Assembly: GCF_010015585.1 (NCBI RefSeq)
Contig: NW_022985078.1
Coordinates: 248,001-312,000, forward strand
From: Eremomyces bilateralis CBS 781.70
Lineage: Eukaryota > Ascomycota > Dothideomycetes > Eremomycetales > Eremomycetaceae
Direction of reading: 5' to 3'
DNA: 64,000 nucleotides
Every line of letters begins with the position of its first letter. Position 1 is the first letter of the stretch. A program made the position numbers and the translations under genes. Shown here piece after piece: positions 1 to 64,000 of this stretch. The notes under the pieces were generated by a model that worked only from the letters and a program-made list of their open reading frames with translations, ran no database searches and was not told where the DNA came from.

Positions 1-9
1 ATCGAAACA

Positions 10-1416
10 ATGTCTTTCTCGTCCCGCTTCGACACATGGCTTTCATGTACCTTGTTTCTCGTTTTCCTAGCTCTGATATCATTCACAGCAGCAGACGTTA
101 CAATAATCCCCGGAAATCCAGATCCGAGGCCTTACAATGAGGAATTCGACAGGCGAATTAGTTCCATTGATGAGCTATTTCAAACTAGCGCCTTCAATGA
201 GGCACACTATACTCTCAACGACACCCATATTATCACCTCTTCTGCAGACACTCCAAACGGAACAATCTCCAAAGACACATATGCGTCATCCGACTCCTTC
301 GTCCGGAGTACCATCCAAGCATGGGGTCAGCACCATCATCTAGTCATTCGTCCAGACGAAGTATGGTTTACCATATTGGCACAAATGAACTTCTACATGA
401 ATGACCACGCGGAGGATGTACGTGACGTGTTTGTCACATTTGAAGGAAAGCAAGAAATCAGAGTCTTTGACCGGACATGGCATCAAGTGATTGACCAATT
501 CGCTGAGGAGATACAAAAACGTGTCAAAACTCCCTGGTTACTCGACTGGATGATGCCGGAATTCAGTACCAGTACGGACAATGACGCGACGACGGCAACC
601 GTGCTCATGATGGGCCTCTTCCAAGCTTACTTCGACTACTTAGGGGGTATCATTTGCGGATTGCCCTCAGTCACCCTCCTAGGTACCAAGGCCGACTGGG
701 AGCGACTACTCGCTAAACTCGACCATCTGCCAGATTTTGGTGCCGAGCCGACAATGTACCAGGGCCGTTTGAAACCAATCCTCAGTCGGTTTGTGGAATC
801 TTTTGATAAACCGAGCGACCCCAAAATCCGCGAGTTTTGGAATTCCATTATCAATGCCGAGCCCCAGCACTTGTGCGGAGGTCCGCCCTACCGTATCTCC
901 GGCTGGCTGACCGGGTTCATATCCTGGGATAAGGACGGGAAATACATGGCGACCGGGACTACGAATGAACTGCTTGACGGGATCTCATATCCGTCTTATG
1001 AAATCGACAAACTTCCAATCGGGTATGCGGGGACACCGATCACGCTGTTGGACTATCCTCGCCCAAGGGCCCCAAAGTTCCCTGCGTACATAATCGCTGG
1101 CAATCTAGGGAAGGAAATCAAACAAACTGTACCAGCTGGCTATCTCGATGCCCTAGCCAGCGTCAATTCAAGCCTGGCAGATATCGAGCGTGCAGGTCTT
1201 GAATCAACCCCCAAGAAGCATTGGACGGTCCAGCCTCTCAATGCCTGGCTGATGTATGGTCCAGTACCGACGAATGAGACCAATCGCCGGGACAGTGGTG
1301 ATACCGAACTGAACAACTTGGTTAGCATGATCAGGACAGGGACCTGCGATGCGTCTCAGGACCCAGGAAAACCGTTTAATATCCTAAATCCGCCACGAAA
1401 AAGGAGGGCCAATTAG
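10..1416 (+). CDS. Secreted DUF4419 domain protein
   Basis: Single-exon gene of 468 residues starting at the first ATG of the window. Residues 1-28 form a hydrophobic signal peptide (polar N-terminus, then a LFLVFLALISF core) ending near TAA-D. The body has the DUF4419 pattern: a stretch around residues 95-150 with AWGQHHHLVIRPDEVWFTIL and NDHAEDVRDVF, then a cysteine- and glycine-rich centre (GGIICGLPSVTLLG) and a late ISGWLTGFISWD segment. DUF4419 is widespread in fungi and plants, and no function is established that I can cite. The stop is followed by a different open frame of about 80 codons (about 1418-1672) with no start. That could be a lost C-terminal extension, but I see no good intron to join it. 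The promoter lies outside the window. Confidence 0.85.
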   Translation: MSFSSRFDTWLSCTLFLVFLALISFTAADVTIIPGNPDPRPYNEEFDRRISSIDELFQTSAFNEAHYTLNDTHIITSSADTPNGTISKDTYASSDSFVRSTIQAWGQHHHLVIRPDEVWFTILAQMNFYMNDHAEDVRDVFVTFEGKQEIRVFDRTWHQVIDQFAEEIQKRVKTPWLLDWMMPEFSTSTDNDATTATVLMMGLFQAYFDYLGGIICGLPSVTLLGTKADWERLLAKLDHLPDFGAEPTMYQGRLKPILSRFVESFDKPSDPKIREFWNSIINAEPQHLCGGPPYRISGWLTGFISWDKDGKYMATGTTNELLDGISYPSYEIDKLPIGYAGTPITLLDYPRPRAPKFPAYIIAGNLGKEIKQTVPAGYLDALASVNSSLADIERAGLESTPKKHWTVQPLNAWLMYGPVPTNETNRRDSGDTELNNLVSMIRTGTCDASQDPGKPFNILNPPRKRRAN

Positions 1417-1905
1417 CGCCCGAGGATGGAAGCCGGCTTTTTCCACGGCAAACTAAGGGACTTCCAGTTGGAGGGGGCAGTCTTGGCTCCTCAGATACGG
1501 TTGCTCTAGGTTCATTGGACAGTACTCTACAGTTTGGCTCTGCAAATGGAGCTGCTGGAGCGGCTATTCGGGACGGATCGAATGTTGACGATGCTGCGGC
1601 ATGCCAGTGGCGATTCAAGGCTACGCAAACATTCAACTGTAACATAGGACCGAGAGCAGAGCCAACTACATGAATTTGTTTAAGTTGCAGTAGTTAGTTA
1701 ACTTAACTAAGTTAGTTAACTAGTTAGTTATAAGTTAGTTAAGTTAGTTACAATTAATAGAATGCTAAAAAATCGTGATAATTAAATATATATTTTTCCC
1801 TTGGGAGATATTCAGTGAAGTGTTACTGACTGCTACTGAACCTGTATCCACAAACTTGAGGTTCAATGCTCAGCTTTCTGCGGCATCTGCTCCAAGATCG
1901 ATACG
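1417..1905. other. Intergenic, with TTAG-type low-complexity tract
   Basis: No gene recognised. Positions about 1681-1760 are a degenerate low-complexity tract built from AGTTAGTTA-like units, followed by an AT-rich stretch. Confidence 0.6.
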
Positions 1906-2151
1906 TTAGATGTAGCAGGTGTCCACCCAGAAGTGTTCCAATCCATCACGAGCAGCCTGCTCTCCGCAAAATTCGATCTTATTGTAGCCAGCCTTGTTCT
2001 TTCCCGTCCCGTTGATGAATTCGTCAAGCGTCACCTCCTCGCCATGCTTCCATGTATGTGAGAGTACGACATACTTCTTCGGAACATCGTCGGTAGCCAA
2101 ATCTTCCGTCAGACTGAGGTGACGGTTGCTGCCGCGCTTCAAGAAACGCAT
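1906..2151 (-). pseudogene. Truncated HET (heterokaryon incompatibility) domain fragment
   Basis: The open stretch of 81 codons encodes the N-terminal part of a HET domain: a short leader, VPKKYVVLSHTWKHGEEVT (the YV.LSHTW motif), GYNKIEFCGEQAARDGLEHF, and the end WVDTCYI, which corresponds to the family's WVDTCCID core. The frame stops directly after this core, so the remaining roughly 100 residues of the domain and any partner domain are missing. HET proteins normally act in non-self recognition and programmed cell death. This copy can hardly work unless further exons exist, and I found none in the following sequence. It is therefore best read as a relic. Confidence 0.7.
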
Positions 2152-3180
2152 TGCTCTTGCTCGTACCTGTTAACGCTCCAGGAAGCCAGAGTGCCGACGG
2201 TACTGGACATCGCTCTTTGTTGGAGAATAGATGAATAATAAAGATATGCCGGAACAGACATGAAAATGCGAATAAGGCTGGAGTGGTTCAGCCTCATGAC
2301 TGTTGAATGTGCAGACTGCTTCACGCGCTTGACTGTGGCTGTGTTTATAATGAAGCTGATGGGCCACCCGCTATATTCCAACATTGCAATCAGCCACTCC
2401 TCAACGTCAATGGCTCGGTGTGAGACACAACCACAATTTTCTAAATCTTAATTAATAACTGTCATGAAGCATACAGTGGCATGTGTGCAGTGTGCAAGTC
2501 TGACATTTATGTTTCACCTTCATCGTCGCGACTTCCCTTACAGCGTCTCTGGGTCGGCATTTCACGTTCAGGTGAAGTAACTCAAAAACTTGGCCATTAT
2601 TAACTAGGTTTCTATTAGAGATGCAGGATGGAACAGTATTCCCCAATCCTGATGCTTCAATTCCATATTGACTTATTGAGCCTCCTCAAGTTTGTTTCTT
2701 GACATTTTGCGTTATCCGCACAGGTCCAGAGCTCGTGCACCTAAAAGGTCGTCGAGCCAAACTGCCTACGCCGGTGTTCTCGACATCACGCTTACGTTGC
2801 ACTTCGACGATGTCGTCGTAGCTCGTCACCTTTGCCCTAAAATATCTTCAAATCGAAGAGAGAGAATGAACTTTGAGGGGCAACAGGGCCGGCTTGTTGA
2901 GAGGGGCGGTTAGTCAGCCAGACAGGAGGACACCTCCACAGGAGGACAAATGATATGTGCCTCCATGCCTCAGGAATCAATCCCCGTTGCTGGGGCAAGC
3001 CAGGCCATGCGGATCCACCCAATCAGATATGAGCCCGCGTAAACATCTCAACCACCAACATCGAAGTCCAGTCAACTCTTGAATCCTTGCATCACGTCGC
3101 ACAATCCCAAGCATCTACTTAAATACGTTAAATACTGGTTGAAATACAACATCTGGATCCCGGACTTGTCATTCGGTTTG
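2152..3180. other. Intergenic, no gene seen
   Basis: About 1 kb with only short open frames and no recognisable family. The right part is the upstream region of the coiled-coil gene starting at 3181. Confidence 0.5.
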
Positions 3181-5507
3181 ATGGAATCACGTTCAGTGGC
3201 AGCCCTTGGCTCGCCCGGTGCACCTCTGCATCCTCTCTCCCCAGAACGCGTAAATGCCGCCCGGACGCCGCAGAGCACGATGACGAAAATGCCTCAATCA
3301 CCATCTGCTCCCGAGTTTGGGAAGCCTGCGTTCACAGACGCCGTGCAGAACGGATCACCGACCCGTGGTTCGCCCCTTCGATCCCATCGCCGGAACGACT
3401 CTGAGGCGAGCGTGCACGGAATGGTTGCACGATTCAATGCATTGGAGATACGCGATCACCAAGAACTGCATCGGAGAGATGAACTGGCGTTGAAACGCTC
3501 GGAGATGGCGCGCGACATGGCGGAGAAGGAGGTCGACAGGTTTAGGTCTGAATGTGGGGAGCTGGATGACGAAGTACGGAGACTCAGAGAAGAGATGCGA
3601 CAGATGAAGAAGGACGTGGAAGAAGGCAAGGATAGGGAACGAAGAGTGATGAAACGGTTAGATGTTGTCATGGTCAGCTTGAATGTACCTGTCCGTTTAT
3701 ACATCGATACTGACTTCAGTTGTAGGAAGATGCACATCGTGGGAAGGAAACGACCGGCCGCACCACCGCGCTATATGAGAAAGAGATTCGCAAGGCACGA
3801 AAAGAAGCATTCAAATCATCCTCCGCCCTCGTCAAGCTCCAAGAAGAGCTCAAAGCCTCGCGAAGTTCGCTGCGGGCATGCCAAACGAACCTCGAAACGG
3901 AACGGGGTAAGGCGTCCCGTCGCGAACAAGAGGCATTCACCGCGCAGTACCAACTCGTTGGCGTCCAAGAGGAGCTACAAAAGATGAGAGAGCGTATAAA
4001 GGTTGTGGAGGAAGAGCGAGATGCGCTCAAGACGAGCCTGCAAGGAGAGGAGATCTCGCGAATCGCAGCGGAAGGTCGTATCGCGTTGCCAACCGGCGCA
4101 GACGATGATGAAGAGTTCGCCTCGCCCGTCAAATCTCCACGCAAAATGCAAAGACTGGATGAAGAGAACAAGGAGAACCTCATGCCGGCCCGTAAAGTCG
4201 AGTTAAAGTTGCTGACTGAGCAATTGGAGCGCGAAACGAGGCTTCGCGCACGAGCGGAGGAACAGGCTGAATTCATGAAGATTGAGTGTCAGTTCGAATG
4301 TTGTTCCTGTCGAATTGCAGAACGGACTGGCTCTCGATATGTCCACGACGATAGCTTTGAGGCGGACATGCAGCGTATTCGCGAACAAGCTTCCGCCTCC
4401 TTACCTATTGAGCCGGAAGACCATGAGATGGAAGATACAACGTTTCCGGCCCCACAGGAGCCCCAGGAGCCCCAGGAGCCCCAGGAACACGAACGCCAGG
4501 AGCAGGAACGCCAGGAGCAGGAACGCCAGGAGCAGGAACGTCAGGAGCAGGAACGGCAGGAGCAGGAACGTCAGGAGCAGGAACGCCAGGAGCAGGAACG
4601 TCAGGAGCACGAACGTCAGGAGCACGAACGCCAGGAGCACGAACGTCAGGAGCACGAACGCCAGGAGCACGAACGTCAGGAGCAGGCACGTCAGGAGCAA
4701 GGACGCCAGGAGCAGGTACGTCAGGAACAGATTGGGGTCCGACCGGAGACTCCCATCAAAGTGGAAGAGCAGGAAGAGCATGAATCACGCGTAGAGGAGA
4801 CGGAGGAGATCTCCTTCTCACCTTCAACCGGAACATTCCGTCGCGTCTCTCTCCTTGCTCAACCCGTAGATGAACCCCGCGGCGACGTGGAAGAGAAACC
4901 AGAGGATGAGCCTACACCTCGGAAACCCTCACCTTCTGTCCCGCGAGCGAGCAGCGTCCTCCCCTACGAGGACACATTCTTCTCCATCCCCGATGACTCC
5001 ACTATACGCGCCGGCACGCCCCTCGACTTAGGCAACGACCTCCCCCCCTCCTCAGACAGCGTATTCACCGACGATACCGACGCGTCCACCCCCAAAGCCA
5101 GCCACCACCGCGTCACATCTCCTCCCCCCCCGTCAACCCCCGCAGACCGCGCGATCCGCACCGTCACCACCACGACCACCATCCCCATCCACTTCTCCCC
5201 CGGCGACGCCCTCCGTACCAACTTCATCCCCCCTAGCATCCCCCGCCCCGCGACCGTCGCCCACGTCTCTACCACGATGATGACGCCCGCGAAGAGCGAC
5301 GCCCTGCCACCGCTGACACCGTCGGCGGTCACCCCCGGCGCCCTGCGACCGGATGGCACGATCGATCGGGAGGCCGCGCTGGAGATGATTCGGCAGAGGC
5401 GGGGGCGCGCGCGGAGCCTGGCGATGGGGAGTGCGACGCCGCGGCAGCCGATGGCAGGGATGGGGGAGCGAAGGGATATAAGTGCGCCGATGAAGCTTCA
5501 TGGATGA
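3181..5507 (+). CDS. Coiled-coil protein with E-Q-E-R-Q minisatellite
   Basis: Two exons, 3181-3672 and 3726-5507, joined by a 53-nt intron with a CTGAC branch site. The product is about 757 residues. Order of parts: Ser/Pro-rich head; long coiled coil (about 85-340) starting MVARFNALEIRDHQELHRRD and including ALYEKEIRKARKEAF and YQLVGVQEEL; a short cysteine motif CQFECCSCRIAER then YVHDD; a repeat region of about 16 copies of a five-residue E-[QH]-E-R-Q unit; then a disordered Pro/Ser/Thr-rich tail. I do not recognise a named family. The coiled coil plus the CCSCRIAER motif look like a conserved Pezizomycotina cytoskeletal or scaffold protein, which is inference. An upstream in-frame ATG at 3079 would add 34 residues. 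I chose 3181 because the extra segment looks like untranslated leader. Confidence 0.75.
4455..4730 (+). repeat. Coding minisatellite (15-bp unit)
   Basis: About four 9-bp units (CAGGAGCCC, encoding P-Q-E) are followed by about sixteen 15-bp units of the type CAGGAGCAGGAACGC, with C/T and G/C variants changing Q to H. All units keep the reading frame of the host coiled-coil gene. Near-identity between units indicates recent expansion or homogenisation, so copy number is probably variable between strains. Confidence 0.9.
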
Positions 5508-6025
5508 TGCGTGTGCTGACGTCCGGAGGTCGAGGATAATACAATTCTTCGGATATCGGTTTGCTTGCACGAGTTCATCTTTCTGGGGGGAAGAGCATTA
5601 TCGGGTCTGTCGCATTATAGCATGGCGTGTGGGATATGGCTGAAGGAGTGTATCATTCTTCACTTAGCTTTGGCGGCGCACGGAAGAGCGCGGTGGTCCC
5701 TGCCTTTGACAAATCTCCATACATGTAGTACATAGGTCAATTAATATTGCTCCTCAACTCTGCTCTTCTCCACTCCGACCAATTCCGAATATGCTACTGG
5801 ACATGCCCCCTAAGCGAAGTCCACCATCCTGTAGAAACCAATGAATTCACAACAGCAGGAGTACAATGTACTTGATATCATATATTCTTCTACGTAGGAA
5901 GCTTGACTTTTATACCGAGGAAAGCCATCCTCTGCTCGCCGATTTCATGCAATGCAAAGAAAACAGTCCCATGTAATCCAGCCACTCTCCCCTCCGAATT
6001 TTCCCAACACCACCTAACGACCGCT
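5508..6025. other. Convergent 3' intergenic region
   Basis: Lies between two genes that converge (coiled-coil gene and RPS5). It holds their 3' untranslated regions, and no further gene is seen. Confidence 0.6.
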
Positions 6026-6818
6026 TTAACGATTGCTCTTGGCCACACGCTCCAACTCATCCTTCTTCTTGATCGCGTACGAGTTGCTGCTTCCCTTGGC
6101 CGCGTTGATCAGCTCCTCGGCCAGGCACTCGGCGATGGACTTGACGTTGCGGAAGGCGGCCTCGCGGGCTCCGATGGTGAGGAGGGCGATGGCCTGGTTG
6201 ACGCGGCGCAGCGGGGACACGTCGACGGCTTGACGACGGACGGTACCGGCGGAGCCGATGCGGGTGGAGTCTTCGCGGGGACCGCAGTTGACGATGGCGT
6301 CGACGGCGACCTGGATGGGGTTCTGGTCGGTCATGACGTGAACCTGGTGGTAGAGTTAGCACAGAAACTTTCGGTCATGGAAAATTCGCTTTGGGACGTG
6401 TGGGATGTGGGTGGACATACGATCTCGAATGCGTGGGCGACGATGCGGACGGCCATCAGCTTTTTACCGTTGTTGCGGCCGTTCATCATCAGGGAGTTGG
6501 TGAGGCGCTCGATGATGGGGCATTGGGCCTTGCGGAATCGCTTGACGGCATAGCGGCCGGCAGAGTGGGTGATGTAGACGGGGGATCGGATTTGGATATA
6601 ATCACTGATGCGCCTCAGGTTAGCGATATGGGCTTCTTCGAACCGTCCGGCGGTCCTGAACGGCTGCCAACGTACGTCAAAGAGATATCACGGATCTCGA
6701 CATCCTCGTAGCTCCATTTGTTGAACAGCTTGATGCTGCCAATCTCCTCGGTGACCTCCTTGGGAAGGATCTGGAACCCCGAAGGGTTCTCGACTTCGAT
6801 CTCGCCGTTGTCAGACAT
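6026..6818 (-). CDS. rps5: 40S ribosomal protein S5 (uS7)
   Basis: Three exons: 6676-6818, 6421-6604 and 6026-6343, separated by introns of 71 and 77 nt with GTACGT and GTATGT donors. The spliced product is 214 residues, the usual length. The sequence shows hallmark uS7 stretches: [56 protein letters not shown], and the C-terminus [21 protein letters not shown] split over the last exon. It is an essential component of the small-subunit head near the mRNA exit/E site. The N-terminal 20 residues are acidic and variable, as is normal. Divergent to the gene at 7422, with about 600 bp of shared upstream DNA. Confidence 0.97.
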
Positions 6819-7421
6819 GGTTGTCGATAAGTTGCAGAAGCAAGTGGATGTGTAAGAGGCGCGTTATTGTCGTGACGATTCGTCCTAATAGGAGTCCTCA
6901 GTGATTTTTGTCAACAATGTTTTGCGCCTTGGCTGGATTGTGGATGTCGAGGTGGTTGGAGGGTGGGTTTGGCGAAACTTCTTTTGGGCTGTGGGAGCGA
7001 GAATCGCTAATGATGCTGGAATGGGTTTAGCGCGGTGGATTAGAAGCCTTGTCACCTGAGGCATTAATTCGAGAAGCGCATCATGTGATCCGAGTTGTCA
7101 CCCCAAACAAGAATCTGAATGACACCTAAGGCATAAAGTATTTCTTCCTCTTACTGCGTAAGTCATGCAGAATACTATGACGGCTAAACCTGACTCGAGA
7201 TAATATTCCACTCTTTCCACATCACTGATCAAGTCATCAAGACCATCACTATTCAGTATTCACTGCCCACTGGAGCTGACTGCTGAGCAATACGAACCAT
7301 CCCACCAACCCCGGAAAGTCTGAATGATACCACAACTGACACTCATCAGCATTTTCAATTCCCCGAAACTGAACAGCTAGAAATCCATCGAATTGGTCTT
7401 CCTCTGAACACCTCCCTCGCA
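6819..7421. promoter_or_regulatory. Divergent promoter region
   Basis: About 600 bp between the starts of RPS5 (minus) and the membrane coiled-coil gene (plus), so it must contain both promoters. I cannot assign individual sites with confidence. Confidence 0.5.
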
Positions 7422-8585
7422 ATGGGCCTTGTCTTCAAGGCCCTTGCGCCGGTGCGATACGTGCTCAATTTATTACTCCCGTTCACGAAGCCGGCAACAC
7501 CTATATGGCGAGACATTCTGCATAGCGTCGTGCTGTGCACACTCCTCTATTATGGCCCGGAGATATCAAGACTATGGTGGGTAGAGGAGGAGCGAAGAGA
7601 AATCCCCGATGACGGCAGACATCAGGAGCCTATAAACGTCGCCGACGACACCAATCCGGTTCCGGAAGCAGGACCCGGCCAGGTCGAAGTATGTCAAACG
7701 TTCTACCATCATCTCACCGAAACTGACCTCATCCGCCAGATTCCTCGCGCGCCCACTCCCCCAACCCAACCCAACCGCTTCCAATACGTCGAAGACGACT
7801 CCGACGCCGACGACCGCCCACCCCACCCCGCCCCCGACGCCGAAGACCTCCTTCCCGCCCCCGTCCACCCCCTCCAACAAATATTCCCGCACATCTTCCC
7901 CAACATTGCCGCTCCAGACAACCCGATGGAATTCCCGCCGCCGCCCCCACCCCCGCCGCAACCCCCGCAGCGACCGCAGCGACCGCAACCCCCACCCCCC
8001 GCGCAACGCGGCGACCGTACGGTCGGCAAGAAGAAATCCGCGTCGCTGCAGCGCAAGGAAGAACGGCGGGCGTACAACGAGTTCATGAGGTCGCAGGGGA
8101 ACGCGGCGCGGGAGGCGATCGCGGCGGAGCAGGCGGAGCGGGCGGGGCGGGATGCGGAGGAGAAGAGGCGGAGGGAGGAGTATGTACGGCAGACGGAGGA
8201 GAGGCAGAGGAAGGAGAGGGAGGAGAGGATGAGGAGGGAGAGGGAGGCGGAGGAGGAGAGGCGGGAGGTGGTGGAGAGGGCGGAGAGGGAGGTGAGGCGG
8301 AGGGGGGCGGTGAGGTTGGTGGAGTTGGCGGCGAGAGGGAAGAAGGGGAGGGATGAGGCGTGGGTGGAAGGGGTGCTGAAAAGAGGGGGGGTTCTGGGTA
8401 AGGGGAACGGGGCGGTGATTATGATTACTGAGACGGGGTGGTTGGTGAGAGTCGATGAGGGCCGCATGGCAAAATTCTGGGAAGCGGCTAGCAAGGAGGC
8501 CGAGGTGAAGGATAAGCTTGAGATGGAAGATATGGCGGCGGTATTGGGTCGAGTGTTGGTGCAGCAGAGCCGGGAAAAGGGATGA
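7422..8585 (+). CDS. N-terminally membrane-anchored coiled-coil protein
   Basis: Product of about 370 residues after removal of an intron at 7689-7739 (GTATGT donor, CTGAC branch, CAG acceptor). The intron is 51 nt and contains no stop in frame. Residues 10-50 hold one or two hydrophobic segments (LNLLLPF and ILHSVVLCTLLYYG), suggesting anchorage by the N-terminus. The middle is Pro-rich and disordered (poly-P near 7930-7960). Residues about 190-285 are a highly charged Arg/Glu single helix or coiled coil, then a compact C-terminal domain (GAVIMITETGWLVRVD). I do not recognise a named family. The coding strand is strongly C-rich in the first half and strongly G-rich in the second. Confidence 0.7.
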   Translation: MGLVFKALAPVRYVLNLLLPFTKPATPIWRDILHSVVLCTLLYYGPEISRLWWVEEERREIPDDGRHQEPINVADDTNPVPEAGPGQVEVCQTFYHHLTETDLIRQIPRAPTPPTQPNRFQYVEDDSDADDRPPHPAPDAEDLLPAPVHPLQQIFPHIFPNIAAPDNPMEFPPPPPPPPQPPQRPQRPQPPPPAQRGDRTVGKKKSASLQRKEERRAYNEFMRSQGNAAREAIAAEQAERAGRDAEEKRRREEYVRQTEERQRKEREERMRREREAEEERREVVERAEREVRRRGAVRLVELAARGKKGRDEAWVEGVLKRGGVLGKGNGAVIMITETGWLVRVDEGRMAKFWEAASKEAEVKDKLEMEDMAAVLGRVLVQQSREKG

Positions 8586-9303
8586 GCGGGAATGCCGTTG
8601 GCCTAGTTGGACTCCATCTAATAGCTCGAACACCTTTATGTTCTTCATACCCGGCAAAACAATCCCCGGACGGAAAGGCATGAAGCGGCTCCCATGCTCT
8701 TCAAGAATGTCGCAGAGACTGCCCGTGTTTCAATATCTGCGTAATATGTCTTAGACGAGGGCATGAAGGCCGCAGGGCAATGTATCTGATGAGATAGATG
8801 AGCGTGGAGTCTGTTAAACTCCTGCATCTCACCATAGATATATAAGGCACTATGGGAAGTAATCATCACTGTCTTAGCCGTGACACCCATGACGAAGAGA
8901 TCATTTGCTGCATTGCATGTGGATTCGTGTTACGCAAGTATTATACCGCAAAATTCAAGATGTGGAGTTGGCATTCCCGTTCGATTCTAAGATGCAATCC
9001 ATTTCCCTTGCAAGAGAACTTTTGTAAGAGTTTGATGTATTAACTCCACCTCTTGAGCTCCAGATCTGTTCATCTTTCTCACTTTACTATCCTAGGGCAA
9101 TGAAAGACTCAAGTTGCAACCTTTCCCACAGCTGATATCCTTTCCGACTTCCATCTTTTAACCTTCTCAGGGATTGTTCCATGATTCGTCGCCCGGATTC
9201 GGAACGGCCGGAATGTGGTCGCATGGAAAGGAATGATCTCGCGCCTGCAGTGTCTATGCACGCTCGGAAAATGTATGATTGGAAAACAATGTGACCGAGG
9301 AAC
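8586..9303. other. Convergent intergenic region
   Basis: 3' regions of the gene at 7422 (plus) and of the RGS gene (minus). No further gene recognised. Confidence 0.5.
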
Positions 9304-11394
9304 CTATCGTTTATGCGCACGTTTGAGTTTCGAGAGGTAAGAAGACATGGAGGTGAACGAGAAGTCGGTCAGCTCCGAGTCCGCAATACTCGCTGTCTCG
9401 CCGGAATCGACGAATCTACAAAGCCAATGTTAGAGAGGGCACTTATAAAGTGGGTATGGTGGATGCGACGATGTCAAATGGGATGGGAATCGCAGGAATT
9501 GATGGTGGGATAGAATGGTTGCTTCATACCTGACCCAGGTGTTGCGGAATACATCGTCCTTGACCGACTCATACGCTTTGTCAAACGCCGCAACGGTAAA
9601 TTGGGCGGGAATTGGGGGAGGGTTGACAGAGGTGCTTTTGCGACGAATTGTATCGCCGCTCTTGTAAAGAGTCGTATCGCTTCTGGTTTTGACGTATGCG
9701 GGTTCGATTTCGGTGACAGGGATAGGATATAAACGATCCACGTCTGTCGTCGATGGTATATCTTCAGAAGTCATTGAACAACGTCGTTCGTTCGACCAGG
9801 GTGTGATGACATTTTCCGATTGTGAACGGCGCGAGGTCGCATTGTCTTCGAAAGGAACATATCGAAGACCAACAAACAGCCAAGAAAGCTCCTTGTATGT
9901 GTGGTAATCGATATTGATATTGAATCGAGCGGTCTGTGGATTCACAAGTGTGAAGAAAATGAGAGCGGCTTCCTCGTAGCGGTCTCGAAGTTGTTCCGGA
10001 TCCAATAGGCCTAGTTGCAGCTGGACGGCCCATTTTCGCTTGAAGTCACGAACGGCTTTGAGGAAAACGATATTCTCCGCCGTGAACTCCTTTTCGGCCG
10101 TCCACTTCAGAAGGGGGTTGATATTGTAGGCAATCTGTAGCTCAAGGGACGCCAGGCTGTACACATCTTTCTTCTCACTTTTGGTCATGGTTGATTTTAC
10201 GCTCTGCGGACTGGACGGTCGTTGTGATTTGTTGTGCGCATCATGAAGAGGAAAATAGATCGAGACAAATTGCATGGTGATAAGGCCCGGGAGGAACCTA
10301 AGAATTGTGTTAGGTACACGCAAAATGTCGGCGGGGCACATCATGTACTCACCATCCGGCAGGGACGAACGACTTGCTGACCTTCATGAGACGAGGGTTG
10401 TCAGAGTACACAAATGCCAGCCAGAGTGGCGTCCCAGGAAGCCTATCGGCAGTATATCAGTGGAATTCTCTATCGGAGAATGATTCACCCTGGTTTAGTC
10501 ATGTCTTACGCGGCAATGATTGCAAGTCTGGTCTGCCATGCCCAGTAGTGGACATCTCGAATGTATCGTATGCGGAGCAGGACATATGGACCGAACACAC
10601 TCGCCCATAGAAACTGCCAGAAGACAGAGGGGATCCTGCTGAGTTAGTTGATGAACCAATTTGGTGGTGGATGACATACCATTCATATCCGCGGCAGCAG
10701 TCGGCAGGACCAACGTGTCTAGAAAAGAAGCCGTAGGAGCCATGGAATCGACGAGAACCGAAGAACAAGAACAGCGTCACGAAAAGCTGTGAATGTGAGT
10801 AAATCATAAATACCTGCGAAACACCACTGATGTAGATCGGGCTAGGATCACCAACCTGAACAGTAAGTCCTAAAGCAATGAAGACATATGTCTTGGTCGC
10901 ACTATTCTGCTCCCGCCACCACCGGAGAAGGCCACGCATTTCGGTCGGATACCTCGCTTTCCTTCCTCCTGTTGTAGGACTATTGATGAGACTGCGTTGC
11001 CCTTCATAGTACGCGGAAAGTCGAATATTCGAGGCTATGTCAATGTTATAAATGCATCTCAAGAGTAGGCGTTTGGTATACCTTGGAATAGCGCCACACT
11101 GAAAGGTAGCACTATAGACATCATCCAGAACTCCGTACCGCATTTAAGGATACCATTCAGAGGATACACGAGGACAACCGCCATGCTATACATGTGAATG
11201 CATAGAACAGCCGAAAAAATGGTCCAGAAGCCACGGATGCGCACAGCAGTAGTGTCGCGGTGGAGCCATAATGCCCATAGACCACCTAAGACGAAGATTG
11301 TATAGAGGAGGGAGAGGCAGATATAGAAGACACCAAGCCCGTTGAGGTTTGGTTCTCCGAAATCGTGTCCTTCTCTCCTAATGAGTGAAGCCAT
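9304..11394 (-). CDS. Seven-transmembrane RGS-domain protein (GprK/RgsD type)
   Basis: Seven exons on the minus strand: 11082-11394, 10856-11034, 10680-10786, 10510-10635, 10353-10442, 9530-10297 and 9304-9415. All junctions are GT-AG, and the summed length is an exact multiple of three, giving 564 residues. Residues 20-270 hold about seven hydrophobic segments, for example YICLSLLYTIFVLGGLWALWL, and in later exons FVTLFLFFGSRRFHGSYG and VFWQFLWASVFGPYVLLRIR. Residues about 319-515 form the RGS domain, starting SLASLELQIAYNINPLLKWT and ending near FDKAYESVKDDVFRNTWVRF, with a Ser-rich loop inserted. RGS domains speed GTP hydrolysis by G-alpha subunits. The receptor-plus-RGS architecture is known in fungi from GprK and RgsD-like proteins. 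A direct ligand is unknown. Confidence 0.85.
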
Positions 11395-12911
11395 GTTCCA
11401 CTTGGTATGGAAAATTGCTTTGCTCTAGGCGAATAGAGAAGTGGGTATTCCTGATCACCTAGAGCGGAGTCTTGGATTCTGTGACACTGTTTCTCCGAGA
11501 TATCTCTTAGAACCTCACAGAAGCGAGGGAAGATTGAACTGGGCTAGGAGAGGTAGGAGACATTCGGCAATGAGGCCACAATAGTAGCGTCCTTGAATTG
11601 CATAGAAATTTAAATAAGAAATATACTGCAAATATGAGATTCAATGACTTGAATAGAAAGCGAAGGCTGAACAATGGTGAATGGTGTAAGTCCGCTCGAA
11701 CCTTTCCCCATTCGATGATGAACCTTTAGAACGGAACCCCATTCCAAATGCCGATAGATTCACCCAAGCTCTCTAGTTTCACAAACATCTGTTTTTCCTA
11801 CATTATTGCAATCGACTTCACCAACGGTTGCGTGTCCAGGCCGTCATGCGGCGTCGCAATGTGGCCCATGTGAAGAGTGAGGCAATTCAATACGACGACA
11901 CTGTCTCAAGAAGCGGATCAACGGATATCATCTCCCGGGACGGCCGCGAAGGCGTCCAATGTAAGGCACCCCCACGATGGTGGCACCGAGCCTTCTAGCG
12001 ACAGCTTTGCTTCCATTGTGCTTCGTACGACGCGTCGACCAACCATTGCGCATGGAAGAAGTGATGAGAAGGTGTCATCTTTCTTGTCACGAAGAGCCGG
12101 AAGGAGCTGTACCGATATGGTGGGACGATCCCGTCTGGATCGTTGATCAGCACTCAGCTGGGCTGAATAGCGAGTAGGAGATGCAGGTGGCGTTGTGATG
12201 AAGCGCGGAATGCCTTGAAATCGTCAACGACGATCCTCGGAAACGCACAAGCCACCGTCCACTTGAACCTCCATGGATCCGCGAGATTTTCCAACGCTTC
12301 CACGACTTTACTTTCATCAACTCCTATTTCCTTTCCCGATCTCAAACCACTATTGCTACGCGTAGTAAGTCTTATCGATTATCGAATATATAAGGACGTG
12401 CCAGCCGTTGTGGTCAATGTGTCCGTAAACCCTCCCAGCGTCTGGCATCAACCTGGCGTCAGGCACATGGCAGATGTCCCCCGTATCCCAAACGCAACGT
12501 TGGATCCAACAGAGGTTTGATATTAGATGATCTTCCTTGCTTCAGATATCGTCCTTATGTAACAAGCTATGAAACACAACCTTAACGTCTCGCCTTCCTT
12601 TCTGGCCCACGCGTCCATCCACCGGAGCCATCGAACATCTGAGCGCAAGCGGACTATCATCGAATCCCGATTCATTCTAACTTCCCCCTTGCTATGTCGT
12701 ATTTGATAGTTGGGTTCGAACACATTTGATGGAGTCCTGTTCCCTGGAGTATGAGCCACAGTTGACAAACGGAGCCCTACCCCCCCGACAAACGGAGCCC
12801 TACCCCCCCTTACCATCAACTGGAGGGAGATCAGGGATGGGCTGCCGTTTTGTCAACGGGGATTTGGTACTTCTATTCTTCTGTCAGAGCTCTTCCTCTT
12901 GCAGCCCATCG
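11395..12911. other. Intergenic, no gene seen; short tandem duplication
   Basis: About 1.5 kb without a supportable gene. Positions about 12763-12808 contain two adjacent copies of a unit of about 22 bp (GACAAACGGAGCCC followed by TACCCCCC). Several open frames of 60-100 codons exist, but none resembles a family. Confidence 0.5.
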
Positions 12912-13189
12912 TTATTGGCTCGACTTTTCGACGTTGTCAATTTCCCTTGATTCGTAAAGGCCCGTTGTGGCTGGCGATTGACTTGCCACTGAGGTACCAG
13001 CTGGGCTTGCTTCTCTCGATGCACCGGAGAACGCATAGTTCGAAGATTGATCGCTGCTAAGGATTTCCAGAGAACTCGCAGGACCCATGGCCTGTGTTTG
13101 TGGAGTGGTGGGCCGAGCTGCTAGATGCGAGCTGCGTTCATCTGCTTTCTGCGATTGAGTTGACTCGACGTTCACTACGCGGTGGTCAA

Positions 13190-15437
13190 TCACCTCTCAT
13201 TCTCGGATGATCGAACCCACTTATTTTGCCTCTGATCAGCTGCTCGTTTGGCTGGTATGGGGTCACGGAGCTGGGCGCTTTTAATCGTATTGGCAAAGTC
13301 CACTTCGATAGAGGGTTTCTCAAGATCTGTTGCAGTGAGTGACATTAATACCTTACATTTTAAAGAATTTCCAAGTATTGGAGCAACGTACCAGTTGGGA
13401 ATGAACCCCCACTTGTCTTAAACCTTCGCAAGGTCTTGTTGCAGCTTCTACATGTCTCCAATTTGTCCTGCTGTCTCTTTATCTTCTCTAGAGTCTCGGT
13501 TTCTCCAACAAGACGATTGCAATCTTCGGTGGACATGGTAGCCACCATTTCGGCAGAAAGGATATCCTCGAGACCTTCAAGCAAACAGTTCTCGATTCCG
13601 AGCACGATTATATTGTCAATAAAAATCTTGACTTTGATCTCGCATTAGACTTCCAAGCTGTCAATGATATCAGCAGCTCCATTCACCGTGGGGGAAGACT
13701 GCGACGTGGGTCTGTTAGATTTTAGTGCTGCTAGCTTGTTGAGATATTCCGGGGCGCAGGTCATGGGAATTCCGCTGATGTGCGGCTTCAAAAGCATTCT
13801 ACATATCCGATCCAACTCTTGCTTCCTTGCCTCCAATGCAGGTCCAATGATTTCTTCCATCACTAGACCCGCAACACGCTTGTCTGTCAAGTACACAAGA
13901 GCTTGGTCGAAGAATTGTTGCACATATAGCCACGCTTCATTCTGTTGAATGTTGACAATGTTCGGCCATTTCTGCACCTCAGCTTGGTAGAGATCCGTAA
14001 TCAGAGCGGCGTTTGGGAAGCCTGGCAGGTTAATCCCAGCATTGGCAGCCTCCAGAGTCTGAACGCGTGCTACTTCTTGAGCCCAAAGAGTCCAATTGGC
14101 AGGATGGCCTTCAGGTAGCACTTCGACGATTCGCATTCTCTTCCCTTGAGTCAACATGTGGTTCTCAAACGCTTGGTTCTGGTGAAAAATCTGGGCACGA
14201 ATCCGTCGCTTATCTCGATTTTGGCCTTCACCACCTTTGAAGAATCCATGCGTATAGACCCCATTCTTGGCAGACTGTATTAAGGCTTGGGGTCACTTGC
14301 TTTTCAAAACAGATACCGGCTCTGTTGTTCATTGGAAACACGCAGCTCACCAAGTTCTCGAAGCTCTTCGCACGTTACGCTGCCCCGGTCGATTTGGGTC
14401 ATGAGCTCTGGCAATGCTGCGCTAACGGCATCGCGGATAGCCTTACTCAATCGCGTCCTCAATGACTTGACACCCTTGGGGTTCTCATCCAGATCCACCC
14501 ATCGATCTTGGCTGAAGAAGTCGGTCTCGCTTTCATCTCGTTGTTCAATTGACTAGTCTTTCTTGGTTGAAGGGCGGTTCTTGAGGACGTGCCAGCCGTA
14601 TCTACTTGATTGTTAGATACCAAGCCTCGAAAGCTTTGATTATACTCCGCCGTCAAACATACCCGAAAATGCAGAGAGGATCTTCATTCGCGAGGATCTT
14701 GAAAACTCTGTCCTCCATCTCAGGCCCAGGGTTCAAGTCTGGCTTTGTAACGACGCCGAGGGTTCTGGAACCTTTCGGATCATATTCCTTAATCACGTCG
14801 AGGATCAAATTCAACTCCGGGTCTAAGTTGCCGTGGATTACTGCCATGATAATGGCGCGCTCATTCTTGAGGTATATGTCAAGAAGCTGCAATAGGATAT
14901 CCTTGAATGTCGGGTCTCTCCTCTTGTCACCATGTGCATAGATGATACCCGGCAAGTCGATCAGCGTTAAATGTGGCTGATTGGGTCCGCGTACTTCGAT
15001 GCGTAGGACGTCATCGTAGTAAGCCCTGGATGTCCCGTTAGAGGCAGTTTTGAGCGCATTCTGCGCTTCCTCAATGATACCCGAAATCGCATCTAGGCCC
15101 GTAGCCGCTTTGAACTTTTCGAAAAGTGGCTCAACGAGCTTCGGCACATTGCTCTCTGAACCAGGAACGATGGAAACTTTGGTAGTTGAAGATGAGTCTC
15201 TACGGAGGACCAGCTCCGTTGCCCAGCGTGTGCCTGTGCCTTCTGCAGCTGGAAACCGAAAGCCAGATATTGCTTCAGGAACGGAACTCTTTCCAGCAGA
15301 TTAGTCGCCGCACACAACCAGCCGGGGAAATGCAAAATACTTGTCAAGACGGTGAGGGGAATGAAACACACTGGGAGCGAGCCAACTCGGCTGGGAACTG
15401 GAATGCCGATTAGCTCAGAGACCATACTGAGCAGCAT
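13190..15437 (-). pseudogene. Decayed dynamin-like GTPase gene
   Basis: Clear dynamin/Mx-like GTPase sequence spread over broken frames. The P-loop region reads VVCGD, a stop (TAA at 15301-15303), then SAGKSSVPEAISG. The usual family sequence is GDQSAGKSS, so a Gln codon has probably become TAA. Further on come TRWATELVL, the G3 motif LIDLPGI, the G4 motif TKPD, a plausible intron near 14597-14670, YGWHVLKN, another in-frame stop (TAG at 14553-14555), the middle/stalk region, a frame change plus TGA near 14280-14310, LLKPHISGIPMTC, a TAA at about 13645-13647, and a GED-like segment (NCLLEGLEDILS). With at least four disabling changes it is a pseudogene. An intact relative lies 3 kb to the right on the same strand, with a transposon between them. 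A Ser/Thr-rich open frame at 12912-13193 may be its former tail. Confidence 0.85.
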
Positions 15438-15545
15438 ACGGGACTCTAAGCTTTCAATGCTTGTTAATGCACATTTATATTCATTTCTGGGAGACTTTGG
15501 ACGATGTGTGGGACTTTGAAAGGGAAGCAGTTGAGATAGAGAAAC

Positions 15546-15586
15546 GATGGTGGTGATGGTGGTGATGGTGGTGATGTTGGTGATGT
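15546..15586. repeat. GATGGTGGT microsatellite
   Basis: Roughly four and a half copies of a 9-bp GGT/GAT unit lie directly left of the Tc1/mariner element, in the former 5' region of the dynamin pseudogene. Confidence 0.7.
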
Positions 15587-15610
15587 GCTTGACGGCGCTA
15601 AACTCCGTAT

Positions 15611-17080
15611 TCAGGGGCTCCAGCGGAGGACAAAAATAGCGGGACTCATTTCAGGCCTTGGCAGACCACCACCAAAATCTCTATTCACCTTCCATTTAGA
15701 TAATCAATTAATATGGCTCCCCAAACCCGTGCAGCAGCTCTATTAGCTGAAGATCGTAGAAAAAGGCCTCGAGAACATATTACAACACCTACAAAAGCGA
15801 AAATTAAGGGTGCTATTGAGTATATTAACGATACAAGACGTATCGATGGTTTTAATCGGACTTACACTCACGCCGATATCTTCCGCCGTTATGGTGTATC
15901 CAAAACCAGAGGATATGAGTACGCCAAAGCGGAAACAGAGCGGAGGGAACGGAATATCCCTAATCGACGCGAAACAAGAGGTCGACCGCCTAAAATCACC
16001 GACGAAGATATCCAACGGATGACCGATATCCTCGAGAGCGCTGACTGCGCCGAAGAACGAGCTATTGATTGGGATACACTCGCGCTTGAGACCGGACTCG
16101 ATGTTTCTAGCCGAACAATTCGTCGAGCTATGGAAAAGCATGGATACTTCAAATGCGTCGCGTGTCGGAAGCCGTACTGCAACAAACAGCTGGCCGAGAT
16201 GCGATTGAACCGCGCGAAGCTTTGGCTCGATAAGTATCCGACTCCGGATCACTGGAAATATATCAGATTTAGCGACGAAGTCCATTTCGGGATGGGGCCT
16301 CAAGGGAAGCTCGTTATTATCCGGAAACGCGGCGAACGGTACTGTCCCAAGTGTATCCAACGCGTGGAGGAATGGGACGACGCAGAGAAGCTCAAAGTCC
16401 ACGCATGGGCCGCGGTGGGCTACGACTTCAAGTCCCCCTTACCTTTTACGTGATACCGACGAATAAAAACGGGAAGATGACGCAGGACGTCTATCTCAAG
16501 GAGATACTCCAGACGGAAGTTCAGGAATGGGTCGACCGTGGAGATTTCTTCGTTTTAGAGGAGGATCAAGACTCAGGCCACGCACCGCCGCGGTCAAGGA
16601 AAAAAGGCAATGCCGTACAACAATGGAAAGAGCAAAATGGCGTACATTCGTACTTTAATTGCGCAGGATCGCCGGATCTTGCGATCATCGAGGACTGTTG
16701 GCAACCGACGAAGCAATACGTACGGAAATATCGCCATTTCAATCCCGAAGAGACTCGTGAATTAGCGATCGAGGCCTGGGGAGAGCTTAAACAGGAATGG
16801 ATTAATAAACGGGTACTTTCTATGCCTGATCGACTTCGAAAGGTGATCGAGGCTGGTGGTCAACTGATTGGTTATGGGGGCGGATTGGCGGGCTAACCGC
16901 CGCATTTTTTACCTATAGACTGTTTGTATAAGACTTAATAACGTCACCTTCCATTTTGACGTGGATTGACTGCGTTATTGTGAATATATCTGTTTTTATA
17001 TAGAAATCTGTACGGGGTGGTGGCGCCAAGCCCAATGTGAGTCCCGCTATTTTTGTCCTCCGCGGGGGAGGGGGTGTTTC
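15611..17080 (+). mobile_element. Tc1/mariner-type DNA transposon with inverted ends
   Basis: About 1.45 kb. The ends carry inverted repeats. The left copy (about 15615-15673) and right copy (about 17016-17075) share a 26-bp core, beginning GCGGAGGACAAAAATAGC at 15623, then more weakly TTGGC and CCACCACC. The outer edges are diverged, so the exact limits and a TA target duplication could not be fixed. The single gene inside is the transposase described separately. The element separates the dynamin pseudogene from its intact relative. Confidence 0.85.
15713..16896 (+). pseudogene. Tc1/mariner-type transposase, one frameshift
   Basis: The ATG at 15713 opens a basic N-terminus, then helix-turn-helix segments (HADIFRRYGVSKTRGYEYAK; ETRGRPPKITDEDI), then a DDE domain with FSDEVHFGMG (first Asp), EEDQDSGHA (second Asp) and DLAIIEDCWQPTK (acidic third residue). 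By my count about 41 residues separate the second Asp from the Glu, longer than the 34 of classical Tc1. The first frame ends at 16453 and the second runs to 16896. They meet at a run of five C (16434-16438), where one missing C explains the shift. No other break was seen, so decay is recent or the shift is a sequencing error. Confidence 0.85.
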
Positions 17081-17675
17081 AAGGGCAATCCATGCCTTTG
17101 TCCTGCGACCTTCCAACGTTAGGAATGTTTGTAGATATTACCTATTTCTAAACAAAGTACCTCAAAGTCGACATCTAGTCGAAGCGCCAAATCGAGCAAA
17201 GGAGAGTCCGCCAAATACCTGGAGCCGGCTAACGTTGAAACGGCCTGTTTAGAACGCGGTGGCTTCTACGGTTCTACCATGCTCCTGAGGCACATTGTCC
17301 CGACGACTACTTCTAGCGTCAATTATTTAGGGTAACCGATGGAATACTCCAGAGTTCGGGGCCATCAGCTTCGCGAGAGAGACGGGGCGTGAATGGCTTG
17401 TAAGTGGGACTTTTGATTAAAGACAGCAATAATCTCAATATAATACATGCGCAGCACACTCCCTTATCCCGGAGTCAATTGTAGAAATATTCCCATCAGT
17501 GGTGTTGTACTATCCGAACCTCCGCAGTTGTCCCCTTTGCAACTAGGAGTAGCTGCTCCATGGGAGAATATTCCCTGGCACTGGTTCGCACAGCAGACCA
17601 GCCAAATGTGTTCGAAGGGAGGGAAATTGTTGGTCTCCCGAATGCTAATGCAATTGCGTAGTCTCCGAACTTCCC
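17081..17675. other. 3' flank of intact dynamin-like gene
   Basis: No gene seen between the transposon's right end and the stop of the dynamin-like gene. Confidence 0.5.
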
Positions 17676-20658
17676 CTATGAGACGGGCCCTTTTCCGAAT
17701 CCGCCAAACGGGTGACTACCGCTCGTCTCAAAGCCTGACTGTGAAGGTTTAGTGCCTGTAGTAGGGACAGGGGGCGTCCCTAGACCTCCGAAATTTTTGC
17801 TCTGGCCAAATAGTGACGTAGTTCGTGGTTCTGGGGGTGTAGTGCTTGCGCCATTGCGGGCCGTCGATCCATGTGGCAAATGGGCGAATAAGCTTGGGAT
17901 ACTCCGTCCGGGCGTTAACGGGCCAGCAGAGGCGCTCGTGCTGCCAACGGCGCCTGCCGCACCGCCAGTTGGCTGGGCCGAGTTTCTTCTTGAATAGTCA
18001 GCCAATTTCAACTCTTCGAAGGAATAGTCTTCGTGTGGAAAGATGGATGTTATGCTGTCAAAAATCTCGGTCCGACCCCTAGAATCCTTTTCGCTCAGGA
18101 AGCCGGGATGAGATACCACTTTGTTATTTAGAGTCTGGCTTGAAGGAGAAACAGACTGGCTAGGAGAGGTGTTAAACGGGGTCTAGTACTCCCGTATGAG
18201 TATGACTACCTACTTGGGTGGTGCGATTTTGGGAAAAGCGAAGGCTTGGTTGCCGGAAGTGGAAGGTTCGCCTATGATCCTTAGGGTACTTAATGGCGAC
18301 ACAGCGGACACTAAAGGAGTAGTGGCAGCCGGGCTGATATTATTTGCAGGTACATTCGGGCCTCCGCCGGGAGACTGTCCTGTATTTCTAGGACCTTGTT
18401 CAGGATAGCGGTTAGTGGTATTTCTCGTTCGCTCAGAACGTTTGACTAACCAGCTAGTCCCCCATGCTGCCCACCAACCCTATTACCAGCAGTGTTTGTC
18501 TGTTGGATGCTAGAAGAATCGGGTGGATATAGGCCTGTCATAGATCAATAACATGGTCGAATCAACGGCTGCGGAAATAAAACCTACCTTGGTCCTTCAG
18601 TTTTTCTGCAGATATCATCCTTTTCAACAAGGCTTGAGCAGCTTTCAAGGCTACTAAGGAATTGCTTGCTGAACGTCGAGCCTCTCCAATATCTTCGTCT
18701 TCCCCGGCAAGTCTCCCTAGCGTGTCATTATCCATGGCAGCCACAGTCGCAAGAGGAAGGGTATCTTCCAACTGGTGTAAGAGGCAGCTCTCGATGGCGA
18801 GAACGGCTACATTGTCAACCAGTATTCTCAATTTGATTTTATGGTATGTTGCCAGGCCGCTCAAAATAAAGTTCGCATAATGTTTCTCAGGGGCTTCCTC
18901 AGGTGAACCTCTGGCATCTCCGCCACCCAGCTCATCAGCGAGTACCCGACACTGTTTTTCATAGTCTGGGTCATATGTGATCGGGTGGCCTGCTTCATGA
19001 GGCTTCAACAACAACGAGCACATCTCTTGAAGTTCATGGTGGCGGGTCTCCAGCACATCGGATAGAATCTCTTGCATGATGAGATGTGCTGTTCGCTCAT
19101 CTGTAGCCGCTTGCAATGCCGCATAGAGGAATCCCTTGACATAGTTGAAAGTTGCCTCTGCATGCTTCAGTGTGACGTCTCGCCAATTCCCTTTGACCTC
19201 TTCACGAAAAAGGATCCCTAGGAGTTCGGAGTTTTGGAATCCTGGCAAGCTTTGTCCACGATATTTGGATGCTGTTTGTGAGACTGCATCCAGCGCTTCT
19301 GCTGTCCGACCGTTCTTGAACAGTGCTAGGACAGTACCCCTTTCGGGTTTTTGTACCGCCATTTCGTTGCTGTATTGTCCATTTCGGTCGTGGATATTCG
19401 CGCGCAATGTTGTCTTAATTCCCTGCCGTTGAGTGCTGAAAAATGGATCGCTGAAGTCGCCCTTTTTCCCACAGATGATGAGCTCTCGGAATTTCGTCAC
19501 AGTGTCCACCAGATACTTCCTCTGCTGCTCAGGCGTGGCTCTTTCTGGTCCAAATTTTCGAATCTGGAGCGAAATGTCGTTGATCCGTGTTTCAACGCCC
19601 TTGGTGAGTTGAGGCAACACATTTCCAATGCGCTTGAAGAGAATGGCACTGAGACGACAGCGAAGGGAACGTACACCCCAAAGGTTCGGATCCGCTCCAC
19701 TCCAAATGCCTTTGCGGAAGAACTCACGTTCACAAGCGTCGCGTTCGACGTCGGTAGTATTTAGCGTGGACTGGTCGCGATTCTTCAGTACGACCCAACC
19801 ATACTCAAATCCTCCATACTTGGAGTGCCGGTTCTTTGCAAGCTCGACAGCCACAGATTCTAGATCCGACCCGGGTTCGACACGGTCGGGCTTTGTGAGA
19901 ATGGCAAAGGTCCTCTTTCGTTCCTTGTCATATTGGTTGACAAAGTCCAATACCCTTTGGTTGGATGTATATTGATGAGTTTCAAGAACAGGCAATATAA
20001 TTGCGCTTTCGTTGCCGAGATATTTGGTGGCTATCCTTTTTGCTGCGTTCACGTCTTCGCTATCGCCTTCATGAGTGATACCAGGAAGATCGACCAGTGT
20101 GAGATGAGGTAGGTTGGGACCACAGACTTCGATTCGAAGGGTGTCCTCTATAATGAAGCCGTGATCGCTGTCTCGATGGGCCAGGTGGAGCACGGCTTGT
20201 TCTTCTGCTAGCAATTTTGCGAGATGGTCCATATCCGTACAAGTGGTCGCACGTTTTGTGAAAGCTTTCAAGGCGCCGGATGTTGCACATTCCGGATCTG
20301 CTTGGATCACAGAGACATGGACGACATGGCTTTCGGCCCTCTTTAGGATGAGCTCTGTGGCCCATCTTGTACAGCCTGTCTCCCTAATTGGGAAACGAAA
20401 GCGGGAGATGGCTTCCAAAACAGAACTCTTGCCAGCAGACTGAGCTCCGCAAATGATGAGCTGTGGCATAGGGACATGATTGCATATTCCTTGCTGGCGG
20501 ACTTCGTGGATCAGGTTAAGCAGTTGTTGCTGATCCCTTTGAAGCTCTAACATAGCATTATGGTCCATTTGAGTGTCTAGACCTGATAGGTCCACGGTCT
20601 CGATGCACTCTCTATGTGCCACCTCAGCCACCATGATGAGTTGACGTGTCATTGGCAT
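17676..20658 (-). CDS. Dynamin-like GTPase with GLEBS-like and FG nucleoporin-type tail
   Basis: Four exons: 18588-20658, 18451-18534, 18214-18394 and 17676-18159, giving 939 residues. The exon-3 acceptor could be 15 nt further in. Residues 71-78 are the P-loop (AQSAGKSS), with DLPG near 190 and TKPD near 255, followed by the stalk (LLKPHEAGHPITYDPDYE) and a GED near 620-690. The frame can be extended upstream only without an ATG, so I start at 20658. After the GED comes a Ser/Pro/Gly-rich linker. Residues about 812-834 then read FDSITSIFPHEDYSFEEL and KLADY, closely matching the Nup98/Nup116 GLEBS motif (ITAMKEYESKSLEELRLEDY) that binds Rae1/Gle2. The last 100 residues contain SLFGQ, NFGGLG and HPFGGFG, as in FG nucleoporins. 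Family knowledge gives membrane remodelling by GTP-driven assembly. Nuclear pore targeting is inference. The intact frame contrasts with the pseudogene at 13-15 kb. Confidence 0.85.
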
Positions 20659-21170
20659 AACAGGGGATAAAAGACAAGTCAGGAGGACAAAGCGAAAGAC
20701 CAAAGCGATAGTAGAGGCAAAGATGGTCCCTCCCACAATTCGTGTAAGGAAAGGCACGAAAGATTCTCTAAATCCGTTGAAGCAAAGAAGGTTTGTGTTT
20801 ATAGACGGACATCTTTCGAGATGCTGAGGTTTGAACAGTTGAAGTGAATCAACAACACCTCAGCAGCGTATACTCCGTACGGAGTAGTACCCACATTATT
20901 AATTACTGGAGTTATCAACATGAGTCATGCATCGGTCAGGGACTCCATTACAAAAGCCCGAACTGACTCAAGCACGAATTTTCTTAAACATTTGTCCGAC
21001 GTATCTCAACTTCAGTCTTCATTCGCCATCTACACAACTCTCAGTCCATACCACGGCTCATAGGACGACTAGACACCTATCCCAAGATACTGTTCATTAC
21101 ATATCCGGCGCGGTTTGCGCATCCCAGGACACTCGCAGCCACCAAATATCTCCGACCTCTCCACGCCACC
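20659..21170. promoter_or_regulatory. Divergent promoter with TACTCCGTACGGAGTA palindrome
   Basis: Shared upstream region of the dynamin-like gene (minus) and Dus1 (plus). It contains a perfect 16-bp palindrome at 20871-20886. Its half-site TACTCCGTA recurs elsewhere in the window. Confidence 0.5.
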
Positions 21171-22908
21171 ATGCACAGCAACCTCTCCCCCGAGCCGTCA
21201 GTGGTTACCATACAGGCGAACGGCGAGCCGCCGCTCAAGAAGCCTAAACTCCATGGACGAGCATTCTACGAAAACTTAGGCAGCCCGAAACTGATTCTGG
21301 CACCTATGGTGGACCAATCCGAGTTTGTACGTCTGATATCCCAAACAGATCGTCTTCCTGTTACTTATATATCACTAGGCATGGCGCATGCTCTCCCGCT
21401 CGTTCTTCCCTCCCGAACTACGCAGCAGCCTCCTCGCGTACTCGCCGATGCTCCATTCCCGGCTCTTCGTGAAGGAAAGCAACTACCGAGCGTCGAGCTT
21501 CCAGCCGCTGAAGACCGCGATCCCCGAGCCGTCGGAAGGCAATTCGCCGCCGAACCCGGACGAATGGCACCTGGATGGCAACCCGAAGTTTGATCGGCCG
21601 CTGTTCGTCCAGTTCTGCTCGAACGAGCCGGACGATTTCCTCGGCGCCGCGCGGTATATTCAGCGGTACTGCGATGCAGTGGACCTGAACTTGGGGTGTC
21701 CGCAAGGGATCGCGAAGCGGGGGAACTACGGCGCGTTCTTGCAGGAGGACTGGGAGAAGATCCACGCGCTGATCAGCGCGCTGCATAAGGATCTGGATAT
21801 ACCCGTGACGGCGAAGTTCCGGGCGCAAGAAACCAAAGAGAAGACGCTGGAGTATGCGAAGATGATCTTGAGCGCGGGAGCAAGCATTATCACCGTCCAT
21901 GGGAGGCAGAGAGAGCAGAAAGGACACAATACTGGACTAGCGGATTGGTCGATCATCAAGTACCTGCGCGACAACCTCCCACCGGAGACCGTGATCTTCG
22001 CGAACGGCAATATCCTCCAATACCAGGACATCGCTCGATGCTTGGAGGCGACCGGTGCCGACGGCGTCATGAGTGCCGAAGGAAATCTATCGGACCCTTC
22101 CATCTTCGCACCCCCTCCAGTGGGCGACGATAATCCCGAGTACTGGCGCGGCGTCGACGGCGAAGGCGGCTGGCGCGTCGACGCCGTATTCCGTCGCTAT
22201 ATGGACATCATCCACCACTCTGTCCTCGGGGTCGCCCCTCCCCCCCGCGCCCCGCTCTTCGATCCCCGCGCTCCCTCCTCCCCCCAATCCACCCCGTCGA
22301 CCGCCTCCCCCGGCGCGGAAACGGAACCCTCCGAACCTCCCCTAAAAAAACAGCGCCGCACCGACCCACCCGCGAAACCCAAAAAGCAAAAACGCTGCCA
22401 CGAGCCGAACTTGGTCGCCATGCGCTCCCACCTCTTCAGCCTCCTCCGCGCACTCGTCTCCGAACACCACGACATCCGCAACGCCCTCGCCCGCACCCAA
22501 ACCGCCGACGTCGACAGCTACGAGCGCGCCCTGCAAATGGTCGAGAAGGCCGTCCGCCAGGGCCTCGTCGACTATGAGGCCTCCCACGCGGCCGCGCGCA
22601 CCAACGGTGCCCAACCACCCCCGGCGAACGCCGACGCGCCTATCGACGACTCCACTGAGAGCTCCCGCGGCGCGATCGAGCGGTGCGACCGGCCGTGGTG
22701 GATCTGCCAGCCGTATATTCGGCCGCTGCCGCATGAGGCGGTGGAGAAAGGGTCGTTGACGTTAAGTAAGAAGGAGAAGAAGCGGCTGGCGGAGCAGGGG
22801 CAAGTGGTTGCGAATGGCGCGGAGAACGGTGCATGCGACGTGCAGGCGCCGACGGAAAAAATCGCGGTGGACGAGGTTGTCCAGCCGGCGGTGGCGGCGA
22901 CTGGGTGA
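21171..22908 (+). CDS. dus1: tRNA-dihydrouridine(16/17) synthase Dus1
   Basis: Two exons, 21171-21326 and 21379-22908 (52-nt intron), 561 residues. The flavoenzyme reduces uridines 16/17 in the D-loop of cytoplasmic tRNAs using NADPH. Visible motifs are the N-terminal FMN-site signature LILAPMVDQSEFAWR (formed across the splice junction), VQFCSNEPDDFL, DLNLGCPQGIAKRGNYGAFL with the catalytic Cys, VTAKFR, ITVHGR and FANGNI followed later by GVMSAEG. The C-terminal half carries a low-complexity insert (about 340-390, Pro/Ser-rich, then a basic QRRTDPPAKPKKQKR stretch that may act as a nuclear signal). It ends in a Lys-rich helix and a disordered tail. Longer than bacterial Dus (about 330) but typical of fungal Dus1. 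Confidence 0.95.
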
Positions 22909-24480
22909 ACGGGACAGCGCAAAGTAACATTCTAGTGATGGAAATACCGCTGGATTCCCACTGGACTACTTATTCCCATGAACGCGCCAGGCGGAGCCGT
23001 TCGTCCTAAACGAATCCTCGCTCCACCTCGCCTCCACATGCCACACCCTCGAATTCGCTCCCCCGCCATCTCGCACTTCGCTCCCCCCATCGCGACCGAC
23101 CCCCTTGGCGATAGCCACGGCCCCAGGACCCGGTCCCGCCACCAACGGCGCCCGACTACTCTTAGCGAGTGTCCGCGGATGGAAGCCAGTTGAAGGGAGA
23201 GGGGGCAGGGTGGTGGACTATGATAGGAGTACAACCGCGTCGTCCGGCCCCGGGTTCGACGGTGCTGGACGACGAATGAAGCAATGAGGTGCGGATAAGA
23301 TGGTTCGGTTGGGCTAGAGGGGGGATGCTGGGCTGGGGATAGGAGATGTCAGGGTTGGAAGGTAGAGCGCTTGATGCCCGTCCCGCTAAGGACTGTGTAT
23401 GATAACTATATGCGGTATCTACCTACTGTGGATTAGAAGTGCATCACCCCGTCCTAGCGATGAGTAAATCGAACGATCGCTCTCTTAGAAATCCCGAAAT
23501 CTACTATCTCAGCCTTTACATAATTCTGTCTGCTGGAGGAGAGAGGAGGGAGGAGGGAGGTAGCGTACGTAGCCATCAAGGTGCACGCAGGCACCAGAGC
23601 AATGGCGAGATTTCCCACCGAGCATCACATCATCCATTCCCATCCATTCCCATCTATCCCTCCATCCCCATCAAGGTATGGTGCGACGAATTGTTTAAGA
23701 TCTACTCGATAAGACTCACTTTCATCCATCATCCGTTCAAAATTTCAAAATAGGGATTCATTAACTCTCGGTTACTCGAAGTGCTTCCGATATCTTATAC
23801 CCAAACCGCACCACGCGATATCCCCTCCCTCCCAGCATCTCAACCGTCATCATCTCAGTCCGAATAAAAAACCGAATAGACGATTCCGACTACTTCTCCC
23901 TCTGCTCCCCACCTCCACGAGGCGCAAAACGATCGGGAAGGAAATCGGAAAACCAATATTACGCCACCGTCATCCGTCGATTCTATTAACCCACCCCCGC
24001 CCACACACCCACCGCTGCTACCACAGCAAAAACAAAACCAACGCCGCCCGAATCCAAGCAAGCAAGCAACCCAGCAGAAAAGCATGAACGCATACGCGTA
24101 GTGGACGACCGCGATGGCGGCGTCGAAATCCGATCCGGAGAAACCGATCGACCGGGCGTGGAAAGCCGAACGATCGAGAGGCGCAAAAACGGGACCGAGA
24201 ATCCTCGCAGGCAAGAAAAGCAGAAACGCCGGAAAATGTCGGGGAATCTCCGAGTCCGATGACGGATTTCTATTAATCGTGATTGGAAAGAAAAGGGATA
24301 GAGGGGACCGCGGTCGATGTATGGTAGGTCCTCCGATGAAATATCGGTCGTCCTCAAGATTCGAGATTCGATGGTCGAGGGGGTGAAAAAAGGTAAAGTC
24401 TATTCGTGCGAAGTCCAGTAACTTCACGGGTATCGTCGCATCGTGATCGACGTCATTCCGTTCGGGAGCTCGGGGCGTCC
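22909..24480. other. Convergent intergenic region
   Basis: About 1.6 kb between the stops of Dus1 and the FYVE gene. Contains simple CCATTCCCATC-type repeats near 23636-23672 and open frames without family resemblance, most likely untranslated regions. Confidence 0.5.
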
Positions 24481-25557
24481 TCAAAACGTACTCCAACTCC
24501 ACTCCCGCCCAAAACTCTGACTCAAGCTCCCAAACCGCCCCTCTGGCTTCGCCCCGCCGATCTTCACGCCGGGCGGTTTCCCTTCGCCCTGTGTCGCTCC
24601 AAGATCCGCAATCCCATCCTCTCCCTCCGCGCTAACGCTGTCGTTCTCCTCGCTTCCCACCTCACTCCCCACTCGACTCCGCTCCGCCTCCCACACGCAG
24701 TACTCTCGCCAGCAGTCCTCGCAGGCGCGGTACGCAGGTGCGCGCGGATGGAAGCGGGCGCGGTGGTCGAGCGGAACGGCGAAGGGGGAGTGGGCGGCGC
24801 AGAAGAGGTGGCCGCAGCGGCGGCAGTGGTGGCGGCGGGTGAAGAGGGAGAAGGCGGTGGTGCAGGTGGGGTGGGAGCAGGTGGGGGAGGAGAGGTCGGG
24901 CTGTGAGGTGGTTAGCTTAGATGCTGAGGGAGAGGGGGGGATGTGGCGTACCTTCCAGTGATCTCGGGTGGGGGGGCCGGTTACGGTGCCGAGCGTCTCT
25001 TCGAATTCGTCGTCAACTGGGCGGCTGAGATGGCTCTCGAGACTCCCGCCGGTATCTCTCCGTTCCCTCCACTGCCGTGCCTCCGCTCCCGCACCACGCA
25101 GGAACGGAAACATCGACCTTGCGGACTCTGGCGACGACGCGCCCGCGCTCTTCGGCGGGCTGCCGTCGCTGCTGTTCCCGTCTTTCGGCGGCGAGTGGCG
25201 GACGGGGCGCTCGGTCGGGCGGAGGACGGCGGGGACGTAGAGGGGGGATTTGAGCTGGCGGCCTTTGCGGAGGGGGAGCTGGAGGTGCGGTGGTGGTGGG
25301 GGGTGTTGGGTGGAAGGGGGGAGGGTGGTCATGGGTGCGGAGTGGCTGTGGTGGTGGTGCGCGGGTGCGGAGGTCGGAGGGTGAGGCACCTTGCCAGGAG
25401 GGGGTTGCGGGTGTGGATGGGCGGATGGTTGAAAGGGGGGTTGTTGTTGGTTGACGGGCGCGCGGGGGTTGTAATAGACGCCGGTGTCGTAGGCATTATG
25501 GAAGTTATCCGGACTATGGGTCGCGGCCGTGACGATGGAGGGCGCGATGGTCGCCAT
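24481..25557 (-). CDS. FYVE zinc-finger protein
   Basis: Exons 24952-25557 and 24481-24900, joined across a 51-nt intron (GTACGC donor, CTAACC branch). The product is about 341 residues. The N-terminal 200 residues are His/Pro-rich and disordered. From residue about 207 comes a FYVE finger: C..C in CSHPTC, the diagnostic RRHHCRRCGHLFC, then a basic loop and YRACEDCW with the last Cys pair. FYVE fingers bind phosphatidylinositol 3-phosphate on endosomes and vacuoles. A short acidic, then Gly/Ser-rich tail follows. The usual WxxD motif appears as DHWKPDL at the splice junction, which supports the intron. The intron is a multiple of three and lacks stops, so retention would insert 17 residues between this motif and the finger. 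Probable role: endosomal trafficking (inference). Confidence 0.88.
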   Translation of the reverse strand: MATIAPSIVTAATHSPDNFHNAYDTGVYYNPRAPVNQQQPPFQPSAHPHPQPPPGKVPHPPTSAPAHHHHSHSAPMTTLPPSTQHPPPPPHLQLPLRKGRQLKSPLYVPAVLRPTERPVRHSPPKDGNSSDGSPPKSAGASSPESARSMFPFLRGAGAEARQWRERRDTGGSLESHLSRPVDDEFEETLGTVTGPPTRDHWKVRHIPPSPSASKLTTSQPDLSSPTCSHPTCTTAFSLFTRRHHCRRCGHLFCAAHSPFAVPLDHRARFHPRAPAYRACEDCWREYCVWEAERSRVGSEVGSEENDSVSAEGEDGIADLGATQGEGKPPGVKIGGAKPEGRFGSLSQSFGREWSWSTF

Positions 25558-28500
25558 TGATAGGTGGAGCCGATCGGATGATTGGGAGGGATGGAAATGA
25601 TGTCGGATGATGGGAGGGATGGAGAATTGGGGGGTTGGGGTGATGGGATTATTAGATATGCATCGAGTGAGGATTGGGGAGAAAGAGGTGAGTGTTTGGG
25701 TGCTTGGGTGTTTGCGATCTCACGATAAGTGATTTGGCGGTGGGAGGTGGAGGAAAGGTGGTGGTGAGTCGAGTATTGGGTAGGAGATGAGGTAGAGTGG
25801 TAGATGTAATATCGTCGGATAAGATCACAACACACAGATTGATCCCTTCTCCCTTCACCGAACCAAAGGGGGAATGAAAGGTGTATGGAGTATGGAGGAT
25901 GGGGGTGTTTAGTTAAGTGACAAGTGACAGTTGAAGTGAAGGCGACGATAGACGCAGGAGCGGCCAGGCCCAGCCTTTTAGTTCGCGGTTTATTCGCGGA
26001 TTCTTCGCCGCTTAGGGGATTCCTGCACACGATACAATGCCGTTTAGTTGCTACTAGACTCCCTACCCTGAACCCATACCCTGAAGCATCGGGGGCTTCT
26101 CGCAGATCGACGGTGATGGTCGGCGAGAATGAACTAGGGAGCCCCTGCGGTGATGTTCCATGCCTCCATCTATCATGATAGATCTACGGGAGACGCGGCA
26201 TCGTATCGTCGTACTTTCAGTCGTTTGGATTGGCTATAGAGACACACTGGATAGCATAAACCGGTACGTGATAGTCAGTAATATATTTTACATGTTCATC
26301 TCCATCTCCGACTCCATTTCCATCCTCGTCAACATCGGAATTGATCATGACGATGCATCTCCAGTTCTGCCAGTCGCACCTGCCAATCCCGAAATCCAAT
26401 ACCTCCAGCGAGCGAATGGGAGAATCGGCGAATAAGCGGTGGCAAGCGGCTCGCCAGGATACTAGGGATCCTTGCATTAGCGTCCCCTGGATTGCTACTA
26501 CTCTTATCGCTGAATTTCCATTGGCTCTCTTCCTCCCTGTCCATCCCACCCCCTTCCACTCACAACCACCACCCGTTTTTCCTGGTGGATTCCTTCGTGC
26601 AACGTTGAACGCCTTAAACCTTCAACGCTCCCGTCGTTGCATCCCTCTTCCGATCGAGTTGATAGATGTGTCGATGATGCGGAGATGCGGCATTGAGCGG
26701 GAGTCTTTTCCGGTGGTTGATGGCTAGATGTTTTTGACTTTTGGTATTCCGTATTCGGGCCGTTCGACGCTCGGACAGGCTCCCTCGTGGAGAGGCGACC
26801 CCATCCCCAATCGAAACCGGAGCCGCTCCATGCGAACTGGAAATCAAGCCCTTTGCAGATTCAAGATTCTCCCCAACTCCCTTGCCCCAACTCCCAAGTG
26901 ACGACGGCAGAAATAATGCAAACTGCAGAGTGCAGAGTGCAGTACTATGTATTATTAGCGCAATTTCCGAAAGGCCAAACCCACGCCTCAACGCCCACTA
27001 GCGAGAGATCCCGACCCTCCCGTCGTCCCACTAAGTTCAAGATTTACCTAATGCACTTCCCATTCGTTCCTCCGTTCGGCCAGATTCTCGTGAGACGGAT
27101 ATTCGGGATCGTGGCACAGACGGTTTGCGATTCCCACGTGGATCCACGTGACCGGTCTCGGTCTATGCCGGCTGGTCACTGCGTCTTTCCTGTTTTGCTG
27201 GGGCTTGGAGGTTGGCCTGGTCAGGCTTGGCTCCAATAGTGGGCGGCCTGGATCGGATTACTGGCTTGTGTCAGTGGCGGTGCTGACTGAGAGGAGAGAC
27301 GGGAGTCCAGACCGGAGGCCAGTCCGGCGGCATGCTGGGGGGCCATTGCGGCGAGGCAAAACTAGAGTTGAACGCGAAGGCAATTGGAGAGGACATGCTA
27401 GATAAACCGATTTTAACCATCCCAATGATATGGACTCTTTTGCGACTCTTGCTCGGCAAAGACAATCTATCTTCGATCTTTCAATCATTGAACGCGATTA
27501 TCCCGAGTCGACGCGACTCCGATTGCCCTCCATCAGAGCCTGTTTCGCCGAGGTCCCATTCCAGGCCATCCTCTTATTAATCGATCGTTGTCAGCTTGTC
27601 TGGATTCACTATCAATCTCATCTATATCGATAAACAGGCCTTCGGGCTCGCAGGGGCAATCAAGGGAGGCCTGATTCCTGGTCCCTTTTTCGCAACGTGG
27701 AAGTGGACATGGTCTCTCGTCTCCACACCAGCATCGATGCCGCAGTTGTGGTGTGAATACGAATCTAGACGTCTGATGTCAGACTCGTTAATTAAGTTGT
27801 TGCGCGTCGGGTGGCACTTCTTAGTCAACCGCTCCGATGATGGATTCCATAATCAATAGCATATCTATATCCTAACCCATTCCCCCCTCCATTTCTCTAC
27901 AAGTACATCCATCTCGTGTGCATAACCCGGACGACGTCAGCGTATCATATCTAACCATGGCCGACATCCGACTCCGAATGAGACATTCAGCATGTGAATT
28001 CGCCAAGACGCTTAACCCGACCATCGAATCTACCAGCCTTTCAATCTCGAGCACGGGCCGGCTAGCCATCGGCTTCAGTCCCTAATATTATTTCCATTTA
28101 TTAAGTTTATGTTCACGCTTAGGTTCATTTTGCAGAGTACCACGTGTAGAATGGAATCATACTACTATCTCCAGAGTCGAGCCCGATGGAATGGAACGCT
28201 GGCGATGGGGGGTCCAGGAGGGGAATTTCGAGGTTTGTAGGGTTGGGGAACTGCAGCCTTGAAGCCCCAGGTATTTTTTCCTATTCACACTTCACACGTG
28301 TCTTAGTCGCGTTCAACCAATCCGAGTCGAGTTCATCTTGACTTCATGAGCGCAAGTTGTCTTGACTCTTTGACTTGATGAATTTCCTTAAAAAGCTCAT
28401 TCATTCGAATGCAGTAATGAGTAACTGCTCTTTAAGTTTAAACCCGAAGAAGAAACTTTACCATTCTCAGCCCATCTCCGCTCCAACCAACCGTCCAACA

Positions 28501-28955
28501 CAAGCAACCCCCCTCCTCCGCCGATCGGAATTCCCCAGATCCGCACCTCCGCTCATGTCAGCAGCATCCGAGCGTCCTGTGGAGGAGGATTCTGGATTCA
28601 GGATCACAAGCATTTGCATCCACCAGACATACCGACGTCGCCTGATCCTCCTCTGAACCTAGGCAATCTCCTCCCCAGCATATTAAATTCCGTCGTCTCC
28701 CCCCCATCTGCGTCTCCTTCGATTCCATTTGGCGCGTTTGGATTTATCTCTGATTCAATTGATTTTGCGTGTCTCCCCTCGCTAGCTATCGACTCGGGAA
28801 ACGCCGTCGTCTGAGCTCCTGTCTCTATCCGGCCCTGGTCTCCGCATTCGAAGCTCTATTTGCGCTTTCTGTTGATATCCACCACGCTGATATATCTAAC
28901 ATCTGCACCCAAAGTTAATCCCCCTCCTATCCCCGTAGTCGTATCCCCCACAGCC
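25558..28955. other. Gene-poor 3.4-kb divergent region
   Basis: Separates the starts of the FYVE gene (minus) and the alcohol oxidase gene (plus). Only short open frames without family resemblance are present. It carries a perfect palindrome of two E-boxes (CACGTG-GATC-CACGTG at 27135-27150) and further CACGTG sites near 28140. It may hold long untranslated leaders or noncoding transcripts, but I cannot support any specific one. Confidence 0.45.
27135..27150. promoter_or_regulatory. Double E-box palindrome
   Basis: Two CACGTG hexamers with a GATC spacer form a perfect 16-bp palindrome. CACGTG is the core site of bHLH regulators. Function here is inference only. Confidence 0.4.
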
Positions 28956-31511
28956 ATGTCTCCCACCCCCTCCCCCCCCTCCCCGCCGACCCCTTCACCA
29001 AAGACCAATGGACCACCCTCCTCGCCCTCGGCGACACCATCGTCGCCTCCCTCGAGCCCGCCTCGCCCGCCAACGCAGCCTCCACCACCGTGCTCCCCAT
29101 CCCGCAGGACGAATACAGCGCGTCTGTGGCGACGGCGAAGCGGTTCGCGGCGGCGGACGCGGACCCAAAAAATATTGAGGCGTGGATGCGGGAGAAGCCG
29201 TCAGAGAATGAGGAGTTGAAACTACAGCTGTGGAGGTTTTTGGGGAGTTATACGCCGGAGGATTTGAGGAAGCAATTTAAGTTGGTGTTGACATTGTTGA
29301 AGTATGGTAGCCCCTATCGATCTCCTCAGCCCTTGCCCTGGAACAGGCCCTTGGATGGAGTGTGCAGATTCCAGCCTTGAAACTGCGCGACTTGACGGTT
29401 TCCATATTTTTTCCATGGCTGAGTACTAATATCCTAAAGCTACCGTGCCGGCACCCTCGTCCTGGGTGGCTACGCCACCTCCTTCGCCGACCTCCCCCTC
29501 TCTTCCCGCCACGCCATCCTCCTCTCCTGGCAGAAATCCCGGATCCCCATGCTACGCCAGCTCCTGAAGAGCATGAGTATGATCTTCAAGCAGCTTGCGG
29601 CCAAGACGTCGCCCTCCCTCTACAACCTCATCGGATTCCCACGCATCCCGGTCCACGGCGAGCCGGTCCCCGGGTTCGATTTCAAGTTCATGCAGTTTCC
29701 GCCAGTCACAGGGGTGTATGTGGGAAAAGGGCCGGCGCCGGAGCCCGAGGAGGTTTTGGAGACGGATGTGGTGGTCGTGGGGAGTGGATGCGGTGGAGGT
29801 GTGTCGGCGAAGAATATTGCGGAAATGGGGTTGAGGGTTATCGTCACGGAGAAGTGGTACCATTGGCCGTCTGAGCATATGCCGATGAATGAGACCGATG
29901 GGATGGTCCATATGTTTATGGACGGAGGTGGCATCGTTGGTAAGTCCCTCTCAATTCCATCCGCTACTCCTGCTGACCTATCCAGCCGACGACTCCGATC
30001 TCATTGTCCTTGCTGGTGCCACGTGGGGTGGAGGCGGCACCATCAACTGGTCCGCCTCTCTCCAAACCCAAGGCTACGTCCGCAAAGAATGGGCCGAGAA
30101 AGATAAACTCCCCTTCTTCACCAGCGCCGCCTTCCAAACCTCCCTCGACCGCATCTGCGAGCGCATGGGCGTCTCCGACAAATTCATCGAGCACAACCAC
30201 GCCAACCGCGCCGTCCTCGACGGCGCCCGCAAACTCGGCTGGGCACACAAACCCGTCCCACAGAACACTGCCGGCAAGCAACACTACTGCGGCTACTGCA
30301 CTCTCGGCTGTGGCGCTTGCGTGAAGCAAGGCCCTGCTAACTCCTTCCTCCCGGACGCCGCCAACGCCGGCGCGCAGTTCATCGAGGGCTTCGACGCGCG
30401 GGAGATCGTATTCGAGAAGGCGCTCAAAAACGGCAAGCGCGTCGTGTCGGGCGTGCGCGGCGTGTGGACCTCACGCGACGAGAACGGCGGCGTCGCTGGC
30501 GCCCAGCGCACTGTCCGCAAGGTGTTCATCAAGGCGAAGCGCGTCATCGTCTCCGCCGGCACCATGCAGTCGCCGCTGCTCCTCCTCCGCTCCGGGCTGA
30601 AGAACAAGAACATCGGGCGCCACCTCAAAGCGCACCCGGTCAATGTCGTCGGGTTGATTTACGACCAGGAAACCCGCCCGTGGGAAGGTGGGATCCTCAC
30701 CTCGGTGGTCAACGAGTTCGAGAACCTCGACGGGCACGGCCACGGCGCGAAGATCGAAACCGCCGTCATGCTCCCGTCCACGTTCCTTACCTTCCCCGTG
30801 TGGCGCGACGCTGTCGACTGGAAGCGCCTCGCCACCAAAACCCGCCACGCCGCCTCCATGTTCGCCATGGCGCGCGACATCGGCGAGGGCTATGTGTATC
30901 CCGACCCCGTCGACGGCCGCACCCGCTTCCACTACCACGTCCACCCCCGCGACCGTGCCCACATCCTCGAAGGCCTCTGCGGCATCATCAAACTCGCCTA
31001 CATCACTGGCGCCCGCGAAATCATCCCCGGCATCCCCAGCATCCCCCCCTTCGTCCGCGCCGGGCCCATCCCCGCCTCCTCATCCTCCTCAACGTACAAC
31101 AACCCGTATCCCGCGCCCCGCGACCCCGCGCACCCGCCGCCGCCGGCGCATCCGGAATCCGACTACCCACACGCCCCCTCGACGCTCGACGACGCCGGCG
31201 TCAACGACCCCGCGCTGCTCGCGTACCTCGCGCTCATCCGCAAGACGGGGCTGTCGTACCCCGACGTGCAGTTCGTGAGCGCGCATCAGATGGGGACGTG
31301 CCGCATGGGGGCGTCGCCGAACGTGAGCGTAGTGGATCCGACAGGGGCAGTGTGGGGCACCGACGGGGTGTATGTGGCGGACGCGAGCGTGTTTCCAAGC
31401 GCGAGCGGGGTGAATCCAATGGTGACGAATATGGCGATTAGTGATTGGGTGAGTCGGGGAGTGGGGAGGGGTTTGGGGGGGGTGGAAAGGAGGGGGCAGG
31501 CGAAGTTGTAG
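28956..31511 (+). CDS. Long-chain fatty alcohol oxidase (GMC family)
   Basis: Exons about 28956-29301, 29440-29939 and 29986-31511 (introns 138 and 46 nt, both GT-AG). The product is about 790 residues, the usual size for the FAO family. N-terminal domain: DPFTKDQWTTLLALGDTIV. FAD-binding Rossmann motif: VVVGSGCGGGVSAKNIAEMG. Flavin contact: WGGGGTINWSASLQTQ. A Cys-rich motif follows (YCGYCTLGCGACVKQG), then a GMC C-terminus with SAHQMGTCRMG and a late GVYVADASVFPSASGVNPM, including the catalytic His/Asn region. The enzyme oxidises long-chain alcohols to aldehydes with O2, giving H2O2, in peroxisome or ER membranes during alkane and fatty-alcohol use. Oddity: the only nearby ATG (28956) is one base out of frame with DPFTKDQW. 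The two frames meet in a run of eight C at 28972-28979, so either the tract is miscounted or the true start exon lies upstream. Confidence 0.85.
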
Positions 31512-32138
31512 GGGGTGGGAGGATAATGGGGTTGGATAGCTTGCTTGGCGATTGAGCCTTGGATATATATGAACAGCTAATATGAAGCCTTTTCTGGATT
31601 ATGGACGTCCAAACTTCGGCATTTCATGCTGCTCTCCTTCAGGTCGCAAAATAGGGGCTTTTGGTCACGTGAATTATGCCCCAGCTTCACCCCTTTCTCG
31701 AATCACCTTCGACGTTCGACTTTCATCATCCCAACCTATGCCTATCAAGACAGTAATGCCATCTGGTACCCATTATCCTCATCGCCGATCCAGTATGGAG
31801 GCCCAATACCGAGTAATCTCACCCCGTTCAACACGCGTCTCATTGGTTACCAGCCTATTTCAGTTCATATAGATTTTCCATTAAGCGGACATTTGTTCGC
31901 CCTGTACTACCCCGCAACATATCAAGATATTAATTTCCGCTTGGCGCAATGAGTTCTTATATGCGGGCCTCAGTTATACAATGTCAATCAATGCGTCTTT
32001 TCGAATGGTTGTAAATTTTTGAATTACTGACATCATTTTTTGGGTCCTTCAGAAAGTCATAAAGATGCAGGAGAGCACCACAATCCTCACCACGCAAGTC
32101 TATACTCCCAGTCACCAACCTCATCTCTCACCACAACA
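31512..32138. other. Intergenic, promoter of Kelch gene
   Basis: About 630 bp with no gene seen. The right part is the upstream region of the secreted Kelch protein. Confidence 0.5.
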
Positions 32139-33134
32139 ATGATCCTTCACCTCCAACTCCTCGCCCTTCTCCTCTTCTCCCGCTCCCACGCCCAACCCGG
32201 CGACGACCCCCTCTCCTGCTACCGCACCCTCGTCCCCCTTCCCTCTCCCCTCCAAGAACACACCGTCGTTGCCCTCCCCCCCTCCATCTACCTCCTCGGC
32301 GGCATCGACGGCCCCTCCATCAAATCCGCCGTTCACCGCTACTCCACCCCCACCAATACCTGGTCTCTCGCCCCTCCACTCCCCATCCCCCTCCACCACC
32401 CCAACGCCATCGTCACCAACTCCTCTATCTACCTCTTCGGCGGCATCCTCGACCTCTTCCGCTGGGCCGCCTCCGCCTCATCTTGGAAATACACCCCGTC
32501 CGACCCCTCCCCCTCCTGGCAAAAGCTCGCCGACTTCCCCAACCCCCGCGGCAGCTGCGTCGTTGGCGTACACAACGGGAAGATCTGGGCTGTCGGCGGC
32601 CTGGGCCCCGCACAGCTGGGCGGCGGCCGCGCGGCGTCGACGATGGTCTCGAGCTATGATATCGCAGAGGATACGTGGACGACGCACGCGGAGCTGGCGC
32701 TGCCGGAGGGGAGGGACCATGCCGGGGGCGGAGTGGTGGGGGACACGCTGTATGTGGTGGGCGGACGGGTGGGGACGATCGCGTCGGTGCGGGACACGGT
32801 GTATGCGCTTGATTTAGGGGGGTTGCCGGGGGCGCGGTGGGTGGAGAAGCGGAAGATGGGGGTGGCCAGGGGGGGGATCGCGGCGGCGGTGGTGGAGGGG
32901 AAGATATTTGCGTTTGGGGGGGAGGGGAACGTGGAGAGTGAGAAGGGGGTGTTTGGGGAGGTGGAGGTGTATGATACGGTGGGGGATACGTGGGTGGAGG
33001 GGGAGGCGATGAGGGTTCCTAGGCATGGATTTGGGGCGGCGGTGATTGGGGAGTCGGTTTATTTGCCAGGGGGTGGGGGGACAGAGAATGGGCCGGAACC
33101 GTTGACTGTGAATGAGCGGTATGGGCCTTGTTGA
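32139..33134 (+). CDS. Secreted Kelch-repeat protein
   Basis: Single exon, 331 residues. The chosen ATG at 32139 begins a clear signal peptide (MILHLQLLALLLFSRSHAQ, cleavage after A-Q). The mature part has about six Kelch blades marked by double glycines and a spaced Tyr/Trp pair: YLLGGIDG, YLFGGILD, WAVGGLGP, YVVGGRVG, FAFGGEGN and YLPGGGGT, with W such as NTWSLAP, DTWTTHA and DTWVEGE. Six blades of about 50 residues fit a complete beta-propeller. Secreted Kelch proteins of this size occur in many ascomycetes. The ligand is unknown. Base composition is extreme: the first 450 bases are C-rich and the last 480 G-rich on the coding strand. Confidence 0.88.
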   Translation: MILHLQLLALLLFSRSHAQPGDDPLSCYRTLVPLPSPLQEHTVVALPPSIYLLGGIDGPSIKSAVHRYSTPTNTWSLAPPLPIPLHHPNAIVTNSSIYLFGGILDLFRWAASASSWKYTPSDPSPSWQKLADFPNPRGSCVVGVHNGKIWAVGGLGPAQLGGGRAASTMVSSYDIAEDTWTTHAELALPEGRDHAGGGVVGDTLYVVGGRVGTIASVRDTVYALDLGGLPGARWVEKRKMGVARGGIAAAVVEGKIFAFGGEGNVESEKGVFGEVEVYDTVGDTWVEGEAMRVPRHGFGAAVIGESVYLPGGGGTENGPEPLTVNERYGPC

Positions 33135-33935
33135 TGGTGATGCGGTGCGCTTGGGGTGAGCTGGGGAATTTATATATGGACGAAAGTGCTACGCTATGAT
33201 ACAATACCATAGTACGATAACTTGATTGGAGACCTCACACTATCATGAGGTTGGTTGGTCTTTATGCCAGATTCTCTGAGCTGACGGGTTTTACCCATTT
33301 TACTGATCTTCTTCCGTGTCTCACAAACTATAGGAAACATACAAAATATTAATATAGCATCACTCTTCTAGAGAATATGGATGCTTAAGCACCATGTCAT
33401 TGGCGGATCATATTCAATGATGAAAACAGAGATTGGGAAATCCCGTCCGGAGTAAGTTGGTATTATGTCACAGGAAAACCTGTGCTCTTTTCAGGTGTTT
33501 CAACAAGATCTACCTACTATCCCCTGCCAAAATCCGGAGATTTTTCATTTGACATGCGCGTTTTATAATTATATGAGGTCGAAGTAGGCAAGCCGAGCGG
33601 ATGAGGCCGGAAATCTTTGGATAGCTTGTGTAACCTCTGTGCTGTCAACAGTTATGGATACACAGTAAGACAGTATCCGTAGTTACAAGGATACAGTTCA
33701 AACCTCTCCCAATTCGGCCACCGCTTCTCATTGAGTCAGACGCTAAAAGGTGTAGTTAACCAGTCGCACGTGTGGAAAGATGCAGGGACAAATGGTTCAA
33801 TTCATGTGGATTTGACATCATTGAGGCGACCAGACATAAGCCCCGTTAAATATTAACGAGGCAGTAGGGTGATTTCCACTGGTGTGAGCATCTTTCTTTC
33901 CATATACTGCGAGGTTTCCCGGCAGCATATCGACA
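33135..33935. promoter_or_regulatory. Upstream region of ABC transporter
   Basis: About 800 bp with no gene. It contains the 3' end of the Kelch gene and the promoter of the transporter. Confidence 0.45.
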
Positions 33936-36900
33936 ATGATGCCGATTCAGCTCGTTATTGCAAGCATTTCCTTTTCACTTGTGGCTCTTTTTATAGCGAT
34001 ACCTTTCGTCCGTAGATTCGTCCGACCATTTGTCAAATCAGAACGTTCCAAAGCTAGCATTACTTCGGACTATGAAGATGCCGATGGCAAAGCTACCGCC
34101 GAATCCATTAAACGGTATTCAACGGTTTTACAACACATCATACTGGGAATTACTGTTACTATACTGGTTGCAGTCTCTCTTGCGAAGGCCATAACCGCCA
34201 CTTTGAATGCGAGTATAAACTCTTTCCTGGTGGCAGAATGGCTCACATTTGGCATCTCGATCCTCCTTCTTATTGGATTCTGCAATATCGTCTTCGAGAG
34301 ACATCCCGTGGTACGCTTCAACCATGCAGCAGTTGAGGCAATTGCGTTCGTCGTGCTCTTCGCAATCGATATATTCAACATCTATGGGACCTTTGTTCTA
34401 GATACCTCGAAACGTCATGAAGGCCCCGACAAGCTCTCTACTGTGGTGGTGTGGACATACACTGCGGTGCATCTCCTCGGCATATTCGCCTGCATCACCT
34501 ATCCAAGGCGCCCACATGTCTATCGAGATGGACACACCGTCGATGAGCAATGGACAGTTTCGATTCTCTATCGAATTACCCACTCGTGGTCCGAGTCCGT
34601 CCTTCGGCTACCGGCGGAGGGTAAACGACTCTCCTTCGACATATTACCAGTGTTGGATCATCACACGCGGGCACGAGATCTCTATGACGCATTTTACCAA
34701 ATCAAGGATAGCAAGTCTCTTGCCATGCATCTAATTAGGTCGCATTCCGTCGCGTTCTCTCTACAATACGCCTATACCTTGCTCGACGCTCTTCTCATGT
34801 TTTCACCACAGTACGCTTTGTATAGATTGATAAAAACACTAGAGAAGAGAGAAGCTGGGATAAACTCTACCAAGGAAGCGACTTTCTGGGCCGCCATGCT
34901 TGGCTTGTTTGCGATTGTAGCCAATGTTGTGAATATCCAACTGTGGTTCATCTCCTTTAATCGACTAAATACGCCAATCCGGGCCCAAATCATTGCACTA
35001 GTGTTCGGCAAGTCGCTGAGGAAAAGGGACATCAAATCAACTGGTGCAAAAAACACAGATGCAGAGAGCGACGACGATACAAAAGAAATGGGCGCGAAAG
35101 AAGAGAAGGTTATGGCCAGCAGACAATCCGTCATCAATTTGGTTGGCGTCGATGTTTCCCGTATCGCCGACTTCGCATCGCTCAACTTGTTTTTTCCAGG
35201 CACCATCTTTCGTTTGGCCATATCATTCTATTTCCTCCTATCGTTAATCGGGTGGCAGGCGCTTCTTGCGGGCTTGGTGGCCTTGGTCTTACTCTCGCCA
35301 TTGAATGCATACACCGCAAAGAAATACGCCGATGCTCAGGGCCAGCTGATGACCCATCGAGACCGAAAGGTTGCGATCGTCAATGAAGCCTTGAACGGGA
35401 TCAGGCAAATCAAGTTCTCGGCCACTGAAGGGCAGTGGTACCGCAGAATCCGAGAATCAAGAGAAAGCGAACTGCGTGCACAATGGAGCGTGTTTGTGTT
35501 TCATTGTCTCCTGAATTTCTGTTGGATCATGGGCCCAGTACTACTCTCGGCAGCGTCGATTTCAGTATACGCACTGCAACATGACAGTCTCCCGCCCTCG
35601 GTTGCTTTTACATCCATTTCGATTATGTCTAGCATCGAAATATCGCTTGCGGTCATCCCAGAGATGATCACGCACCTTCTGGACTGCGTTGTCAGTCTGA
35701 AGCGGCTTAGTGAATACCTGGAATCCGCGGAAAAGAGAGACGTTGCAATCCCAGGCGACTCGATCGAGATGAGGGGTGCGACAATTACCTGGCCTGCGGA
35801 TGAAGTCGACCCAAATACGTTCAGCCTAAAAGATGTGTCACTAAAGTTCCCGAACGAACAGCTCTCTGTTATATCTGGACCAACCGGTTCCGGAAAGAGC
35901 CTGATGCTCACAGCCATACAAGGAGAGGCCGAGGTGCTTAAGGGCAATCTAGTTCTCCCACCCCGCCTCCCTTATTACGAAAGATTCGACCAGAAAGCAA
36001 ATAAGAGCAATTGGATACTACCGAACTCTATGGCATTTGTTAGTCAAGAAGCATGGCTAGAGAACATGTCTTTCCGAGACAATGTGCTATTTGGACTCCC
36101 CTTCGACGAGCAAAGGTATAACAAAGTAGTGAAATCTTGTGCTCTCGAGAAGGATATTTCCTTCTTAATTGACGGCGACCAGACTGAGATTGGAAGCTCT
36201 GGAATCAATCTTTCGGGAGGTCAAAAGTGGCGTCTCAGCTTAGCTAGAGCGCTGTATTCCCGTGCCGGCATCCTTCTCCTCGACGATATCTTCGCAGCGG
36301 TTGACGCTACCACCGGAAGATACTTGCTTAATGAAGCACTCACTGGGGAGCTGGTGCAAGGAAGAACTAGGATCCTTGCGACTCATCATGTGTCAATACT
36401 TCATGGCAAGATGGCGTATGAAGTTGTTCTTGGGGACGGAATAATCAAGCGACATGGTGCAACTCCTGTGGTGTCCGACACTGAGACTCCACTCGATACT
36501 CATAGCAACGAATTCATTGACGAACCTTACCCCGATAACGCTGGGAAGCTTGGAGGCCAACGGAAGGAGAGCGTCGTGGACCATGATCTGATACTAGTCA
36601 AGAGCCACCAGTCAGAACTTCCGGATGATCCTCATAATCTAGTGGACTTGGATGCCGCGCCGCGGAAGTTCGTTGAAGAAGAGATGCGTGAAGTTGGGCA
36701 CGTCAAATGGCGGGTGTATCTCACATACTTGCGCGCAAATGGGGGGTTCTGGTTCTGGACACTACTCCTCAGTACATTTATTTTCTTTGAAGTCATGCTG
36801 CTTACACGGGTAAGTCTTTTGACCAAGTACTATTCAGATCCATCACTAACTACCATATTAATAGTCCTGGATCCTCCGTCTCTGGACCAAAAGCGCAGCA

Positions 36901-38658
36901 CAATCTGAGGATCACATACCTGATCTGCTGCTCCAAGGACAGAATCGGCAAAGGCAAACCAAGGGTATCGATCCCAATACCCTTTTCTACCTCTACCTGT
37001 ACGTCGGCGTTTCCTTCGCTACTGGCTTCGAAGGCGTGATACGGTACCTGACCGTGTACATTGGCTCTATCCGAGCCAGTCGCACCATGTTCGAAAGCAT
37101 GATATCTAATATCTTGTACGCAAAACTGCGCTGGCTGGATACTGTCCCTGTCGGCCGCATCCTTAACCGTTTCTCTGCCGACTTCAAAGTTGTTGACTCT
37201 ATGCTCGCCGTCGCGGCCTCATTCGGGTTATACAACTTTATGCTTGTTGTTGGCGTCATCACGGCGGGTGCCTTCATATCGCCGATCTTCCTTCTATTTG
37301 CCGTCGCGCTGCTTATCCTCTGCTTACGTTACGCACTGTACTACATCGTCGGCGCTCGCGAAGTGAGACGCCTCGAAAGCATCGCTAAGTCTCCCATCTT
37401 CGAACTCTTCGGCTCGACCCTCGCCGGCATCGCCACGATTCGTACGTACGACATGACCCCCAGGTTCATGACCACCATGAATGCCCGCATCGACGACTAC
37501 GTAAAGACACACTGGTACCAGCAGCTGCTTAACCGTTGGCTTACGTTCCGACTCTCCCTCACCGGCGCCGCCTTCTCCCTACTCGTCTCTGGATTAATAG
37601 TGTCCATCCACAACATCGACGCCGCGCTCGCCGGGTTTGCACTGGGATTCACGGTCCAGTACAGCGAAGCTGTCACTACGATGCTCCGGCAGGTCGTTAG
37701 CATCGAGCTCGGCATGAACGCCGCAGAACGCATCGTCGAATACTCCGAACTCGACACGGAGCCCGAAACGGGCATGGACGTGCCGGCATCGTGGCCGTCC
37801 AACGGCGCGCTCGAGGTCGACAACCTTAGCGTCTCATACGCGGACGATCTACCCGACTCGCTGCGGGATGTCTCGTTCCACGTTGAGGCGAGGGAGCGCG
37901 TCGGAGTCGTAGGCCGCACCGGGGCAGGGAAAAGTTCGCTGGCCCTTGCGCTGTTCCGCTTCCTTGAGGCGAAGACTGGGACGATCGCGATCGACGGCAT
38001 CGACATTAGCAAGGTGAAGCTGCACGACCTTCGCAGCCGGCTCGCGATCATCCCGCAAGACCCGGTCCTGTTCAGTGGGACGGTCCGGTCGAACCTCGAT
38101 CCGTTCGACGAGCACGAAGACTGGGAGCTGCGAGACGCGCTTGAGCGGGTGCATCTCATCGGCAGCAGCGGCATCGACACGCCCGTCGCCCCGGACCCAT
38201 CCTCATCCTCATCCTCCGCCCTCTCCGGCACCAGCACGCCACGCACCCCCATTAACACCAACGTCTTCTACTCCGTCACCTCCCCGATCTCCGAATCTGG
38301 GCACAACCTCTCCCAAGGGCAACGCCAACTCCTCTGCCTCGCGCGGGCGCTCCTGTCGCGGCCGTCGATCCTGGTGCTAGACGAGGCGACAAGCGCGGTG
38401 GACACGGCGACGGACGCGAAGATCCAAAAGAGCATCCGAGAGAACTTCCAGGGGTGCACGCTGCTTGTGATCGCGCATCGGTTGAGCACGGTGGCAGATT
38501 TCGATCGCATCTTGGTGATGAGTGAGGGGCGGAGCGTGGAATTTGGAAGGCCGGCGGAGTTGTTGGGGAGGGGGGAGGAAGGGGTGTTTAGGGGGCTGGT
38601 GGAGGAGAGTGGGGATCGAGAGGTGTTGAAGGGGATGATTTTGGGGAAGGGAAAATGA
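33936..38658 (+). CDS. ABCC-type (MRP-like) full ABC transporter
   Basis: Exons 33936-36809 and 36865-38658 (55-nt intron, GTAAGT donor), 1555 residues. Order of parts: an N-terminal TMD0 of about five helices (residues 1-190), TMD1 (about 280-580), NBD1 with Walker A GPTGSGKS near 647 and LSGGQ near 756, a linker, TMD2 (about 930-1240), and NBD2 with Walker A GRTGAGKSS near 1307, QDPVLFSGTVRSNLDPF, and LSQGQ near 1439. NBD1 has ILLLDDIFAAVD, with Asp in place of the catalytic Glu, whereas NBD2 has VLDEATSAVD. This asymmetric degenerate first ATP site is characteristic of the ABCC family. Such pumps export conjugates, drugs or metabolites from the plasma or vacuolar membrane. The substrate cannot be told. 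A Ser-rich loop (about 1390-1420) is inserted in NBD2. Confidence 0.95.
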
Positions 38659-39115
38659 GATTTCAGAGGGGTACTCACTACTCGTGCCAGGCTTCCCCCC
38701 CGCCGGGGTGGGTACGCCACAGATCAACGCAAAGTCGCAAATCACAGATCAACGCAAAATCGAGTACATCAAACAACAAAATAAACGATTTCTTCTACAC
38801 GGTGGAGTATCTATAAAATAAGGGAGATTCTCTTGATCTCCAGTAGCTGTAGCAGCTGTTTATCTTTTTATTGAGCGATGGCGAGGCTTCGTCAAGGACA
38901 TCCTCTATATCCGTAAGGTTTTTCTTCACCTTCTCAATACTGTCGGAGTTTTTGCACATTCTTTGGCCAGGAAAGTTGGGAGGAAGACATGGAAGGGGTC
39001 TTTTCACGTTCGGGTTCGCCGTTCAAAAACTCAAGCACGGGGCCATCATTTGCATATCACTTTTCCAACTCTTTAATAACAAGCTCAGGCTTAATTGGCC
39101 ATACCCTCGTCTTGT
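38659..39115. other. 3' flank of ABC transporter
   Basis: No gene. Contains a short near-repeat (ACAGATCAACGCAAA twice near 38711 and 38745). Confidence 0.5.
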
Positions 39116-40340
39116 CTAGCCGGCGCGGAGAACTCGTGGGGTGAAGGCTTTCTCTCTTATTGCAGGTAGAGCTGAAAGGAACTGCCGATGGTTGAAGCTC
39201 TCATCACTCAGGCGTGCAGCCTCATTGACAGCCTTTACATGCCAGTGCTTGTACTGCTGAAAAGGGATTCCATCCAGAGGTTGTAAATGGTGTGTCATGT
39301 GTGGTGGAAGGAAGTAAGGAATAATTCGGCGGTCCTCACAGAATTTGAGGAAGTCGTATATCACGTGTGAACCATGGTTGTCAAGTAAGAGGAGCCGGTA
39401 TTCAGAAGATGTAGCTGGGCGTGTTTCTATATCAAAATGATGAACCCAATCCATATCCTCCTTCATCAGTGATATACCCATTAGGTGTAAGGGTAATCAT
39501 CCAGTGGCCTGGAAGCCCACAATCCTTATACCAATCCTCCAGATGGTATGAACCTGCCAGAACAAGAAAGGGGTTGGTTGGTTTGCCTTCAGCAGAGATG
39601 CATTAAATGACAGTGACCAATTCCATGTCATGGTACTTCCAATGTTTGCATTTGCTTCAGGAAAGCAGTTATAACCTTCTCAACCTTTCCCTGGCCAATC
39701 TGGAAGCCTGTCTCATACATGTTGTAGATGTTGCATGGGCGGATGTGATGGCTTTTGATAACAATCTCCCAGCGATCGTAAAATGTCTGCACAATCCCAA
39801 TATCTTCAGCCTGTATACACTTAGAATCCATGGGACACTGTTTAATGCGCTTATATTCATGTGGAAGGCGTTTAACGAAGCGACACGTCCACATTTTTGA
39901 GATTGTTGGAGGTGGGGATTCTGGATTGCGTGGTTTCGATATCCATAGAGGATGGAATGTGCCAAGCTGCAAGGACGGAAGGGTGGGGGATTTATCTTGA
40001 AGAGCGGCCGGACTGGAGTCCGTTTGCTTCTTTTCTTTTCTGATGTTTATACTGCTTGTGGTGGGCGGCTTCGCTACAGTGTTGGTCGTCTGGCGAACTG
40101 GAGACAGGCAGACAGGAGGGGTTGCTGTTGGAGCGTAGTTGACGGTAGCACAAGCAATGTTTGTAATGGCGGTATTCTTTTGGTGGACTTGAACCAGTGG
40201 GCTTGAATCAGTGATTTGGGCATAACTTAATTTAACGGTAGGCGGAATGCAGACGAACTGTGAATATTGTGCTGAATACAAGGATATCGAACCCAAGGAG
40301 ACTCTATGTGCATCAATGCCAAACGTACAACCATCAAACA
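39116..40340 (-). mobile_element. Relic of a pogo/Fot1-type DNA transposon
   Basis: The minus strand carries pieces of a pogo/Fot1-type transposase in several frames. From the left of the gene: WTCRFVKRLPHEYKRIKQ (DNA-binding domain edge), IGIVQTFYDRW and IRPCNIYNMYETGFQIGQGKVEKV, where the usual NMDETGF has Tyr for the first catalytic Asp. Later come SYHLEDWYKDCGLPGHWMITL in one frame and YRLLLLDNHGSHVIYDFL plus FLPPHMTHHLQPLDG in another, which hold the second Asp region. The frame changes at least twice, and the N-terminal CENP-B-like part is not recognisable. The element is dead and 5'-truncated. I found no terminal inverted repeats. It abuts the stop codon of the carotenoid oxygenase gene. 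Confidence 0.8.
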
Positions 40341-40349
40341 GAAGCCAGT

Positions 40350-42261
40350 TCAAACATCCAAGGTCCTTCCAGCCGGTCGAACATGTGTCCCATGGAAGCC
40401 AAAACCAACACATCTACCCTCCCCCAACTCCGCCCTCCCCACCTCCGTCATCGTCTTCGCATCCAACACCAACAAATAACTATACCCTTTAATCCCATCC
40501 AGCACGACACTCAACAACACCCCATCATCCTCCGCCGTGCCTTCCGGATCCGCGATGAAGATCGCTTCGCCGGGCGAGTGCGCGTACTGCGACCAGTACA
40601 GCGGCTTCGCGTCGGCCGCGTCGGCGGCAGATGGGTGGGTGTACGCGTAGGTATCCAGCTTGACCAGGCCGTCCACGAACGAGGGACTGATGCCGCGGTC
40701 GCAGATGCCGTAGATGTACCGGTGTGGCCGGGCCAGGTACTTAGGGTTGATAGTGGGGAGCTCCATGCTTGCGGTGAACGGGACTTCAAAGACGACTCGG
40801 CCTTTCAGTGTCTTGGGTGAAGAGGAGGAGGGAAGGATGCTCTTGGATCGGGTATGGCCGTTGGCATGACCGTTCTGTAGCGCCGGCTGCGGGATGTCTG
40901 GAAGGCGGTAGCGGCGATACTTGGGCCGGGCGATGTTGCCGGCTTTTCCGGCGTATTTCAATGCACCGGGTTCGGATGAGATCAAGTTCTCGTAGTAGAA
41001 CCGTTTGAGGACATCGATGGAATCGAATGCGGGGATCTCGGCGATAATATCAGTCTGTCCAGGATTGGTCTTTGACGGTTCTTCCCAGGCGTTGGTTGCA
41101 TGGAAGGCGTAGAAAGCGGGCGTGTCATAGACCGAGACCAAACCGCGACCATGCTTCCGATCGACGATGTACCACTTTGCTGGGTATCTTGGATTCAGTG
41201 GTGAGATGGAGTCAAGAACGTTCTTATTCCAGAGAATCGACGCGCCTCTTGCGGAGAGGTGCGAGTTCCAGACGCAGAGCACGACGTAGTTCTGGGTCAG
41301 GAAAAGGGAGTGGATGTACGCTGGAGTGGCTTTGAACTTAGCGAGAATATCGGTCTTGCCAGTCGTAGCCGATACTCGGAATATCCTATACGTCGGATCG
41401 GAGCTGAGTTCGAGGTTGTAGTTGAAGATGTCCCCCGTATCAGGGTCCGACTTTGCGTGCGCGCTGGAAAGCTGCCCAATGAGCTCTGGGTGGAGGCTGG
41501 TTTGTATTGCAACACCCGCCGGTTCGAGCGTCTCGGGGTTGAGATGCTGGTAGGCGTTTCTATCTGTTTTCGTGACCAGAGTCGAAATTCCTGACGCGTG
41601 GTTCTTTGAGGTTTCAGCTTGATCGGGACCAAAGGGCCCGAAGCCTGGCATATTGGCTGAGATGGTAACCCCGATATTGCTCCCCTCACGTCCTCCCTGA
41701 GTTGATGAGGGAGGAGCTGCAGTGAATACACTCATGAGCTTCTTGAAATAGCTTTGGCAAGGATCTTGCTTCTGTCCGAAGGTGAACCCCTCGGTGCTCC
41801 CAGTCTTGCGGATGGTTTCTATCAGCTGATCGACGATGAACCTTGAGCTATTTAGGTGTCAGCAAGCTTTCTTCCATCCAAGGATGATCTAATACCTGTA
41901 GGACACCTTCACCTGATCGGAATCGTTCTCGATCTTGAACTTGTGGACCATGGATAATCCATCGAACCAATGCGAGAGCTTGAACAGCCCCTTTTCCGTC
42001 TCGATCTCGTGAGCTCCAGGGCCAGTCCGGAGCAGGGTCCCGATAGCATAGCTCGGAATATGGCCGGTAACTTTGAGCTTGATGGGATCTTTTTGTTCGA
42101 ATTGCGGCTGGGCCTGTTTGACTGAGTAAGCACCTATCAAATCATTGCATTTGTAGGTCGACTTCTCCAAGCATAACTGGACTGAACAACGGCCTTCATA
42201 AACTCACCCCTTTCGCGTTTGGCCACTCCTCGTACTTTTCCGGCTGTGTTTCTGTCGCCAT
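40350..42261 (-). CDS. Carotenoid cleavage oxygenase
   Basis: Last exon 40350-41847, middle exon ending at 41896, first exon about 42208-42261 with start MATETQPEKYEEWPNAKG. The junction of exons 1 and 2 is uncertain: an AAG acceptor giving STYKCNDLIGAYSV keeps frame. About 600 residues. Family features: GHIPSYAIGTLLRTGPGAHE, FKLSHWFDGLSMVHKF, and four iron-binding His regions, SAHAKSDP, AYIHSLFL, YAFHATNAWEE and the C-terminal GFGFHGTHV. Fungal members cleave torulene or beta-carotene-type substrates with a non-haem Fe(II) centre. The closest named relatives by memory are the CarT/CAO-2 torulene oxygenases, but no carotenoid genes lie nearby. The last residues (RPAGRTLDV) lie against a transposon relic and may not be original. 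Confidence 0.88.
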
Positions 42262-43338
42262 CGTTTTCGAATGTGGTACGGTATACCGGTATAGATCGGA
42301 GAATTTGTGATCGATTATATCAGAAAAGGAAGCGATGTAGGCTCTTCCAGGTCTGTGTTCATCCAACCGGTTATTCCTGATAACAACTGGAAAGCAAGAC
42401 TTTATATTCGACTCAGACGTTTACATCTTCACATCCCTCGTTCATCTCGATGACGAGACCCGCTCTTGACAATACCCACACAAACTAGCCAATGCCAGCC
42501 TTTGGATTCAAAACGGACGTAGACGGTGTGATGAAAGTACCGACGACAAACAGTACGGACGTATTAATATGGAGGCCGGAGGGTTTCAAAACGGATGGAT
42601 TACTAACGGCCAAAGTGTATGCTGGCTTGCCACCGTTGGAGACGACTTACGGCCGAACTACCGCTGCTTACCTGGGACGGGTTTGGTATTAAACCGTCTT
42701 CATCATCTTCTGTCGGATCCAAGATCAGATGTAACTGTCGCCCAGGATCTGCGGACAGCCTGAAGCGAAACCGACGATAATAGGCTTCATCGCGAACTAT
42801 TTCAAGGATCTGCTGCCTTTAACTGGAGTTGAACAGTTTGACCGCGGAGGCAGAGAATGACGGTGGCGTCAGTTAGCGAAGCCGTTGGCCGCATCAGGGT
42901 CTGCGTAGCGAATTGGATGAATATTACTGGGGACAATTGGAGATGCGAAGGTTGATGCTACTCATGCTAGGCCCTGGTGCGGCTGGTGGTCTGGGCGGTA
43001 CCAGGTCCCTGGCTTGGCTCTCCGCCTAAAATGTCCGCGTGTCCCATACTTTCTCTCCGCCCTTCCGTCAGCCATCTTGACCTTCTCGCCTACCCAGTAC
43101 CCATCCCAACACCCAGCCCTATTAGTTGTCGTCATCTCGCCGTCTTCGCTCAGCCTGGTATGTAAGTTCTCGTATCCTCGTCTATCATGCGTGGAAAATT
43201 CCAAATGACATCCGCTTGTGTCACCTCCGCCGTGGATGCCGCTGCGCTGTAACGCTGCCGCTTCATTTCGCTCCAGTCTACCACTTTCGGAAGTATGATG
43301 GAAGGACGATTGGTGCGGATGGACGCTTCCCCATGTGG
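42262..43338. other. Intergenic, no gene seen
   Basis: About 1.1 kb between the start of the carotenoid oxygenase and the 3' end of the SRA gene. Open frames here show no family resemblance. Confidence 0.5.
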
Positions 43339-45020
43339 TCATACCGCATACGCCTTCGTGCCTCGAGGAGACTCGTCCGTGGATTGTTTCAAGTGCAGCG
43401 CAGCTCGCATCGAGTCCAAGGTCTGGGTGTCTCGCAGCTTCTTCAGGTCTCGTACCGCACGCTCGAAACGTGCTTGGCTCTCGGACAAGAACCGGAATTG
43501 CGAAAGATTGTTAAGGATCTCGTCGATGCTACCTGCATCGACCTCGTCCGCGCACGGAACCATCATGTCTGGATATTCTGGAGATTCTAGATCGGGATAT
43601 ACCACATCTAAGGCTTTCAGGAGTCTTATGACCCCCTCAGGACCGGCCTTCGCTTTCACTACCTGGTCGAAGATGGCTCGAGCAAGTCGTTGTGTCTGGC
43701 CATGATCTCTATGGAGAACAACGTCGGAAAGGCTGACGCTCGCCTTCTGCATCTCCATGCGTGGATGATGCGGTCGAGGGTTCCAGTCTGGCATGCGAAA
43801 TAACGGGCTTGCTGACGCCGTTACATCCGCCGACTCCTCGATATCGCTCTCCAAAGTCATCGGAGTATCAAAGAGGTCACTGTCAGACTCCATCAGGGAT
43901 CCATCCAAGCTCCGTCGCATCACCTTTCTCAAGATTCGCTCCCTGGAGGCCCGAGACAGTTCGGATGCTTCTCTTTCAGTCCGGACATCCCCTCTGTATT
44001 CGAAATTTCCGCTGAAATAGCTCCGAGTTTCGTCTAGCAGATGCACCGTCCTCTTTGGGACGTTTTCTTTCGATTGCTCAAACGATGGGTTCCAGCTCAT
44101 ACCCAGTGCCGCTAACCCCAGGTCGTGTGGCTTCGCTGCGGATTGCTGCCTTGTTCGAGACGGTCGAATATGCTGGAACGGGAGAACTTCCAGTTCCGAG
44201 GTTGAGATACTTCCAGCACTTTTCTGCCTTAGCGACATATTCCCCAATTCAATGGACGTCGTTCGCAGGGGTGACATGCGTGGAGGCCGAGGAAACTCAT
44301 CAGCCCTGTAACCGTTCTGCTGAACGGCTCGAGAGTGCAAAGCGTCTCGACTCAACTTCCGTAGTCGCTTGTACTCGATGTAATCGTCCATCTCGGCGGC
44401 CAGTGGGTGCTCCAGAACATCTTTCATGGCCAGCTGATCCCGGATTCTCTCCAGGCGGACTTCCCATGTCAGACCATGTGATGCATCGTAACTTGCTGTG
44501 GGAAGCAAGGACCAGCCACATATTTTATATCTATGGCACCTTAGTACGGTGTAGCCATGATAAATCAGATATATGCTAACTTACAGCCCATCATACCGGA
44601 CCCCCGCCCTGGGTGCCCAAAACGAGCGCAATGATTGTGAACGGAGTACTCTGATCGAGGTTGACCGAGAAGGTCCTGGTTTGAGGAGCCTTAACTTTTC
44701 TCTCTCACCTGTTTTACACCGGTATGCGAAAGACTCGGCAGTGTCTGTGCTAATTTCTTCGTCGTTTGTCAATACGATTGCATATGCACCCTTCTCATCG
44801 GCGCAGACGCCACCTTCAGTGCACATTTGATCGATGATTCCTGCTCGGAAAGCGAAGATGCAGTTGATCCACCATCTATTTAGTTATTAGCGGTTCATTC
44901 AGTCTTGGGGTCTTCCTTTCTGTTTACTCACGCTCCCGGTTCGAATCCAAGTGATCCAGTTTGTCGTGCGTTGGAATTGCTCTGCGGAACCACCCCCTCG
45001 TTCATCCAGCGATTCATCAT
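43339..45020 (-). CDS. SRA-YDG domain protein
   Basis: Exons 44932-45020, 44585-44875 and 43339-44530 (introns 56 and 54 nt), 523 residues. The ATG at 45020 is supported by an in-frame stop two codons upstream. The N-terminal 190 residues match the SRA-YDG fold: LGFEPGAWWINCIFAFRAGI, GAYAIVLTNDEE, SIRVLRSQSLRSFW, then the signature GVRYDGLYKICGW formed across the second splice site, and LTWEVRLERIRDQ. SRA domains bind methylated or hemimethylated cytosine in UHRF1, plant SUVH and related proteins. No SET or RING domain follows. Instead there is a Ser/Arg-rich, probably disordered region and a C-terminal helical part (AIFDQVVKAKAGPEGVIRLL). Ligand and partners unknown. Single-domain fungal SRA proteins are poorly studied. 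Confidence 0.8.
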
Positions 45021-45058
45021 GAACTAGTTCTCGGTCAGTATCATGCGAATCCAGCTCT

Positions 45059-45781
45059 TTAACGCTTCACCTCTCTCGTCAACTCATGAAATCCAACCAC
45101 GCCTTCCAGCCTTGCCCCTGCACCTAACAACGGTAACGCCATCTTCCTCAACGGATATCCCAGCACCGCACTCCACTCCGCCACGATCTGATCGCAATCG
45201 GCGATCAACCTCCCCGGCCACCGCGTGCCCTTCCCCGCCATCTCCAGCACCGCCAGATGGATCCTTGACATGGCGATCACATAGGGCGACAGTACATCCC
45301 CCGTGGCGCCGTCTCCCGTTTTTCTCGATGCCCTGCTGTTGGACTCCGCGACCGAGTCCCTCCTTAACCCTTCGCACACATGCGACTTGATCCGCTCCAT
45401 CTCATCCTCACCCACCCGCTTCACCACGACAAGACTCTTTGAATCTTTCCCCTGCCCCATAACATCCTTCGCCCTCCGCCCCCTGTTCGCGCCCGGCTCG
45501 ATCCCCGCGCCACGCAGCCGCCCAAACAACTCCCGCAGGTAAACCTCCTCCTCCAGCTGCAGTTCCTGCTCCCCGTCGCGCGCGATCTTTGGGTCGAGCG
45601 TGTCGCGGATCCACGAGGCTGCGGCGTGGAGATATGGGAGGGTGAGTTGATCCGGGAGAGGAGGGAGGGACGTGTCCGGGGTGGTGGGGCTGGGGGGGTC
45701 GGGCTTGAGGGCGAGGAGGGTGGCGAGCATGTCTTCGCGATAGAGGGGGAATGAAGGATGGGGGGTGGGGGAGGGGTTCAT
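45059..45781 (-). CDS. Unrecognised protein of about 240 residues
   Basis: Open frame ending at 45059. The ATG at 45781 (MNPSPTPHPSFPLYREDM) is the likelier start, since upstream residues to 45865 look like leader. Contents: Pro-rich head, helical segments (LPYLHAAASWIRDTLDPKIA; EEEVYLRELFGRLRGAG), a basic linker with NRGRRAKDVMGQGKDSK, then a C-terminal helical part (SPYVIAMSRIHLAVLEM). I do not recognise the family. It is tail-to-head with the SRA gene only 38 bp away on the same strand. Its coding strand switches from C-rich to G-rich near 45580, like the conserved genes of the window, which suggests a genuine gene. Confidence 0.6.
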   Translation of the reverse strand: MNPSPTPHPSFPLYREDMLATLLALKPDPPSPTTPDTSLPPLPDQLTLPYLHAAASWIRDTLDPKIARDGEQELQLEEEVYLRELFGRLRGAGIEPGANRGRRAKDVMGQGKDSKSLVVVKRVGEDEMERIKSHVCEGLRRDSVAESNSRASRKTGDGATGDVLSPYVIAMSRIHLAVLEMAGKGTRWPGRLIADCDQIVAEWSAVLGYPLRKMALPLLGAGARLEGVVGFHELTREVKR

Positions 45782-45865
45782 TGTTGTTAGGTGGTCTGGA
45801 GGTTCGATAGTTGAGGCAGTGAGTCTATATGGCTGAAATTGGTGAGCCGTCCGCACGATTTTCAA

Positions 45866-46159
45866 ATGAAGGTGTATATCAGGATGCTAGGAACGAGAGT
45901 GTGACATAAACATTCGATCGATCGTTTGTTTCAGCGAATTCGAGACCTTTCTACGCGTAGCAACGGAAGGTGCACGTGTCGTGCTTTCCCTCCACACAGG
46001 CAGCGAGCGGTCGTCCAGCGTACATTCCTGCTGAAGTTCCATTAGGGGACTGATGTTATGATAGAATGATTCACAATACGAATTACATCTGGTCTCAACA
46101 GTTGGAACAAAAGTTCGATTGAGTGATATACATATGTACAAATATCTTGGTTAGTCTCC
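45866..46159. other. Short intergenic region
   Basis: Just under 300 bp between the unrecognised protein's leader and the stop of tRNase Z. Nothing recognised. Confidence 0.4.
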
Positions 46160-49100
46160 TCATCCGGTTGATTGTACACCGCCGCCATTCTCCTCTACCA
46201 TCAGCGGCTTCGACTCAGCGTCCACAGCCGTCACCCCCCCATCCCCCTTGTTTTTCTTATTCCCCCTCTGCTTCTCCCCCCACGCGGCTTTTTTCTTCGC
46301 CTTCCCTGACTGCTTCTCCTGATGCGACGGTTTCTTGTCCTTCTGTTTCTTCGTCTTGGCGGGTTTGGCGGGATTGTCGGCGTCGTCGCCTTCCTCGTCC
46401 GCCGGCTCGGGCTCGGGCTCGTTGTGCAGTTCATTGAGCGCGGGGAGGAAATATTCTAGCTTCGCGAGGTCGCCGACTTTGACGCGCATGTAGTCGAACG
46501 CCACCGCAACCCGGGTGTCGGGATCCTCGTCGTTTTTCATCGGCGGATCCACGTCCATGCGATCCGCGGTATACTCCGGGACTCCCTTCCGCCGCTGCGC
46601 CTGCTCCACTTCCTCCTCCACTTTCTCTTCCGGCACCACATCGATCGGCACCTCGACGACCCCTTCCGCCGCCGCCACCTCCTCCTCCTCCCCCTCCCCC
46701 ACCAATTCCGCCTCCTTCTCGATCTCCACCTTCGGATTCTGCCAATTGACCACCTTCGCGTACCGCTGGCTAAAATGCGTCAGCAGGCACGCGCGCGCGC
46801 GCATCTCCCGCGCCACCGCGACCGCCTCGCCGCTCGTCGAGTGCAGCTTCGCCTTCGCCTCGCCGCCGAGCTCGTCGCCGAAGGTCGCTTCGTGGATGCA
46901 CACCGTGGCGCCGCGGCCGATGCGCGCGAACTCCAACGAGGGGCGGCAGTCGCCCGAGTAGGCGATCTTGAGGCCGTCGGGCCAGGTGAGGGCGACGGCG
47001 CAGGCGTGGTGGCAGTGGCGGACGAGGACGGCGCTGAGGTGGTGGAGGCCGGTGAGGCGCTGGAGGGTGGAGGGCTGAGTGGGGAGGGGGTCGATGGAGA
47101 TTAATTGAGTGTCAGACGGATGGCTGGTGGGGGTGGGGATGTTGTAGGTAATGAGTTGGATGGGGCGGGTGCCAGAGCGGGTGGCGGGAGGGAGGAGGGG
47201 GAGAAGGCGGGAGTAGCCGATGTCTTCGCATTGGGAGTACTCAGCGATCCATTGGTGCATGCCGATCTCGGAGACCACGGCGAGACGACGAGGAACGGTG
47301 TTTGGAGAGGCTTGCGCTTCGCGGGCGAGGGAATGGATGGAGAGGGGGTTGGGATCAGGGACGGAATCGTGGACGAGAGCGTACCACTCTTTGATGACAT
47401 TGGCAGTGCCGAGATGATGGTCGGCATGGAGGTGACTGATCCAGATCATGCGGAGGTCTTTGATCACCTCTTTATACTTGCGTCCATATACGCGTTTGAT
47501 TTGACCGAGCGTCCCTTCACCACAGTCAAGGAGGTACGAGCCATGGCCAGGCACACGAACCAGAGTCGCTGATACGTTACGATGGTTCGAAGGGAGAGCA
47601 GAACCAGTGCCCAGTGTAATAATCTCCGTTTCCGGGTTGGGGATAGTGGACTTCCATTGCTCCAAAGTGGTTTTGTCTTTCTCGAGATTTGCCTGCGCTT
47701 CCCGGACAAGTTCGAGGACTGTCGGACTCAAACTCTGCCGAGCAGCCGCGATATCCACGGGTTCCGCTACGGTCTCCTGGGAGAAGTGTAGATTTGGCTC
47801 TAAACGCAACGTGCTACCCCGATCCGCAACATTGACAAAATCGGGTAGTGCGGCACTGCCGTCTGTGAAATTGGTCGCCAAGGAGTTGGAGAGGGGTTGA
47901 TCCTCATGATGAGGCAACTCATAGCGGTCCGGATCAACCTCTTTTAGTCGAACGGTGTTCATGGCCGCTTTGTTCATCGAAAGACGATTGTGACATATGT
48001 CGGGGGAAGATACGATATGCTGCAATGTACTCCGCTCTTCCATGAACCGGTTAACATCAGGATTGGATGCCACACCAGGGCCAAGGAGCCAGATAAAGGC
48101 GGATACGCTATCCATCATCTGGGAATTGGTCCATTCTGAACGACTCAGCAACGGCTGGACGTACTCAGGACCTGGGATATCAAGAACAGCGACGCCACGT
48201 CCAGGTCGCCCTGGCTCGACAACCATGTCTGACGTGATGGTCTTGCCGTTGGGCAATTGAATGCTGCCACCCGCCGCTAACTGACTGAAGAGGGGACCAG
48301 AGGGTACACCAAGGTTCTTGGCTATCGACGGCATGAACCGACCCCGTTGCTCGTACTGATGAATGACATACGATACCGAATCTTTCAGCGGCGCAGTCGG
48401 GGGAAGCGTGTCGATCTTCGCGCCGGGCCATGGCTTGCGAACCAGGACCTTGACATCGGAGACATCCACGTCCCCACCTGGTGTCGGCCCTTCGTAGCGT
48501 TTCAGGTCTTTGGTCTCCGGATCGCGGATGTAGAGCTTGGCGGGCAGTTGGACGTCGACCAGGCGATGTTCCTCGAGCGCGTCCATGCTCCAGTCGGATC
48601 CGAACATGGCGGAGACCGCGGCCTTTCGCAGCTCGTCATATTGTTGTGCTTTTTCGGCGTCCGTCGCCGTCAATCGCGACTCCATGGTTCGTCCCTCTGC
48701 CTCGTCTAAACTGCGCTTTCGACCGTGAGGGGAGGGTGTTGATCGTGAGCTTTGGGTTTGCGGCATTGCGACGACCGGCCAGACCTTGATGAACTCATCC
48801 GCAAAGCTTGGTTCAGGCAGAGTGTCCGTGTCTTTATCGCCCTCCTCGCTCTTATACTCCGTTACATGCAAAGGGACGCCCTTTCTAAAAATGAACCTCC
48901 TTGCGGTTCCCAAAAAATGCATTAGATTTCTAGCTCCATGCAGTCGAAACTCGGGCCGGTCAACTTCTTCGACCTTACGGCTCTCCTTCAGCTCTCCTTT
49001 GGCTCCTTGTCCATCCGTCTTCCCCTCTTTCTCGACCCTCTCCGCCCTCTCCGCTTTCTCTTTTTGTTTGGCCTTTGCCGCCAGCTGTCTCCCAATGATC

Positions 49101-49699
49101 ACGTCCGTGGTGCTGAGGATAAACCCCAGCGTCCCTCCGATGTTACTCCATTCCGTCCGTCCCGTGAAGAATATGTCGCCGAACTTGATCAACCTCACTC
49201 CATTCTGTACCGCAGCCCGTTGGAGACCCTCTCCAACATGTCCGAACAGGTAGCTTCGAGGGGGATTGTCAAAGGTGAGGGCGAATGCCGCGCCGGGGGT
49301 GTCTGCCGTCGGCGTCGTGAGGAATTGAACGAAGGAAGAGTTTCGCTGCATGGTGTCCTTGAGATCTCGCCTGTTACGAAGAACGATAGGTTTCCGTTTT
49401 CGAACAAGAAGGACTTGCTTTAGGTTTCGGGCGACGCGAGATGAGTATAGGAATGGATCGAGGATCTCCTCATCTTCAGCGGATGGTTTGCGGCCCTTGC
49501 GATGGGATTTTCCCTTCCGAGGACGTGTTGAGTTGCTAGAATTACCAGTGTGAATGTATTGAGCACGGCTGTGGTATACGAATTGAGTCAACGGGGACAG
49601 CAGTGGGTGAAAAGCGTTCACCAATGATGCGGCAAAAGACGAAATAGGGGAGGTAAAATCTGTGGACAATCCACGTGTGAAGGACCTCGTGTACAACAT
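46160..49699 (-). CDS. trz1: Long-form tRNase Z (ELAC2/Trz1)
   Basis: Single exon, 1179 residues. This endonuclease removes 3' trailers from precursor tRNAs in nucleus and mitochondria. The N-terminal half is a degenerate metallo-beta-lactamase domain (FVQFLTTPTADTPGAAFALTFD; FGHVGEGLQRAA; IFFTGRTEWSNIGGTLGF). The C-terminal half is catalytic: LGTGSALPSNHRNVSATLV near residue 695, then LLDCGEGTLGQIKR, the zinc motif HLHADHHLG near 754, YSGDCRPS, ATFGDE and LLTHFSQRY. Residues 1-110 are basic and hydroxylated and could be a mitochondrial presequence, while an internal Met at MQRNSSFVQFL (about 115) would give a nuclear form. Dual targeting by two starts is known for this family, but its use here is inference. 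The C-terminus is extended by acidic and Lys-rich low-complexity stretches. Confidence 0.95.
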   Translation of the reverse strand: MLYTRSFTRGLSTDFTSPISSFAASLVNAFHPLLSPLTQFVYHSRAQYIHTGNSSNSTRPRKGKSHRKGRKPSAEDEEILDPFLYSSRVARNLKQVLLVRKRKPIVLRNRRDLKDTMQRNSSFVQFLTTPTADTPGAAFALTFDNPPRSYLFGHVGEGLQRAAVQNGVRLIKFGDIFFTGRTEWSNIGGTLGFILSTTDVIIGRQLAAKAKQKEKAERAERVEKEGKTDGQGAKGELKESRKVEEVDRPEFRLHGARNLMHFLGTARRFIFRKGVPLHVTEYKSEEGDKDTDTLPEPSFADEFIKVWPVVAMPQTQSSRSTPSPHGRKRSLDEAEGRTMESRLTATDAEKAQQYDELRKAAVSAMFGSDWSMDALEEHRLVDVQLPAKLYIRDPETKDLKRYEGPTPGGDVDVSDVKVLVRKPWPGAKIDTLPPTAPLKDSVSYVIHQYEQRGRFMPSIAKNLGVPSGPLFSQLAAGGSIQLPNGKTITSDMVVEPGRPGRGVAVLDIPGPEYVQPLLSRSEWTNSQMMDSVSAFIWLLGPGVASNPDVNRFMEERSTLQHIVSSPDICHNRLSMNKAAMNTVRLKEVDPDRYELPHHEDQPLSNSLATNFTDGSAALPDFVNVADRGSTLRLEPNLHFSQETVAEPVDIAAARQSLSPTVLELVREAQANLEKDKTTLEQWKSTIPNPETEIITLGTGSALPSNHRNVSATLVRVPGHGSYLLDCGEGTLGQIKRVYGRKYKEVIKDLRMIWISHLHADHHLGTANVIKEWYALVHDSVPDPNPLSIHSLAREAQASPNTVPRRLAVVSEIGMHQWIAEYSQCEDIGYSRLLPLLPPATRSGTRPIQLITYNIPTPTSHPSDTQLISIDPLPTQPSTLQRLTGLHHLSAVLVRHCHHACAVALTWPDGLKIAYSGDCRPSLEFARIGRGATVCIHEATFGDELGGEAKAKLHSTSGEAVAVAREMRARACLLTHFSQRYAKVVNWQNPKVEIEKEAELVGEGEEEEVAAAEGVVEVPIDVVPEEKVEEEVEQAQRRKGVPEYTADRMDVDPPMKNDEDPDTRVAVAFDYMRVKVGDLAKLEYFLPALNELHNEPEPEPADEEGDDADNPAKPAKTKKQKDKKPSHQEKQSGKAKKKAAWGEKQRGNKKNKGDGGVTAVDAESKPLMVEENGGGVQSTG

Positions 49700-50122
49700 T
49701 CAACGGCTCATAATGCAAAAGTTGGATTACTGGAGGAGAAGATCCATTATTCCAGGGCCACAAGCAGATTGGAGTTGGCGCTTCAAAATAATTTGGTTGA
49801 ATTCTGAGCCAAGGACGGTTCAGCCTGAGGCGCCAAGGCATTAATATCGGGCAATTGGCACGTTGAAATTCCTATAGTTATTCGAAATCCTTATTATTTT
49901 GAATAGGGGCATCTTGCGACACGAATCACGATACCTAGGATCGGAACCATCACATTAGTGATTGATTACCACTCGGTCTCATCATCACTTTAAGTCGATT
50001 GTGAAGAGCAGCAGACTTCTATAGGCTTCTATACAGGCTTCTATACAGGCTTGTTTGAAGTGCATGTCAGCGGTTGCTAACTAGAACGCATGTCGTGTCG
50101 TTACATGTGTAGTATAGACGGC
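49700..50122. other. Intergenic, holds first copy of a dispersed repeat
   Basis: Between tRNase Z and the glycosyltransferase. Contains a 50-bp repeat copy at 49819-49869 (see separate entry) and three short TCTATACAGGCT-like units near 50018-50052. Confidence 0.5.
49819..49869 (+). repeat. Dispersed repeat, copy 1
   Basis: Begins TTCAGCCTGAGGC, then GGCATTAATA, CGGGCAA and TTGAAAT. A second copy with about 80% identity lies in the same orientation at 56109-56156. Confidence 0.7.
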
Positions 50123-51586
50123 TCATGTGTGAGGGAACGTCGGATGGCAAGGAGGTTGTTTTGCAATCCACTGCTCGATCTTTGACTTGTTCCATCCACT
50201 TCGCCACTTCTTGTTGTCCTTCTGATCCCTTCTCTGACCGAGATGGATACTCTTTCCTAAACCGCACCTCTTTCCGTCGAAAGCAAATTGAAAGCATTCC
50301 TTGGCTTGTTCACACCTTTGTTTGCATGCGTTATACGACTCAGCCTGTTCCATGGTATCTGTAGAAAGACTATCCCAGTCTTCCAGTTCATCGGGAAGGT
50401 TGTTTCTAACGACTGCGTTGAAGAAATCCGAAAAGGTCCAAGGCGACTACTCTGTTAGTCTTGCAACCTAAGCAGAAAGTCCAGACTGTGTAAAACGTAC
50501 CGTCTGATTAGCCCTCGACCTTTCGAAGTTGGCAATGATGCTCATATGGTTTGGCTGGACATGGTGCATGGTAACACTTGGTTCGCACCAGTGTGTAGAT
50601 CCGAAGGGTAGTGTCACTGGATTTTCTCCATTGATAGTCGGCCACGATTCTTTTAGGATGATGCCACGCTCCTTCAAGATCATTCCAATGACATAATCTC
50701 CGCAGCATTCCTCGTGCATGGGTTTGTCCCAGCTTGCCGCCGAACCGTTGTGGGTGACGGCAAAATCGTAGACTGTCGCTCGAGACATGAGGATGCCACT
50801 ACCTCCGTGAGCGAATGCGACTTCTGCCCAACGTGCTGGAGAACCGAGATAGGACTTTTCCGATGGGTCCGGAAGGCGTTCCAGCCACAAGAGGAGATTG
50901 GACCAGGACAAGTAGGTATCTGCGTCAATCATCATGTACCAGTCTCGTTCCGGAAAGGCATCCCAAATCTTCTCCAGAATATGCACCTGTTTGTACTTGT
51001 CGAGTGTCCAAGCAGCAAGGTCTTCTGGCCTTCGAGGATCAAGGACTCCGCCCATCATAGCCTCGACCTCGCCATACTTCTTTAACTCTTTCTGCTTCAA
51101 ATAGAAAGCGAAGTCAGAATTCCCCTCCATTGCAGAGCTTGGGATCATATCCAGCGCATCATGGATGTGGAAGCCGGCTACGTCCTCTTCCAAGTCAGAA
51201 AAGACCATGACATTTCGAACACACCGTAATGAGGTGAGCATTTGTATTGGAAGCCGTCTCTGAACCTCAGTGGCCCCAGTCTTGACGGCAATGACCACGT
51301 TTCCAAGGTCAGGAAAAGCTGCGCATCGCGGGTCATGTAATACTGGGCTCTCGATATATTCATCATCCATAGGCTTTAGCAGCTCGGGTCCTGGCGTCGA
51401 TAGATGGTAAAAGGCGGGCCGCCATGTGTGTCGTTGTAAAACTGAGATGGGTAGAACATAGCATAACAATAGCACAATTACAAAGACTACGGAAAGGCGC
51501 GTGAATAGGGGACGGCGAAAGATTAGGGGCATAAGATGAGGGCCGATATACGCCGAGGCGTCGGTAAGAGTTTCAAAAAGCATCAT
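50123..51586 (-). CDS. Golgi-type GT31-like glycosyltransferase with C-terminal cysteine domain
   Basis: Exons 50501-51586 and 50123-50446, joined by a 54-nt intron (the junction giving NQT-SPWTFSDFF keeps frame), 469 residues. Residues about 25-47 are a signal anchor (RLSVVFVIVLLLCYVLPISVL), so it is a type II membrane protein. The luminal part has VVIAVKTGATEVQRRLPIQ, FSDLEE, RDWYMMIDADTYLSW with the DxD metal motif near residue 217, and HGGSGILMSRA. These are features of the fungal GT31/fringe-like family. The last 80 residues hold a Cys pattern (YNACKQRCEQAKECFQFAF...RCGLG) like a PAN/apple-type module, common at the end of these fungal enzymes. Sugar donor and acceptor unknown. Confidence 0.85.
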
Positions 51587-52514
51587 TCAGGAGTTGAAAG
51601 TCGGCCTCGTTGCAAAAAAAAAAGAGCGTGGAGACGACATCATTAAAGACCGGCCTGGCTATTTCTGTTATTAACAAGGCTAAGAAGTGAGAATACTGTG
51701 CCGCTCGTGTATTGCATGCCATATTGCCATAGGATACACACAGTGCAGGACGTTGGACACCGCGAACCCTAGTTGGTAGATATACTACATGACAGCGGAA
51801 TGTATTATCGTGACCCACATGTATCAAGGAGTGTCATAGCGGAGGACAAATTTGGGCGCCCCCCTTTCAACATTTACGGCTCGGTAAGGCAGTGGCGCGC
51901 CTTGTTGCGGCGAACAACTAATGTAGCCGGGTTGATACCTGCTCTAAATCGGCGAGCAACATGGCTGGTCCTCAACGTGATGAAGCGTTCCTGAGGACAC
52001 TTAAAAGCGGTCGATCATACGTCCCAGCTGCTGTGCAGTGTTAAGTGTGTTGGTCAGAATTTGATAGGCGAAAATCCAGAGGGCTGAGATGTTGTTGACA
52101 TGTTGTGCTTGGGATGGAGTATTAAATACCTAGCCGAGCCTAGGGTGTTCCACTCCTTCGGGCCGGCCCTGCCGTTTCTGTCCAACCAAATGCCCTGCTC
52201 AGCACCCAAGGCGCCCGAAATAAAATTAGGCCCGCCGATCTCCCGCATGCTCATACAGCTCATCCTGCTATGAACATATTATGTATATGGCAGACTGGCA
52301 GCGTTTAGCCCACTACCTACAGAGCCCGGAATCCGATGAATCCATGGCAGTGATGGCATATATACCGTCAACTATGGGAGGCTTGCGTTTGCCAACGAGA
52401 GCTTAGTCGACTTCTCGCGCCGACATCTCACCCACCCTGCCACTGCCTCCTTCTCTCGCCTTCTCTCTATCTATATTCTGCGATAGATCCGCACCTGTGA
52501 GAGCCAACTGCACA
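51587..52514. other. Intergenic, no gene seen
   Basis: About 930 bp between divergent genes. Includes a poly-A run of eleven at 51617-51627. Nothing else recognised. Confidence 0.5.
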
Positions 52515-53282
52515 ATGGGCTCCTTCATCAACCCTCCTCCCACTGGACCTACTAGCGAGTTCTCACAAAATCCCATATATCCCGTCGGCACCTCGCAGAC
52601 GGTGAAGTGGTCAACATCTTGGGAATACATCTCTCTTGTTTTATATCAAGACAGCAATTCAAGCTTTCAGTACCTTCCCGGATCGGGTAAGGCCCCCATT
52701 GGACAATGCCATAATGCATATTGATGAAAATTTCCAGAGAATATCACAGCTTCACAGATTCGATGGACTACATCTGTCGATGGTCTATTCGACCCCCTTC
52801 AAGGAAATGTCTTTTTCTTTGCCGTCTTCAAGTCCGGCAGCGGAAGGGACTATTTCGGAAGCCACTACTTCAACATCACCAACGACCGAGTCAACCCACA
52901 AGGTGAACCCATCACTTCGCCCACTTCTACCTCTTCGGCAGCCAGCATCCCACCCACTTCTTCTACCTTTTCCACCGCCACCACCGGTGGAAGGGAGACG
53001 GTGACTCTGGCTCCAACTCCGGCTCCGTCAGCAGATTCGAGCTCAGATACCAAAGTTGGGGTGGGTGTTGGACTTGGTGTGGGCATTCTCGTTGTCGTTG
53101 CCGTGGGCCTGGTCGTCTGGTATTTCCTCCGTAGGCACAATCAAGGGAACACTTGTAATAATGTGTCAAACCCTCAGGCCGCCTCTTGGAAGTGTGGTGA
53201 TTTTGCTGAGGACTCCAATCATCCCAATCCGTTGCAACGACAGCTCTTCCTCTCAGTGCCTCCACAGGAATTATCTACCTAA
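52515..53282 (+). CDS. Single-pass membrane protein with Ser/Thr-rich stalk
   Basis: Exons 52515-52686 and 52738-53282 (50-nt intron, GTAAGG donor), 238 residues. No signal peptide is evident. The N-terminal domain starts MGSFINPPPTGPTSEFSQNP and includes the pattern YPVGTSQTVKW, SLVLYQD and later FFAVFKSGSGRDYFGSHYFNIT, a conserved fungal ectodomain that I know only as hypothetical. Then come a Ser/Thr-rich, likely O-glycosylated stalk and one transmembrane helix (VGVGLGVGILVVVAVGLVVWYF), with RRH on the cytosolic side and a short tail. The layout resembles cell-wall stress sensors of the Mid2/WSC class, but no WSC cysteines are present, so that is only an analogy. Confidence 0.75.
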
Positions 53283-53404
53283 GATGTGTTAACGGAGTAA
53301 TTATTGTTTATTGGTTGCCAAGATCTAGGACCAGGTATATGGAACTCGACTTACTATGGTACAACGCACTGTTCTACAATAGTAATGAATAACTCTTAAC
53401 CTAC

Positions 53405-55581
53405 GTGAATAATACCCGCGTCAATATTCTGGAAGAAATATTCAACTGGGCTGATAGGCAAGATGAGCGGTGCATCTTCTGGTTGAGCGGCCTAGCTAGG
53501 ACGGGAAAGTCTACGATTGCTCGTACTGTTGCGCGCAGATGTTTCGACTCAGTCCGTCTTGGAGCCAGCTTCTTCTTCTCAAGGGGTGGTGGAGACGTTG
53601 GTCATGCTGGCAAATTCGTAACAAGCATTACAGTACAGCTTGCAAGAAACGTTCCTGCTCTCCATCAACACATTTGTGACGCTATCGCAGAGCGCAGCGA
53701 TATTTCTAGCCGGTCCCTTCGCGATCAATGGCACCATCTCGTTGTCGGTCCGTTTTTAAAGCTGGTCGGCAAGGACTCCCAATCCTCTTATGTTCTGGTC
53801 ATTGATGCTCTCGATGAGTGCGCTGAGGATAACAACATCCGGATCATTTTACAGCTAGTGGCCGAGATACGATCGCTACCGAAGGTCCGGCTACGAATCT
53901 TTTTAACGAGCAGACCTGAAATTCCAATCCGATATGGGTTCTGTCAAATACCGGATACGGAACACCAGGACTTTATCCTGCACAACATCCCACCATCAAT
54001 TGTGGACCACGATATTACTATTTTCCTAGAATACAATCTGGCACTCATCGGGCAGGAACGCTCTCTAGGCGCTAATTGGCCCGGCGGAGATAACATTAAA
54101 CGTCTGGTTCAGAATGCAAGTGGCCTATTCATCTGGGCGGCAACAGCATATCGGTTCATCCGTGACGGGAGACGATTTACAGAAAAGAGACTGAGTACAA
54201 TTCTTGGCGGCAGTAGCAACGCTGCTACGGCACTAGAGAAGCACCTCAATGAAATTTACATTCCTGTTCTTGGGTATTCCATTTCCCCAGACTATTCGGA
54301 TGAGGAGAAAGAGGAGTTGTACGGAATGGTGAGACATATTCTTGGGAGTATAGTTCTGCTCTTTTCCCCACTCTCTTCCGCTTCTCTAGGCAGACTTATC
54401 CACCTTCAAACCAGGGACATTGACCAGACGTTAGACGTTCTTCATGCAATACTAGACATTCCAGAGGACCGACATCGCCCGCTTCGTCTACACCACCCTT
54501 CATTTCGCGAATTCCTCCTTGATAAGAAGAGATGCAGTAATTCAAACTTCTGGGTTAACGAGAAGCAGGTACATAGGGCATTAGCTACGAGCTGTATACA
54601 GCTAATGTCGGCCTCTCTTAAGCAAGACATCTGCGGAATGGAAGCTCCAGGTGTGCTCGTAGCTAATGTATCGAGCAATCGAGTGGAGCAATACTTTACT
54701 CCGGAGGTTCAATATGCATGTCTCTACTGGGTTCAGCATCTTCAGAAGAGCGATGCTCGGCTTCATGACAACGACGTAGTGCATCAGTTCCTGCAGATAC
54801 ACTTACTACACTGGTTTGAGGCGCTAAGCTGGATGCGGAGGATCTCTGAAGGGATCTATACAATTACTTCTTTAGAGTCCGTTGCCCTTGTAAGTAAGCC
54901 AACAGCATTACACGAGTCTTCCAGCTTAATTTGGTTCAGGAACATGACTGTCCCCGTCTCTCCGAGTTTATTCATGATGCCAAATGATTTGCACTATTTA
55001 ACCAACCAGTCTTAGAGTATGCTCCTCTACAGATCTACTGTAGTGCATTGATTTTTACACCTACGATGAGTGTAGTTAGGAGGCAGTTCAAAGACCGGAT
55101 ACCTCGATGGATGCAAAGATTGCCTAAGATTGAGAACGATTGGAGTGCTCTACTGCAGACACTCGAGGGCCATGCGGACCGGGTCAACGCCGTGGCCTTC
55201 TCGCCGGACGGCAAGGTGGTAGCGTCGGCGTCGAACGACAAGACGGTCCGGCTATGGGACGCCGGATCGGGAGCGTCCCTGCAGATGTTCCCTGTAGATG
55301 CTGTTGTTCAGACTCTTTCGTTCTCTAATGATGGGATATCCCTCCAGACTGAAAGAGGACAGCTACACCTCGCAATTCTCTCCCACGGTTTAGCTGCTTC
55401 CGAATCCAGCCGTTCATGGGCTATATTCGTGAATCAGCAATGGATTAGCTGGGGCATGGACAATATGCTTTGGCTTCCTTCCGAATATCGGCGCTGTTGC
55501 GTTGATATTCACAGCAACGTTGTTGCTTTAGGATGTGGATCTGGTCGTGTGTCAGTCATGGCATTCGACTTTGAATCTTAG
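53405..55581 (+). pseudogene. Decayed NACHT-WD40 (fungal NLR) gene
   Basis: Homology starts abruptly at NNTRVNILEEIFNWAD with no ATG and a stop five codons upstream, so the N-terminal effector domain and start are missing. Then follow CIFWLSGLARTGKSTIART (P-loop; the family usually has GMAGTGKST), VLVIDALDECAED (Walker B), IFLTSRPEIPIR, NASGLFIWAATAYRFI and LHHPSFREFLL. A 50-nt intron (54890-54939) leads to EHDCPRLSEFIHDAK, after which an in-frame TGA (54985-54987) stands where relatives have Arg in AKRF. Beyond it come [29 protein letters not shown] and a single WD40 unit ([20 protein letters not shown]... VRLWD) near 55165-55285, then a non-repetitive tail. Intact relatives act in non-self recognition and carry several near-identical WD40 units. 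This one is a remnant. Confidence 0.82.
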
Positions 55582-58075
55582 TATCTTACTGGAGCTCCAC
55601 CCCGCCCACCCCTCCGTCGTGGTCGACATTGCTTTATACTCTCACGAAAGTGGTGAGAGCGGCAATGCTTATGTTGCTGCGCTCATCACCAATCCCTAAA
55701 TGGGTTTAGTTTCTCCAAACCTTAGGCCTGTCTCACGTTATTTCGCCTCTGTGGCCGTGCTCGGAAACTTTAGTTCCGCAAGGGGCGTTACAGTACCGCG
55801 GACGGTGTGCAGTGAATGGTGAAAATAGAAATGGAAATACAATCATCTATCCTTCGTCAAACTAGCAACCCTTGATTGTGTAGTTTCTAGACTGACCACG
55901 GCGCTTGGATATTTAATTGATTGGATGAGACAGGTCTAATGAATAATTAGGTCCCTTTAGGCCTCTTGCTAAGCCACTTGGTTAAATAACCTGTGAAATA
56001 CTCCTGAATTACCTGTGTTTTCTAAGGTAGAATAACCAAAATCTATCGTTATGCTTGTAATAAAAGTTTGACCTTCCTGCATGCACGGCGCTACAATGTG
56101 AAAGTACATTTCAGCCTGAGGCACTCAGGCATTAATACCGGGCAATGGGTTGAAATATTCGGTTGAGTATGTGGCGTCAACTGTGGCAGTGTGGATATTG
56201 ATGGAAGGCGATAATCACGTAATTAGTGAATTTGACTCTAATGTACAGTACACCGGAGAATCAATAATTTTGTCTTTTCAATCTCCGTGTATCGTGTATC
56301 GTGAGTTCGTGACGGGGCGACTGCGGCCATGATGTCAGGGAACCAACCTTTCGCCTTCGACCTGACCGTGGCAACCTGGAATAGTTCCAATGGACCATGG
56401 GGATAGAGTGCAATCGCCAAGTCTCGTGTTTGAAACGGAACCCGTCTGATCTTGAGTGATGACTCAAGGAGCAATCTGTAGGTAGGTACTTAGGAGTTAG
56501 GACTACGAGTACAGTTCACGTGATGATCGGAGTTTCTGGTCGAAGCAAGTCCGACACCGACATGTCCGCACTCCGCAGCGATTTTAGAGACGAGATGACG
56601 CGTCCTTTCTGCGCCTGCTTCCCCTGTCGGCCGCGACACTCTGATCTCGTTGGGCGATTGGACAACACTCCTTGGCGATCACTCATCACTTAGCAGTCAC
56701 TCGATGCCTCTCAAGTCTCAGCAGTCAGCACATGCTGCTGTCGCGCACTCGCGCTGCATACCCAAACGGGATTACGTCCGTAGTAATAATAACTGCAGAG
56801 TAGAGCCGGATTTCCAAATCTGTTGCTCTGCCACCGCCAAATTGCTGGTGCTTATGATCCGTGTCGACTGTCGAGGGACTCTTTCAGCTGGGATACCAGG
56901 AGGAGGTAAATTTGATTCTCCGTGTCTGTTCAAGGCGAGACGAAAGGTGTTGAAGGAGTGTTCTGGATGGGAATGAAACGTTCCTCGAAAGTCTCGAGGG
57001 GTTTCAGTGGCCATGGTGGGCTATTAAATCCACTGGAGCCCGGAAGAGTGCCCGAGGGTGTGCCCAATCTGAACCCATGCTCGGTGCAATGCGTCCAAAG
57101 TCCAAAGTCCAAGAGGGCCTTTGCGCCCGAGTCGAAGCGGGAATAATGGAGGAATTGGTGGTGACAATTGTCAAGGAGTCGGGCAAATTGTTGCTCCTTC
57201 TCAAAATCCAAATATTACCTGGACTTTGTATTGTTACTCCGTATTATTAGGCCGTTGTGAGGCGCAAGGGCAGGTCTCAATTGGCTGGAGGTGGAGCTGC
57301 CCGAGTATTTGCCGACTCAGCCTTGCGCTAGTTCGGTGTCCAAATGAGAATAATACAGTAATATTCATGAAACTCTATGGGGATTGGGGGCTAAATTGGA
57401 GTCCTTGAATCCACGTCACTCTGAAGTCTGAAGTCTGATTGACTGAACTTTGCAGGGAGCGTATTGTATTCTGTAGGGTAACCCACTCTCTAGTCTTTTT
57501 ACGCTTCCTAACGCTGCTCTCCCATTTAGTTGTCGTTAGTGCGACACCATCTCTTCTTATTAGAGGTTCCTTCTTCCGCCGGCCCTTCGGCGTTTCCACA
57601 AGCCCATGTCTCTCTAATCTCCATATTGTGTAATTCTTGAGTCCTGAAACCCTGGCACAGCCCCCTCCCCTTTGGCCTTTAGCCCTGCCTGCACATTCTA
57701 ATCCCCAGTGTCCCCCAAGTGTCCCCAGTTTCTCGGTCCTGTCTTTTCGTTCCGATTCTCTTCAATAATCTTCAAATCGTCTTCGAATTATCGCTATCAA
57801 TATCGAAACCTCTTACGACATTACCACGGCCTATTCATCACGACTTTCGAGCATACGTCGCATTCACCACCGGTTTCTTCGTATATTAATCACCTATTGG
57901 ACGGGGAACCCTGCGATTTCGACTGCCGCCGGAGGCCACGCGTCCCATCCATCCCACCCATCTTCACCAACTCCTCATCGCCATCATAATCAGGGCGCTC
58001 CTCGACGCCTGAGAGAACTAGGCATCATCAGGATCCTATTCTCCATTGCCTCCTGAGGCTCCACCGCAGTTTCCA
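55582..58075. other. Long upstream region of the bZIP gene
   Basis: About 2.5 kb without a supportable gene. It holds repeat copy 2 (56109-56156). The right part is probably a long 5' leader of the bZIP gene with several short upstream ATGs. Confidence 0.45.
56109..56156 (+). repeat. Dispersed repeat, copy 2
   Basis: Same motif order as the copy at 49819: TTCAGCCTGAGGC, AGGCATTAATA, CGGGCAA, TTGAAAT, same orientation. Its CCTGAG-GCA-CTCAGG part is palindromic, which the first copy has lost. Confidence 0.7.
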
Positions 58076-59879
58076 ATGGCCGCAACTCAATTCCTGTCGT
58101 TTAATCCTTTCAGCACAATGGGAAACCAATGTGTCGACCCGGATATGGATGCCTTCATCGACATGAACATGACCTCTCCGGGTCCATCATCGTCAAGTCA
58201 CCAGCAACCGATTCCCATGTCCCGTGCGCAGTCGAGTATACCAAGCCCACTGCTTGACATCGCTGAAGAGCCGCAACAAACGCCTGCCAAGCCGGCCCAT
58301 GACTATGACCAGTTCAAGCAACAAGTCGGTTTGCCAGCCGGCTCCATGGCCCACTTCCGGACAATCGATCAGTCAAGCCAAACTGGTCTCGATACGTTCG
58401 ACTTTGAGGGCCTGGAAGAGGCCAACTTCGCCTTCGACGGCATGGGCTCGGGCATGAATATGGGCGGCGACACCAACATGAAGTTCGAACTCGAAACTCC
58501 GACCAACGATCTCCCTGCCTTCTTCTTCCCCAACAACAGCTTTATCAACCCAAGTAACCTGCAACAGGAGCAGCGGCCGGCCCGTTATTTTCCCGGCATG
58601 CATCAGCAGGAAGCGCTCGCCAAGGCACAGGCACAGGCGGCTCAACAGAAAGACTCGCCGGAGCAGAATTCGAAGGGTTCCGCCGGAAAGGGCAAGCAAC
58701 CAGTGGATGCTCGAAGTGAAGAGGCCATCGCTCGTGTCATCAATCAGATCCGCCGGAACAGCTCCAACACTTCTGGTGAGGACGGGTCGCCTCAATCGAA
58801 TGGCTCGAATATCTTCCGCAACAAGAAAGAGGAGGATGAGATGGACGAGGACGAACGTCTCCTCGCCAGTGAAGAAGGCAAGAAGCTCAGCAGTAAAGAA
58901 CGTCGACAGCTTCGCAACAAGGTGTCTGCTCGTGCGTTCCGCTCGAGGAGAAAGGGTCAGTACACACTCCGGTGATTATCATCCACTATTCCCGATCATA
59001 CTAACGATATCCATAGAATACATCGGTCAATTGGAGTCCGAAATCACTGCCAAGACGAACGAGGCCGCCGACCTTAAGCGCCGCAACGCCGATCTCGTCG
59101 CCGAAAACACTCGGTCGCGTAACTTCATCGACTTGGTCCTCCGCCATCCCGCCTTCCAGGACTTCCTCGAAGACCTCTCCCGCGACCCCACCCTGTCGGA
59201 CACCCTTCCGAACATGCAAAACCTCGCCCCCACCGCCCAAACCCAGCAAGCATCCGCTCCCGCCCCCGCTCCCCAGCAAAAGGATGTGGATCCCTTCCAG
59301 GCATCCCAGATGCTCGAGCAGTCCGAGGAAGCCCCCATCGTCGGCATGGCCACGATCCCAGAACACACTCTCGACATCTCCGCTCTGAACCTCAACGGCA
59401 ACCATGCCGGCAACTGGACCCTTCCGAACCTCGGATTCGGCTTCCAAATCCCGAACGTGTACTCCGTCCTCGACCTCCCTGTCGGCCCCGCCCAGCCGCT
59501 GAACGCCGACGCGCTCTCCGGCAAGGGCACTGGTTCCATGCTCAACCACTTCGCCGCCGAGGACGACGAGACGAAGCCGGCGCATCCCGTGATCGAGCAT
59601 CCGGTCACTGAACCCGCTGCGAAGACTCCGATCGAAGACGATGCGGACATCGCTGAGGATCCCGCTTTCGCTCTCTATGTCAACCCACCCGTCACCACGC
59701 CTGCCCCGTCGTCCACACTGTCGCCCATCGCTCCCATCACGTCCGAGAAAGACTCACAGTTCGAACTCGTCGTCCGGATGTCGAGCGACGAGGACCTGAC
59801 CGCACGGCTAGAGCGGATGTGTGCGGCCATCGATCCCCTCTCCCACCGGATCGAGGCGTGGACGTCGAGTTTGATTTAA
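58076..59879 (+). CDS. bZIP transcription factor (IDI-4-like)
   Basis: Exons 58076-58955 and 59017-59879 (61-nt intron, ACTAAC branch), 580 residues. The N-terminal 270 residues are acidic and Gln/Asn/Ser-rich. The basic region is KKLSSKERRQLRNKVSARAF then RSRRK, continued across the intron by EYIGQLESEITAKTNEAADL and a leucine zipper (about 295-330). The motif NKVSARAFRSRRKEYI fits the fungal IDI-4 type, described in Podospora as induced during vegetative incompatibility. The assignment is from memory of that motif. After the zipper comes FIDLVLRHPAFQDFL, a helix conserved in this subfamily, then a long disordered tail. A start at 58046 would need a TTG, so I use the ATG at 58076. Confidence 0.9.
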
Positions 59880-61163
59880 CGAAATTCGATCACGAGACAT
59901 GGGCGTTTGGACCGCGCGCGGACCTCTATGATCCTCGTTCAGCTACCTCTTGAGTTGCGACCGACCTTGAGGGTGCGTTTTGGGGGTTTGGTTTGACGGG
60001 CGCTTTTCTCATGACGGACTCGGAGCACGGCAATGCGCTTGCTAGACCACGTCGTTTATCAGATGTAATTAATGACCGATATATGAATGACTACTATATA
60101 TTCTGGGGGGTTTGGAGATATGCGGACATCGCTGGATCATCACTACTCGACCAGTTAAGGTATGGCATATACAGTGTAGCTAGCTTTATGAATAACTATG
60201 AAACAATTGTCGATTGGCCATGTTCCTTCCGCGCGCAATTCGGCTACCTGTGCTTCACCCAAGGGGTCGCAATGTCGCTACCCTGAATAACCAAGGGTCT
60301 CAGGTGAGAACCGGCTCTGGAATGTCGGGGAGCCAACACCAAAAAACCGTCCTTTCGCCGCCAAGGAACCAGAAATTAACGTCATTCCCATCCCGAAAAA
60401 TGTCGAACGACCGTTTCAAACCCAATGCAGCGGACGCACCTCGTACAAAACGGCAAACCCGCCCTCACTCCCATTCGGACCCCCAATATCTCGTGCTTCT
60501 CTGGAGAATGCGACTCAACGATGTCGCCATGCGGGCGATTTTCGCCGTCAAATCGTCCGGATTCGAGGTACCTTGATGTCAAAGTGGAACAAGCAATGAT
60601 GGATGCCCGTCACCTCCGCCCTGAGTAACTAACTAACCCATGCGGAAGACCCTGATGATCGAAGATCGTCGGCGATGAGGTGCTTCGTCGGTCGCGATTG
60701 GCTCTGAAGCTACTTCTAGGCTTCATATTTCTTAACTGCTGTGAATCCGTGCTCTTTCCATCTTACCCAAGTCGCTCTTTCATATGTCAAATACAGAAGT
60801 CGTTTCGTTTGACTTCAATAACGCTGTCGTTTCCGAACGATTTCGTGGAAATTCCGGCCACTTCTATTCCGCCCAGCGTTGCCTGGTGGAGGCGCGCATC
60901 GTGTTAATGCGAAAGAATAAACAGATCGATGTCTGCTGCAGTAGACATATATAAGTTCACGCCCTACGATCGAAGAAAAACATTCTCCGTGACTCAGCGA
61001 ACGAACGTCTTCGCGATCCACCTTCGATTACTCATCATATGAACTTCTTTCACCAACCGCACCTCATCCATCACTCATATCCGCCTCATCTTCAAGAGAA
61101 ACTCGTATCCGAGTCACTCAAGCCAATCATACCAACCGCAATCCTCAACCCTCACTCTCCAAC
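59880..61163. other. Intergenic, promoter of GNAT gene
   Basis: About 1.3 kb without a supportable gene. Confidence 0.5.
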
Positions 61164-62036
61164 ATGAGCATGGCCATGCCTCTCGGCGAGCCGACTACCG
61201 GCGGCACCGGCTTCGTCAACCGCATCGACCCCCCCATCGCCATCAAGGGATACAACCCGGCCAAGACCTACGATCACCAACCCGATACCGTCGACCCGGT
61301 CTTCCTCGAAGCCATGTCCGTCCGCGAAGACGTCTTCGTCCAAGGCCAAGGCGTCCCCCAAGCCGAAGAAGTCGATGCCGACGACCCCATCTCCTACCAC
61401 TGGGTCTGCTACGCCTCCGTCAGCCGCAAGAAAAGCGCCACCGACTCCGCCGCCGTCACCGACGCGCCCGAGTCCTCCGCCGCCGACGAAGTTCCCCGCA
61501 ACGCCCTCGGCGGAAAGATCATCATGCGCCGTCGCTCCTCCGCCTACCAGCCCGAGCATCTAGGCAAGCGCCCACCCTCGCCGCACACCACCGTTCCCGT
61601 CGGCACCGTCCGCTTCGTCCCACCGATCCGCAACCGCCCGCGCGAGGTGCCCGGCACGCCGACGAGCTTCCCGACCAAGGAGCCTTTCGTCAAGGTGACG
61701 CGGCTCGCGGTGCACCGGCAGTTCCGCGGCCTAGGGCTCACGAGGCTACTACTAAGCGACGCGTTCGAGTTCATCGTGAACAATCCGGAGAAGATTGTGC
61801 CGCCGCTAGGCCCCGCGGAGCGGGAGGCGTATAATGCGCAGGGGAAGAGCGAGGAGTTGTGGAAGGGGTTGCTACTCGTGCATGCGCAGAAACCGGTGAA
61901 GGGGCTATGGGAGCGGTATGGGTTCAAGCAGGATGAGGGGATGGGGGAGTGGATGGAGGATGGGTGTTTGCATATCGGTATGTGGAGGTGGTTGGAGCCG
62001 AAGTTCACTTGGATCATCGGCCCTCGATACAATTGA
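61164..62036 (+). CDS. GNAT-family N-acetyltransferase
   Basis: Single exon, 290 residues. Core: EAMSVREDVFVQGQGVPQAEE (the usual N-terminal helix of GNAT enzymes), a strand with ISYHWVCYASV, a long low-complexity insert (about 90-150), TVPVGTVRFVP, then the acetyl-CoA pyrophosphate loop VTRLAVHRQFRGLGLTRLLL (Q/RxxGxG/A form: QFRGLGL) and a late KGLWERYGFKQDEGMGEW, as in motif B. Fungal relatives are usually about 200-280 residues and the substrate is unknown. The transcript probably starts after a CT-rich leader near 61020-61160. Confidence 0.9.
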   Translation: MSMAMPLGEPTTGGTGFVNRIDPPIAIKGYNPAKTYDHQPDTVDPVFLEAMSVREDVFVQGQGVPQAEEVDADDPISYHWVCYASVSRKKSATDSAAVTDAPESSAADEVPRNALGGKIIMRRRSSAYQPEHLGKRPPSPHTTVPVGTVRFVPPIRNRPREVPGTPTSFPTKEPFVKVTRLAVHRQFRGLGLTRLLLSDAFEFIVNNPEKIVPPLGPAEREAYNAQGKSEELWKGLLLVHAQKPVKGLWERYGFKQDEGMGEWMEDGCLHIGMWRWLEPKFTWIIGPRYN

Positions 62037-62335
62037 TGGGGAGGAATGAGACAACCGGAGAGCTGTGGATGGGAAACAGATTTGCTCTGGCGTTTGAATG
62101 GCGGACTGAACCGTCATGGATGATATCATGGTCTGCATTGCGGTCACAGGGCTCACGGCGTTGAGCATGATGCGAAATTCTCTACTCTAATACCCAGAGT
62201 CTTTCATTATTAACGATGGAGCCTCAAGTGGTTCTCAGCATCATCTGGTTGATATGAAAGGAGACCCGGTTATGCATACCTCAATGGAGGATTGGTGTGA
62301 ACATAAAATTAGCAGCGTGGAATTAAACAACAGCA
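62037..62335. other. 3' flank of GNAT gene
   Basis: About 300 bp, no gene. Ends at the target duplication of the foldback element. Confidence 0.5.
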
Positions 62336-62344
62336 ATACCCAAA

Positions 62345-62955
62345 GGGAAAAGATCGACCTACACCCCCCCAAAGGCTCAACCTACACCCTTCGCACGTGA
62401 ATTTGAATTCCTGCAATCTGATTGGTCCATTTAGGAACGGTCATATAGCACGTGACTTATTTTGACGACGTCCCTATGGCGCGGGCACCCTATCACCCAT
62501 TTGGGGCAACCCCCAAAACCCATTTTGGGCAAACCCCACCCACCCGTCTTGGGCACCCGACCACCCATCTGTGGCACTTACGACCACCCGTTTTAGGCAG
62601 ACCCTATCCCCAGTTTTGGGTTAGCCGCTCGTTGTGGCGGCGTAGAAGTGGTCGAGGGCCGTATAGGCGGCAAAGAGTGCCCAAAAGTGGTGGTACAGGG
62701 AGTACAAAATGGGTGGTAGGGGTCGCCCAAAATGGGTGGTCGGGTGCCCAAGACGGGTGGGTGGGGTTTGCCCAAAATGGGTTTTGGGGGTTGCCCCAAA
62801 TGGGTGATAGGGTGCCCGCGCCATAGGGACGTCGTCAAAATAAGTCACGTGCTATATGACCGTTCCTAAATGGACCAATCAGATTGCAGGAATTCAAATT
62901 CACGTGCGAAGGGTGTAGGTTGAGCCTTTGGGGGGGTGTAGGTCGATCTTTTCCC
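62345..62955. mobile_element. 611-bp foldback MITE, Mutator-like by target duplication
   Basis: The two ends are inverted copies of about 224 bp each (62345-62568 and 62732-62955). They align without gaps and look identical where I compared them base by base. Ends are GGGAAAAG...CTTTTCCC. The element is flanked by a perfect 9-bp direct repeat ATACCCAAA (62336-62344 and 62956-62964). A 9-bp duplication with long inverted ends is typical of Mutator-like elements. There is no transposase, so it is nonautonomous. The inner part of each arm contains degenerate short repeats of the type CCCATTTTGGGC. Open frames here are only the arm repeat read in both directions. Confidence 0.93.
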
Positions 62956-62964
62956 ATACCCAAA

Positions 62965-63293
62965 ACACCATGTCCTTTCTTTCAACCCGCCTGCTTTGAG
63001 TATGGTCCATTACTATCTAGGAACAGCTTATGCTATGTCACTCCACTTTTGATCTGTACTCCTTGTAGATTCTTGAAACTGTTGAGGCCAATTTCTCAAC
63101 GAATGAAGGGCAGCCAGACTGGCATTGGTATCTCCAAGATGGGCAACATCAGTCATATCAGTGACATTTTCATCATCATGACAAGATATACAAATATAAA
63201 ACTGAAGTGCATTAGATACTGGCCATGTAAAGTCTTTGCCAATTAACTAGATCTAAGAAAAGGTGATGCGAAACTCCGATGCGACCGACCCAA
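62965..63293. other. Intergenic, 3' flank of DUF2235 gene
   Basis: About 330 bp, no gene recognised. Confidence 0.5.
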
Positions 63294-64000
63294 TCACGAA
63301 AAAAGTTCCGCCTGCGCCTCCAGATCCATCGCCAGGACTTCCAGCTCAAACCCTTTCAACGTATCCTCCACCATCACCGCCGGCTTCCCTCCCTCAAAGC
63401 CATCTTTATCCGTCCCAGAATACTCCCAATACCAACTAACCTTCCCCCCCTCGTTCTTCGATTTCATGCTCCACTTGCCCAATGGTGGCGAGGCATACGC
63501 GCTCGACTGGTTCTCATCCAGCCCGCCCAGCTTGATCCTCCCCCTAACGGACGCGTGCATCCTCTCGTTGGTGTTGCTCAACTTCTCCCGCTGCGGCTTC
63601 CCCGTCAACGGGCCCGTCCGACGGTAAAACCTCGGCGTCCGATCCAAGCTGCCTCCGAGCGACGTTGGGAAATGGACCGACTCGTAAATAATGCCGACGC
63701 CCCATCCCCAGTTACGATGGAGCTTCCCAATGGTTTGTTGCTGTGTGTACCAGGCTTTGTTCCGGGCGACTTGGTCGGAGATGTAGGTGGGGTGGAAGTC
63801 GAGGAATGGCCGCAAGTTCTCCATCATCCATGCGAGGGAGATGGTGGAGCAGGCGGTGTCTTCATAGCTTCCGCCGACGCTGGAGTGTGCGCCTGGAAAC
63901 CAGCATTGTTTGAGGTTCTTTTCACTTGGTAAGTAGGCTGACCCAGATGCAAAGGCACGTTAAGAACTCACAGTTTTTGAACCATCGGGCTTCTCCCAAA
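63294..64000 (-). CDS. DUF2235 alpha/beta-hydrolase (Tle1-like), 3' part
   Basis: The gene runs off the right edge, so only its C-terminal part is seen. Exons: 63973 to beyond 64000, and 63294-63924, joined by a 48-nt intron (GTGAGT donor) giving VQKLEKNLKQCWFPG. The diagnostic sequence is CWFPGAHSSVGGSYEDTACS then ISLAWMMENL, the catalytic-His region of DUF2235 proteins, which have an alpha/beta-hydrolase fold and include the bacterial Tle1 phospholipases. Fungal members are mostly uncharacterised. The C-terminal part continues with a Trp-rich NWGWGVGIIYESVHFP segment and ends at AELFS. Lipase or esterase activity is an inference from the family. Confidence 0.85.

Follow-up and report, generated by a model that had tools for sequence, protein, structure and literature searches.

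The window analyzed here (the whole 64,000-nt stretch of DNA) contains a locus, at positions 17676 to 20658, that raises the question of why a dynamin-class GTPase should end in a tail resembling part of a nucleoporin: which protein such a tail would bind, and where in the cell the GTPase would act. As judged from the DNA letters, one open frame on the minus strand joins a dynamin-class GTPase to a GLEBS-like core. The answer that we put forward, at a probability of roughly 0.55, is that the locus encodes an Mx-like dynamin with a tail bearing the C-terminal arm of a GLEBS motif, that this tail would dock on Gle2/Rae1, and that the GTPase would thus be recruited to nuclear pores.

The first-pass annotation had carried the GTPase and GED portion into the tail by three in-frame splices, and we found its coordinates, strand, frame and introns to be correct. 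The gene is read as follows.

17676-20658, minus strand: whole gene, four exons, 939 amino acids (by splicing and translation, and by an unguided intron search)
18588-20658, minus strand: exon 1, encoding GTPase, stalk and GED; 690 complete codons
18535-18587, minus strand: intron 1, 53 nt, GT..AG
18451-18534, minus strand: exon 2, in which the tail begins
18395-18450, minus strand: intron 2, 56 nt, GT..AG, containing a CTAAC site
18214-18394, minus strand: exon 3, tail; resembles the tail of the adjoining broken paralogue
18160-18213, minus strand: intron 3, 54 nt, GT..AG
17676-18159, minus strand: exon 4, encoding the GLEBS core and FG part, with the stop codon

The unguided search used a script that allowed at most three introns of 45-100 nt, running from GTNNGT to [ACT]AG, and kept the longest reading past residue 600; that longest reading contained exactly the three introns listed above. 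When the DNA past exon 1 was subjected to mononucleotide shuffling, 1 of 200 shuffles could be read equally far (median 105 amino acids, versus 339 for the reading obtained). Upstream, the frame stays open to 20859 and contains no ATG ahead of the one at 20658; the stop codon lies at 17678-17676. We rejected the possibility that exon 4 is a separate gene, as its ORF has no Met. The minus-strand reading from 20658 to 17676 is probably a gene, and short introns and the gene content suggest a fungal one. Retention of a single intron would yield a protein of 698 (intron 1), 719 (intron 2) or 779 amino acids (intron 3), and all three products stop ahead of the GLEBS-like motif; with intron 1 retained, the stop comes eight residues further on.

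Exon 1 encodes three regions that were recognized by Pfam.

19891-20457, minus strand: Dynamin_N GTPase domain, residues 68-256 (Pfam E 1.6e-25)
18949-19806, minus strand: Dynamin_M stalk region, residues 285-570 (Pfam E 3.8e-16)
18619-18888, minus strand: GED, residues 591-680 (Pfam E 5e-5)

The P-loop GAQSAGKSS, DLPG and TKPD are all present in the GTPase domain, which shares one chain with the stalk (middle) region and the GED, the combination by which a protein is placed in the dynamin superfamily. Since the P-loop, DLPG and TKPD motifs are there and intact, the enzyme looks active. No PH domain was found among the 9 Pfam families matched by the whole protein, which agrees with an Mx or MxF identity. 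In a sequence search of the PDB, 44 sequences fell under E 0.01, with MxA at the top (76.6 bits) and Drp1 next (74.2); Vps1 entries scored 59-62 bits, mitochondrial dynamin 55, dynamin-1 entries 43-48 and MGM1 30, and the weakest of the 44 matches was an unrelated collagen adhesin. The Vps1 and mitochondrial dynamin chains in the PDB presumably come from an ascomycete. We rejected identity with Dnm1, Vps1 or Mgm1, as these scores lie far under the hundreds of bits that we would expect for orthologues of solved chains. Beyond Dnm1, Vps1 and Mgm1, the fungal dynamin class that remains is MxF, which varies in copy number (as set out in passages of PMC11789081). With the Vps1, Dnm1 and Mgm1 scores too low and MxF the class left, the GTPase is most likely Mx-like (MxF) by elimination, the lead of MxA over Drp1 being small.

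The tail, which is C-terminal and looks disordered, was examined for the motif that would name a partner. The sequence of interest, SITSIFPHEDYSFEELKLADY, is encoded at 18056-17994 on the minus strand, and the parts of the tail that bear on its interpretation are these.

17994-18065, minus strand: C-terminal arm of a putative GLEBS motif of the Nup98/Nup116 type, residues 811-834 (IFDSITSIFPHEDYSFEELKLADY)
18066-18152, minus strand: expected site of the N-terminal GLEBS arm, residues 782-810; unrecognizable alone
17679-17816, minus strand: short FG segment, with SLFGQ, NFGG and PFGGFG

We compared the tail with the GLEBS peptide of human Nup98, which agrees letter for letter with PDB chains such as 3mmy_B. 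The ungapped alignment contains 10 identities in 20 positions (BLASTP E 8e-4 for this single pair), and its score was matched by 7, 9 and 5 of 20000 shuffled tails in three runs, with a Gumbel p of ~7e-4. Among 1821 ORFs of at least 20 amino acids from the six frames of the window, the exon-4 ORF ranked first against human Nup98 at 48, followed by a transposase ORF (15704, plus strand) at 45. Taken alone, the likeness to human Nup98 therefore appears to be modestly above chance.

For yeast Nup116 we used residues 110-166, in letters that we assume to be correct. The Nup116 GLEBS is described in part of PMC3783196 as a 57-residue stretch with its glutamate pair at positions 154/155, a register that the letters used here fit. 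Residues 782-834 of the predicted protein could be aligned to 52 of the 57 Nup116 residues; this alignment has 17 identities and a single gap of one residue, its score of 68 was reached by none of 20000 shuffles, and the next of the 1821 ORFs scored 41. This 53-residue alignment had suggested a full two-arm GLEBS, a proposal that we withdrew once the arms were scored apart. The C-terminal arm alone gave 11 identities in 24 positions and a score of 61 (none of 20000 shuffles; Gumbel p 1.4e-8), versus a score of 18 for the N-terminal arm alone, which 4866 of 5000 shuffles equaled. Because of that last result the GLEBS claim rests on the C-terminal arm, and the N-terminal arm would be either diverged or absent. 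An HMM built from human Nup98 and this Nup116 sequence was also run against a set made up of the 1821 ORFs, 3000 shuffles and the tail; it detected the exon-4 ORF at E 1.5e-4 and the next ORF at 0.17, with only the C-terminal arm aligned. Pfam matched no family to the 249-aa tail. In a phmmer search of the PDB with the 62-aa region, carried to E 10, there was no Nup98 and one unrelated match (E 0.17), and no yeast Nup116 chain appeared among the PDB matches to the GLEBS queries.

The glutamate pair in the tail, residues 827-828 of the 939-aa protein, corresponds to E201/E202 of Nup98 and to E154/E155 of Nup116. In Nup98, E201/E202 form salt bridges with R216 and R172 of Rae1, and change of the yeast Nup116 pair E154/E155 to basic residues reportedly impaired association with Gle2 (both in passages of PMC3783196). 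The earlier statement that the tail matches the GLEBS motif bound by Rae1/Gle2 can be retained for the C-terminal arm, on the Nup98 and Nup116 scores and the glutamate pair, the N-terminal arm being unrecognizable.

The 105 amino acids past the motif are rich in G, S, P, T and A and contain 10 charged residues and 4 FG dipeptides, versus 1.1 FG expected; at least 4 were present in 207 of 20000 shuffles, an excess that is suggestive only. In FG domains of Nup98 the median density is 9 FG per 100 residues (data given in part of PMC4283134). We rejected the idea that the segment is an FG barrier domain, for which 4 FG in 105 amino acids are too few, and at most these motifs would provide a few weak contacts. 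The Nucleoporin2 autoproteolytic domain was absent from the Pfam matches of the whole protein. The Nup98-like order that had been proposed, GLEBS and then FG, was observed as an order, with an FG part that is short and sparse.

GLEBS motifs are bound both by Rae1/Gle2 and by Bub3 (in portions of PMC3783196 and PMC9203020). The main rival to Gle2/Rae1 as partner is Bub3, a relative of Rae1/Gle2, for which Bub1, BubR1 and BuGZ offer precedents; on that account the core would place the GTPase in mitotic or chromatin complexes, away from the pore. We regard this as unlikely overall. Human Bub1, in letters taken from an excerpt of PMC4337726, matched DYSFEELKLADYSRR over 15 residues with a score of 42, which was reached by 0 and 1 of 20000 shuffles, so that by this measure Bub1 does at least as well as human Nup98 (0 and 1, versus 7, 9 and 5). 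Text searches of the literature for motif strings brought up a single paper, on Bub1/BubR1. The Bub1 core FSFEELRAQKY is nearly identical to the core of the tail, and a core of the form SFEE(L/I)(R/K) is common to the tail and to Bub1, BubR1 and BuGZ (Bub1 and BubR1 letters from the same excerpt of PMC4337726). The tail also agrees at 8 of 9 positions with the ELM pattern for Bub3 (as it is given in part of PMC11917139), D at position 1 being the exception; the strict pattern is matched nowhere in the six-frame translation of the window, and this site is matched if D is allowed at position 1. In Neurospora, BuGZ binds Bub3 via its GLEBS (stated in a passage of PMC9203020).

The match to BubR1, by comparison, was weak (score 30, 166 of 20000 shuffles; 31 and 1388 of 20000 for a longer piece). 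Several other observations count against Bub3. The match to Nup116 is longer and higher than that to Bub1 (61 over 24 residues, versus 42 over 15); SIT ahead of the core and DY behind it are common to the tail and Nup98 and are absent from Bub1 and BubR1; and FG motifs lie downstream of the core. On the strength of this longer and higher match, the SIT and DY flanks and the FG motifs, we favor Gle2/Rae1 over Bub3 as the predicted partner; Bub3, or both proteins, may be bound instead.

It is rather improbable, in our estimation, that the motif is a chance short likeness in a fast-changing disordered tail and that no such binding occurs. What speaks for chance is the modest human Nup98 score, nearly equaled by that of another ORF (45 versus 48), together with the lack of a Pfam match, or of a PDB match to Nup98, for the tail, and the fact that a single GLEBS arm is recognizable. 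It is opposed by the Nup116 score of the C-terminal arm, by the kept glutamate pair, by the position of the motif in a coding exon and by the FG motifs downstream, as well as by a core pattern, devised post hoc, whose chance of occurrence is ~6e-10 per position. No relatives were confirmed by tblastn in viral and prokaryotic collections, in which hardly any fungi are to be expected: pattern scans of these collections matched 0, 28, 16, 4, 6 and 233 stretches, none of which passed tblastn. Least probable is the proposal that the 698-aa form from intron-1 retention does the work, the tailed form being a minor product, or that the gene is decaying like its neighbor. In favor of this, the retention product keeps GTPase, stalk and GED whole and the adjoining paralogue is broken; against it stand an uninterrupted frame of 939 codons, intact GTPase motifs and the unguided recovery of the three introns.

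Under the favored reading, that of an Mx-like dynamin docking on Gle2/Rae1, the C-terminal tail would present the GLEBS C-terminal arm followed by its few FG motifs. The GLEBS core would sit atop the beta-propeller of Gle2/Rae1 in the fashion of Nup98, and Gle2/Rae1, either free or exchanging with Nup98, would recruit the GTPase to nuclear pores, where the FG motifs may contribute weak extra contacts. Concentrated at the pore, the GTPase could assemble via its stalk in a GTP-driven manner. With less assurance, we suggest that the assembled GTPase would guard or remodel the pore, most plausibly as a defense factor of the Mx type; defense against nuclear or mRNA-export parasites, or else remodeling of the pore or nuclear envelope, is speculative. 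A more specific version, which we offer as a tentative possibility, is that an Mx-class defense GTPase docks on the mRNA-export factor Gle2/Rae1 via a GLEBS captured from a nucleoporin, and that a pore-bound Mx protein evolved in fungi independently of MxB. If that were so, mRNA export or nuclear entry might be guarded against parasites in these cells. Rae1 and Nup98 are targeted by viral proteins, for example VSV M and influenza NS1 (mentioned in part of PMC3783196), and a host GTPase placed on the same handle that viruses use would be of interest for defense. As the tail names a likely partner, it would also offer a cheap test of where a fungal Mx-like protein acts.

A literature search by titles and abstract beginnings, covering mainly open-access papers, turned up no GLEBS-bearing dynamin among the papers listed, in agreement with the earlier remark that no dynamin class could be named that has such a tail. 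The protein resembles MxF1/MxF2 in being a dynamin-superfamily GTPase apart from Dnm1, Vps1 and Mgm1, with a copy number that varies among fungi; fungal Mx-like proteins are termed uncharacterized and have a high turnover (passages of PMC11789081, Langley et al. 2025). It may differ from them in its putative motif, the term GLEBS having 0 occurrences in the main text of PMC11789081. Human MxB/MX2 is a precedent for an Mx GTPase associated with nuclear pores. The first-pass annotation was right that MxB reaches the pore in a different way: FG nucleoporins interact with its N-terminus, two-hybrid screening with this part of MX2 yielded NUP358, NUP214, NUP98 and NUPL2 among the partners, and co-precipitation was positive for NUP98 and a piece of NUP214 and negative for NUP358 (sections of PMC6264145). 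MxB employs a region at its N-terminus that contains an arginine triplet, whereas the present protein would employ a C-terminal GLEBS core for Gle2/Rae1; if docking at the pore is true, Mx proteins would have arrived at it more than once, via different motifs. Nup98 and yeast Nup116 share with the tail the GLEBS C-terminal arm with its glutamate pair, and FG motifs after it; in contrast to them, the protein described here has an unrecognizable N-terminal arm and a GTPase body, and it lacks both a long FG domain and a Nucleoporin2 domain. Tetrahymena Drp6 is likewise a dynamin-related protein that is recruited to the nuclear envelope, but its recruitment is by a lipid-binding domain, which binds cardiolipin (in part of PMC7946437).

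The region next to the gene contains a second dynamin-like gene and a transposon.

12900-15480, minus strand: second dynamin-like gene, broken (by alignment of two open pieces)
15620-17066: Tc1-type transposon, between the two dynamin-like genes (by terminal inverted repeats and transposase)

Over the two aligned open pieces, the paralogue is 41% and 33% identical to the intact gene; it is broken by a stop in the P-loop and, further on, by more stops and by changes of frame. One of the three frames gives the paralogue a tail resembling residues 735-808 of the intact protein (score 61, 4 of 2000 shuffles); the scores of the two remaining frames are reached by 926 and 147 of 2000 shuffles. Judging by this resemblance, the duplication appears to be younger than the tail. 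The likeness ends in a stop just ahead of the place of the GLEBS motif; a GLEBS relic in the paralogue was considered and not adopted. We rejected repeat-induced point mutation of the paralogue: its TA/AT index is 0.57 and its (CA+TG)/(AC+GT) index 1.40, versus 0.61 and 1.18 for the window, and by the cut-offs assumed for these indices, neither indicates the process. A structure prediction for exon 1, in which the two paralogue pieces served as the alignment, was discarded (mean pLDDT 37.9, pTM 0.24). A 23-nt tandem repeat in two perfect copies lies downstream of the broken gene, at 12764-12809.

The inverted repeats of the transposon are 51 nt long and 78% identical (15620-15670 and 17016-17066). 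The first transposase frame, 15704-16453 on the plus strand, matches HTH_Tnp_Tc3_2, and the transposase seems to continue in a second, overlapping frame at 16273-16896 on the same strand. Turnover of this kind, with a broken paralogue and a transposon, fits the MxF picture and does not imply a role in defense.

Elsewhere in the window, 10 ORFs were searched with Pfam, 2 of which had no match. The following were identified.

21382-22905, plus strand: dihydrouridine synthase (Pfam)
29889-31508, plus strand: GMC oxidoreductase (Pfam)
33888-36905, plus strand: ABC transporter (Pfam)
40353-41858, minus strand: RPE65 family (Pfam)
46163-49699, minus strand: tRNase Z (Pfam)
50471-51586, minus strand: Fringe-like (Pfam)
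53393-55015, plus strand: NPHP3_N/NACHT-type P-loop ATPase (NPHP3_N, 5.8e-30)

ATPases of the NPHP3_N/NACHT kind are frequent among fungal NLR-like immune genes. Two further repeats were observed: a 15-nt unit present 17 times at 4473-4730, plus strand, which lies within a long ORF and encodes a run of RQEQE/RQEHE, and a cluster of tandem repeats with a period of 23 nt at 62487-62812.
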